Source: Sipunculus nudus (lineage: Eukaryota > Annelida > Sipuncula > Golfingiida > Sipunculidae). Taken from it: a stretch of DNA of 64,000 nucleotides. Position numbers and translations under genes: made by a program. The number at the start of each line of letters is the position of its first letter. Position 1 is the stretch's first letter. Shown here piece after piece: positions 1 through 64,000 of the stretch. The stretch covers positions 60,458,917 through 60,522,916 of the forward strand of contig CM049319.1 in the NCBI GenBank assembly GCA_026874595.1. Direction: 5' to 3'. Below the pieces are notes generated by a model. It ran no database searches. It saw nothing but the letters and a program-made list of their open reading frames with translations, and was not told the origin of the DNA.

Positions 1-76
1 ATATAATATGCAATGATTTGTCAGGTTAAAAACACACATAAATACCATTGGGAAAATGGAATTTAAGAATACTTAC

Positions 77-245
77 ACAATGTATGACAAATAGATAATG
101 GAGGGTATATTGTATGCCAAGTGAAGATAAAAGCCATCTCGAACGGCATAGGCAATCCAAGGAAGAATCATATAGCCGAGTAGCCATGGGAAATTTTGAA
201 GCACTAAGGCCGGAGTCCGATATCGGTCACCCACCATCTCTGCAA
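77..245 (-). CDS. Left SLC22 gene, exon 4
   Basis: The minus-strand acceptor is tattcag|TTGCAG and the donor TTGT|gtaagt. It encodes AEMVGDRYRTPALV and TM5-TM6. The length of 169 nt equals the right paralog exon 4. It is the last exon of this gene inside the window. Confidence 0.9.
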
Positions 246-2460
246 CTGAATAAATTAACATAATTATTTTTTGGAGCACTTAAGCAAAACGATATTCAGA
301 AATACTCCGTGTTTATTGATTTTAAACATGTTTCGTTTCACTATACATGTGTGTATTTTATTGTAAGTAAAATGATTAATTATGATATGTTTGAAAAGAA
401 CCATGTATGACTTATTCTATTTTAAACACGAAACATGAATGAGATTCGATGAAACTAACATCACTGAGCCTGAAACAAATGACTTTGGAGGTCAAACCAA
501 GCAATGACACCGAAACTTACAGAATGTTTGTTAATTTCAGGTGCCCATATGCACCTGTATGCACTAAGAAAAGGTGAACTTGGAGGTCAAATCTTATTTA
601 TACAAATACAGGTTAAGAAACCGTCTCATTTTTATACTGGTCAACTTCTAATAAATATATTGCAGCGTATATTGCGTTTGAAATCGGGTACCTTAATACC
701 AGCTAATCACCTACGTGCATATTAATGAAGTGTAGTTTATTGCTGTTAAAAAAAACTGTATAACGCCTCTATGATAGACGTATGAGTGTGTTTATCTACT
801 ACAAGATCTTCATAAACACGCCAATGTTGACAAACAGAAAATCCAGGTAATGTGAGATGATTGGTTATACATATGAGCGGAAGTTGAAAGGTCACTCCTT
901 GTAAAACGCCATTTGTAAAAGTCTGACTGCGTTTTCCAGCCTATAGCTTTATAAATAGTTCAAGGGATCACCTTTAATAAAAAGAGCTCAGTGTCGGTAT
1001 AGGCACCTTTAAAAGGTGATATTTTCTCACATGGCCCAAAAAATAATCTCAAATGTACCTGTGGTCATGCACACAAGGATGCATTTCGTTTCTCCTCTTA
1101 ACTTAAATCCAAGAAATAGCTGGTTTGATTTTTTGACCTTTAAAGCTAGTTCCTTTATAATAGGAGTATTACAATTAGTAGAAAGTAATAATCATTATGT
1201 CTTAAATCTTATCTTAATTGGGGATCTTGCACAAAGATTTATAAATATAACAAATTAAACAGTCAATCGGACAATATTAAAGCATGCATTTCTCGAACCG
1301 GCACGCCCGTACTCGGGCGCTCACGATAGATCACGGAAGACAATTGTTAAGAACGGACGCATGTACGTAACAAGCAGAAGGGATATGCACGGACAAGCAA
1401 GGGGGCGTTACGGCACATAGCGGTAGCGTCTCGGTCTATCGACGGCTTGGCTCATCCGTGACAGCAACACGGAATTTCCATGCAGTTACGGACCAAAAAC
1501 AGTCAGCAGGGATCATTGCGTACAATGCCAAGTACTCTGTACGATTCCCTATATGGTTCCCTAGGGATTATTATCGGATCACCGTTGCGACTCATCCGTG
1601 ATGATCCGTGATGCTATCCGTGACCTAGGCTTAAACCAAACCAGCTGTGACACTGAGACTTACAAAATAAGTGTTCATTTCAGGTGCCTGGATAAACCCG
1701 TATGCACTTAGAACAAGCTGTATGAAGAGAAAAACTACAAAATGCTCAGAAAATTTATAAAGACTTAATAGTTAATACATTTAGATATGGGACATTTTCG
1801 GGGGTTTTTTGGGGGGGGGGGGTGGCAGATTTAAACTAAATTGTTCATATTTTGGGCACAATATCATTTTATATACTTATTTCTTCTGCAATAATCCTCA
1901 ACTTATAATACAACTTCCCTAACGTTTTGTAAGATTCCTTTCTGTAAGGTTCTGTATTTAGTAAGGTTCCTTTCTGAACCCATAAAGATGTTCTGAAAGG
2001 AACATGCAAGGTTCCATATAAGAACCCTGGGGAAGCTCCATTAAACTTAATACCCAATTTTTCTCCCTTTTCTGCCTCGTAAATTAGCCTTAATTATACA
2101 CTTTTAATTACTCATATTCCATTTTAACTAGTGCTTCATTTATTATTAGGCCAAAAAAAAATGTATAATTCTCAGGCACCGCCCGCATCAATTTTGACTG
2201 TTTAGCTCCAGCCGCTCGCATATTTGTTTCAAGAAGATACAATAATACTATTTTGATAAATCTCAAGTCTTTATGTGCTCACCTAGTACATATCCAGTAG
2301 TGCTCATGCTTATATGTGCCATGGCTCGTATAAACCGGAGACACACGTACAGTGGGTAGGACGGAGCAAAGGCCGTCAGGATCCCCGTCACAGGCATGAC
2401 TGTACCCGAGACGACCATGATCTTACGCCGACCTACACTGTATAAGATATAATGATTACG

Positions 2461-2497
<37 letters not shown>

Positions 2498-4302
2498 GTG
2501 AAACATTTATAATTTGGGAACACTTGAGACTGAGCCAAACTGCACATTCCTCACCGGAAACCAAAAAAATGAGGTGGAGAAAAAAGGGGACTGCCGGAAA
2601 CTTCCCACAATATAGAGGTACCTTACCCACCTCATGGAGCTGCCCACTGGGTAAGGTTTATATATATATATATATATATTTGTATATATTGATGTATTGA
2701 TGACCGATGCATTCTGATATAATTTATAAGTGGTAGATGGATTTTCGCCAGTTTTTAATGCACATTTATCAGTGGGTTTGCTGATGACACATATTTCCTA
2801 ATTTAAAACAAAGAGCTAGACTTTGACTGCTTAGACTGGTTTAGACCAGAGAGAGGTGGAGAAAAGAAAACTCCGGCTAGCATCCGGCTGTAGTCCAAGT
2901 GTAACAGAAAAACATATATTTTATCAATGATAAATTTCATAAACAGGAGACCATATCGACCTTTTATCTATTTCTCGGGCTCAGCAATTCTTGAAGGAAA
3001 TATAGCCAAAACACAAAACAAACAGACCCAAGCATGAAGCAGCTAAATGGATCACTGATGTGCTCATCTGTGTCATCACTCCATGTCCACCCTTCTGACA
3101 TTTTTATTTCAGTGTCACATGACCTAAAAGGCTTTATCGTTTTGGGTAAGCCCCATGACACGACCCTGCCATTGTCTTAATGCCGTTTACACAATACGTC
3201 CTACCGATAATCTTAAGAAAAAAGTTTGACACCGTTAGCCTTTTTGTCGGTCGAAAACCAGCTGCGACACGGATTTAAAAATGATGTTTTTTGCACAACA
3301 CCATAATTCCTCAGATATACCGAAAGATTTGGACGTCAAGCGATTGTCATGTCCGGACACGTATACGGGCACGGATACGTTAAGCGTGTTTCCACTTTAA
3401 CGTTCGCCCAATCACAGGATTGATTAGGCCTGAAGGCAGTTAAAATTGGTATATATATATATCTAGCTTAAAGATGAAAAGAACTACCGATCTGAAAGGG
3501 CTCCGGACACCAGCAAACCGGCCAAGAGACCTCCCATAAACACTGAATTAGCTGCTGCCAACATCCACTGACGATCACACACCAGGTCCCACTGAAGCAA
3601 AAGAAACAAAATCAAAATAAGTCTAATTAATTTTGTTAACTTTAAAATTTATATTTGTACCTTGAATATATATTTTTCCATCTTGTACAAACCGTATATG
3701 TCATTTGTTTGTCATCATATGTGTGTCATCTGTATTTGACATTTAATAAGTTGTCATTAAAGTTTTGTTCCTTTAACATGACCATACATAAAGAGGTGTC
3801 TGTTAATATGAAGGTCCGTTTTATGTGTTCGACCACCATGATGCTGATCTGCCCTTAGGGACGACCCTTGAGTAACGTATCAAGATAATATCAATGGATT
3901 TGAAACGTACTACACACTGGGTGTAATTAAGATAAATTTCATAACAGTGATTCTAGAATGAGTGTTAATTTCAAACATATCCAACAGTTCACAAAGGGAA
4001 GAAACACTTTTATCACGGGCTCCCTAGGTACATAATATAGCGTTTAAATAAAACAAGGGCCCAAGGATCAAAAGCTCACTGTTGATTTGAAATGATAAAA
4101 TTGTAAAAATCTAGAGTTATTTTATTTCATACATGGAACTTTTATATATATATTAGCTGATTACCACTGCATGGAAAACCTGCGGAGAATTGCAGCATAG
4201 GCGTCAATTTATCTTCGAGGGGGGGGGGGGGGATGACTCGCAAAGGTGGGAGGATGGAGATGACAGGCATGGAAAGGGTAATTAAAGTTTGGATAAAACA
4301 GA

Positions 4303-4345
<43 letters not shown>

Positions 4346-7300
4346 TTGGTATATTAATTGTCTTTCTGACACATTTCAAATATACATCAATGAGGCTGTG
4401 TGTAAAACCACGGACCCCGGATCCACTTAAAAATCAGAAACTCTTTTAAACCTTTCATGGTAAATTGTCGGAATATTTTAGCAGAACAGTATCTAAAGAC
4501 GTATATAATATGGCGTTTTGTTGTAAACATATTAATAAGTCTGTTTTGCAACAAAATCTGACAATTAACACTTAGTAATTGTGGCGCACAAACCTCACAG
4601 ATCCCACGGACCCCTTTCACTTTTTTCTATTCATATTTTTTTTTTTGCTATTTATTCTATATCCATCGTTTTAAAAAGTATTTTTTATTTTTGATTGATA
4701 AGAGAAAATTTATAAAATAATTATGTTTGTACGTGACATTGCTTAAAATGCAAGTTATCAACAATTCCTTTTGGTAACTATATTAATGCAAAATTTATAT
4801 GGATGTTCATGAATGGACCAAAGCTGTGTTATGTGGAAGATTTCAAATAATAAGTATGCCCGCACTATTATATTTTCAATATAAAATAGCGATTGGCCGT
4901 ATTTAATATGTAACACGAGTGCTAATTCTCTTCTCATTGAGTACATGTAAAATAAGTGTTTGTGACTTTGTCTGTTCATGCATAGAGAACTGATGATGTG
5001 AGGGTTTGCCTAGAGACTTCCTAAGCCAATACAAAAAGTATCACCGTCACGTGACACCCGTGCCTTCACACTGCCTGTTGTGGGTCTTCATGTAGCCATC
5101 TGGCTGTTACATTAATCTTGAACAGTAGAAGTGACCTATACTCTACAAATACTCCCCTAAAATCCCATAGAAGAGGAGTCATCGTCCTTTGCATCTCTGT
5201 TGGTAAGTGTTTAAAAGATAAATGTGAATTTACATAACAGGGGCGGATCTAAGAGGAGTAGGGGTCCAACCCAGGAGGACTAATGACAAAACCTAAAATG
5301 AGTTCTCCTGGTCGAGAAAAAAAGGGGGGGGGATCCAGGCCTCAATAATTGGGTCTGAACCCCTTAAAAAAGTTGCGGTAGATAAAATAAAGGGTCCGGA
5401 CCGACTAGACTCTACCCCCCCCCCCCCCCGGATCCGCTTCTGTCACATTGATATTTATCCTCAATACGGAGAATGAACATGATAAAAAAATCCATCTGTT
5501 CAGATTACCTGATTTGCATATGCATAAATGTTGCCCGCTCAGCATTGCTGATACAGTTTCAAGTGTAAAAAAAAACAAATGTTAAAATTTTTGAGTGCTT
5601 ACAACACAAAAAAAAACAGGCATAATTCGAACAATATGGGTAACTGTGTCCTAAGTTTGTGGTATGCAAGGAGAATTCCAAAAGACCTAGTATCTACTTT
5701 AAGTTTTAAGTCAAGTGGTTACGATTTGTGACTTCTAAACAACAACAAAAATACAATAAAGAAATGCGGTAAAATAAAGAAAATGTAGATGGCACCACCA
5801 GTCTTCCACAGCTGAAAGATTTTTCCATGAAGTATAAGCTTGCCGAATTTTAAAAAGATCAATGCAAAATTTACTGAGATATTTTAAAACAAGAATTTCG
5901 TACATCAACAGCTGAAAATGTTCAAATGTTGCACATTTTTTTCGCAAAATTTCTGGAGAACTGGCTGGGTCGATTTTCAGAATTATTGTATCCGTCAAAA
6001 CAGAGTTTTGCGGATACTGTGTTTTCAGCCGGACGCCCCCGCCGCCTAGGTTTCCGGAGAGCTCCTTCGTATCCACTGGGCGGAATTTTACGAAACTCTG
6101 TATTATGATCGGTTCACATCAGACTCACATGTGAACTGCTGCGCCCTCATTTTGGGTCGACCTCTGACCTTGCCTCTCTGTACAGCGTTTTATTGTGCGT
6201 CTGTTTTCGCACATAACCCCACATATCTTGGGACTCGTTTGACCAACCGGGCTTAAAAATTGCACTAGTGTAGCCCTTTGAAAACTTTAAATGATACACA
6301 AAACTTGTGGCGCCTTTTATAATAGTTTTTTTTGCACAGATTCTGAAACTATGCATGTTTATACATATGGGTTAGAGGTCTCGTTTATATCCCAGGTGGC
6401 GCCAACTACAATTATGTTTACGGTGCATACATCCATGCTTATATCTCAGGACTGGTTTGACGTGTCGGCCTGAAATTTCGCATGTGTAAAGATATTACAC
6501 AGCTTTTTATCATACACAAAACTGGTTGCGCCATCTGCAACTCTTTTGCACGGTGTCTGTTTATCTGTCTGGGGTAAAATCACTCGCATCTCGGCAGTGG
6601 TTTGACTGATTCGCCTGAATTTACCATGTGTATACATTTTGGATGGCTTTCTTGTTTAAATGACAGGTGGCGCCTACTTAAATGATGTTTACATGGCAGA
6701 CATGCATGCTTATATGCAACACTAATCTCACTCTATTTCCCCTTGCCACTCAATCCATGCCTCGCTTCACCCGTTGGCCAACCACTCTGATTTCGGCGGA
6801 TACACGTAGTCGCTTGTTGACTACCCGCATTCTAATTTTGCATGGTAACAATGTTATACGTGCAGTCGATGGCAGGTGGAAGATTACTGTCGCGAATGGA
6901 CACCTTGTGCACCAGGTGGCCTCAGGCCACTAGGCCGCTTTGCATCCTTCTCGATCTATTTCCTTCCGCAAATAGGCCACAAGGATACAGCATTATACAT
7001 GTGGTGTCCTCGGGCCACCAGGGGTATACAAGATTATACCTGTGGACGGCCACCAGAATACACAGCATCAAACCTATAGTGTATCTCTAGGCCACCTGAT
7101 ATATACCAGTATACCTGTATACCAGTATACATGTGATGTCGACTGGGAACCAGGGTATACAGTATCATACATGTGGTGTCCTTAGGCCACCAAGGTATAC
7201 AGAATCATACCTGTGGTGTTCTTGAAGGAAAGTATACTAACAAAATATTATAGTCTGAATTCGGTGTTCTTTCATGGAACTTTTTACGATTTTGGCAGAA

Positions 7301-8123
7301 GAAAACAGATCGAGAAGGCTGACAGCGGGCTGTTGGCCTGAGGCCACCCGGTGTTCAAAGGCCAACATGTGCCCTAAGGCCACGCGGTGTCCCAAGGCCA
7401 CCATTCGCGATAGTAATCTGCCACCTGCCAGACGATGCACAATATTTTAGTTTTAGGGTTGAGTGCAAAATATTTGTTTAGCAGCCCAGAACACTAAAAG
7501 AAGTCTGTTATTTTAAGTGCCAAGAACACACAAAAAAAAATAACGCTGGTAAAACGCGAAATATAGGTCACAGTGACATAATTATTGGTATACTAGGAGA
7601 TTTAACAAGAAACTACTTTTATGCCGAATTTAAAGTTTCGAGGTCAAACATGTACGATTCGTTATTTATTAAAGTACGAACGACCGGACGGACAGATAGT
7701 CGGACGGACGACGGACAAAGGGTGACCGATATAGCTCAGATGACCTATGATTAGCTGAGCTAAAAATTAAGATACTGCAGTGGTATTTGTACGTCATATG
7801 TTTGTTAGGTCACACAAACGTCCCTCCTACATTACATGGATAAACAGATATGGCTACTTAAACTGACGCCATTATTTTTGCACCTCTTTCTAGACAAGTC
7901 ATCGTCCCGGCGTCGCAAATAAAATAAATTTATTTTATTGATACTTAAATCATCATAAATCGCCACATTACTTCGTTTGATAATAGCTAAATTCTAGTGG
8001 CAAACAAAATATATTTGAAAGAAATATCACGAAAAACTAAGTGGACAGCGGTGTTCGAACAACATGGTTTAAAACACTACTGGTTTGGTTGGCTGTGTGA
8101 TTTGCCTAACCAGACCCCTACTA

Positions 8124-8210
<87 letters not shown>

Positions 8211-9569
8211 ATATAGAAATCAACCTGTGATTAGTACACCTGTGACCCACTATGCATCAGTGCACAGGCACACCATACCATCTAGTCTCATTAGATAAAT
8301 AGATGTATAAACAGATTAATAAATTACCAACCAGACCATTATATGTGGAGTAGAGTAATTACTTGTGGTATGGGAAATATTATACCATAGACAGTTAAAT
8401 GTACCCACATAACGGTTAACGAAAGTTAATGACGTGTGTTTGTGTTGTGTTCTGCACGGTGATTTATGTATATGAGTTTGTTAAGCCATGGCAATGAACA
8501 CAACTGGTCCTCCATATAGTACAACAACGTATTCAGAAAGTAAACACGCACACGCTTTGCGTTACAGTTTTCACAACAGTCACTATTGGAATAAAAGCAT
8601 GATCGTTTGCACTTGACAATAAAGTAAAGATTAGTCCAAGTTCCAGTAAGTTCCAGATAATAATCCAATGTAACGGAAACAGTCCAGTATTTTTCACTCG
8701 CTTTACGAGGCACAAATATTGAAACAAATTCACAACAGCTGCTGCCAGCGTTCCATATGACACAAAATCACAACCGCTGCTGTCAGCGTTCCGTGTGACA
8801 CAAATCCAGTCCAAGGGTAGGCCTACCTTAGTTCATTGACAGTATCCTTTGTCTGAGCGAGAGTCAGTAGTAAGAGTTGGTTGTAACAGTGCATGATTTT
8901 TTGGTTGATGTACATTAAAGAAACTATAATATTTCTCACAAGTCCTAAAATCTGTTTCTTGTAAATCATAATATTATGTACAATTATTGATTCCTAATCC
9001 AGCGACTGCATGAGTGTATCGAATTGCATACCCATACTGGTTAGGAATTTATATTGCTAGTTAGTTATTATTAGACAGACGTTAGATATAGAAGTTGAAA
9101 AAAATAGTCCAAGCAATAACTTAATAAAATGTCATTTAACATATTAGTAATAATGCTACTATATATGAAGTTGAATAATTACTAATTTCTTGCAAGTCTC
9201 ACAAGAGTGAGACGTCTTTGTTCTATAGATCCAACAGATGACAAATAATGCCAGCGATAACTTAATAAATTTTATTTAACATATAAAAAATAATACCCAA
9301 TAATAAGGAAGTTTAATAATTACTAATTAATTGGAAGCCTCACCAGAGTGATACATGTCTTTGTGCTATAGATCCATGAAGTGACAATCCTCCCAGCAAT
9401 AATGATTGCGATTCTATACTATGAAAATAATTTGAAGATATTATATAACTGTATACAGAAAAGTGAACATTTATGAAAGATAATTTGTATAAATTGAGGC
9501 TCAAAGGACTCCAGAAAACGTAATTTTTTTAGTTATTAATTGATTGAATTCTTGGTTATAAAAACAAAC

Positions 9570-9644
<75 letters not shown>

Positions 9645-12600
9645 ATTGAAGGCTCTTGCACGCGAAAGTGCAATTTAAATTTGCCAGTATTGAAAGACTC
9701 AGGCAAATGGACTCCTATAGCATTAAATGCTTGTCCTGAGCTCAGTGACTCCGGTTGATCGGAAACTTCATGATGCTCTCAGATAAACAGCAGGTTTACA
9801 TCTTTCGGTGCAATTCCTTCACGAAGAAATAATTTCAGCCTTAGTGCGTTGCTTTGTCTTAAGTAGAATTATTGCAAAAAGATATATCCGAATAGTTTTT
9901 TTCGGAAAAATTGCAGATGATTAGTGCAAAACCGTATGAACAATTTGTGGTGCGATCATCAAGTTTTATCGAAAGTCAGTCGGCTTTCTGCCACTTTCAA
10001 GCGCTCGATTAACAAAGGCAGCTATCGATAACATCATAATCATGACTGTTTTTTTTCCAGAATGCCTTTATGTATTAGGCTAAAATTATTCTCATATTTT
10101 TTACAACATTCCGTGCTTCAAATAATTAGTCCTTGTTCCCAAATTAACTTCCGTATGTAACTGAGTATAACACGGTAGATGCGTGAAAAGAGGACTTAAT
10201 AATCCTCTGAGAACTGACAGGTAGCTGCAGAAATAGCGGGGAGTTTCGTAACGAGATGTACATACATTGCACAGTATGGGCGGTATGGCGTTAAAATGCT
10301 CCATAAATTCTCTTGGTCTATGCAGCAAGTAGATGTCCTGGATAGTGGTTTAATTCTTAATTATTATAAATAATTAAAATGAAACTTTGAAAAGCATATC
10401 TTACTAATAATAGGAAAATGTAAAAAAGGCAAAAACGTCTTTTCTTTAGCTAGAATTACTCAGACATGCGGGCTGAGTTAAGAAAGTACAGTTTTACAGA
10501 TATTTGCATATTTCTTTATATTTGCCTGAACCGATTAATAATCGATCATCGATCGGTTTGCTCAAACCGATGATCGATTATGAAAAAGGAACCGACTCCC
10601 ACCACTATGAACAATCCATTATTTAATTATAGAGGAAATCAGAATCAACATAATCTATTTTTTTTTCTTATGTACAATTATGACGAAAGATAAATTCCTT
10701 TATCACAATGTAGAAGCCGTCCATTCGTACGCATTTGTTATGCCACTTGCCAGGTGAAACCTTGTCACTAAAGCGTGACAGTGTTTACACATGAAAAATA
10801 TATACTTGAAGACATGACTAATTAGGAGATTCTTGTGAAGGTTTTTAGACTCCGACTGAAGTATAATAGTTTTTTATTAGAATCCCTATCAGTTTAAAGA
10901 TACACTGGTGATATATTTCATGTTTTAAAGTCCCTAGTGATTGCTGATCGAATAAAAATGTGTGCACAAAAATGTGAGGGAAGTATTGGGAGCAGTTGGG
11001 ATAAGAGTGGATTTGTGACCTCGAATTGTCCAATACGTTCTGTGGCCAGTGAGCATTAAAGGAAGGAAAATCCCTAGAGCGCCTCCTGAATAAACGTCCG
11101 ATCGTAGGGGACCGTAAAGCACACATAAAATACGGGCACTAGGAGATTATTGAAATAATTAATTATGCTGCTTAATTGGGCATAATCCCGCAAAATAAAA
11201 CAAACTCGTCCTAGAAGACAGCACCGCCGATAGACGTGCAGAATTTCGAGATTCAAATCAGAGCGGAAGTAGTAAACCATTGTTTAAAAAAAACGAACAG
11301 CGTACTAATTATATAGATAATGATATATATATATATAGATAATATATTTTCTAAGAAATTTTGTGTCTGTTCTTTTCTTTCCTAGCGGTCTGAGGTGTCA
11401 TAGCTGATGTGACGGGTCATCTGAGTTGACACCGGCCGTATCGAGCAGAAATAGGCGCAAAATCATCAAACTTCTCAATTTTATATTGTTAACATCTCTG
11501 TCACCTCAAGGAGTACACTTTATACATAGGGTTCTTGTGTAAACAGCAAAATATCTTGGTTTAATTTCCGAACTAGCAACCGTATTAGTGGTGGTTGGAG
11601 CTAACTTGTCCGTAGTACTCCGTACCGTCACGTTAATTAGATTGTATGCTGTCGCTGTGCACTGACGCATATAGTGGGTCGCAGTGTATTACATAATACG
11701 GAATATAATTTATATTCTTCATATATAGATTTCTTGTTGGCTATGATGCGAACCAGATCACACTTCCAACTGGATCAGTGGTGAATTAGAACCTTATCGT
11801 TAGAACAGGGTATATTATATGCTAATTTTATCCTTCAAAGGCTAAAATAAATTGACCTACCTTGGTAACAATAGTGGAGATGTACACAGACTGGTCATAC
11901 TGCCATCCACGGTTACACCCTACTACATCTAATGCGTTTGTGTCATATCCTCCCCTCAGCGCTTCCAAAACCTCATCTCTTGTGACGGCGGAATAATTCC
12001 TCTTATACATCCGACAAGAGCTGAAGACGTTCTGTCCGTCTTTCTCCTCCAGCGGGATGCTGAAATTCTTCAGTTGATCCAGAGTAATATTCAAATGGGC
12101 AAGGTCGTGTACGGCGCACCAGTGTTTGGGAGTAGCTCCCAAAAACACCATCCCGAGGTTATTGAAGCTGTAGACGAGGCCGGACAAACTACATACAAAG
12201 AAAACGCAAATTTGGTATAGACCACAGTGGCCTATTATCTCATGTAGTTCCAGCGAAGTCATGCTTGCATTATAGAATCTAATTCAACCGACCCGTATGT
12301 GATCGTTGTAACTAAATACCGGAATGGACCGAAACTGACAGGAACGGACCAAATCGGAACTAAGCCTTCTGAAATAAATAAACGGACCAGCATGGATGAT
12401 CTCCAATAGCACCAGGAGGGAAAAGCAAGACAATAACAGATTAATTTTGCTAAACAAGTAAAGGCACTAGATAACAAAAGTAATTTTATAAAAATTGTAT
12501 GATTTTGTCTCCTTGAAAGACATGTCTGAGCGGCTGGAGCTCAAAATTGGTAAGTTTCTATTTAAAATCAAAATAAAAATATTTGATGCGGGGGTTTAAA

Positions 12601-14672
12601 ATTGACGCAGGCGGTGCCTGAGAATCATAGCTTTTATTTTTGTTTTCCTAATTTTAGTCTGTTGCTTGATTATAACGATATAATAGATACTGACAACTGA
12701 TTATACAGAGGGACTTCAGTGTATTTAAAGTAGATGGCAAAGATTTTCTAAGTTCGAGCTGAATCGAAAAATAACAATTGTACATTGTTAACAAATTTCC
12801 ATATTTCCATCTCCTAGCAAACCGTCGGAACACCGTAGAAAAGGAAAAAATACATATATTTATTTATATATTTATTTATTTATATATACTTTAAATATAA
12901 ATGCTATTCGATTTATCATTGTTTTTTGTGTCTAGGTTTCTGAAATATTTCAAGGAAGTGAATTTATTTATCTACAGTGTTCCTAGGGCTTGCTAGGAGA
13001 TGAAGATGTTGTGTAGTTAGGGTGAGAACACGCATTATTTAACATACATATATTGCTTATACATATATGTTGGCCTGTTGTGTAGTCTGTAAACAGATCC
13101 TAAAGATTAATTAAGTCGTACGTACCAGATAGTATATGGTGTAGGTACCAGGTAAATTATTTATTTTTCTTTTACCAGGTGGCAGCAATACGCTTCGGTA
13201 TGTTTTAGATTTTAATAAGCGATTATCATTACACATGGTCATGTCTTTCCATAACTTCCCCTCAAATTCATTTAGTTCCATAATATACAAGTTATCAGGA
13301 TACATGTATATATTTGTTTGTTAGGTCCGTTTTGATATTTAGACCCCTCCGTTCCGGTCCGTTTTGGTCCGGTCCGGTCCGTTCCAGTGTGTTTTGGTTC
13401 GTTCTGGTATTTAGTTACACCTAACCATGAACCTTCTTCTAGCATGGTTCCCAGCCTGCCTTGCGCTAACTTTTTGTTATGCTCACGGAAGCATTGCACA
13501 AACCCTTTAATCATCGTCTCGCAACATGTCAGGATGTTTACACGTGTTAGTTTGTTCGTTTCGAAGCACCGCAATTTAATACCCGTCTTTTGATGACAAA
13601 TTAATTGGCGTTCCCTTTTTTATGCTGTGCCTTAAAATATGCCGCAATGTGGCTTTCTGTATGGATTATGGACACAAATTAACTCATTAAAAGCGGTTTC
13701 TACAATGCTTATTCAAGCGGGGTCCTATAATTATTGGTTTATTTTGATGTTTTTCGCTGTGAACATGTAATTTGAACAAATTCAGGTGATCTGTTGGAAA
13801 ATATCTGTACATTCACCGTGGATATGAATGAGTTTCTTGCCATTCAAATGGCAAAAAAATGCCATATTGTGATTTCTGTTTATGAGAACAATATGAGACG
13901 ACTAATAACACAAATATTGAATAAAGATTTGAACACAAGAAAAATCTGATAAAGTGTCTTTAATTTATGACGAGGAAAATTAAAATTAAGCAATCTTTGG
14001 CAGAAAAAGTTAAACTTTTCGAATGACAAAGAAGTTAAGCTAAATATTATGCATGTATATTAAAATAAAAATCGCTTTTAATACTATGCAACCAAAGCGC
14101 TTGTAACCATCTCCGACATACTTAGAACATAAATTTATGCTCATAGACACTCACAACTGCAGTTGATACATTGTACAACGTTTATTCTAGTGTGTGCCGG
14201 CTCGAAAAAGCATGTTTACACGCATCTAGGATGTCATTGTAAACTTACTCACAGGCGCGGCATATCAATATGGTTAGGCACAGTGATTGTTAATATTAAT
14301 ACAATAAAGTGCCAAGTCTTGTTAAAATGCCGCTGTGACGTCGTTGTCCGTCTGTCTGAACCACGCGCTCGTGTACACACACACTCACTCATGGCTCACA
14401 ATAATAACGCAGACCAGCATATAAGATAAACGTATCTTTACTGCGTTAACCCTATCTAATACATCAAAGGTATCTACTCTCAAATAATACGAGATCTGTT
14501 ATTTTATTTCATACATGGAACTTTTTTATATATATTAGCTGATTACCACTGAAAAATCTGCGGAGAATTGCAGCATAGGCGTCAATTTATCTTCGGGGGG
14601 GGGGATGACTCGCAAAGGTGGGAGGATGGAGATGACAGGCATGGAAAGGGTAATTAAAGTTTGGATAAAACA

Positions 14673-14713
<41 letters not shown>

Positions 14714-17700
14714 TTGGTATATTAATTGTGTATAATATACATCAATGAGGCTGTGTGTAAAACCACGGACCCCGGATCCACTTACAAATCAGTAACTCTT
14801 AAACCTTTCATGGTAAATTGTCGGAATATTTTAGCAGAACAGTATCTAAAGACGTATATAATATGGCGTTTTGTTGTAAACATATTAATAAGTCTGTTTT
14901 GCAACAAAATCTGACAATTAACAGTTAATGTAGCGCACAAACCTCACAGATCCCACGGACCCCTTTCACTTTTTTTCTATTCATATTTTTTATTTGCTAT
15001 TTATTCTATATCCATCGTTTTAAAAAGTATTTTTTATTTTTGATTGATAAGAGAAAATTTATAAAATAATTATGTTTGTACGTGACATTGCTTAAAATGC
15101 CAGTAATCAACAATTCCTTTTGGTAACTATATTAATGCAAAATTTATATGGATGTTCATGAATGGACCAAAGCTGTGTTATGTGGAAGATTTCAAATAAT
15201 AAGTATGCCCGCACTATTATATTTTCAATATAAAATAGCGATTGGTCGTATTTAATATGTGACACGAGTGCTAATTCTCTTCTCATTGAGTACATGTAAA
15301 ATAAGTGTTTGTGACTTTGTCTGTTCATGCATGGAGAACTGATGATGTGAGTGTTTGCCTAGAGACTTCCTAAGCCAATACAAAAAGTATCACCGTCACG
15401 TGACACCCGTGCCTACACAATGAATGTTGTGGGTCTTCATGTAGCCATCTGGCTGTTACATTAATCTTAAACAGTAGAAGTGACCTATACTCTACAAATA
15501 TTCCCCTAAAATCCCATAGAAGAGGAGTCATCGTCCTTTGCATCTCTGTTGGTAAGTATTCAAAAGATAAATGTGAATTTACATAACAGGGGCGGATCTA
15601 AGAGGAGTAGGGGTCCAACCCAGGAGGACTAATGACAAAACCTAAAATGAGTTCCCCTGGTCGAGAAAAAAAGGGGGGGGGGGATCCAGGCCTCAATAAT
15701 TGGGTCTGAATCCCTTAAAAAAGTTGCGGAAGATAAAATAAAGGGTCCGGACCGACTAGACCCTACCCTCTGACCTTGCCTCTCTGTACAGCGTTTTATT
15801 GTGCGTCTGTTTTCGCACATAACCCCACATATCTTGGGACTTGTTTGACCAACCGGGCTTAAAAATTGCACTAGTGTAGCCCTTTGAAAACTTTATATGA
15901 TACACAAAACTTGTGGCGCCTTTTATAATAGTTTTTTTTTTCACAGATTCTGAAACTATGCATGTATATACATATGGGTTAGAGGTCTCGTTTATATGCC
16001 AGGTGGCGCCAACTACAATTATTTTTACGGTGCATACATCCATGCTTATATCTCAGGACTGGTTTGACGTGTCGGCCTGAAATTTCGCATTTGTAAAGAT
16101 ATTACACAGCTTTTTATCATACACAAAACTGGTTGCGCCATCTGCAACTCTTTTGCACGGTGTCTGTTTATCTGTCTTGGGTAAAATCACTCACATCTCG
16201 GCAGTGGTTTGACTGATCCGCCTGTATTTACCATGTGTATACATTTTGGATGGTTTCTTGTTAAAATGACAGGTGGCGCCTACTTAAATGATGTTTACAT
16301 GGCAGACATGCATGCTAATATGCAACACATCTCATTCTGTTTCCCCTTGTCATTCAATCCATGCCTCGCTTCACCCGTAGGCCAACCACTCTGATCTCGG
16401 CGGATACACGTAGTCGCTTGTTGACTACCCTCATTCAAATTTTGCATTGTAACAATGTTATACGTGCAGTTGATGGCAGGTGGCAGATTACTTTCGCGAA
16501 TGGACACCTGGGTTGCCTGAGGCCACATGGTGCTCTTCGGCACCAGGTGGCCTCAGGCCACTAGGCCGCTTTGCATCCTTCTGGATCTATTTCCTTCCGC
16601 AAATAGGCCACAAGGATACAGCATTATACATGTGGTGTCCTCGGGCCACCAGGGGTATACAAGATTATACCTGTGGACGGCCACCAGAATACACAGCATC
16701 AAACCTGTAGTGTATCCCTAGGCCACCTAATATATACAAGTATACCTGTGTTGTCCTTAGCCAACAAGGTTTACAGCATTATACATGTGGTGTCGACTGG
16801 GAACCAGGGTATACAGTATCATACATGTGGTGTCCTTAGGCCACCAGGGTATACAGAATCAAACCTGTGCTGTTCTTGAAGGAAAGTATACTAACAAAAT
16901 ATTATATTCTGAATTCGGTGTTCTTTCATGGAACTTTTTACGATTTTGGCGGAAGAAAACAGATCGAGAAGGGTGCACAGCGGGCTGTTGGCCTGAGGCC
17001 ACCCGGTGTTCAAAGGCCAACATGTGCCCTGAGGCCACGCGGTGTCCCAAGGCCACCATTCGCGATAGTAATCTGCCACCTGCCAGTTGATGCACAATAT
17101 TTTAGTTTTAGGGTTGAGTGCAAAATATTTGTTTAGCAGCCCAGAACACTAAAAGAAGTCTGTTATTCTAAGTGCCAAGAGCACAAAAAAAAGAACGCAG
17201 GTAAAACGCGAAATATAGGTCACAGTGACATAATTATTGGTATGCTAGGATATTTAACAAGAACTACTTTGATGCCGAATTTAAAGTTTCGAGGTCAAAC
17301 GTATACGATTTGTTATTTATTAAAGTACGAACGACCGGACGGACAGATAGTCGGACGGACGACGGACAAAGGGTGACCGATATAGCTCAGATGACCTATG
17401 ATTAGCTGAACTACAAATTAAGATACTGCAGTGGTATTTGTACGGCATATGTTTGTTAGGTCACACAAACGTCCCTCCTACATTACATGGATAAACAGAT
17501 ATGGCTACTTGAACTGACGCCATTATTTTTGCACCTCTTTCTAGACAAGTCATCGTCCCGGCGTCGCAAATAAAATAAATTTATTTTATTGATACTTAAA
17601 ATCATCATAAATCGCCACATTACTTCGTTTGATAATAGCTAAATTGTGGTGGCAAACAAAATATATTTGAAAGAAATATCACGAAAAACTAGGTGGACAG

Positions 17701-17775
17701 TGGTGTTCGAACAACATGGTTTAAAACACTACTGGTGTGGTTGGCTGTGTGATTTGCCTAACCAGACCACTACTA

Positions 17776-17825
<50 letters not shown>

Positions 17826-20800
17826 AATCAACCTGTGATTAGTACACCTGTGACCCACTATGCATCAGTGCACAGGCACACCATACCATCTAGTCTCATT
17901 AGATATAGTAGATGTATAAACAGATTAATAAATTACCAACCAGACCATTATATGTGGAATAGAGTAATTACTTGTGGTATGGGAAATATTATACCATAGA
18001 CAGTTAAATGTACTCACATAACGGTAACCGAAAGTTAATGAGGTTGTGTTTGTGTTGTGTTCTGCACGGTGATTTATGTATATGAGTTTGTTAAGCCATG
18101 GCAATGAACACAACTGGTCCTCCATATAGTACAACAACGTATTCAGAAAGTAAACACGCGCACGCTTTGCGATACAGTTTTCACAACAGTCACTATTGGA
18201 ATAAAAGCATGATTGTTTGCACTTGACAATAAAGTAAAGATTAGTCCAAGTTCCAGTAAGTTCCAGATAATAATCCAATGTAACGGAAACAGTCCAGTAT
18301 TTTTCACTCGCTTTACGAGGCACAAATATTGAAACAAATTCACAACAGCTGCTGCCAGCGTTCCATATGACAAAATCACAACCGCTGCTGTCAGCGTTCC
18401 GTGTGACACAAATCCAGTCCAAGGGCAGGCCTACCTTAGTTCATTGACAGTATCCTTTGTCTGAGCGAGAGTCAGTAGTAAGAGTTGGTTGTAACGGTGC
18501 ATGATTTTTTGGTTGATGTACATTAAAGAAACTATAATAATTCTCACAAGTCATAAAATCTGTTTCTTGTAAATCATAATATTATGTACAATTATTAATT
18601 CCTAATCCAGCGACTGCATGAGTGTATCAATATGCATAACCATACTGGGTGAAAAAAATAGTCCAAGCAATAACTTAATAAAATGTCATTTAACATATTA
18701 GTAATAATGCTACTATATATGAAGTTGAATAATTACTAATTTCTTGCAAGTCTCACAAGAGTGAGACGTCTTTGTTCTATAGGTCCAACAGATGACAAAT
18801 AATGCCAGCGAAAACTTAATAAATTTTATTTAACATATAAAAATAATGCCCAATAATAAGGAAGTTTAATAATTACTAATTAATTGGGAGCCTCACCAGA
18901 GTGATACATGTCTTTGTGCTATAGATCCATGAAGTGACAATCCTCCCAGCAATAATTTAATGTTATTTAGCATAGACTATTATCAATAACGCCACTCTAT
19001 GTGAAGTTGAGGCTCAAATAGTCCCCGCAATGTGTTTCACTAGGAAAGTGTGAGCAACCAAACAGCCCAAAACCTTGGTAAGAAGAGCGTCAAATTCAAA
19101 ATACGTGCAAAGCATATATGAGGAGTACGAATTTTGCAATTTTATTCAAAACATAGACATGACACGATTAACAACATGAGCACGACATCACCAATGCCGG
19201 AGTGATTGCGATTCTATACTATGAAAATAATTTGAAGATATTATATAACTGTATACAGAAAAGTGAACATTTATGAAAGATAATTTGTATAAATTGAGGC
19301 TCAAAGGACTCCACAAAACGGAATTCTTTTATTTATCAATTGACTGAATTCTTGGTTATGAAAACAAACAGATGTATATGCCATTGAAGGCTCATGCACG
19401 CGAAAGTGCAACTTAAATTTGCCAGTATTGAAAGACTCAGGCAAATGGACTCCTATTGCATTAAATGCTTGTCCTGAGCTCAGTGACTCCGGTTGATCGG
19501 AAACTTCATGATGCTCTCAGATATACAGCAGGTTTACATCTTTCGGTGCAAGTCCTTCACGAAGAAATAATTTCAGCCTTCGTGTGTTGCTTTGTCTTGA
19601 GTAGAATTACCGCAAAAAGATATATCCGAATAATTTTTTTTCGGAAAAATTGCAGATGATTAGTGCAAAACCGTATGAACAATTTGTGGTGCGATCATCG
19701 AGTTTTATCGAAAGTCAGTCGGTTTTCTGCCACTTTCAAGCGCTCGATTAACAAAGGCAGCTATCGATAACATCACAATCATGACTGTTTTTTTCCAGAA
19801 TGCCTTTATGTATTAGGCTAAAATTATTCTTCCATTTTTTGCAACATTCCGTGCTTCAAATAATTAGTCCTTGTTCCCAAATTAACTTCCGTATGTAACT
19901 GAGTATAACACGGTAGATGCGTGAAAAGAGGACTTAATAAACCTCTGAGAACTGACAGGTAGCTGCAGAAATAGCGGGGAGTTTCGTAACGAGATGTACA
20001 TACATTGCACAGTATGGGCGGTATGGCGTTAAAATGCTCCATAAATTCTCTTGGTCTATGCAGCAAGTAGATGTCCTGGATAGTGGTTTAATTCTTAATT
20101 ATTATAAATAATTAAAATGAAACTTTGAAAAGCATATCTTACTAATAATAGGAAAATGTAAAAAAGGCAAAAACGTCTTTTCTTTAGCTAGAATTACTCA
20201 GACATGCGGGCTGAGTTAAGAAAGTACAGTTTTACAGATATTTGCATATTTCTTTATATTTGCCTGAACCGATTAATAATCGATCATCGATCGGTTTGCT
20301 CAAACCGATGATCGATTATGAAAAAGGAACCGACTCCCACCACTATGAACAATCCATTTAATTATACAGGAAATCAGAATCAACATAATCTATTTTTTTT
20401 TCTTATGTACAATTATGACGAAAGATAAATTCCTTTATCACAATGTAGAAGCCGTCCATTCGTACGCATTTGTTATGCCACTTGCCAGGTGAAACCTTGT
20501 CACTAAAGCGTGACAGTGTTTACACATGAAAAATATATACTTGAAGACATGACTAATTAGGAGATTCTTGTGAAGGTTTTTAGACTCCGACTGAAGTATA
20601 ATAGTTTTTTATTAGAATCCCTATCAGTTTAAAGATACACTGGTGATATATTTCATGTTTTAAAGTCCCTAGTGATTGCTGATCGAATAAAAATGTGTGC
20701 ACAAAAAATGTGAGGGAAGTATTGGGAGCAGTTGGGATAAGAGTGGATTTGTGACCTCGAATTGTCCAATACGTTCTGTGGCCAGTGAGCATTAAAGGAA

Positions 20801-22001
20801 GGAAAATCCCTAGAGCGCCTCCTGAATAAACGTCCGATCGTAGGGGACCGTAAAGCACACATAAAATAGGGGCACTAGGAGATTATTGAAATAATTAATT
20901 ATGCTGCTTAATTGGGCATAATCCCGCAAAATAAAACAAACTCGTCCTAGAAGACAGCACCGCCGATAGACGTGCAGAATTTCGAGATTCAAATCAGAGC
21001 GGAAGTAGTAAACCATTGTTTAAAAAAAAACGAACAGCGTATTAATTATATAGATAATGATATATATATATATATAGATAATATATTTTCTAAGAAATTT
21101 TGTGTCTGTTCTTTTCTTTCCTAGCGGTCTGAGGTGTCATAGCTGATGTGACGGGTCATCTGAGTTGACACCGGCCGTATCGAGCAGAAATAGGCGCAAA
21201 ATCATCAAACTTCTCAATTTTATATTGTTAACATCTCTGTCACCTCAAGGAGTACAATTTATACATAGGGTTCTTGTGTAAACAGCAAAATATCTTGGTT
21301 TAATTTCCGAACTAGCAACCGTATTAGTGGTGGTTGGAGCTAACTTGTCCGTAGTACTCCGTACCGTCACGTTAATTATATTGTATGCTGTCGCTGTGCA
21401 CTGACGCATATAGTGGGTCGCAGTGTATTACATAATACGGAATATAATTTATATTCTTCATATATAGATTTCTTGTTGGCTATGATGCGAACCAGATCAC
21501 ACTTCCAACTGGATCAGTGGTGAATTAGAACCTTATCGTTAGAACAGGGTATATTATATGCTAATTTTATCCTTCAAAGGCTAAAATAAATTGACCTACC
21601 TTGGTAACAATAGTGGAGATGTACACAGACTGGTCATACTGCCATCCACGGTTACACCCTACTACATCTAATGCGTTTGTGTCATATCCTCCCCTCAGCG
21701 CTTCCAAAACCTCATCTCTTGTGACGGCGGAATAATTCCTCTTATACATCCGACAAGAGCTGAAGACGTTCTGTCCGTCTTTCTCCTCCAGCGGGATGCT
21801 GAAATTCCTCAGTTGATCCAGAGTAATATTCAAATGGGCAAGGTCGGGTACGGCGCACCAGTGTTTGGGAGTAGCTCCCAAAAACACCATCCCGAGGTTA
21901 TTGAAGCTGTAGACGAGGCCGGACAAACTACATACATAGAAAACGCAAATTTGGTATAGACCACAGTGGCCTATTATCTCATGTAGTTCCAGCGAAGTCA
22001 T
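77..22001 (-). CDS. SLC22-family transporter, left paralog, 5' part only (exons 1-4), cut by window edge
   Basis: Read on the minus strand: exon 1 in two copies (22001-21600 distal, 12262-11861 proximal), exon 2 (3591-3488), exon 3 (2437-2283) and exon 4 (245-77). Exon lengths 402, 104, 155 and 169 nt and all phases match the right paralog, and all splice sites are GT-AG. Later exons lie beyond position 1. The protein is very similar to the right gene's, with changes such as S for T in exon 3, N-F for I-I in exon 4 and S for A before DR in exon 2. No stop or frameshift is seen, so it looks functional as far as visible. First exons need no acceptor, so both exon 1 copies could in principle splice to exon 2. 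Confidence 0.88.
246..2282 (-). other. Left gene intron 3
   Basis: Positions 380-700 match the reverse complement of right intron 3 (50480-51110) and keep the empty site of a MITE found on the right. The stretch 499-600 (GACACCGAAACTTACA... GTATGCACTAAGAA) recurs at 1645-1725, so a dispersed repeat is present. A poly-G run lies at 1810-1822. The rest shows nothing recognisable. Confidence 0.6.
2149..2242 (+). mobile_element. 5' end of a TTA-type MITE in left intron 3
   Basis: Starts after TTA with GGCCAAAAAAAAATGTATAA, then TCTCAGGCACCGCCCGCATC and CCAGCCGCTCGCA, matching one half of the element at 51911-52244. The other half is missing. Confidence 0.65.
2283..2437 (-). CDS. Left SLC22 gene, exon 3
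   Basis: The minus-strand acceptor is cttatacag|TGTAGG and the donor CTAG|gtgagc. It encodes VGRRKIMVVSG, TM3 and the start of TM4. An AC/GT microsatellite (2464-2495) sits shortly upstream of the acceptor, as in the right paralog. Confidence 0.9.
2464..2495. repeat. AC microsatellite beside left exon 3
   Basis: About 15 AC units, only ~26 bases upstream of the exon 3 acceptor on the gene strand. The right gene has TA/TG repeats at the equivalent place. Confidence 0.9.
3488..3591 (-). CDS. Left SLC22 gene, exon 2
   Basis: On the minus strand the acceptor is ttcag|TGGGAC and the donor GATCG|gtagtt. It encodes WDLVCDRQW, TM2 and GALSDR. The length of 104 nt equals the right paralog exon 2, with only a few changed residues. 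Confidence 0.9.
5416..6160. other. Segment present in unit A only (insertion in A or deletion in B)
   Basis: Flanking sequence is collinear in both units: A reads CTACCCCC at one end and CTCTGACC at the other, while B joins CTACCCTCTGACC directly. The segment begins with an 18-base C run. I recognise no gene or element ends in it. Two opposed open frames here look incidental. Confidence 0.7.
6170..6690. repeat. Degenerate tandem array (~155 bp period), unit A
   Basis: About three diverged units share the words ATACACAAAACT, GGTGGCGCC, CTTATATCTCAGGACTGG-like and TTTGCACGGTG-like blocks. Unit B holds the same array at 15770-16290. No coding capacity is evident. Confidence 0.6.
6890..7420. repeat. 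Short-period GGCCACC / GTATACA minisatellite, unit A
   Basis: Imperfect units of roughly 25-60 bases centre on AGGCCACCAGGGTATAC and ATACATGTGGTGTCC, then shift to AGGCCACGCGGTGTCCC near 7335-7405. Open frames here arise from the repeat. Confidence 0.65.
8125..8210. repeat. TA/TG microsatellite, unit A
   Basis: A long TA run with an internal TGTGTGTG stretch. The same site in unit B (17776-17820) is a shorter pure TA run, so the locus is length-variable between the copies. Confidence 0.9.
9090..9400. repeat. Two to three ~140-bp tandem units, unit A
   Basis: Units share AACTTAATAAAATTT, TTTAACATAT, AATAATTACTAATT and GAGTGA(G/T)AC...CTATAGATCCA. A third unit is cut short at 9400. In unit B (18655-19200) the third unit continues, which accounts for the B-only segment. 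Confidence 0.6.
9572..9641. repeat. 70-bp TA microsatellite, unit A only
   Basis: Pure alternating TA. Unit B has only GATGTATATGCC at the same place (near 19370), so the run expanded in A or collapsed in B. Confidence 0.9.
10540..10579. repeat. Near-perfect palindrome (hairpin), unit A
   Basis: A 20-base left arm with ATCGATCATCGATCGG and a 16-base right arm CCGATGATCGAT face each other around GCTC. A three-base ATC insertion is the only asymmetry. It sits in left intron 1. Confidence 0.75.
11861..12262 (-). CDS. Left SLC22 gene, exon 1, proximal copy (unit A)
   Basis: ATG is at 12262 in the context GCAAGCATGA and the donor is ACCAAG|gtaggt. It encodes 134 residues with TM1, sequons at 58, 66 and 89, and CNRGWQYD. 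Against the distal copy it has F22, H52 and K65. H52 replaces a proline that both the distal copy and the right paralog keep, so H52 is the derived state. Confidence 0.88.
12263..12365 (-). promoter_or_regulatory. Putative promoter/5' UTR, left gene proximal exon 1
   Basis: On the minus strand this holds the conserved block CACATACGGGT...TTGAATTAGATTCTATA before ATG, preceded by GGTCCATTCCGGT-like imperfect repeats. These take the place of the AGTCCATTT repeats at the same distance in the right gene. Confidence 0.45.
12418..12650 (+). mobile_element. Truncated TTA-type MITE just upstream of proximal exon 1
   Basis: It contains GAGCGGCTGGAGCTCAAAATT, GATGCGGGGGTTTAAAAT and GGTGCCTGAGAATCATA, all hallmarks of the full-length MITE at 50672-51008. 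The GGCC ends are lost or decayed. It lies about 155 bp before the ATG on the gene's 5' side. Confidence 0.7.
13323..13412. repeat. GGTCCGTTCC minisatellite, unit A
   Basis: Imperfect repeats of TCCGTTCCGGTCCGTTTTGG run into GTATTTAGTTACACC. The same GGTATTTAGTTAC plus GGTCCATTCC pair occurs, in opposite orientation, in the promoter at about 12300-12365. Unit B repeats it at 23051-23140. Confidence 0.6.
16500..17070. repeat. Short-period GGCCACC / GTATACA minisatellite, unit B
   Basis: Counterpart of the unit A array with different unit content. B carries an extra GCCTGAGGCCACATGG piece near 16510 and a variant unit at 16740-16790, as expected of unequal exchange or slippage. Confidence 0.6.
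17776..17820. repeat. TA microsatellite, unit B
   Basis: Alternating TA run following CTACTAG, matching the position of the longer, TG-interrupted run in unit A. Confidence 0.9.
18955..19203. other. Segment present in unit B only
   Basis: It continues the third ~140-bp tandem unit and a unique stretch that ends just before GATTGCGATTCTATAC, where A and B become collinear again. It was probably lost from A by deletion between CCAGCAATAAT and the downstream site. Confidence 0.6.
20278..20317. repeat. Near-perfect palindrome (hairpin), unit B
   Basis: Same hairpin as in unit A with no base changed, about 1.3 kb 3' of distal exon 1 on the gene strand. Confidence 0.75.
21600..22001 (-). CDS. Left SLC22 gene, exon 1, distal copy (unit B)
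   Basis: ATG is at 22001 and the donor is identical to the proximal copy. It differs from that copy by Y22, P52 and R65 only. It is open throughout. Using it would make an intron 1 of about 18 kb that skips the proximal copy. It may instead be the second haplotype of the same exon. Confidence 0.85.
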
Positions 22002-22104
22002 GCTTGCATTATAGAATCTAATTCAACCGACCCGTATGTGATCGTTGTAACTAAATACCGGAATGGACCGAAACTGACAGGAACGGACCAAATCTGAACT
22101 AAGC
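22002..22104 (-). promoter_or_regulatory. Putative promoter/5' UTR, left gene distal exon 1
   Basis: This is a near-identical copy of the proximal block, with the conserved 45-base leader and GGTCC(A/G)TTCC repeats. If the tandem unit is real, the gene has two equivalent promoters about 9.7 kb apart. Confidence 0.42.
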
Positions 22105-22156
22105 CTTCTGAAATAAATAAACGGACCAGCATGGATGATCTCGAATAGCACCAGGA

Positions 22157-22390
22157 GGGAAAAGCAAGACAATAACAGATTAATTTTGCTAAACAAGTAA
22201 AGGCACTAGATAACAAAAGTAATTTTATAAAAATTGTATGATTTTATCTCCTTGAAATACATGTCTGAGCGGCTGGAGCTCAAAATTGGTAAGTTTCTAT
22301 TTAAAATCAAAATAAAAATATTTGATGCGGGGGTTTAAAATTGACGCAGGCGGTGCCTGAGAATCATAGCTTTTATTTTTGTTTTCCTAA
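22157..22390 (+). mobile_element. Truncated TTA-type MITE just upstream of distal exon 1
   Basis: Copy of the unit A fragment, at the same distance from exon 1, so the insertion predates the separation of the two units. The right paralog has no such element at its promoter. Confidence 0.7.
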
Positions 22391-23050
22391 TTTTAGTCTG
22401 TTGCTTGATTATAACGATATAATAGATACTGACAACTGATTATACAGAGGGACTTCAGTGTATTTAAAGTAGATGGCAAAGATTTTCTAAGTTCGAGCTG
22501 AATCGAAAGATAACAATTGTACATTGTTAACAAATTTCCATATTTCCATCTCCTAGCAAACCGTCGGAACACCATAGAAAAGGAAAAAAATACATATATT
22601 TATTTATTTATATATACTTTAAATATAAATGCTATTCGATTTATCATAGTTTTTTGTGTCTAGGTTTCTGAAATATTTCAAGGAAGTGAATTTATTTATC
22701 TACAGTGTTCCTAGGGCTTGCTAGGAGATGAAGATGTTGTGTAGTTAGGGTGAGAACACGCATTATTTAACATACATATATTGCTTATACATATATGTTG
22801 GCCTGTTGTGTAGTCTGTAAACAGATCCTAAAGATTAATTAAGTCGTACGTACCAGATAGTATATGGTGTAGGTACCAGGTAAATTATTTATTTTTCTTT
22901 TACCAGGTGGCAGCAATACGCTTCGGTATGTTTTAGATTTTAATAAGCGATTATCATTACACATGGTCATGTCTTTCCATAACTTCCCCTCAAATTCATT
23001 TAGTTCCATAATATACAAGTTATCAGGATACATGTATATATTTGTTTGTT

Positions 23051-23140
23051 AGGTCCGTTTTGATATTTAGACCCCTCCGTTCCGGTCCGTTTTGGTCCGG
23101 TCCGGTCCGTTCCAGTGTGTTTTGGTTCGTTCTGGTATTT
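23051..23140. repeat. GGTCCGTTCC minisatellite, unit B
   Basis: Copy of the unit A minisatellite with the same unit number as far as I can see, lying about 1.1 kb from distal exon 1. Confidence 0.6.
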
Positions 23141-24226
23141 AGTTACACCTAACCATGAACCTTCTTCTAGCATGGTTCCCAGCCTGCCTTGCGCTAACTT
23201 TTTGTTATGCTCACGGAAGCATTGCACAAACCCTTTAATCATCGTCTCGCAACATGTCAGGATGTTTACACGTGTTAGTTTGTTCGTTTCGAAGCACCGC
23301 AATTTAATACCCGTCTTTTGATGACAAATTAATTGGCGTTCCCTTTTTTATGCTGTGCCTTAAAATATGCCGCAATGTGGCTTTCTGTATGGATTATGGA
23401 CACAAATTAACTCATTAAAAGCGGTTTCTACAATGCTTATTCAAGCGGGGTCCTATAATTATTGGTTTATTTTGATGTTTTTCGCTGTGAACATGTAATT
23501 TGAACAAATTCAGGTGATCTGTTGGAAAATATCTGTACATTCACTGTGGATATGAATGAGTTTCTTGCCATTCAAATGGCAAAAAATGCCATATTGTGAT
23601 TTCTGTTTATGAGAACAATATGAGACGACTAATAACACAAATATTGAATAAAGATTTGAACCCAAGAAAAATCTGATAAAGTGTCTTTAGTTTATGACGA
23701 GGAAAATTAAAATTAAGCAATCTTTGGCAGAAAATGTTAAACTTTTCGAATGACAAGAGGTTAAGCTAAATATTATGCATGTATATTAAAACAAAAATCG
23801 CTTTTAATACTATGCAACCAAAGCGCTTGTAACCATCTCCGACATACTTAGAACATAAATTTATGCTCATAGACACTCACAACTGCAGTTGATACATTGT
23901 ACAACGTTTATTCTAGTGTGTGCCGACTCGAAAAAGCATGTTTACACGCATCTAGGATGTCATTGTAAACTTACCTACAGGCGCGGCATATCAATATGGT
24001 TAGGCACAGTGATTGTTAATATTAATACAATAAAGTGCCAAGTCTTGTTAAAATGCCGCTGTGACGTCGTTGTCCGTCTGTCTGAACCACGCGCTCGTGT
24101 ACACACACACTCACTCAAGGCTCACAATAATAACGCAGACCAGCATATAAGATAAACGTATCTTTACTGCGTTAACCCTATCTAATACATCAAAGGTATC
24201 TACTCTAAAAAAATACGAGATCTGTT

Positions 24227-25800
24227 GGAAATTCTTGGACGCTCGCACGATCCGCTGCACTCTGACGTCATTACCCAGACCCCAGGTCTTCTGTGCTGAA
24301 CTCGTGCGCCCCAGTCCTTACCATCCGTATCTCGATACCTCCCGTCACGTCTAGGACGAACCTCACTCCTCCGCCGGCCACACTCGAGCGCCCTCTCTCG
24401 GCCTCGTTGACGTCCCCTCCGTCGACCGTGCGGTGCTGGTCTGCGACTCTGCGCCTCACCAGACTTCCAACCTCCCGGGATGCCGCTTGTCCGTCAGCTG
24501 GACTGTATACCCACTGTGCGCCCCCTGCGCTTTCGGCCTCGCCTTATTGGTCACACCCGAGGTAAAAAACTATCAGAAAAATACACGGAATGCTCATAAC
24601 TCCTATGGCTATTTCAAATACCACGGCAAGCATGCCATATGGGACTACTGCCTAGCAAGGTTCCTATCGGAAACCTCACATAATACCCCTGTGCTTATGC
24701 CGTTACACACTTTTAAAGTCGAACATTTGATTTACGTATTTACGTTACGTATTATCAGAGCTGCACGCGCTAAACGAAATAACATTGACAGTGTTACCCG
24801 TGCTGCCCTAACAGTGGGGTTTCATTGTTAACCATCCTTGTGATACATCACATACTGACATTATGGGAAAACCCCGTATTTCCCTCAATAAAACTTGCAC
24901 ATGGAATGACCAACAGCCCCGACTAAAACTGTTATATGAACATTTGAGCCGTCTTTGGCTTTACAATACATCAACACTAAAATTATACGCTACTGTGCAC
25001 TAGGGATAACAAATAGGCTTACTTCCCGAAACCTTGAGTTAACTTTTTTTCATATGAAGCCTTAAAAAAGACATCCTTTCAGTTTTAACTATATTCAGAC
25101 TGTGAGATACAATTCAAAAGTCTAAGCATTAGGCCAAAAAAAAAATAAGGTATGGTTCTCAGGCACTTTTTTTCAGAAATCAGTGCGGGCGGGCGGTATT
25201 TTATTTTTGACCTTATTTTGGATGTTTCGATAAAAATGTCATTTAATCAGGAAAAAGCATGAAAATAACAAATTTTTTGCTAAACACTACATAAATTGTA
25301 TTATTTATCTTCTTGAAAGATAAAAATCAAAATAAAAATTTTTGATGCGGGGGGTTAAAATTGACGCGGGCGGTGCCTGAGAACCATACCTTTTATTTTT
25401 TTTGGCCTTACATTTACAAGAAAGAGACAAGTGAGAATAGCTTACGGGTCTTTAACCCTAACCTTACGATGGCAATCTCAATCTGCGGCTTCTGTCCTGC
25501 TCCCGATCTCTCCTCGTTGGCGGCTTCAAGTGCAATATAGACTGGGAACTGAGCCCCTTTATACTGGTCTCCACTGAAAGCTACTGACTATTTATAAGAT
25601 ACATGAATTACAAAACGTTACAATAAGCGAAGTGCTCGATTGCCCTATGAATATTCATTAGCTTCGACATGCACGCTAGCTAAGCCTTTTACACAGGCGT
25701 GCCCCTTCACCTCCGAACTAGTGACCTATGAACTACTTAACCCGAGCGCACGGCCCCGGTGTGCCTAATTACAGTGAGCGCTCACTCGCTCACTCAACCA
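24227..25800 (-). mobile_element. GC-rich retroelement-like remnant, tentative
   Basis: 24230-24560 is far richer in GC than its surroundings. Read on the minus strand, the stretch from about 25775 down begins TGTAATTAGG and contains TATAAATAG and TATAAAGGGG boxes followed by AGCCGCC-rich sequence, which resembles an LTR promoter. A short minus-strand open frame (24459-24271) is not recognised. No second LTR, PBS or pol domain is seen, so the call is weak. A TTA-type MITE (25132-25407) is inserted within. Confidence 0.25.
25132..25407 (+). mobile_element. TTA-flanked MITE, 276 bp (PIF/Harbinger-like)
   Basis: Terminal inverted repeats of about 35 bases run GGCCAAAA...GGTATGGTTCTCAGGCAC, with TTA on both sides. 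A 3-bp TTA/TAA target duplication is the known habit of PIF/Harbinger elements. There is no coding capacity. It is shorter than the ~337-bp copies through an internal deletion. Confidence 0.8.
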
Positions 25801-25869
25801 GAACAGCGAAACAAGCGAGTGATTAAAAAATGTGTATAATTGGGTAATTTTGTGTGGGGAATTTTTTTT

Positions 25870-26030
25870 AACGCGTCACAATGCTATCGAAGTGAGCAAA
25901 CCTACACGTGTGAACATCCTGACATGTGACTCTGGTTTTGTTTCGCGCGGTGTATTGTTGGACGATGATGTAGGGGTTGTGCCATGCCTCCGTGAGCATA
26001 GCGCAAGGCAGGCTGGGAACCTTGTAACTT
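25870..26030 (+). repeat. Inverted homolog of the 13430-13570 and 23160-23300 segments
   Basis: Words such as ACACGTGTGAACATCCTGAC, CTCCGTGAGCATA and GCGCAAGGCAGGCTGGGAAC match the reverse complement of the upstream regions of both left exon 1 copies. Open frames cross it in both places, but with different lengths and content, so coding is doubtful. Confidence 0.6.
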
Positions 26031-26105
26031 TCACCGAACTGAGACTGACTGAAATGGACTTTGAGGCTGACTGATATGGACTTTGAGACTTTTTTGCAGC
26101 ATTCA
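26030..26105 (-). promoter_or_regulatory. Orphan SLC22-promoter-like block
   Basis: The reverse complement contains TCAGTCAGCCTCAAAGTCCA and ATCTCAGTTCG-like words that also stand just upstream of right exon 1 (33395-33480). No exon 1 follows it on the minus strand before the retroelement-like patch. It may be a leftover of the inverted duplication. Confidence 0.45.
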
Positions 26106-26109
26106 AGTC

Positions 26110-27690
26110 ATGTGGAGGTAACTGCCTGAGAGTATTGTTCAAAGGCAAAACGTTCGTGCATTGTATTGGCGTTTCATCACAATCAAAAAGGTCCTTGGGT
26201 CACACAAACTGATAACATGTGTTTAGTTCACATGCTATCACTTTTGAACTTTTACAATCATAGAATAATTGCTGCTTGGTTCGGAAATCAATGAGGTATT
26301 ATTCAAGGTCTAATGAATTTTTCACAGTGACCGTATATTGTACATAAAACACTAAGCGTGGCTCCCACACGCTGTGAGAAATGGAAGGATTCTTCAGGTT
26401 TCGCAAGCTTCCAAACACCCGTCTGTGCTTGGAAAGGTAAACTGTGATTGGCTTCGAGTTTAAACAAAGTTGTTTGCGCCTTGCAGAATTGGAGAAAAAA
26501 TCTGATTGGCTCATCGTGTAAACAATCATGACTGCCCATGAAAAGCTCGTGCGTTACTGCAAGAGAGGAAATATCAAACAGAAGGTAAAACTGATCTCAG
26601 GCGACACCAGCAATTTGGTATAGAGACTGTCTTGAAAGGTGACGATTGCATCTTGTGTATGCCGGGGGGGGGGGGGGGGGATGAAAAAAGTCTCTGCTTC
26701 CAAGCACTTTCGACTGCAATGCAAAGCGACCGGCATATCGAAGAACATCCATTTGTGCTGGTGATACCTGCAATGTGAGTGGTTAACTATTAAGCAGGAG
26801 AATTCCACAGAGACAAAACCGCCTTGTAGCCAAACCTGATGGGCAACCACTGTTTCTTGCAGCGGTTAGTGTAGCGAATAGTTGAGCATAGCGTAACCGC
26901 TGCTTATGGAGCGTACCAGCTATATATTTTATCAAACAAATTAACTATGAATCACTCATCCAAAACATGCTTCAGATTTTTTTTTTATGATGAAAGCTTC
27001 CAACAATTAGACAAATGAAGGTCCTAACAGGAATTGAGAAAACACGGTGACTTGTGTCGGAAATGTCACAGAGGAATAACACAATATTTAAAAAAACTGA
27101 CGAATTATACTGTTTCCCATCCTAGTTTCCAGACTACATCGAAAATCCTAAGGGATCCAGCTCCTTTGGTGAATTTTTACATTTTGGAAAGAAATTGCCT
27201 TGTTAATTCTACTGGAAAGCACCTTTTTACTAAAGAGGCATCAGCTGACATCGAGCACACCTTTAAACTGGTTCACAGCCTGCGTTGTATACTGGAAGAG
27301 CATAGCGCTCTACATTACCGTGCAGACACGAGAGGTTCTCCGCACAGTACTCTACCAATCTGCAAGTTAGGTACGTCTTAAGGCTCCTGTCAGTTCACAG
27401 TTTACATATTTCAACCTGTCCCTGTAGGACTTTATTCCTTTTCATATTTGGATTAAACAATTTTTGGTTGGGCCTACATAGGTTTCCCCGAGTGCAAAAC
27501 CATTGATTTTAAAGTCATTGTGTGTATTCTATTGGATTCTCTGACAATCATAAAGGTCATTGGGTCACAAAGCATACACTTTTTGTAAACGTGATCTTAA
27601 CATTGGCTTCATCAAAAACATGACGCCTGCTGAGCTCTGAGTATCAATTAGTTCAACGATAGCTTGTATAAACAATTTAGGGGCGGATAC
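26110..27690. other. Intergenic stretch, no recognised gene
   Basis: It contains a poly-G run near 26664-26680. A 115-codon open frame at 27034-27381 matches no family I know and has no neighbours or splice context to support it. Nothing else stands out. Confidence 0.5.
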
Positions 27691-27699
27691 AGGGTCTAA

Positions 27700-28990
27700 G
27701 ACAAGTGGCTCATGCGTCATGACGCTCAGCTTAATTTGACATACATTATTATTAATTATTGTTTTGATCTGGTTAAAAAATATTTGTTAACTTGAACAAT
27801 GGGTAGAATGGTTCCCAGAGTGCTCAAAATCAGGCGTTTTGTCCGAAGGCCTTGGGAAATAAGAAACAACGACCTTATTTAGGATATCCGAGAAGATTTT
27901 ACCAAGAACACCCTAGATGTTAGGCTTTATGTTTAACTACTAATATTTGTGTCCCCCTAATTTATCTGGTACTTAATGCTCACAGAATATGGATTACAGT
28001 GACCTTATTTAGAGTTTCTACAATAATTTTACAGGACCCTTCCTGCATCTTAATTATATTAGAATTTTCCAGGCCTAACTGCTACCGTTGGTGGCCGTTT
28101 GACTAATCGGTTGCTAAAATCATGTTCTAGCACGTACAAAGCTCACAGAATATAGTCAGGGTAACCTTTTTTTGCTTTCTAAGGAGACATCACATTCACG
28201 TTTCTGGGTCCTTCATTGAGGTGATGGCCATGTCTGATTTCTGGGTGCTCAAAATTAGGTTTTCTGCTCCTACCTCACAGATTATATGGCATCATGAGCT
28301 AATCTGAGGTGCTAAAGGAGAGTTTTCCAAGATTTAAGGTTCTTAGTCCAACCGTTATGATTTTTTCCCATCTGTACTAATAGCATGTTTTGCCTATAGT
28401 CCACAGAAAATATGTCACACGGACCTTATTTCAAGATTCAAAGGAGACCTTCCTGTAATTTACAATAGAAAGTTCTAGGTCCAACAGTTAGTTTGTGCCC
28501 AGTATGACTGTCTTGGAGCTACGAATCATGTGGTTTGCCAGTAAATCGTGTAATATAGGTTTCAAGCAGATTTGCCTATAACCTCCCGGTATGTTGCGTT
28601 AGAAGATTCCAAGCCTAACAGATATGATTTGTGTCCATCTGACATTCAGGATGCTCATATGACATCTTTTTCCTATATTTCGCAGAATAAAGGTCACGGT
28701 GAGCTTATCTCATGTTTCAAAGTACATTTGCACTGTACTTCTCTACTTACATTAGAAGATTCCAAGCATAAGTGGATACAATTTGTGCTCCTCTGAATGT
28801 CTTGGTGGTTAAAGTCATGTTTTTGGCCCGCGAGTCACAGAATATAGGTCACCATGCCCTAATATCAATTTCGAAGGACATTTGCCTGGGACCTCTTGCA
28901 TGTACAGTTAGAATTTTAAGTTCCTAGGTCGGTTTGTGGCTTGTTAACGGACGGCTGGAGGACAGGGTGATCGCTATAGCTCAAATGACT
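27700..28990 (+). repeat. Degenerate ~155-bp tandem array with CAGCTGAGTTAAAAA end
   Basis: About eight diverged units recur with CACAGAATATAGGTCAC, AAGGAGA(C/A)...TTGCCT and TTCTAGGTCCAACAG(T/A). It closes with GGACGG...GCTATAGCTCAAATGAC and CAGCTGAGTTAAAAA, the same terminus as at 7740 and 49840. Family: the repeat of 41630-43440. Confidence 0.65.
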
Positions 28991-29281
28991 AACAGCCAGC
29001 TGAGTTAAAAAAGGAAAGCTCAACGCCCTGGGACAGGTAACAAAGTGTGGCTTATACATAACTCTTGCATGCAGACTTATATTGAAGAAAACAATACCAG
29101 ACGCAAAAAAGACGCTCCACGTCAGTATGAAACGTAAATTTTTCAATTGAAAACCTTTCTTAGTTGACTCTCTGGTAATTTTTCCTGTATAATCGATAGA
29201 ATCCTGTACAGCTGTGCAAGTTTGCTCTTATTTCTAGATCAGGTATGTCCACAAGAACGACCAATAAAAATTCAAATTACT

Positions 29282-31280
29282 TTAACTACAGATCATTAAG
29301 TCAGTGCTTATTTCCAGATTGAGTATGGAAACAAAAAGACCAGTCACACTCCATATCACTTTATATAAGCTTTTAAAGATTGTGTCTTTTTCCAGATTTA
29401 TAATAAAATTGTCCACAGGAATTAATGTGCAGTAACACTGTATATTACTTGACTTCAACTTTTCAAACTTATTTTCTAATTCCTGACTGATTTTATCAAG
29501 TTCATCAGTTTTTATGACAACGGACCTTCTCAAGGAATTTTCTCTGACAACAAAGTGGATTTTACCAGAATTTTCTGTTTTCAAAAACATTTTTTCAGTA
29601 GACCTTAACAAATTAGCTTTTATTGACTTTATCCTTTTCCCTTTAGCCTTTAGTTCATCTAGTTCCTCAAGTTCTTTCCCCTTGTATTGCAGCAGAAGTG
29701 TTATTGGTCTTTTTATCTAAGTAATTCGTATATTTCTGTCTTGCTCGTGCTACTGACAGTAGTATAGACTTGCTGTTCACTAGAACAGAAACGCTCCGTA
29801 CAGAGGTAGAGGGGTCCCAAATAAGTATCTGGCTAATGTAGCTTTGTTCCTTCAAATTTTCCACCTCTATATCTTTATTCACGGAAAACCCTCTTTCCAC
29901 GGTTTCATGGCCGTGTGATAAACACAAAAGCATCCTGAAAACCTTGAAATGTCGGACATTTGCCATATGCTTGTAAAAAAAACTAACCATCCTATACTCA
30001 CTGTTGTAAGGATCAAATTGATTGATGTCAAGAATTTCTATGAACTAGCAGAAAAGCTCATCAGCATTTCCAGGGTTAACTTTTCTAAGAGGGTTGAAAT
30101 GATTCTTTTCAATCTGGTTTAACAGTCAACTTTGTCTTTGCACATGTCCAGCATCAGGGCATTTTATGTTTCTCACAAGAGAATGCTTTACTGGATCTGT
30201 CCCAGGATCTTTAATTTGCAGTTTATGCGGTGTATTCTAAATTCCGCTCACTCATTGTTTTCTTAGACACTAGCAGTTTCACAGACTCATTGGCCATAAA
30301 ACCCGTGTCAACACTTTTGTCATTCGCATGTAATTTTGAATCATTTATATCAATTTCTAAAAATTATAGAGATACTGCTGCCTGCATCATCTACCACTCT
30401 AGCATTAAGGATGTTTAGCATCATATATCTTTTAGCAATTTCTGAAGGTCTTCTGGCCAAAAGGGCAACATTGGACGGTTTGGTACCTTTTCCTGGGCTA
30501 CTGAATCGGAAAACCAAGGTTAGCTTTCATTTAAGGATTTCCAAGTCTTCCTTTTTCAATAGGAACAATTTGTTCTGAGATGCATAGTGTTTTACAATTA
30601 GCATATTTCACAATATTAGGTGCCTATCTGCCACCTGTAATTTTCCAGCCATCTTAGTTTATAATACTTCAGAGAAAACACCTAACACTGGGAGGCACGA
30701 GTGTAGGTTTTCTCTACGAGAAGGGGAATCTTTAAAATGGTAGTTAAGGCTTGACAGAAAGCCATCCATATTCCTCGTATTGCCGAAGGACCATCCTTGA
30801 AAGCACCATGTAATATATGGAGGCAACACCTACCTATGAAAATCATTGAGGCCTTTGTATCTTTGTTGATCTCATCTTGAATGAGTCCATGGAATTCTCA
30901 ATTAATATTCGGGCAATTCATTGACAACTGGATCACATTGCTCAAATTGAGAGACTAATACGTAAATATCTTGCCGCCTGATAGAAAGGGAAAGTAAAGA
31001 TTTAAAATGAGAGGCCAAGCCAAAACAACAGAGATTTGCACATTTGCGCTCCCGACACGAAAAAGTTTTTCGCAATGGCACTGTCAGGGAACATTTTATG
31101 AAACGAACTGTTGATATCCTCACAGGACTTGTATTAACAGTGACTGTTCATAACTTCAAGAAACCACATAAATTCAGCACCAAATGTGTCTTCCCTGGCA
31201 GCATGATCACCAATGCCGGTACTGCTGACGAAGTTAGGGCGTGCGCTTGGAAACTGTGGTTTGTCAGAAGCACTTAAATC
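29282..31280 (-). pseudogene. Decayed hAT-like transposase gene
   Basis: Minus-strand fragments in shifting frames spell conserved pieces of a TE-derived protein family I recall from many invertebrate and fish gene predictions. They are SCEDINSSFHKMFPDS near 31120-31070, SCRERKCANLCCFGLA near 31060-31010, LHILHGAFKDG near 30820, a KMAGKLQVADR-like stretch near 30650, and HGHETVERGFSVNKD near 29900, followed by a lysine/glutamate-rich coiled tail (29611-29282). The VERGFS box resembles the hAT C-terminal dimerisation motif. Frameshifts (for example near 31070) and stops show it is dead. The exact family is from memory and unverified. Confidence 0.6.
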
Positions 31281-31539
31281 AAAAACAAAAACAAGAAAAA
31301 TACACGTTGCGCCACCAGTCTTCAAGAACTAAAGAAACTAATCGTTATCAATAAACACACATTGTTTTAGGACACTTGATGAAACCACAACTGAGTAACT
31401 GACATAATTGCTGTCATCTGTTGGTGTAAACACAGAAAAAAATCATAAAAATTAGAAGAATACAGGTGGCCTTATCAGTTTTCGTTAACTGGCAAACTGG
31501 TTGTTTTCAATATTCAAGGCAGGATTTATGGCAATTCAT

Positions 31540-31790
31540 ATTTTAATTACCAGGATACTGGAGTTTTTGTATTCAATTTTTAATTATTCTGGGGGGGGGG
31601 GGGGTGGGTAATTACAAGCCCCATAGCTCCGCGGATTTAGGTAGCACTGATCTAATTTCAAGTTTCCTAGAAGATTTTTTTAGACATCCCTTGATTTACA
31701 CTAGAAGTTTCTAGGTCCAGCGGTTACGATTTTTGACCTGCTAACGGACGGCCGGACCGCCGGACGGCCAGGCGCCCGGACGCTAAAAAT
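31540..31790 (+). repeat. Single unit of the CCCCATAGCTC repeat family
   Basis: It has a poly-G run (31591-31604), CCCCATAGCTCCGCGG, TTTCTAGGTCCAGCGG and a GGACGGCCGGACCGCCGG tail. It is a solo version of the ~340-bp units at 44000-47165. Confidence 0.65.
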
Positions 31791-33380
31791 GGAATATCCA
31801 ACGATATAGGCCAAACTATACAAAGTAAAAGGCTCATGGCCACATGAATATCTGACTGCATGATCACAGTCGTATAAATAACATTTGTATTCGAGAATCG
31901 TAGTTCTCTTTCCAATTCCCCAGAGGTTTTCAATAAATAATATCTAATGTTCTTATTATGGTTCATGTTTACAGGGACATTTATTTTTTTCAAATATAGC
32001 AATATATACAGAAAAACAACAACTGACAAAGAACACGTTGTATGCACATTACATATGATATTCATAAAAGTTTATTACATATTAAAACACATTTGCGGAT
32101 CCTTATATGGTGGCCCTGCAGGTGTCCTCCGCAGTGCGTATCAGTGTTAGTCTGAAAGAGAAAAAGCTGCTTTGTTCATCATGAGCCGGCCAATGCATAG
32201 GACGCCCCTTTTGGACGATTCTTCGTAAATGTCACATTACTGTTCCGTTGAATGCCGCTACACTGTGTCATGTGGCTGCCCACGTCGGATTTGAATAAGT
32301 ACCCTATACAGGCACCGAGTACAAAAAAAAATAAAATAAGAATCAGTGTTACCAGTTTAAATAACTCTTAGGCCACAAGAATGCAAGCACTTATGAGAAC
32401 CTTAAAAGAAAATAAAGCACTTTTCGAGAGTTTGAAAATAATAAAAAAAATGTGTGCACCTTTGAGCACTTTTTAAGCACCCGTGCGAACCCTGATATAA
32501 TTATTAAGTGTGATTAAATGGTTTGTTTAAATAAGTATTATGTCTTCCCCTCTTATTGTATGGTAATATATAATTAGCTAATTTGCATATCTAATAAGCA
32601 TCGGGTCGCCTCATATGGTTATCGTGTGGTTTATGACACGTATTATACTGCATCCATTGGTTATTTATGTCAAGGTGTGCTTCCTTAGTTACCGCATTTT
32701 GAACTCCCCAGTAGATCGCTGGATGTATAATTATAGCTAATTAGCATATATAATTTGCAACGGGTCAAGTAATTTATATCATTTTTTTTTGTGGATATGC
32801 TTTTTAACACTCATCTACAGGAGTAAGCAATGTTCTTTGGCAATATTTTTACAGGTTTCAATTTTTTTCAAAGAGGAGACGTAATTTCCGTGTTAATTTT
32901 AAAGCGATGAACTTTATGGTTCATTAGGCCCTTAAGGCAGCCGACATTTTGCAAGAAACTCGACTTACTGCTAAAATCATCTTTTTGTCCAAACCAGCCA
33001 CAATTGTGTGGCTAACACGTCCCCTGGTTTTGGAACGGAGCTTTTCTTTTATTTAAAAATCTGAAGCATGGATTCATTGTTGAACACTGTTTAATGAAAT
33101 ATGTAGAAGGGAGCCTTGTAAGTGTGTTATGTACAATATAAATATACCCCTATTGCCATTGAAAAGTTTATTAGACTTTGAACAGTAACTCATTATTCCC
33201 AAGCTGTCGTTGAATAAATTAATTTTCAAAACCCAGCAGCAAGCTATGATTGTTAAAGGTCAAGAGTGATATCATGTGTACATAATGAAGTTAGTTTTTA
33301 TGACCTAGGGACCCTTTTAGCTGTCGGGAAATGCCAATACAACACACCTTTTGGGTTAAACAATAATTTTAGACTGTTAC
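31790..33380. other. Intergenic stretch upstream of right gene
   Basis: AT-rich. Around 32570-32770 two diverged copies of an ATTAGC(T/A)AATT...GGGTC(G/A)-type segment are visible. No gene, RNA or element end recognised. Confidence 0.5.
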
Positions 33381-33516
33381 TTCCACGTAAAAAGATCTAG
33401 AGTGCTGCAAAAAGTCCAAAAGTCCACTTCAGTCAGCCTCAAAGTCCATTTCATTTTATCTCAGTTCGATGAAGGTTCACATACGGGTGAGTTGAATTAG
33501 ATTCTATAAGGCAAGT
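33380..33516 (+). promoter_or_regulatory. Putative promoter/5' UTR of right SLC22 gene
   Basis: The last ~45 bases before ATG (CACATACGGGT, then TTGAATTAGATTCTATA) are shared almost unchanged with both left exon 1 copies, which suggests conserved 5' UTR or core promoter. Upstream lies a short imperfect repeat of AGTCCA(A/T)TT with CAGTCAGCCTCA between. No TATA box is obvious. The start site is not defined by sequence alone. Confidence 0.5.
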
Positions 33517-33918
33517 ATGACACCACTGAAACTACATGAGATAAAAGGCCACTGTGGTCTATACCAAATTGGCGTTTTCTTTGTATGTAGTTTGTCCGGC
33601 CTCGTCTACAGTTTCAATAATCTTGGGTTGGTGTTTTTTGGAGCTACTCCTGAAAACTGGTGCGCCGTACCCGACCTTGCCCATTTGAATCTTACTCTGG
33701 ATCAGCTGAAGAATTTCAGCATCCCGCTAGAGGAGAAAGACCGACAGAACGTCTTCAGCTGTTGTCGGATATATAAGAGGAATTATTCCGCCTTCACAAG
33801 AGATGAGGTTTTGGAAGTGATGAGGGGAGGATATGACACAAACGCTTTAGATGTGGTAGGGTGTAACCGTGGATGGCAGTATGACCAGTCTGTGTACATC
33901 TCCACTATTGTTACCAAG
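33517..33918 (+). CDS. Right SLC22 gene, exon 1 (residues 1-134)
   Basis: The exon opens with ATG in the context GCAAGTATGA and ends ACCAAG|gtaggt in phase 0. It encodes the cytosolic N-terminus, TM1 and most of the large extracellular loop. Loop cysteines are C49, C82, C83 and C116. Sequons are NLT at 58, NFS at 66 and NYS at 89. The left-gene copies have serine at position 82, so this gene carries one extra loop cysteine. Confidence 0.93.
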
Positions 33919-34099
33919 GTAGGTCAACCTACTTAAACTTTTGAAACAAACGATTAGTGGAAACCTTAAGTAGAAAACAAGTCAGAAGGACACAGTAGAA
34001 AAAGCGGGGACCTCCTAGATTTTTTTAAATAAATGTAAAAATACGACAATACATGGTAAAATAGACATTTAAACGTATTTAAAAATTAAAGTAGGTATT

Positions 34100-34148
<49 letters not shown>

Positions 34149-37126
34149 AAAGCATATGGTATGCGAGGGACAAAGCCACTCCAAAATTCAAATAAACGGA
34201 TACAGGATTAAAAGTCCACCAAAAGCTAAGGAGATAAATTGTTATAAGAGCTATTTTGGTGCGTGATTTGTCAATGTTTTGCCAGAAAGTATTTGTGTAT
34301 TTCTAGATTTAGTCATGTGTAATGTTTCATGCAGATATTAATGTCCTGTCTACGTTCTATTAATTGTTCTGTTTAATTAATTGCCACAGTAATGAAGACT
34401 GGTTAAAAATACCTGTGGGAACAGAGTCTGAGAAGCCAAAAAAAAAAAATAGCTACGACTTGGGGTTAAATTAAAGCCTGTTCCTCTTATTTCTAAAGCT
34501 AAAACTAGTTAGCATTATTACCAGCATCCTCACAACTATGTTCCTTACGCAGCGGTTATAAACTGCAGTTGTACTTCGCTCAAACCGCTGCTCTGTATAA
34601 CAAGATATCCCGGGTTTCACCACAGGGCTGACGCAGGGCAAAGAATTGTCTTCCGGCACAAGAAAATGTCGTATCACCTATTTTTAATTCTGCAAGTGAA
34701 ACCCCGTTGTCGTTGGTCTGATTCTTGGTCCTGTGTGATGTAAGGGGTGTACCTTACTTTATTTGATGCAAGCAGTTTCCCGTACTTTAGCTCACTTGTG
34801 CAGCGTCCTTCTGTCGTCTGTCTGTTAACACTAGAGGGTTTTCTCAGCAACGCCAGGCCAGATCCTTCGAATTTTGTGTTAAAGTGTAAAATGACAAATG
34901 CCATAAACCAAAATTGACGACTCCATCTACATTTTCAGATTTTATGTTCATTTTTTTTTGGGGGGGGGGGGGGGGGTTATGGACCCCTAAGAATTTGCAT
35001 TTTTTATATAGCGCCTTATTCATGGCACAGCATGCTCTAAGGAACAATTATAACATAAAAAGAATAGCACATCGACACAGTAAAATAAAATATTTATATG
35101 AGATAAAACATGCAATTAAAATAAAAAAAATCCGTAAGAATTTGCATACTTTTGAACATAGTTATTATTATTATTATGGTGGGGTCGGCCCTATCACTAC
35201 ATACTGCCCCCGTGAGTACACAGCCTCCTCAGACGTGCGTTGTTTTGGTAATTAATTTATTAATCCATTATATCACCGCATATACCTATGCACATGTATA
35301 TTGGAAAGTAAATGACCTAACAGTATCCTCATTACCACAAAACGATCGTTTTATGGTTTACAAACGACGTTTCTACCTTAATAAAGACGTGTACATTCCA
35401 TACGTACATATTTAAAGTTCAAACGCAAATTGTTTTAAGTTATAGATCCTAAATGTCATGACACCATTTCATTGGTTTCTGTCCATTAAATTTGGTTAAT
35501 TCTGTTATAAACCAACTTATTTTAGCAATATACTCCTTCATATCTTATGCAAAATTTAATTACAACCGTAATTTCTGTACTAATTCAAGGTTTAAGTGGA
35601 ATACAGTATAGCGCCGTTTTCCGAATGCCGAATTTAAAAAAATTAGTTTTTTTCCGAAATTATTTTCAAGCATATAAATACCTCAAATGATATTTGTTTG
35701 CATTACGACTCACAAGGGCCTGCAACCAGGTGTTAAATCCCAGCATTGACCTTGATAAATTATTTCTGGGCCGTTGTTGTCGCCGGGCAAGGTATGAAAT
35801 ATAAAGCTACTCCCGCAACGCTAGGTTCCCTATACCCCCAGAAAGCGGCTGAGCAGTTTCTCCGAGAGCACTTTTGTGTTATCAACCATATTTTGTTTGT
35901 TTTCACGCAAGCATACTTCGTCGGCTCGGGCTGGGATGTCAAACCAAATAACGGAGCAAGATACTCGCATGGACATTGGTGAGGTATCATTCATACATCA
36001 CTTGTACTCCAACAGGTTTATGTGCGAGGCCAAAGCATGCGTGCCTGGCTATACAAATGAGCAGCTCATAAGCCATTGTGGCATCTACTTAAACTCGCTG
36101 TTATTCAGCTTATTCATCATTTCAATTTCACTGGCAAGAAGAACACTACTCATACACGATCGTCTTCCTGTCACTTGTCAGAGATATGGAGTTAAAAGAA
36201 GAGAAAACCGACGGCGTTATGCTTTGATGAAAATCTGACAATCCTTGAGCGGCTTGGCCGTGGTGACAAGCCTGCCATCATTCAGATGTTTAAAAATAAG
36301 GAGAAATTCTGATGTAAAACGAAGTCAGGAAGTTAAATATGCGACGTCGGTCAGGGTATTTAAGATGTTAAGACCCACGTTGGATCTAAAATTATATATT
36401 TTACATTTGAATTAGTAGGCTCTTCGATCTTCAAAAACTTTTATTCCCTTGCCATTCACGCGTTGTGCGTGTGCCGCTTTTGCGCCTCCTTTTGGCAATT
36501 AAGGAAACTAGCCAAGCTTTACCCATGGCGATGTCATTTGACCTTTCCCTCCGATGATTTTGTTGAAAAAAGGGCAAGTACGTATCCTTAAAACAGGTTA
36601 GACTGATCAAGATCTGCATTAAATCCAATATTTCTATATGTCTATAACATAGGTAGAAAAGAAACACGTTGTTCCCTTAGTAAAATTGGCGTTAAATTAA
36701 TCATTAACTGCCGTTCAAACTTAGCGCTTGTTTCCTGCCGATTTTCCGAAATTTGTGTTTTTCCGAAAGAAAAGCTTGTCCCCGACGCTTTCGGGAAACA
36801 CGGCGCTCTACTGTATTTAAATAAAACTGAATTTTAATCAATTTAAGAAAAAAATAAATTAAATCCTCCAAGCCGTTTTAGTGGAATAGACCGACCAAAA
36901 TTTAATGTGCTTCAGCTCAAAAAATTAGTAATACTCAACATCTAAACGTTGATATTTATTTAATCAAATAAAATATCTTCAAATAGAGAATTTAAAATTT
37001 AAACCGAGAATTGGGACTGAATTGACAACATTATTCGACTTAGCTGATCAAATTGATGATTAGGACTAATTTTGCCTGTTTATACCAAAAGTAACAGTAA
37101 GGTTTAAAAATTATATACATTATCGC

Positions 37127-37169
<43 letters not shown>

Positions 37170-40100
37170 TTCATATTAAACCTCAAATTCACATTTGTTA
37201 CTTCATTTGAGTTGTTTACGAAAACACAAACAAATTGCTTCGTGCCGTTTATATGAAATGTATGATGAATACCAAATTGTAAACAATCATTTATGTAATT
37301 ACCTTATGCAGCTTAAAATTGTAAACTTCAAGGCTGAAATAAACTGAATGACAAAATGAGATTTTTATATTATTTGACATATCAAATTGATGATTAACGT
37401 GCTTCTTTATACCAAAAATAACAATAAGGTTTTTAAAGTATATGCCATTTTTATATTTTAAACTTTTAATTTAAAATTTGAAGGTTAAAAGTTTGAAATA
37501 GAGGTTCGAATTTATCTTAAGGATTCAGTACATCAAAATTAGGTAGCGTAGATGCTCTTATTGCATTTAACACTACACATTTTCCACATATCATTTTCCA
37601 AGTGTGAGCCCGTGTGAACATTAACACTTTATATTGTTTAAAATATCTGTACTGGAATTACTTTATAAAATTGCTGATTTCAGGCCTTTTGGACACTTTT
37701 AAAGAGGGACATAGTCTTTAAATATCATCTCTATGAATTACTATAACAAAAAATATATTTAAACCTAATAATGGCGGGGGCTACATAAAACTCGAAATGT
37801 AAGACCCTTCTGGAAATTGGCCCTAGGACTACTGACATTCATGTATATTCTTGGAATCATTCTTCAGATTTTTTTCTCTCTCCCTGAGGCCGAAAATTAT
37901 ATTAGAATTTTAACCCTCAGTCTATAAAGGCTGATGGGCCATTGTCGTCACCCAAACCGTCCGTCCGTTCGGCGTTCATTAATTTTTACCTTCTATGCGG
38001 GATATTTCAACAGGATTCAACACAGAGACTGTCTTCAGTGCAGATGTATATAAACAAATAGGGCTGTCCCACTTAGGCGACTCTACAGGCGACTTCAGGC
38101 GACCAGGCTGTCGCCTCATGGTCGCCGAAAAACAGGCGACAGGACCTCCGCTACGACAATATTCTACGACAAGCTACAAATGGTTGGCGACTGTCTGACG
38201 ACAAGCTACGACAAGTTGCCGACAACCGGCGACACAGTCGCCGCGACAAAGGACAATCAACCACGACAGCCTACGACCAAATCTACAACAACCCATGACC
38301 ACACTGGCGACAACCTACGACACCAGAATTCTTGCTACGTCCACCCGCGACAAGCTTCGACGATTCTCTATACCATGTGCTCTGTGAGGAGCCGGACACA
38401 AGGATGGGCCAAGTTTCAAGTAACAAAAGCCCGCGACAACACACACGACAACCCGCGTCACCTGGCGACAGCCTACGACAGGAGATACGACAACCCGCGT
38501 CGGCTGGCGACAGCCTACGACAGCACCTACGCCATTAGAAGACAGGCTACGATCACTGGCGACAAAAACCTGTCGCCTGAGAATTTTGAACATGTTAAAA
38601 ATCCAGAGGCGACGGCTTTGCGTCGACGCGTCTTGGGGCGACCCAAGGCGACTACAGGCGACTATACAAGCGACCATGAGGCGACAGCCTGGTCGCCTGT
38701 AGTCGCCTGTAGAGTCGCCTAAGTGGGACAGCCCCAAAAATCTCGGTTCGAAGATGGGCGACCTTGACCTACTTTTCCCCACGCTCTTAATTATAGAAAA
38801 AAAAAACCAGGAGCATATTCTCAGGAACCACTTGGTGGATTATTATCAAACACGGTGTGGTCATTTGACCTTTCAATATGTAATTAGGGCCATGCTTGAC
38901 AAGCGGTGCCTTATAGTGTTCACCATGTCCTTCCGTCCTTCCTTACTTCCGTCCTTCCGTGCTTCATTCAGTGACACTTTATTTCGCGCGCGAAAACTCA
39001 AACATAACATGCTTCAGCTGTCCCAAATTCGCAGGGATGATCGGTACATACCAGGGCTCCAGACATTTTGAATTTCAGACCTATAAGGAATTTCAATATG
39101 CCCGCCACAGCCCGATCGCTGATTTTCAAGTAACATCTAAATACACCATTTCTCACTGCGGGGCCCTCTGAGGACCATAGTTCAATTACATCTAGTTCCT
39201 GCATGAGTTAAGGGAGGCCACCTACAATTTCTGATTTTAACGATTTTTTGTCGACTTTTTCAATTTTGGCATTGTGAGCGAAAACCTAAAAAATATGCAA
39301 CACAGGAACTTCATTTCTTCAGTTCTTATGCATATTATAAATTTTCAGTCACTTTCGAAGATGGATGAGTTTGGCTTTCTTTTCAAGGTCACAGAGCTAA
39401 TTGTAGAACAACTAATTAGCTTATTTCTCAGGAACCACTGGGTGGATTGTTATAAAACATGATATGGTTATTTGCGCTGATGTTCCGCAACAGCTGCCAA
39501 AATTTGGTGTCACCATTTACATTTTCTGATTTTTAATGGATTTGTATTGACGTTTTAATTTTGGCCTTGATATCGGGAAATCTAAAAAAATCAACACAGA
39601 AACTTCATTTCCTCAGTGCGTATGCATGTCGACAAGAATTCGGTCAAGCTCGAAGATGGAAGACCTTGACCTCTTTTTAAGGTCACTGAGCTATTTATAG
39701 AATAAAACTTATGAGTTTATATCTCAGGAAGCATTTAAAAGATCATTATAAAATATGGTTACATTATTTGATTTAATGATCTGTAATTCGTTCAGCATAT
39801 TTGCTTGTGCCATCTGCAGTATCCTAATTTTTAGCCCACTGAACAATTGGTCATCTGAGCTATAACAGTCACACTTCGTCTGTCTCCACGTCCGGTCTTC
39901 TGCACTTTAATAAGTATTAAATCGTAGAAATATAGAAACATAGAAACGTCTTCCTTGACATCAAAGCAGGACTTTGGTGAATCATACCAAACCTATTATG
40001 CCAATAATTATGTCACTGTGCCCTATATTTTGTGAGTTATGTGCGTTTTGAAACTTGAAAACTTGTTTTAGTGGTCTGGGCTGCAAAGCGAAACTTTGAA

Positions 40101-43100
40101 CTCAACCTTAAAACTAAAACATTGTGCATCAACTGCACATATAACATTGATACATTGCAAAAAAAGGAAGAAAATTGGAAAAGCCAATTCTTCATAACTG
40201 TTGCCCCCCCCCCCCCCCCCCACTTTTTCTCGACCGGTTTTTTAGGTTTTGTCATTAGTCCTTCTGGGTTGGACCCCTCCTTCTCCTTGATACTCGATCC
40301 GCCCTTGATATGTCAATTTAAAATTATCTTTAGAATATTCATCCACAGAGATGCAAGGGATGCCGACTGCTCTTCTATGGGATTTTAGTGGAGTATTTGT
40401 AGAGTATAGGTCACTTCTACTGTTCAAGATTAATGTAACAGCAAGATGGCTCCATGAAAACTTCAACAAGCAGTGTGTAGGCACGGGTGTCATGTGACGG
40501 TGATACTTTTGGAATTGGCTGAGGAAGTATGTAGGCAAACACTGACTTTTTCATTTCTCCATTCATGTCCAGGCAAAGTCCCTCTTATTTTACATGTAAC
40601 CTTTACTTCAGGCAAGTCCAGGCAAATAAATTGTTAGAAAAACTCATTTTTAGTTCTCCATAGCCGTGCTAGGTCATAAATTCCTAATTTTACTAATGCT
40701 TTTTTGTCCCAGGCAATTCCAGGTATATGAATTTGTCAGAAAATATCATCTTAAGTGCCCCATGCATGATCCATGTAAGCCAAACTTTGACTAACCAGGC
40801 TAAATCATCAGAGTCAATTTAACCCAAGCAAATGCAATGCAAAACCCATGAATATCTAGGCATATTTATAATTCGAACAACTCAATAGGTATCTGAAAAA
40901 AAAACATTTCCTTGTTTCCCAGGCAAGTACATGCATGCCAATGCAAGCCAATGCATGTTGTATGCATGATCAACGCATATGTTTCGGTAAGGGTATTTTT
41001 TAGTCTATGAAAACTTTTGATTTCCCCAGTCTTGATGATTTCATAAAGGTTGTACTATTTTATAAATTTATCTATTTACAATTTAACTTTACATGAATAT
41101 TTTCCCGCCAATAAGTTTACAAAACGTTCCATTTTAAATATTGCTTTAACTCGTTGTCTCCATTGATAAGAAAACGTTAGTGATAAAAACTCAACATAAA
41201 CTTTATTCTTGTAAAACGAAGGATAATAAAAAATAAAATACATATTATAAAATATACAATAATGTCAAAACTGAACGCCTATATTAAAAATATAAGTATG
41301 GGCTATTTAATTAATTAAAAGATTGCTCAGAGGTCTTATATAGCTTAAAATATATGCTGATACATAATTTATACTCCCTCCTTAGACAGTCATGATACCC
41401 AGAATTAAGTCCTTTGTTAAGTTGGTTTTGTTCTTTAATTTGGGTTTGTTTGTTCACCTAATTTTGCCCACATATACTGATTTCTAGGTCAAAGTGGGTT
41501 GCATGGCTATTGTTTACATAAACTATGATTTTAGTAGGTATTTTTTAGCTCAGCCGACTGTAAGTCATCTGAGCTATAGCGATCACCCTTGTCCGGCGGG
41601 TTGTCCGGCCGTCCGGCCATACGACCGTCCAGCTGTCCGGTCGTCCGTCCATTAACAGGGCACAAATCGTACCCGTTAGACCTAGAAACTTCTCACTGTA
41701 CATCCAGGGACAAATCTCTTTGGAAACCCAAAATTAGGTCATAGTGACCTATATTTTGTTACCTACGGGCCGAAAACATGATTTTGTGCACCCAGACACT
41801 CAGACGGGGCACAAATTGTATCCATTGGGCCTAGAAAACCCTTACCTGACATGTTGGGAGATCCTAGGCAAATATCCTTGGAAACTCTTAAACTAAAATA
41901 GAGAAAAGATGTCATATGAGCACCCTGAATGTCAGATGGGGACAAATCGTATCTGTAAGGCCTAGAATCTTCAAACATAATATTCTGGGAGTTTCTGGAC
42001 AAATCTCCTTGGAAACTTGAAATGAGGCCCTGGTGACCTATATTTATGACCTTCGGGCCGAAAACAATGTTTTTAGCATCTGACAGTCAGACGGGGCACA
42101 AATTTAAACGATAAGGCCTAGAATCTACCAACGTGACATTTAGAGAGGTCCAAGGCAAATTTCCTAGAAAACCGGAAATTAGGTCATGGTGACCTATATT
42201 TTGTGATCTACAGGCCGAAAACATGATTTCAAACACTCTGAATGTCAGATGGGGAACGAATATGTGAGTTCTTGAATCTTCTAACTCAATATCCCAGGAG
42301 TTTCTAGGCAAATCTCCTTGGAAACCTGAAATTAGGTCATAATGACAAATATTTTGTGACCTATGGGCCGAAAACATGATTGTGAGCACCCAGACAGTCA
42401 GATGGGGCACAAATAGTATCTTTTAGGCCTAGAATCCTCCAACATGACATTAAGGGAGGTCCTAGGCAAATGTCCTTAGAAACCTGAAATTAGGTAACTG
42501 TGACCTATATTCTGTGATCTATAGGAAAAAGATGTCGTATGAACAATCTGAATGTCAGATGGTGACAAATAAATCGTATCTGTTAGGCCTAGAATCTTCT
42601 TGCACAATTTCCTTTGAGTTTCTAGGAAAATCTCCTTGAAATCCTGAAATTAGGTGATCGTGACCTACATTTTGTGACCTACAAAACAAAAACCTGATTT
42701 TTAGCCTCCTGAATGTTAGATGGGCACATATTATATCTGTTAAGCCTAGAATCTTCTAATGCAACATCCTGGGAGGTCCAAGGCAAATCTCTTTGGAATC
42801 CTGAAATTAGGATATGGTGACCTACATATTGTGATCTAAAGGCCGAAAACAGGATTTTCAGCTTCCAGAAAGTCAGGCAGGGCACACATTGGATTTGTTC
42901 TTCTTCTAATGTGAAATTCTATGACGTCCTAGGCAAATGTCTGTGGAAAACTGAAATTAGGTCATGGTGACCTATATTTTGTGACCTACGGGCCGAAAAA
43001 CATGATTTTGAGCACCTAGACAGTCAGACGGGGCACAAACTGTATCCATTAGGCCTAGAATATTCTAACATAGCATTCAGGTAGGTCCCAGGCAATTGTC

Positions 43101-46100
43101 CTTGGAAACATGAAATTAGGTCACTGTGACCTATATTCTGCAACTTGCAGGGTAAAAGTCGATATATGAGCACCCTGAATGTAAGATGGACACATATTTG
43201 TATGCATAAGGCCTAGAATCTTCTAAAGCAATATCCAGGGAAGTTATAGGCAAATCTCTTTGGAAACCATAATTTATGTCATGGTGCAAAGGCTATATTC
43301 TATGCGCAATGAACCATAAAGTTATGACTTTGAGCATCCAGACAAAGTACAAATTGTATCTATTTTCCTATGAACCTTATATTGAAAAGTCTCTCGAAAG
43401 GCCATAGGCTGATCTCCCAGACAATATATAACATTAATAAAAGAAATGAAGACCCACTCAAATATAGCTGAGCGTCATGGTCGATGGGCCACTTGTTTTC
43501 TTTAAGTTTTACTGGATATTTAAGCCTGATATACACATCACAAATAACAAATTGTTCAATATCATAAAAATGTATTCCTGATCTCCCTATATTCTCTTAC
43601 AATTCTCTGCAAGTTTTTCCGGGGTAATAAGCAAAAACTTATAAAAAAGTTCCATGTATGAAATAAAATAATTCTAGCTTTTACAATTTTATCATATCAA
43701 TTTGTAAGAAAGCTTTGGATCCTTGGGCCCTACGCGGTATTATCCATCTAGCGAGCGTGGATTGAACCATCTTTGTAAACGAGTGACCCGTGGGTCATGA
43801 CGCTCAGCCGACTGATATGTTGACAATATGTCCTTACACAGGAAACTAATTAAGATAATAAAGGTGGCATCATCATTCATGCATGTTAGCCTTAGTTCAT
43901 CAAGACCCATTAGCACACCAAATTTGATGACAATCCAACCAGCCTTTCCTGAGGAACCTGGCAATTTGTGTGTATTTTTCATTACTTCCGGGATGCTCAA
44001 CATACCCCAAAACTCTGAGAATATAGGTCACAGTGACCCAATTTCAGGTTTTGAGGGGAGAACTTTTGAGGAACTCTCAGGATGCCAAGTGAGAAGATTC
44101 TGGGTCCAATCGTTGTGATTTGTGCACTTCTTTGGTATCAAATTTTCAAATATCCTGGGGTGAGCTTATAAGCCCCATTGCTCATAGAATATGGGTAACA
44201 GAGACCTAATTTCATGTTTCCAAGAAGACTTTTCATGGACCTCCCTGGATTTAAAGTTTGATGTTTCTAGGTCCAGTGGTTATACTTTGTGCCCTGCTTT
44301 GGTATCAAATTTTAAATTATGTTAGGGGTGCTTATATAAGCCCCATAGCTCAGAGAATATGGGTAACAGAGACCTAATTTCAGGTTTCCAAGGATATTTT
44401 TCATTGACCTCCCTGCCCTGTTTTGAAGGTCTCATAAACAGAGAGAAAATGGTAAAAATTGGAAAAAAATCCAGGTGGCGCCACCAGTCTGCAAGAACTG
44501 ATAACACTCCATGATGAATATGCATGCAAAGAATCATGGCAATCCTTTCACAATTTGTTGAGATACTAGAGCTTTTTTTATCAAATTTTAAGTTATTCTT
44601 GGGGGGGGGGGGGGTCTACTGAGCCCCATAGCTCAGAGCATATTGGTAACAGAGACCTCATTTCAGATTTCCATGAAGATATTTTTATTGACCTCCCAGC
44701 ATGTCAAGATAGAAGATTCTAGGTCCAATGGTTACTTCTTGTGTCCTGTTAACAGATGACTGCATCTTTTAAAGTCTCAAAAATTTAAAAAAAAATCATA
44801 AAAAATCGAAAAAAATACACTAGTCATCAGGAATTGATGAAACACCCCATGATGAATATGCATGCAGAAAATCATTGCAATCAATGAACCATTTGATGAG
44901 ATACTACAGCTTTTGTATCAACTTTTTAGTTGTTTTTGGGGTACTTCAAAGCATTATAGCTAGAAGAATATGGGTAACAGAGACCTAATTCCAGGTGTCA
45001 TAGAAGACTTTTAATGGGCCTCCCTGCATATCAAGACAGAAGTTTTAGGTCCAGTGGTTACATAATGTACCCTGTTAACATATGACCACATCTTTTAAGG
45101 TCTCAAAAATTGAGAAAAAAATTGTAAAAAATGGAAAGAAATAAGGTGGCGCCACCTGTCTGCAAAAACTGATGAATCACTCCATGATCAATATCCATGC
45201 AAAGAATCATGGTGGTCAATCCAAGAGTTGTTCAGATACTTGAGCCTTTGTATCAAATTTTCCATTATTCTTGGCGGTACTTCGGAGCGCCATAGCTCGA
45301 AGAATATGGGTAACAGAGATTTTATCCAAGGTTTCCACAGAGACTTTTCATTGGCCTTCCTGCATGTCAAGACAGAAGATTCTAGGTCCAGTTGTTACAT
45401 TATGTGCCCGGTTTAAATATGACCACATCTTTCAAGGTATCAAAAATAGAGAAAAAAATTGTAAAAAATCGCCACCAGTCTGCAGAAACTGATGAAACAT
45501 TCCATGACCAACATCCATGCAAAAAATCATGGTTATCTATGCATTAGTTGCTCAGATACTGGAGCTTTTGTTTCAGATTTTCCATTATTCTTGGGGGGTA
45601 CTTCGGAGCCCCATAGCTCAAGTAATATGGGTAACAGAGACCTAATTTTTGGTTTCCAAGGAGACTTTTCATGGACCTCCCTGCATAATAAGAGAGAAGA
45701 TTCTAGGTCGAGTTGTGATGTTTTGTACTCTGTTAACAGATGACCGCATCTTTTAAGGTCTCAAAAATAGAGAAATAAAAATCGTCAAAAAATAGAAAAA
45801 ATACAGGTAGCACCACCAGTCTGCAGAAACTGATGAAACACTCTTTGATCAATATCTATCGGAGAATCATGGTGATCAATGCATTAGTTGTTCAGATACT
45901 TGAGTTTTTGTATCAAATTTTCCATTATTCTGGGGGGGGGGGGGGTACTTCGGAGCCCCATAGCTCGAAGAATATGGGTAACAGAGAAGTAGTTCCATTT
46001 TTTCAAGGAGAATTTTCATGGACCTACCTGGATGTCACGAGAGAAGATTCTAGGTCAAGTTGTTATGATTTGTGTCCTGTTAACAGATGACCGCATCTTC

Positions 46101-47917
46101 TAATGTCTTAAAAATAGAGAGAAAAAAATCGTGAAAAAATTAAGAAAAAAAAAACAGACAGCACCACCAGTCTGTAGAAACTTATGAAACAATCTATGAT
46201 CAATATCTATGCAAAAAATTATGGTGATCAATGCATTAGTTGTTCAGATATTTGAGCTTTTGTATCAAATTTTCCATTATTCTGGGGGGTACTTCGGAGC
46301 CCCATAGCTCGAAGAATATGGATAACAGAGACCTAATTCCATTTTTTCAAGGAGAATTTTCATGGACCTCCCTGGATGTCACGAGAAAAGATTCTAGGTC
46401 CAGTCTTTACGATTTGTGCCCTGTAAACAGATGACCGCATCTTTTACGGTCTCAAAAATAGAGAAAAAAAATCGTGAAAAAATAAAAAAAAAAATACAGG
46501 TAGCACCACCAGTCTGCAGAAACTGATGAAACACTCCATGATCAATATTTATGCAAAGAATCATGGTGATCAATGCTTTAGTTTTTCAGACACTTGAGCT
46601 TTTGTATCAAATTTTCCATTATTCTGGGGGGGGGGGGGGGGGGTACTTCGGAGCCCCATAGCTCGAAGAATATGGGTAACAGAGAAGTAGTTCCATTTTT
46701 TAAAGGAGAATTTTCATGGACCTCCCTGGATGTCACGAGAGAAGATTCTAGGTCAAGTTGTTATGATTTGTTTCCTGTTAACAGATGACCGCATCTTTTA
46801 ATGTCTTAAAAATAGAGAAAAAAAATCGTTAAAAAAAAAAAAATACAGACAGCACCACCAGTCTGTAGAAACTGATGAAACAATCTATGATCAAAATCTA
46901 TGCAAAAAATTATGGTGATCAATGCATTAGTTGTTCAGATACTTGAGCTTTTGTATCAAATTTTCCATTATTCTGGGGGGTACTTCGGAGCCCCATAGCT
47001 CGAAGAATATGGATAACAGAGACCTAATTCCATTTTTTCAAGGAGAATTTTCATGAACCTCCCTGGATGTCACGAGAGAAGATTCTAGGTCAAGTTGTTA
47101 TGATTTGTGCCCTGTTAACGAACAGACGGCCGGACGGCCGGATGGCCGGACGGACGACGGACAAAGAGTGATATATTTCCTTTATGAACTGTAAGATATG
47201 TTTGAAATAAACACTCATTTTAAAAAACACTGTTATTATTTTGATTACACTAAGTAAGTAGTATGTTTCAAATCCATTGATATTATCAGTCGATAAGTTT
47301 CTTAAGGGTAATTTCAGAGGCAAGTCAGCATCATGGTGGTCGAACACATTAAACAGACCTTCATACTAACCAACACCTCTTTAAGTGTGGTCATGTTAAA
47401 GGATCAAACCTTTAATGACAATATATTAAATTACAAACAGAGATGACACACATTTGATGAAATATACTATTTGTACAAGATGAAATAAAATAATCAAGGT
47501 TCCATAATATTTATAAGTTAACACAATTAATTAATCTTAATTTGATTTTGTTTCTTTTGCTTCAGTGGGACCTGGTGTGTGATCGTCAGTGGATGTTGGC
47601 AACAGCTAATTCAGTGTTTATGGGAGGTCTCTTGGCCGGTTTGCTGGTGTCCGGAGCCCTGGCAGATCGGTAGTCCATTTCATCTTTAAGCTGGTGCTAA
47701 GCCGGGGTTAAACTGTATTTCTACTTGTCCGGACACTGATATGGACACGTTTAGAATTAAAATATGATAACAGAAATGGAGTTTGTCACGGCGTCTTCAG
47801 AATTCTCCCTCTACAGTTCCCCGCCTGGCTCCGTTTACGGCTCCGTATATGGGGATACCCAAAGTGAGGTAAAATGTCAGCTAAAGTCCACAGCAATGAA
47901 CTCTAAAGTAAATTTTT

Positions 47918-47961
<44 letters not shown>

Positions 47962-48932
47962 GTATATATATATACATTTATATATATAGTAGAAAACTTT
48001 ACCGATACAATGTATATATATATATATATATATATATATCCTAAATCGCTCTTATTATACCTGTTTTAACTGTCCACAGACCTTATTTATCCTCTGATAT
48101 GGGGATACACGCTTGACGTATCCGTTCCTGTACGCGTGCCCGGAAAAGTGGAATCACAGCTTCACATGACAATCGCTTGAAGCTAAGACACTGTGGTGTT
48201 GTGTATAAATAGCATTTTATGCGATAAACCCGTGTCGAATCTGATTTTCAACCCATAAAATTGTTGGTGTCACTAAGATTATCTGTCCGTCGTGTTGTGT
48301 AAATGTTAGGGTATGGTCATGGGGCTCTTCCAATACGACAAAGACTTTAAGGTCATGTGACACTGGTATATTATGTCAGAAAGGCGGAAATGGAGTGATG
48401 GCAGAAAAGACCATATCAGTGACTCGTTCAGCTGCTTTATGCTTGGGTTTGCTTGTTATATGTTTGGGTGTATTCTTCAAAGGATAGGTGAACTGTGATG
48501 TGATGAAAGATCGATATGATCTCATGTTTATGGAATTTACCATTGATAAAAGATGAATTTTCTTCTTTTTTTCTGTTCTCTCTCGCAAATCCCAGTTTCT
48601 CAGCATTATTTATATAGATTTTTTTTGTTTAATTAAGAAATGTGTGTCAACAGCAAACCCACTGATAACATTTATTAAAATCTAAAGAAAACCCATCTAT
48701 CACTAATAAATTAGATTTGAATGCATCGGTCATAAATACATTATAACATGTTTATATATATATTGAAACCTCATCAAGTGGGCACCTCCACAAAGTGGGT
48801 AAGGTACTGCTATATTATGGGCAGTTCCTGGCAGTTAGCCTTTTTTTCTCCACCTCATTATTGATGTTTCGGTTATGACCTATTTTAAGTGTGCAGTTTG
48901 GCTCACTTTATTCCCAAATTATAGAGGCTTCA

Positions 48933-48986
<54 letters not shown>

Positions 48987-51900
48987 ACATATATAACGGA
49001 ATCATTATATCTTAAACAGTGTAGGTCGGCGTAAGATCATGGTCGTCACGGGTACAGTCATGCCTGTGACGGGGATCCTGACGGCCTTCGCTCCGTCCTA
49101 CCCACTGTACGTGTGTCTCCGGTTTATACTAGCCATGGCACATATAAGCATGAACACTACTGGTTATGTACTAGGTGAGTATATAAAGACTGTCATATTC
49201 TACAATTCATTGATATCATGTAGATTTCTCAAAATTTGTAAATATTGACTGATTTTATAGTCTTCTTATCAAAATAGTAATCCTACCATCTGACAAAAGC
49301 GTAGCCACAGTTGAATCATATATATCTCTCTCTATTGATTTATGGTTTCAAAGGAGAATTTTCATGAGCCTCCGTGCATGTCCAGAAACAAGAGTCTAGG
49401 TACAGTCGTTACGATATGGGCTCTGTTTACAGATGACCGCTTCTTTTAAGGTCTCAAAAATAGAGAGAGAAAAAGGAATAAAATCGCAAAAAAATAAAAG
49501 GTGGCGCCACCAATCTACCGAAACTGATGAAACACTTCATGATCGATATCCATGCAAAGAATCATGGTGATCAATGCATTTGTTGTTCAGATACTTGAGC
49601 TTTTGTATCAAATGTTCCATTATTCTGAGGGGTACTTCGGAGCCCCATAGCTCAAAGAATATGGGTAACAGAGACCTAATTCCAGGTTTCCATGGCGATT
49701 TTTCATGGACCTCTCTGGATGTTAAGTACGAAGATTCCAGGTCTAGTGGTTACGATTTGTGCCCTGTTAACGGACGGACAGGCAGACGGACAGACAGCTA
49801 CACGGATGATGGACAAAGAGTAATCGCTATAGCTCAGATGACTTTTAGTCAGCTGAGCTAAAAATTAAGCATTAATAAACTGAAGAAAATATTTGCCTTC
49901 ATCAGGTGTGTATACGTTCAGCCCTGTTTGTGTGTGTTTTCGTGTGTTTGTTCACAACACATTACCCAAACGATAATGAACGGGATCTCATGACCTTTTT
50001 TAAGGAATATTCGGAATGGGCCAAGAAAAAAATCGATTAGTTTTTGGTGTTAGTCCGTCACATGATCCGGATTCAGGAACTTCATCAATCACACATGGCG
50101 GAGGCTTGCATACCTTGATATGCAGGTTTCTAGTTATAAATACATCAGTCGCCTTATCAGTCGAATATACTCTCACACGACTTTTGTTAAGATTTTGGCG
50201 GCACAACATAATCCACTTTAAAACACGTAAAATTTGCGAAATTTGATGGGGTTGACAGCTCGCAAACAAAAAAAAAAAAAATGAAACGGCAATGTGTCCA
50301 AATTTTACCAAGTGCACTAAAAATAAGGGAGACTATACATAGAAGTTATCAATATTATTTTGATCACCTGCTTCATGAAAATAACATGCAAAATAAAATT
50401 TCCAAAAAAGTGGTGACACATGTGATAGAAGCGAAAATAGAATTCCAGTATAATCAACCTTCTCAAGTATTATAGGGTTTAGATTCTCAATTAAAATAAT
50501 ATTAATGACATTTAACCAGTATAAAATAATACGAATTCTTAACCTGTATTTGTTATAATAGGACTTGACCTCCAAAGTTCACCTTGTTCTTAGTGCATAC
50601 AGGTGTATATGGTCACCTGAAATTTACAAAACATTGTAAGTTCCAGTGTCACAATTGGTTTTGACCTTTTAGGCCAAAATAAAAAAAAAGGTATGGTTCT
50701 CAGGCACTTTTTTCAGAAATCAATGCGGGCGGGCGGTTTTTTTAATTTTTATTATTTGGTATGTTTCGATAAAAATGTCAAATTATAAGGGAAAAGCATG
50801 ATAATAACATATTTATTTGGCTAAATAAGTAAAAGCACTACATAATAAAGGAAATTGTATGATTTAATTTTCTTGAAAGAAATGTCCGAGCGGCTGAAGC
50901 TCAAAATTGATAAGTTTCTATTGGAAATCAAAATAAAAATGTTTGATGCCGGGGTTTAAAATTGATGCGGGCGGTGCCAGAGATCCATACCTTTAATTTT
51001 TTTTGGCCTTAAGTCATTTTTTTACAGGCTCAGTGATGTTAATTTTATCGGAAAGCATTCATTTTTCATGTTTAAATAGAACAAATCATACATGGATCTT
51101 TTCAAACATTTCATAATTTATTTTCTTTCTAGCAATATAATATACACATGTGTACAGTGGAACGAGACTTGTTTAAAAATAAATAAACGCAGTAAACAGC
51201 ATGGAGGAATTGTGATTAATGTTTTGTATAAGTGCCTCTTAAACTAATTATGTTAAATTATTCAGTTGCAGAGATGGTTGGTGACCGATATCGGACTCCG
51301 GCCTTGGTGCTACAAATTATCCCCTGGCTACTCGGCTACATGATTCTCCCTTGGATTGCCTATGCCGTTCGTGATGTCTTTTATCTTCACTTGGCCTATA
51401 ATATACCTTCTATTTTCTACTTGTCATACATTGTGTAAGTATTCTTCCATTCCAATTTCCCCAAATTATATTTATATTTATTTTAACCTGCCGAATCCTT
51501 GCAAATTATTTTCGAAATCCCTTTAAAAATATTAGGCCAAAATAAAAAAAAAAAGTATGGTTCTCAGGCACTTTTTTTCAGAAATCAATGCGGGCGGACG
51601 GTTTTTTTAATTTTAATTATCTGGTATGTTTCGATAAAAATGTCAAATTATAAGGGAAAAGCATGATAATAACATATTTATTTGGCTAAATAAGTAAAAG
51701 CACTACATAATAAAGGAAATTGTATGATTTAATTTTCTTGAAAGAAATGTCCGAGCGGCTGAAGCTCAAAATTGATAAGTTTCTATTGAAAATCAAAATA
51801 AAAATTTTTGATGCCGGGGTTTAAAATTGATGCGGGCGGTGCCTGAGAACCATACCTTTAATTTTTTTGGCCTTATCTAAAAATATCGTAATTTAAAATT

Positions 51901-54900
51901 GTTATTATTAGGCCAAAAAATTAAAGGTATGGTTCTCAGGCACCGCCCGCATCAATTTTAAACTCCCGCATCAAAAATTTTTATTTTGATTTTCAATAGA
52001 AACTTATCAATTTTGAGCTTCAGCCGCTCGGACATTTCTTTCAAGAAAATAAAATCATACAATTTCCTTTATTATGTAGTGCTTTTACTTATTTAGCCAA
52101 ATAAATATGTTATTATCATGCTTTTCCTTTATAACTTGACATTTTTATCGAAACATACCAAATAATTAAAATAAAAAAAACCGCCCGCCCGCATTGATTT
52201 CTGAAAAAAAGTGCCTGAGAACCATTCCTTTTTTTATTTTGGCCTCATTCTATTTAAAACATATTTAAATAAGTTATTAAAGTTCATGGCAGATTGAGTT
52301 TTTTTCAAATGTTTTATTTTAGTTTTTTTTGTGTTATAATACTTAAATTGATTGTTTTAACTTTGAATTTTACAAATTTTATGATTTCATTAATTTTATT
52401 AATTTTGTATTATTTAAATTTTATATATTTAAATAATTGTTTTTAGTTTTTTATTTTAATTCTTCTATTTTTAAGTCTGGCCCCGGAGTCGTTGAGGTGG
52501 TTATTTGTTAAAGGCAAAGTAAAACAAGGAGAAAAGACCGTACGGCGGATAGCACGAATAAACAACATAAAATTACTGACACAATTCTCGGTAAAGATTA
52601 AGGTAATCGGAATACCTTTTGTACACATTTATCCTAACCCATGCTTTTGCATATTTACATTATTGCATATTTCAGGACTGTAAACGGGAATGGAAGGGTT
52701 CAAAAGATGCCATGTTTGTTTTGTGGGAGGCCCTCCCCAAGAAAATGTGTGTAATCCAGAAAGTGGTAGACGTCATTTCCAGATGGTTAAGGATTATATT
52801 ATTTATTGCTGATGACTGACAGAGTATTTTTGAGTAGCAAAAAATTTACAATATAGAGGCTTTTGAGATCTCCATATTTTAATAAAACTCATGAAAATGG
52901 TCACTTCTGGTTGTCAGTGATATCCATCCACCTACTTGTAGGCAGGGGCGTCAATATAGGGGGGGATGGGGGTATATATACCCCCCACTTTTTGGCAAGG
53001 GGGGGATGGCCAATGTTATCATCCCCCCCCCACTTTTCAGAGAAATTTATTATAATATTGCAAATGAAATATATTAATAAATAGAATTTAAGACTTTTCA
53101 TCCATTTACTAAAAAAATGTTATATCTAAACCTTGCTTTGAATTGCAAAATAACTTATTTTCTTATTACAATATTATAAATATTTGAAATATGATTAAAT
53201 ATATATATATATAATCATATATAATATAAATAGATACATATATATATAAAGATACCATATATATATATAGATTTATATATATATATATATGTATATATAT
53301 ACATAGTTTAATAGGTCACTAAGAGATGCTGAAAAAGGAATATATGTGTGTGTGTGTTTTTAAATATACAAAGTCATCCCCCCCACCCGGGACGAAAAAT
53401 TGACGCCACTGCTTGTAGGAATATAATGTGATTAGATAAGAATTATAAAGTATAATTGAAAAAATAGGCCAGTGCAGCATAGGGAGGCATTATGGTGGAC
53501 CAATCAAAAGGCTATGGGTATGTAAATGGTCCGAGACAGGGGGCCACTACTAAGTTTGATAAAAACATCAAACTAAGGTAATACTGTTTTTAGGGTATCC
53601 TGAAAAAAGTGAAATTTTCAGAAATTTCAAGGGGTTATTGCCGTTTGGTGGTAACCAATATAATGGTGCAGTCACGGTTTATATCACGTCTAAAAAGCTG
53701 CAAGTAGTGTTAGTGGGCTCTTCTGGCTTGGAGGGAAGCCTTCGGGTAATTCAAAGAACTTTCTCTCCCAACAACATGAAATATATATTCAGTGTGCTAT
53801 TTAGCGCATTCACCTAGGCTGATATAACTGTCTATATACATATGCCTTATTAATAGAAGAAAACATGAAATAAAAGACGTCAGCCTCAACGTTTAATAAA
53901 ATAATAAGAATGAATAAAAAAACTATAAGTAATGTATTCAATAAGAAATGAACATAATAAAAGAAGCAAAGCAAATTTTTATCTATGTATCCATTACACA
54001 AATTATCTTGACAAACTAGTTCATGTCCTTCGAAAAGGGAGTAGGGGGGGGGATGAATAGGACCCCGGGCTACAAGTAATGGACGGCAGGCAGATAACCC
54101 TGTCTTCTTTGTGCTTATTGTGGCTGCTTAAGCCGTAAGTACAGTCTGAGTAGGCTGGGAAAAATTACTAGAATGGACAAGCTGAACAGACCAGGAATAA
54201 AGGAATGTACGGAATGCAGATCAGGCATGGAAATGCGGATAAAAATCGATATTGCCTTAATAAATAAGGTGAGATTAGATATTTGGTCGGGATACGTTCC
54301 TCGGCAAAACGAGTCGAAACATTTAGAGATTTTTGCCGGTTCCGCATGATATGCCAGATGCGTTATATAGAAAATATAGCATGCTGCCCCACCTGTATTT
54401 GTGTATTGTAGATGAAATCTCTCAGCAGTCATATCTCAAATTATATATATAAATAAATATATATTTTATAATATAATATATATTGTTACGAAGACAAATT
54501 ATTCAGGGGAAAATTCTGGACCGATCCGGGATTCGAACCCATGTCGCTGGCGCACATGCCCGGCGTTCCAACCGCTTCACTAGAAAGACAGGTCGGTCCG
54601 CTTTTTATGTAACCCCGTAACACATCCCCTCTTAAGAGCAATCTGCTATCAGAACATGACTATTTATCCTAGGAGTCACACTTTGGCGAGCTTTTCCCTG
54701 GGCCACAAAGTTTACCGTCATCAGGGACGAGCCGCCATTTGTTACGAAGACAAATTATTCATGGGTAAATTTTGGGCCGATCCGGGATTCGAACCCATAT
54801 ATATTTATTTATATGGGTTGAGGAACGTGTGTTCGTGTGTGGATTCCAATTCATACCAGCAAAGATCACATTTAAAGTTTAAAAGCCAACACAATGAACA

Positions 54901-55788
54901 CATAGATTTTGTTAATGTCTTTTTTTCCGTTATTATAAAAGGCATTGTAAATTTGTTTCTTCTCTCCTTTCATGTGCAAGAAACTCAAAATTGCAATAAT
55001 TTTATATCTTCATTTGTAAGCATATAATTATTAAGATAATTATCATATGAGAAATCCAAAGAAAAGGTAAACTCTTCTGTTATAAGAAGCATTGATGTTG
55101 TATTATACAACGTAAATGAGTGACAAAACACCAGTGTTTAACTTTACCATGGTATTAGCATGTAATTAAGATATTATTTCCAATCTTCAGACAGAAGAAA
55201 CAAAGGCCAGTGTGTTAGACTTGTTCAGAGTGGCAGAGACGCGGCGAAATATTCTAATATGTTATTTCATATGGTAAGTTTCAGAAATAAAATATCAGTC
55301 CAAGGAGTCCTGAAGAGCCCAAAATTCTAGTTCTAATAAACATTGGGTACAGACCAGATCCCGGAAACATGATGATACCTATGCAGTTCTCAAGCCAAAG
55401 GAAGGAAGTCCAGATTACTGGTCACATTTCAAAGAACAAAATTAAAAGCTGTTGATTGAGTCTTTAGTATCAAAAATATGTTTTTTATGTAACCTTCAAG
55501 GCTGTGTTAGCAACCATGGAGGGCGACATGACACGTGACTAAGACTGAGAAGAACCAGAAAAGTAAATATGTTGGTTCTTCTCATGAAATTCATCATCTC
55601 TTAATAGGTTGTTAATCCACCTTGCAGCAAGAGTGAGGGATAATTTTTAAGTTTGAGGGAATAATCGCCATTTTGCATTGGGTAACTGTTTGTGGAAAAA
55701 ACTACATTGGGTATTGTTGGTAATAAGTGAAGGTACTTGGTCCAGTTCCGATAGGGCCTCCAGTGCAGGAGAGTAAAGCCACAATTAA

Positions 55789-55828
<40 letters not shown>

Positions 55829-58800
55829 GCAAGACGGGTTGGGGTGCTGAAATATTGCCTTGGTGTGACAGTCAAGACTATAATTCCAAACAAATTTTAA
55901 GTTCTTCCGAGAAACAGCCCGAAACTTCACCATATTCAGTATTAATAAGAAGACAAATAAATATAATTGCCACACCATATATCAAAGGTCACGGTGTGTG
56001 GAGGAAAATATGATTAATTTCACTGAATTACTGCCTGTTTTTAACTCATGTTTCCTAGTTATTGCTGGAAAAAATTATAAATACAGTCCTGGGGCTACAT
56101 CTAGATCTTGGTGTGTGTTTGGGGGCGGGGGGGGGGATGGGCAATTTGTGGTGCCGGCAATTGGTTATACGCATACCTTTAATAATTTTATTAAAAATAT
56201 TGTTAGGCTGTCATTGAATCATAATTATAGCCGAACCCGCTTATTCATGTTTACCATACATGCCAATAATGTGATTTTTTAATCCATAGAGTTAATGTTC
56301 ACGTGACGATGGTATTATTCGTTTTTTTTTTGTGTGTCCAGGTTTGTGTGCAGCATCGTCTATTATGGAATCCTTCTGAACACCACCAACGTCTCCGGGA
56401 ATCCATACCTCAACACGTTCATATTCGCTTGTACGGGCATCCCTGAAGTAATATTCAACACTACAGTGACACATTTCGTCGGCCGCAGAATATTACAGTG
56501 CCTTGGTCTGGCCCTAACCGGTCTGGTACTGCTCTCAACTCTGGCTATTCCATCAGGTTTGATTTAATTTCACATATTTGTTAATTATTTGTATGTATTT
56601 TCGCCCTTTTCATATGCCAAAACAACCTTATAAAAGACTCTTACAATTTCGAACGCAGATCAAATATCTGAGGTATTTGATATAAATTATTATAAACTTT
56701 TATAAACTTATTCATTTTACATGGATTGTACAAATAGTTATTATGACTAATCGAGGCACACTCTATGGCTTTGGTGATGGCGTAGGGTAGTCTGCAAGGG
56801 TGGAGGAAACCGGAGTATGCCGTAGAAAACCACCGGCCTTGGACGGGCAACTACAACCCACTCTCATAGCCACGCCGGGGATCGAACCCGGGTCGCCAGA
56901 GGAGACAGCCAAGCATTGAATTTCAAATCGTTTAAAATTATGGTTACACCTTGTCATATATTTATTAGTTAATTGTTTTTAATTATTATTTTTACATTTT
57001 TTTATTTTGGTATCAGAAATAATGTTCCTATTTTATTCTATGCATATTGCTGCGTTTAATAAATTATATCCCATGAACGTGCTTGAATTGTATCCAAGTA
57101 TAATTTGGGGATTTTGGGCGTGGTATAAAATCGTTATTCCTCTCTTATCTTTGCCCTTGTCACCTATTTCTCACTTAAATCCTTGCATGGACCCTCTCCT
57201 CGGAGTACTTTCTTGTCGACAACCCTGACATGTTCATTTCTCCCACTTTCTCGAAACCGCTCACGGGGGCCGCCATTTTCCTTTCACACTTAAAAACCGG
57301 GTGTCATAGGTCGAGTGTCGAAATTATGCGTATACTGCTAGCTTTCTATAAAAAAAATATGTGGCACAAAGGCGGTACCTGGAAAAGACATAAAATATTG
57401 ACAGGAAGACCTCAGACAAAATAAGGGAATTAATCAACATTTTCCATTACATTCCCTACGTAATGGATCCATGAAATATCGATTTTTTATTACAATTATT
57501 AAAGATGAAAAATTTATCTCGACCTCAGAGGCCCCCTGACTATTGTAATGTTGCCATTAACATTAAGTTGTGGTGAGAAAAGCCTCCATGTCTGTGTTAG
57601 TTTAGCAGGGGACTAGGATACACCCTTGGATAGCAAAATGAGTAGGTACTTGCTACAAGGGAACCCTACACAGATGCGTTAGCTGAGCAAAGGACTAAGA
57701 AAACTTAATACCTAATAAAGCTAAAAGGGAGCAATCGCTACAAGGAAGCCTACATGTACGGGTATTAGCCAAGTAGGGGACTAAGATACCTTTTATAATC
57801 ACATATAGCCAACAGCAGTAAACAGCAGAGGACAAAAGCCTACATGCTTGTATTATTTTAGCAGCTTTTGCATTTCAGGCTCTACATGGGGCACATTTAT
57901 TATAAATATTTACATTACAAAATATTCAATGTGATCAAATTTAAGCTAACACAGTTACTCCTTTACACATGTTAAATATGTTATGCAATGGCATTAGGCC
58001 ACCTTCTCATTAAAACTCTGTTTTTTTTGTGAGTGTAACATTAAATGCACGATTTCTGCACACTGTAAAATTTTCAGCTGTAATTTGTGATATTTTTCAT
58101 TTGATACTTTAAAGCCAGGTTAACAGGTAGTTTCATCAAGTAAAGGTGTTTTCAATCAGTTATCTCTTGAATTTTCACCTAGGTTTATTTTCTAATTAAA
58201 ATAAATTCATGAAATACAATATTGAGATAAAACTAGTTAATAAGCGTATACGTGTAGCATTTCATGCATAGATCTTTGAGATGGTTAGGGATTCCTTTCC
58301 TTACCTGGTACACTTAGTTAAATACTAATAATGGACAAACTTTCACAATTATTTATTTCATTTAATTAGAAAATATTTTTAAAAAGTCCATAATAATTAT
58401 TTTTTTCTCATTTTTTAATTTTTTTTTAAACTGTAGATTAGGTAAACGTAATAGCACGTTGGTTTGTTATGCGCAGCTGGACCCTGATGTGATTGGCTGG
58501 TGCAAAGTTCTCGTCACGGGCAAAACTAAGAATGGACTTAGATCTAGCAATACATGTTGTTTCTATTTTTCTCTAAAATTTTGGGACTAACAGTGTAAGA
58601 AATACTAAGCTTTTGATGAGATCTATAATTTTTAGTTACAGAGGTTTCCCAGTGTGTGACGTCACTGCCAAGTTGACAGTGCTCACAGATGTGCCAATAG
58701 TATTTGAATAAATCACGGACTGAAACTTATTCACGTAATGACTGGTTTTCCTAGGCATTATGTAAAATGACTGAAATGTTTAGACATTTCATCAAATGAC

Positions 58801-60139
58801 TGATTTCACAAACTGACAGATTCACATATATATTATCCTTACATTTTGCGACTGTCAGTAAATGGGTTGCAAAATAATTGCAACCTCTCAAATTAAATCA
58901 GCATTACAGTCCAAAGTTACAAATCAAAGAGTATACCGACAACCGCTTCAGTTTGTTTTTTTTTTGTTGCAGACGACAGCCACGCTTTATATCGAACACT
59001 CCTTTCATTGGCGGGAAAATTTTTCATTTCCCTTGGATTCTGCGTGATCAACATATTCACTGCTGAACTGGTACCGACTCCTGTCAGAAATGTGGCATTA
59101 GGAAGTGGGTCCATTACTGCACGTGTCGGTGGTATCGTGACTCCGTACTTTGTACAAATCGTATGTTTTTCCTTATATAAAAAGAGATTCTGTAGTTAGC
59201 TTCATATTCGCGAGGCTGAAATTTTGCGATATTTAATTTTTTTTTAGTTTTGCGAGCTTCCTTTTTCGCGATCACACCAAAAACGTAAAAAAGTTATTCC
59301 AATTGTAAAAAAAACCATATTTTTATCAATCTGATTATAATCAGATACTATTCTTTCTTTACTTAACTTGTTGCAGTAATGAGTGGGTTTGAGCTATTCA
59401 AAATTTAGCTATTCACGTGCTTTCAAGTTCTGATCCTAATTCTATGAATACAGTAGGTTAGATCAAAACTAATGCATCAAGATAGGTGAGATGAGTAATG
59501 TGGTAATAATATAAATGACTGCATGTGCTTGGGGGGGGGGGGGTCTTATTCCCGAGGGTTTCATTTTCACGATAATATTCCTCTCGCGAATTAGAAACCC
59601 TCTCGAACAAAGAAGCCAATCACAGCGTTTCCTCTTTGTCATATACATAAACAATCTGCGACACCAATCTATTACCCTACTGTGACTCACCATATATATT
59701 TACAAGAAAAATATATTAACTATTTTTAACACTTTAAAAGTACCTTTTTAGAAACACTGAGAAGATACCTCCAGCCATAAATTTATATCATTTGTGTATC
59801 AGATCTTGATTTTTTTAAACATAACAATTAACGATTAACCCTATTTTAATTTTTTTTTCTATAATTAATAAAATAACTTTTATTTCTTCAAGGTTATCTT
59901 TCAGGTGATCAGTGTTCTTATTTCGTTTCTATTGAATTCGTTTTTGTGAAAATATATCAGGTATCCCACTGTTATTAAGGCCCCTTTTCCATGCACGCGG
60001 AAACGCGCGCGGGTGAGCCTGCTTGAGGAGGTCAAGGACGCGAATGCAGTCTGCTTGAGGACGCCCCAGCATAGGCCTCTGTCATGCATGGCGACAAATC
60101 ATACTTAACTGCTGTTCTGCTTGTCTACTTTAATGCATG

Positions 60140-60217
<78 letters not shown>

Positions 60218-61369
60218 AAACATACATATGTGCGGCGGGGGTTTTAAATATCTTATTACCGACTGCGGTAGTTAATAATCTTCTCATTTATAACCTATAT
60301 ACGACCCCCCCCCCCCCCCCCCCCCGCCTTCCTGTCAATAGCACACTGCCGTAATAAAAAATACGGTCCTGCAAGTATAACGAAATTTTAAATGTATACA
60401 TGCATAAACTGAACAGACACATGCTTGACATGATGCCGGGAAGTCTGTGGGACGGGTAATACCTTGTGAAAACAGGTTACCCGAAGGGGGGATTCTGCGA
60501 AAACGCGCGCGTTTCCGCGCAAATGGAAAAGCTCAGTTCAGCGCGATTTTTTGAGCGCGCGCGTGGAAAAGGGGCCTTAAGCATTTGGGCGTGGTCCACA
60601 AAACGCTATTCCTTTATAAACTTTGTTGATACACGTTCCTTGGGTACCAAAATCTTTCCGCGGATAGATTCTTTTTATTCCCGCATCCCCGCGCCCTTAT
60701 CGAAGCCTGACGTTAATTTTTTACCAGGTCTTCGAGAACGATCATGGGGGGGGGGGGGGGGGATGCCATTTTGCGTATTCACTAAATCCAGGATGTCACA
60801 GGTCGCATGTCAAAATTATGGGCATACCCGCCTGTAAAGACAAAAAAAGCTGTACAATACGTAGGATGTCATTTTTAAAATTAGTTTTAATTGAAACCAT
60901 AAAATAGAGTTGTACCTTTGTATGTTTTATTACATTATTATAGCAACTTCTTCATATTTACACGACGCTGTGTTTTTATTTATCTTATACAAGAATTGTC
61001 CTTTAGACGCTCTTAATTTTGATTAACATGTCAGTCATTAAACATGTAATTTTTATGGACTATTTGTTTTGTGTTGTGTATCATTATTTTATCATGATTA
61101 TGATTATGATTATTATTATTATTATTATTATTCTATCATAGTAATAAAAAATTATAAACCCTAGACTTTAATTTGCGTATTGCAGCGAGATGTTCTCAAG
61201 AGCATTCCTCCCAGTTCTACTTACGGTTAAATGACTAACAAACTCTCTCCGCAGATAAACAATCTTTAGAGACTTTTTAAAAGTATTTTTCTGTTATATT
61301 TCGCTGTCCTCACTTATCTCCGACGTCGTAAAACAATCATATGGTTAATGGGGGCTGCTATTTTACGTA

Positions 61370-61412
<43 letters not shown>

Positions 61413-61413
61413 G

Positions 61414-61455
<42 letters not shown>

Positions 61456-63209
61456 GATAATAATGATAATAATAATAATAATAATAACAATAATAATAAT
61501 AATAATAATAATTTCGTTCAGGGTCAGCAGAGCCGGTTGATACCTACGATTACCTTTGGTGCCATATCCATCGCTGCTGCTTTGTCGGCGCTCTTTTTAC
61601 CAGAAACCAAAGGCCGCGCCCTGCCGGATACATTTGAGTATATGAAAACTTCTGACAGGTACGCTGTCCTGCTTCTCTCTATATCATTATTCAATATGCA
61701 TTGATTTTCCTTTAGTGTAAATTAGGGAATGGCTCGTCTGAGACAAAACACACACACACACATATATTTATATATATATTGGGTAAATGGGTACAAGTAT
61801 TTATACACCTACACTTTTCGATAATACGAAGCGCCGTTTTCCCGAATGCCGTTTTTTTTCCCCGAAAATCCCGATGGTACTTATTCAAGCTGAGCAGTGA
61901 ATCTGTCATCTGCAGGCGTAGGTGCTGTCGTAAGCTGTCGCCAGGTGACGTGGGTTGTCGTAGGTGCTGTCGTAGGCTGTCGCTAGGTGACATGGGTTAT
62001 CGTCGGTGCTGTCGTGGGCTGTCGTTACTTTATACAAAGCCCAACCTTGTCTCGGGCTCTTCACATATGACAGGGTCGAGACTCGTCGAAGCTTGTCGCG
62101 GGAGGACGTTGCATGAATTCTGGTGTCGTAGGTTTTCGCCAGTGTGGTCGTTAGTTGTCGTAGATGTGGTCGTAGGTTGTCATAGATGATTGTCCTTTGT
62201 TACGTTGATTGTGTCACCGGTTTTCCACAGTTTGGTGTAGCTTGACGTCTCATAGGCGTCCACCATTTGTAGCTTGTCGTAGTGGGGGTCCTGTCGCCTA
62301 ATTTTCGGCGACCAGCCAGGACTGAGACGATCGCCAGCAGTCGCCTCCAAAGACGCCTAAGTGGGACACCCCAATAACTTGTCGAATACAAAATGTGACC
62401 CAGAGCCAGAGAGCCGCAACTCAAAGATAAATTATAATTATCCATATGATAGGTAGGCTCCACGATCGTTCAAAATCGTTTAAACCCTCGCCTTTCACTC
62501 GCTGTACGTGTGCTGCACTGGCGCCGCCTTAGGCTGTAAAAGAAACCGAGATTCACCAATGGTGATACCATTTGACCTTCCCATCCCTAGACTTTGTTAA
62601 AAAAGGGACACGCACGTATCCTTAAAGCAGGTTAGACTGATCTTTGTCAATTATGCTCTGCAATAAATTCAATATTTTTTATATATCCCGGTGGTCAATT
62701 ACGTAGTTCAAAAAGAAACGTCCTGTTCAACGGGTAAAATAGCATTAGGTTAATCATTAACCGTCGTGGGTATTTTTTTTTTTGCTAGACCGTTGACCGT
62801 TTTCCGATAATTCGTTTTTCCGAACATAATGTTTGTCCCCCGACGCTTTGGGAAAAAAGCGACGCTCTGCCGGATCCCTTTGAGGATATTAAAACATCTG
62901 ACAGATAAACTGTCCCACCTCTCTCTATGTCAATATTCAGTATGGATTGATTTCCTTCAGTGCATATCAGGAAATGGCTCGTCTGAGACATCAAACACAC
63001 ACACATACACAATTCTTTTTCAATAATACCATAAATATATCGATAACGCATACCACTTCCACTCATTCAGTGAAACATCTTTTTTGTTTTATTACTTTTT
63101 TAATGAAACCGGCATTATTTAATCAAATTTCAGGAAGACGTCAACGAGAGGAAATGGTGCCAATTTCAGTGACGTTGAAACCATGTTTGAAGAAGACACA
63201 TCTGTTTGA
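33517..63209 (+). CDS. SLC22-family organic cation/carnitine-type transporter, complete 10-exon gene (right paralog)
   Basis: Exons are 33517-33918, 47566-47669, 49020-49174, 51266-51434, 52476-52590, 55191-55273, 56342-56556, 58973-59160, 61522-61658 and 63134-63209. All introns are GT-AG, and the phases add up to 1644 nt, giving 547 residues, which is normal for SLC22. Visible landmarks: TM1 at about 14-42; a large extracellular loop at about 43-125 with three N-glycosylation sequons (N58, N66, N89) and the CNRGWQYD motif; WDLVCDRQW; the MFS signature DRVGRR after TM2; PESLRW after TM6; and LPETKGR after TM12. SLC22 members are plasma-membrane carriers of organic cations, anions or zwitterions. 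The substrate cannot be read from sequence. The TM6-TM7 cytosolic loop looks about 8 residues shorter than in human OCTs, judged from memory. The start was chosen because the same ATG context is shared with the left paralog. Confidence 0.93.
34102..34149. repeat. TA microsatellite, right intron 1
   Basis: Alternating TA with one TTT interruption, about 180 bp beyond exon 1. Confidence 0.85.
35604..36813. mobile_element. TA-flanked DNA transposon, 1.2 kb, non-autonomous (Tc1/mariner-pogo type)
   Basis: The left end CAGTATAGCGCCGTTTTCCG and the reverse complement of the right end CAGTAGAGCGCCGTGTTTCC form imperfect terminal repeats, flanked by TA at 35602 and 36814. A TA target and CAG-starting ends are known for pogo/Tigger-like members of Tc1/mariner. 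Internal open frames of 76-120 codons do not resemble a transposase that I know. Confidence 0.75.
37131..37164. repeat. TA microsatellite, right intron 1
   Basis: Pure alternating TA run inside a strongly AT-rich stretch (36830-37800) in which no feature is recognised. Confidence 0.85.
38061..38734. mobile_element. 674-bp element with ~65-bp inverted ends and GACGACA-type internal repeats
   Basis: The left end GGGCTGTCCCACTTAGGCGA is mirrored at the right end TCGCCTAAGTGGGACAGCCC, and complementarity extends to about 65 bases. The interior is built of imperfect ~45-bp repeats of CGACAACCCGCGTC and TGGCGACAGCCTACGACA. No clear target duplication. Non-coding, although the repeats leave open frames on both strands. 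A truncated relative is nested at about 61905-62372. Confidence 0.75.
38750..39850 (+). repeat. ~300-bp period tandem array
   Basis: Repeated words GAAGATGG...GACCTTGACCT, TTATAGAA and CTCAGGAACCACTTGGTGGA appear near 38750, 39357 and 39652, with a more decayed unit between. It ends at 39832 with TTTTTAGCCCACTG and CATCTGAGCTATA, an inverted form of the CAGCTGAGCTAAAAA terminus. Confidence 0.6.
39830..43735 (+). repeat. Right arm of the inverted paralogous intron 1
   Basis: Reverse complement of the left arm, best seen at 40300-40500, where the reverse strand of unit A's 5040-5180 is nearly repeated. It is split by the ~155 bp period array (41630-43440) and by a short imperfect array around CCAGGCAAGTCCAGGCA (40560-40960) that the left arm lacks. 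Confidence 0.8.
41630..43440. repeat. ~155-bp period tandem array, about 11 units
   Basis: Units share GGCCTAGAATCTTCTAA, TCCTAGGCAAATCTCCTTGG, GAAATTAGGTCATGGTGACC, GGGCCGAAAACATGATTTTG and AGACGGGGCACAAATTGTAT. GCCTAGAA starts near 41831, 41962, 42117, 42428, 42587, 42746, 43060 and 43212. A TAGCTCAGCCGACTG terminus with GTCCGGCCGTCCGG stands just left at 41548. Open frames are repeat shadows. Confidence 0.85.
44000..47165. repeat. ~340-bp period tandem array, about 9 units, each with a poly-G site
   Basis: Units share CCCCATAGCTCGAAGAATAT, GTAACAGAGACCTAATT, AGATTCTAGGTCCAGT, GTTAACAGATGACCGCATCT, CACCACCAGTCTGCAGAAAC, CATGCAAAGAATCATGGTG and ATTTTCCATTATTCTGGGG. CCATAGCTC recurs near 44341, 44624, 45289, 45610, 45956, 46302, 46654 and 46992. 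The G tract differs in length from unit to unit (6 to 18). The array ends in GGACGGCCGGATGG and GACGGACAAAGAGTGA. Confidence 0.88.
47566..47669 (+). CDS. Right SLC22 gene, exon 2 (TM2, start of MFS signature)
   Basis: The acceptor is cttcag|TGGGAC and the donor is GATCG|gtagtc, a weak donor shared with the left paralog. It encodes WDLVCDRQW, TM2 and the first part of the GALADR signature. It ends with two bases of an arginine codon that exon 3 completes. Confidence 0.92.
47922..48040. repeat. TA microsatellites, right intron 2
   Basis: Two TA runs separated by about 50 bases that include an inverted TATATATACATTTATATATA motif. Intron 2 around them (48060-48870) matches the reverse complement of left intron 2. 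Confidence 0.85.
48936..48986. repeat. TA/TG microsatellite before right exon 3
   Basis: A TA run passing into GTGTGTGTGTGTGT, ending 33 bases before the exon 3 acceptor. The left gene has an AC/GT run at the same site. Confidence 0.88.
49020..49174 (+). CDS. Right SLC22 gene, exon 3 (VGRRKI signature, TM3-TM4)
   Basis: The acceptor is cttaaacag|TGTAGG. A nearer AG would break the frame, and the chosen site gives the family motif DRVGRRKIM. The donor CTAG|gtgagt matches consensus well. The exon encodes TM3 and the start of TM4. A TA/TG microsatellite lies 34 bp before the acceptor. Confidence 0.92.
49330..49866 (+). repeat. 1.5-unit copy of the ~340-bp repeat with complete terminus
   Basis: It shares GGTGGCGCCACCAATCTACC, CCCCATAGCTCAAAGAATAT and TCCAGGTCTAGTGGTTACG with the 44000-47165 array, then GGACGGACAGGCAGACGG, CGCTATAGCTCAGATGAC and CAGCTGAGCTAAAAA. 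It is the best-preserved end of this family here. Confidence 0.75.
50672..51008 (+). mobile_element. TTA-flanked MITE, 337 bp, intron 3 of right gene
   Basis: Full-length copy with GGCCAAAA ends and TTA duplications at 50669-50671 and 51009-51011. The homologous point of the left gene's intron 3 (near 488) has no insert, which fixes the boundaries. Confidence 0.87.
51266..51434 (+). CDS. Right SLC22 gene, exon 4 (TM4-TM6)
   Basis: The acceptor attcag|TTGCAG was chosen over the internal TTGCAG because it gives VLVAEMVGDRYR, aligned with VLLTEFVGSRYR-like segments of known family members. The donor is TTGT|gtaagt. It encodes the E-x-VG-x-(K/R)-YR motif and TM5-TM6. Confidence 0.92.
51535..51872 (+). 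mobile_element. TTA-flanked MITE, 338 bp, intron 4 of right gene
   Basis: Full-length copy close to the 50672 copy in sequence, flanked by TTA at 51532-51534 and 51873-51875. It lies 38 bp from an inverted copy. Confidence 0.87.
51911..52244 (-). mobile_element. TTA-type MITE, 334 bp, inverted, intron 4 of right gene
   Basis: Same family in opposite orientation. The left flank is TTA and the right flank TCA, so one side of the duplication has mutated. With the neighbour at 51535 it forms a long inverted repeat. Confidence 0.85.
52476..52590 (+). CDS. Right SLC22 gene, exon 5 (PESLRW motif and central cytosolic loop)
   Basis: The acceptor is tttttaag|TCTGGC and the donor CTCG|gtaaag, in phase 0. 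It encodes LAPESLRWLF, the conserved start of the intracellular loop between TM6 and TM7, followed by a lysine/arginine-rich stretch. This is the region where the predicted protein is slightly short for the family. Confidence 0.9.
52943..53411. mobile_element. hAT-type MITE, 469 bp, with 8-bp target duplication
   Basis: The element runs from CAGGGGCGTCAAT to ATTGACGCCACTG, flanked on both sides by CTTGTAGG (52935-52942 and 53412-53419). 8-bp duplications and CAGxGGCG ends are known for hAT elements. The interior is poly-G, poly-C and TA repeats without coding capacity. It sits in intron 5 of the right gene. Confidence 0.88.
54484..54542. repeat. Direct repeat, first copy, containing a tRNA-complement
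   Basis: Starts TGTTACGAAGACAAATTATT and ends GATCCGGGATTCGAACCCA. A second copy starts at 54740, 256 bp away, with a few changes. A pair of direct repeats starting with TG could be tiny LTRs or two SINE tails. Confidence 0.65.
54517..54597 (-). ncRNA. tRNA-like unit with encoded CCA (tRNA-derived SINE head or tRNA pseudogene)
   Basis: On the minus strand it reads ACCGACC... TAGTGAAGCGG (A-box-like), GGTTCGAATCC (perfect B box) and GGATCGGT followed by CCA. The two acceptor arms pair at 6 of 7 positions. A genomic CCA implies retroposition. No confident anticodon arm is found, so it is probably not a working tRNA. Confidence 0.5.
54740..54798. repeat. Direct repeat, second copy
   Basis: Matches 54484-54542 with a few substitutions, including GGACCG to GGGCCG, and runs straight into a TATATATTTATT stretch. 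Confidence 0.65.
55191..55273 (+). CDS. Right SLC22 gene, exon 6 (end of loop, start of TM7)
   Basis: The acceptor is atcttcag|ACAGAA and the donor ATATG|gtaagt. It encodes TEETKASVLDLFR followed by RRNILICYFIW, matching the family pattern in which an (I/V/L)-DLF segment precedes TM7. Intron 5, upstream, is 2.6 kb and could hide a small extra exon. Confidence 0.88.
55787..55828. repeat. AAT microsatellite, right intron 6
   Basis: About 14 AAT units. The minus-strand open frame of poly-isoleucine/poly-tyrosine across it is an artefact. Confidence 0.9.
56342..56556 (+). CDS. Right SLC22 gene, exon 7 (TM7-TM9)
   Basis: The acceptor is tgtccag|GTTTGT and the donor CATCAG|gtttga. It encodes TM7, the NTTNVSGNPYLN extracellular segment, TM8, and the FVGRRILQ motif that is the second-half counterpart of the MFS DRxGRR signature. 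Confidence 0.92.
56763..56900 (-). mobile_element. tRNA-derived SINE fragment, right intron 7
   Basis: On the minus strand a B box GGTTCGATCCC (56888-56878) is followed by GGCGTGGCTATGAGAGTGGG, GGTGGTTTTCTACGG and ACTCCGGTTTCCTCCACC. The last motif is, from memory, the conserved 3' domain of SINEs spread widely in invertebrates. Confidence 0.65.
57108..57335 (+). repeat. Dispersed repeat, copy 1 (intron 7)
   Basis: GGGCGTGGT...AAA(T/A)CG(T/C)TATTCCT, GCCATTTT and GTCATAGGTCGAGTGTCGAA recur at 60588-60828 (intron 8) in the same order. The function is unknown. Confidence 0.55.
57430..58960. other. Rest of right intron 7, no gene recognised
   Basis: Around 57600-57800 short diverged repeats of TTAGC(A/C)(A/G)AG(G/C)GGACTA and GGGA(A/G)CC(C/T)TACA are visible. 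The rest is AT-rich with no feature I can support. Confidence 0.5.
58973..59160 (+). CDS. Right SLC22 gene, exon 8 (TM10-TM11)
   Basis: The acceptor tttgttgcag|ACGACA follows a long T tract and the donor is AAATC|gtatgt. It encodes FTAELVPTPVRN, the well-conserved (Y/F)-xAELxPTxxRN motif of SLC22 proteins, and the GGIVTPYFVQ segment of TM11. Confidence 0.93.
59979..60576. mobile_element. TTAA-flanked MITE-like element, 598 bp
   Basis: The left end GGCCCCTTTTCCATGCACGC mirrors the right end GCGCGTGGAAAAGGGGCC, and both are bordered by TTAA (59975-59978 and 60577-60580). TTAA targets are typical of piggyBac. A TTA duplication with an AGGCCCC end (PIF/Harbinger) is the alternative. It contains a 70-bp TA run and a poly-C run and no open frame of note. 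Confidence 0.75.
60142..60213. repeat. TA microsatellite inside the TTAA element
   Basis: Alternating TA with one TACATA interruption. It is followed near 60305-60325 by a long C run. Both lie between the inverted ends of the element. Confidence 0.88.
60588..60828 (+). repeat. Dispersed repeat, copy 2 (intron 8)
   Basis: Counterpart of 57108-57335, beginning directly after the TTAA element and containing a poly-G run near 60746-60761 where copy 1 has CACGGGGGCC. Confidence 0.55.
61371..61513. repeat. AAT microsatellite abutting the exon 9 acceptor
   Basis: Nearly uninterrupted AAT units with a few GATAAT or AAC variants end 8 bases before the acceptor AG, so the microsatellite occupies the usual branch point and pyrimidine-tract positions. 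Confidence 0.92.
61522..61658 (+). CDS. Right SLC22 gene, exon 9 (TM12, LPETKGR)
   Basis: The acceptor is ttcgttcag|GGTCAG and the donor GACAG|gtacgc. It encodes TM12 and FLPETKGRALPDTFEY, the typical SLC22 end motif. The acceptor lies directly behind an AAT microsatellite, so its pyrimidine tract is very short. Confidence 0.92.
61823..62868. mobile_element. Second TA-type transposon copy, ~1.05 kb, intron 9
   Basis: The left end GAAGCGCCGTTTTCCCGAAT and right end GACGCTTTGGG...GCGACGCTCTG match the 35604-36813 element but are more decayed. Its right half (62460-62830) is collinear with 36430-36800. A GACGACA-type element (about 61905-62372, ending ACGCCTAAGTGGGACACCCC) is nested in its left half. 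Confidence 0.65.
62868..63013 (+). pseudogene. Duplicated 3' end of exon 9 with dead donor
   Basis: It repeats 61621-61765: the coding end LPD(T/P)FEY-like through TSDR, then the intron start including TCCTTTAGTGTAAAT- and CGTCTGAGAC-like sequence and an ACACAC run. The donor GACAG|gt has become GACAG|at. It is separated from the real exon by the transposon at 61823-62868. Without an acceptor or donor it cannot act as an exon. Confidence 0.75.
63134..63209 (+). CDS. Right SLC22 gene, exon 10 (C-terminal tail and stop)
   Basis: The acceptor is aaatttcag|GAAGAC. It completes the arginine codon split from exon 9 and encodes a 24-residue acidic tail ending FEEDTSV, then TGA. The final TSV could be a class I PDZ ligand (S/T-x-V), as known for several SLC22 members; this is an inference from the last residues only. 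Confidence 0.85.
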
Positions 63210-64000
63210 TGCAGAAAATCCTATACACTGTTGTCTGATGCTAAATTCGTTAATTCTTGATTTTTATTTTGATCATCAGATGTCAATGAGCATACGATTT
63301 GCATACTTTCGGAACCCAATGATCAGATGTCAGGGTTGTCAAGTAACCAAACTGGGACTGTTATACAATGAACAATGTATGTTTGTATATATATACTTGA
63401 TCTATCATATACATCAACACAGATCAATCACTCTTTCTACAAAGCCCTTATACAATCTCATTCTTGAGAATCTATTCAAAGTTCGAATGCAGACGTTGAC
63501 ACTTGGCGTGCACAGCTCGCTCCTGCAGCATATCTTTCAGTGCATACATTTGACAACGCTGGGGTTTTCAAGGAGTGCCTTTTCGCTTTCCTCAGCCAGA
63601 GTTAATTTAATGATGAGCTAAATATAACAAACCAACCACGAATCTTTATTGACCAGTGAGTTAATCGAAGCTAGAGGCCTATGTCACGCATAAAAAATAA
63701 CGGTAGGCCTCATGAAGAAGCTACGGAGCCGCGACGCATAACTTCCTTGTCTGGTGTGATCATCCATGAACACGCTTAGATTTATGTCTTGCATGTACTT
63801 ATACTGCCTTTACTAATTAGTAATGTAATGCACCTCTACGCTTGACTGGACAATGCATAATCTGTACTTAGTGGTCGCAACAATTCTGTTCTTCTGTTGG
63901 GACCAAAATAAGTGGTAGTAAAACGAAAAAAAATGAGGTGCCCGCCATTCAGAGGTTAAAATATATTGCCTAAATAGCCGAGAAAAATCGGGACCATGAA
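63210..64000 (+). other. 3' flank of right gene
   Basis: It should contain the 3' UTR. I see no clear AATAAA in the expected range, so the transcript end is not placed. No other gene or repeat end is recognised. Confidence 0.5.

Follow-up and report, generated by a model that had tools for sequence, protein, structure and literature searches.

The window, by which we mean the whole stretch of 64000 bases of Sipunculus nudus DNA analysed here, carries two SLC22-type genes that lie head to head as inverted paralogs, gene L on the minus strand and gene R on the plus strand (Table 1). A segment of about 10 kb that includes the first coding exon of gene L is present twice, as units A and B, which adjoin head to tail with zero spacer in both self-BLAST and a global alignment of the two. 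The first-pass annotation of this DNA mentioned neither that the duplicated exon belongs to gene L, on the minus strand, nor that a second SLC22 gene stands head to head with it. The exon edges of both genes were set by GT/AG, frame and homology, and are thus predictions from sequence. The later exons of gene L would fall beyond the left end of the window.

Table 1. Units A and B, their principal differences, and the predicted exons of genes L and R (positions in the window; unit limits from self-BLAST and the global A/B alignment)
Feature	Position	Strand	Remarks
Unit A	4116-14497		10382 bp; holds exon 1A with upstream DNA, and part of gene L intron 1
Unit B	14498-24223		9726 bp; holds exon 1B with upstream DNA, and part of gene L intron 1
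Seam A/B	14481-14526		46 bp; A-only bases 14481 and 14485, B-only base 14526; single occurrence in window
Low-divergence part of A	10104-14497		0.63% vs B; includes exon 1A and upstream DNA; B counterpart approx. 19840-24223
A-only 745 bp	5416-6160		CC (2 bp) common to both edges, inside C run
B-only 247 bp	18956-19202		edges ambiguous by one base
A-only 62 bp	from 9572		AT repeat
Gene L exon 1A, coding part	11861-12262	-	402 bp, ATG to GT donor, phase 0; predicted
Gene L exon 1B, coding part	21600-22001	-	402 bp, ATG to GT donor, phase 0; predicted
Gene L exon 2	3488-3591	-	WDLVCDR...; single on minus strand, outside units
Gene L exon 3	2283-2437	-	single copy on minus strand
Gene L exon 4	77-245	-	single copy on minus strand
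Gene R exon 1	33517-33918	+	inverted paralog, unduplicated arrangement, one exon 1 in window
Gene R further exons	47566-47669, 49020-49174, 51266-51434, 52476-52602	+	GT/AG and frame
Gene R further exons, continued	56342-56556, 58973-59160, 61522-61657	+	GT/AG and frame

The protein predicted from gene R has its best PDB match in 9pdq, the organic cation/carnitine transporter 2 (E 2.1e-80), the alignment running in two stretches, residues 10-310 and 293-499 of 503. Twenty-six of its 28 PDB matches are SLC22 by name or synonym, some of them through synonyms that we take to denote members of this family, and the other two are sugar transporters. In Pfam it scores above the cut-off for both MFS_1 (68.9 bits; cut-off 33.4) and Sugar_tr (67.9; 22.3). 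The best NCBIfam match is TIGR00898 (2A0119), at 340.8 bits against a cut-off of 550.75 for a protein model that is missing one exon; an exon expected between 52602 and 56342 was not found by eye among frames of at least 24 codons. The first 220 residues of gene L are those of gene R with few changes (the PDB search was run on R); they score above the cut-off for Sugar_tr (28.4) and below that for MFS_1 (30.0), and on its own exon 1, whether of A or of R, stays below every Pfam cut-off. By similarity along the protein and by the major facilitator fold family found in Pfam, the predicted product of gene R belongs with the SLC22 transporters; nothing unusual was seen in it. The exon 1 block of A matches R at 92% of 469 bp, and in the coding part of exon 1 the two genes differ with a dS of 0.124 and a dN of 0.053. 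A stretch resembling a splice acceptor can be seen by eye before the start codon in gene R.

In self-BLAST, the match between A and B is split into several pieces, the main ones with E = 0.0. The global alignment gives 98.06% identity over 9417 ungapped columns, the 1.94% divergence consisting of 183 substitutions (88 transitions and 95 transversions). There are 35 alignment gaps, including one artefactual 3-bp GTT taken in past the end of B. Beyond the three large length differences of Table 1, the indels of at least 10 bp measure 54, 44, 13, and 11 bp in A and 27 and 23 bp in B. The longest exact match is 896 bp. When 31-mers are counted in the window sequence, 4764 are A-only, 4150 are B-only and 5530 are common to both units. 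These alignments bear out what the first-pass annotation had described, namely two units that abut without spacer, nearly identical over 10 kb, with the first exon of an SLC22 gene and its upstream DNA duplicated, although the promoter that it placed in this DNA is no more than putative; the indels it had put at about 745, 245 and 60 bp are found as 745, 247 and 62 bp. It had also taken the mixture of point changes, indels and microsatellite differences to look allelic. This point does not discriminate, as recent paralogs show the same mixture.

For the 745-bp difference, a deletion from B is rated likelier than an insertion into A. We considered whether the 745-bp and 247-bp differences stem from transposons, and no target-site duplication was seen by eye in the edges of either. 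The 745-bp piece has two short matches (58 bp at 79% and 42 bp at 83%) to a tandem array at 44-47 kb, and given these matches it may still be a repeat insertion. Ten of the longer open frames, drawn from the units and from the DNA at their right edge, gave no Pfam match at E 0.05; within the units the scan covered these and exon 1A. Nor did the window yield a tRNA or any match to Rfam at gathering scores.

Exons 1A and 1B end in the same phase and with the same donor sequence, so either could splice to the single exon 2, across an intron of 8269 bp from 1A or 18008 bp from 1B. Over their 402 bp they differ by 3 nonsynonymous and 0 synonymous changes, and the predicted proteins differ only by F22Y, H52P and K65R. 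When gene R serves as outgroup, the new residue in A is H52, and those in B are Y22 and R65. Adaptive divergence of the two exons was rejected as an explanation, the changes being too few. The upstream DNA inside the units amounts to 2235 bp for 1A and 2222 bp for 1B. Exon 1A retains its native downstream side and exon 1B its native upstream side, so that B alone would have next to it any element situated beyond 2.2 kb upstream. Some 150 bp before the start of 1A (12419-12641) and of 1B (22158-22380) there is a dispersed repeat, related to a long imperfect palindrome (737 bp, 93% self-complementary) at 51522-52258; given this repeat, the promoter may sit elsewhere, even outside the unit. If, as the acceptor-like stretch in gene R would allow, a noncoding exon comes before the coding one, 1A and 1B would instead act as alternatives for the second exon. 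A short upstream frame, ATGCAAGCATGA, overlaps the start codon of 1A and 1B on the minus strand (12259-12270 and 21998-22009) and is absent at gene R exon 1.

It is possible, though we lean slightly against it, that the duplication is real and that only one of the first exons is transcribed, the other being a passenger; this is compatible with the other readings discussed below. The position of the dispersed repeat, which may put the promoter elsewhere, is in keeping with a passenger exon, as is the fact that all three coding changes are nonsynonymous. However, in the absence of selection all three would be nonsynonymous about half the time (314 of 402 sites, by our own arithmetic), so that this says little, and both copies are open, with start, donor and phase intact.

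Gene R provides a witness for the ancestral order. Blocks of its intron 1 align in order with gene L, and one of them, R 43600-43731 (+), spans, at L 4192-4056, the left boundary of unit A (80% over 137 columns), whereas the match of gene R intron 1 with unit B (14570-14499) ends at the seam. The junction of left flank and A is therefore ancestral and the A/B seam derived. The ancestral left boundary fixes the seam as the new join, but by itself it does not separate duplication from misassembly. On the other side, the two genes have in common just some 40 bp ahead of the start codon; no colinear L/R match was found beyond them, which leaves the right boundary without a witness. When changes are polarised by R (4 blocks, 1226 columns, 26 changes), 12 are assigned to A and 11 to B, with 3 ambiguous. 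The 12:11 split is neutral, being expected under the duplication or the haplotype view.

We consider it probable that units A and B represent a true tandem duplication, for which the sequenced animal may be homozygous or heterozygous. The competing reading, which we hold to be rather unlikely, is a false heterotype duplication, in which A and B are two alleles that the assembler or gap filling has put one after the other, each chromosome having one exon 1. The seam bears most directly on this choice. The break is base-precise, and the GTT found there is common to the left flank/A, A/B and B/right flank junctions, a 3-bp microhomology. Such a seam speaks for a join by repair or replication, though not strongly on its own: 6.2% of random joins within the window reach a microhomology of at least 3 bp. 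Moreover, the left boundary in gene R reads ATT, the first of the three bases (G) being A there and thus not conserved. Both the 6% chance at a random join and the A in R weaken the seam argument. Even so, the join being base-precise and without a gap, with its 3-bp microhomology, tips the balance to a real duplication. The first-pass annotation had offered duplication and alleles as alternatives; both still stand, with the balance moved towards the former by the seam.

A real duplication is also favoured by the presence of no N in all 64000 bases, the lack of a spacer, the seam being the derived adjacency, and two exons that are both open with intact donors and phase. The criteria for false duplications in PMC9516828 comprise a gap between the copies, half read depth over each copy, discordant read pairs linking them and one-copy k-mers in both; as to the first, there is no N at this join, although a gap may have been filled; gap filling can hide a gap, according to a passage in PMC9516828. 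With differing sequence on each side, two alleles in series would need either a bridging read or a filled gap at so precise a join. The 896-bp exact match and the resolved 2.7-kb array nearby suggest that long reads went into the assembly and hence that a read lies behind the seam. Because the 46 bases at the seam combine A-only and B-only bases, ordinary short reads could be diagnostic for a real versus a false duplication.

Several observations are consistent with alleles in series. The A/B divergence is within the allelic range of heterozygous animals (cf. the individual heterozygosity of 1.73 +/- 0.24% given for a mussel in a passage of PMC7653742), and the units differ by indels and microsatellites. 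Errors of this type accounted for 4 to 16% of three earlier vertebrate assemblies, in which 7 to 24% of all false duplications lay on the same scaffold, as stated in part of PMC9516828. The cases described there resemble A and B in being neighbouring copies at allele-like divergence; they are unlike them in that A and B have no gap between the copies and are joined at a microhomology. An allele-specific tandem duplication that is real but at haploid depth is on record in the same source, which makes a heterozygous duplication a live option here.

The divergence is unevenly distributed along the pair, a feature absent from the first-pass annotation. In a change-point analysis that masked columns within 5 of a gap, 135 of 4769 columns (2.83%) differ to the left of 10104 and 27 of 4303 (0.63%) to the right, and the score of this step was reached by 0 of 1000 permutations. 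Inside the low-divergence part there is a weaker second step at 13935, where the difference goes from 0.45% to 1.83%, with a score that 11 of 500 permutations reach; in the high-divergence part no second step stood out (53 of 500). Without masking, intron differences number 153 in 5039 to the left of 10104 and 6 in 1754 to the right, as compared with 3/402 in the exon, 4/500 in the first 500 bp upstream and 17/1722 further upstream. Since the low block takes in intron, constraint on the exon alone does not explain the low divergence; conversion between the copies or a haplotype mosaic would explain it. The step from 2.8% to 0.6% is compatible with duplication and with the allele view. A recombined pair of haplotypes would show such a step with no further assumption, whereas a real duplication needs conversion to account for it, and the overall 1.94% is near the allelic level; both points count against duplication. 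The second step at 13935 makes a single conversion tract less tidy. Dating the duplication by the A/B divergence was rejected, as alleles and paralogs are not separable by divergence.

Within a real duplication, the join could have been made between homologous chromosomes, A and B having been diverged alleles already when they were brought in cis. One event would then cover the allele-like divergence, the step and the clean seam. We regard this origin as quite improbable; nothing specific to it was found, and a sister-chromatid origin with conversion explains the same data. If it were true, the divergence would not date the duplication, and the step would reflect old haplotypes rather than conversion. 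A shade less probable again, because it also takes both exons as usable, is that such a join has placed diverged alleles of exon 1, upstream DNA and intron 1 in cis as an incipient two-member array of variable first exons, which would amount to fixed heterozygosity in one SLC22 gene.

The course of events that we favour is as follows. A segment of about 10 kb, with one end in intron 1 of gene L and the other 2.2 kb upstream of its exon 1, would have been joined head to tail at the 3-bp microhomology, by a mechanism such as end joining or replication template switching. Gene L would then possess two candidates for its first coding exon, 1A at 8.3 kb and 1B at 18.0 kb from exon 2, and transcripts starting at B would skip exon 1A as intron. 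As the predicted proteins differ only at three residues, the effect is likelier to be one of promoter dosage or separate regulation than a new transporter. The low-divergence block over exon 1 and upstream DNA would stem from later gene conversion between the copies.

The predicted arrangement is like that of the variable-first-exon clusters UGT1 and Gcnt2, in which tandem first exons of equal length and frame precede one set of later exons (PMC1885805; PMC3325998). In gene L both first exons are 402 bp long with a phase-0 donor, and the downstream exons 2-4 are single on the minus strand at 3591-77, within the window. The Gcnt2 first-exon cluster was expanded by tandem duplication, and the clusters treated in PMC1885805 are vertebrate. 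Gene L is unlike them in having two copies only, with 3 differences in 402 coding bases, and any separate promoters or separate splicing of its first exons are putative. Polymorphic tandem duplications of Drosophila are also head-to-tail genomic copies, with average sizes of 1.2 and 1.8 kb in the portion of PMC3207856 consulted, as against 10 kb for the present unit, whose copies are already 2% diverged. Among the papers listed for SLC22 with mollusc and tandem duplication, or with alternative first exon, none describes such a case, judged by titles and the start of abstracts. If real, the locus would represent an early stage of a gene gaining alternative first exons, with the inverted paralog alongside showing the prior state; if false, it would be an assembly error liable to be annotated as a gene novelty.

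Some other features of the window may be recorded. Between the two SLC22 genes, a fragment at 26542-26778 is similar to the beginning of a RecQ-type helicase (in NCBIfam, PRK11057 at E 1.9e-06, far below the cut-off; in PDB, 1oyw at 2.7e-04 and Bloom at 0.011). The ratio of observed to expected CpG is 0.21 to 0.76 at 28000-31599 (400-bp windows) versus 0.70 to 1.36 in the profiled parts of the tandem units, the low values perhaps marking a methylated gene body or an old insertion. The tandem array in gene R intron 1 (44422-47119) comprises about 8 copies of a 337-bp unit and lies directly before the part that matches gene L. Directly to the right of unit B, 24224-24799 is richer in G+C (0.48 at 24000-24399 and 0.51 at 24400-24799), and a palindrome, TGACGTCA, is found on the same side of the unit at 24263-24270.
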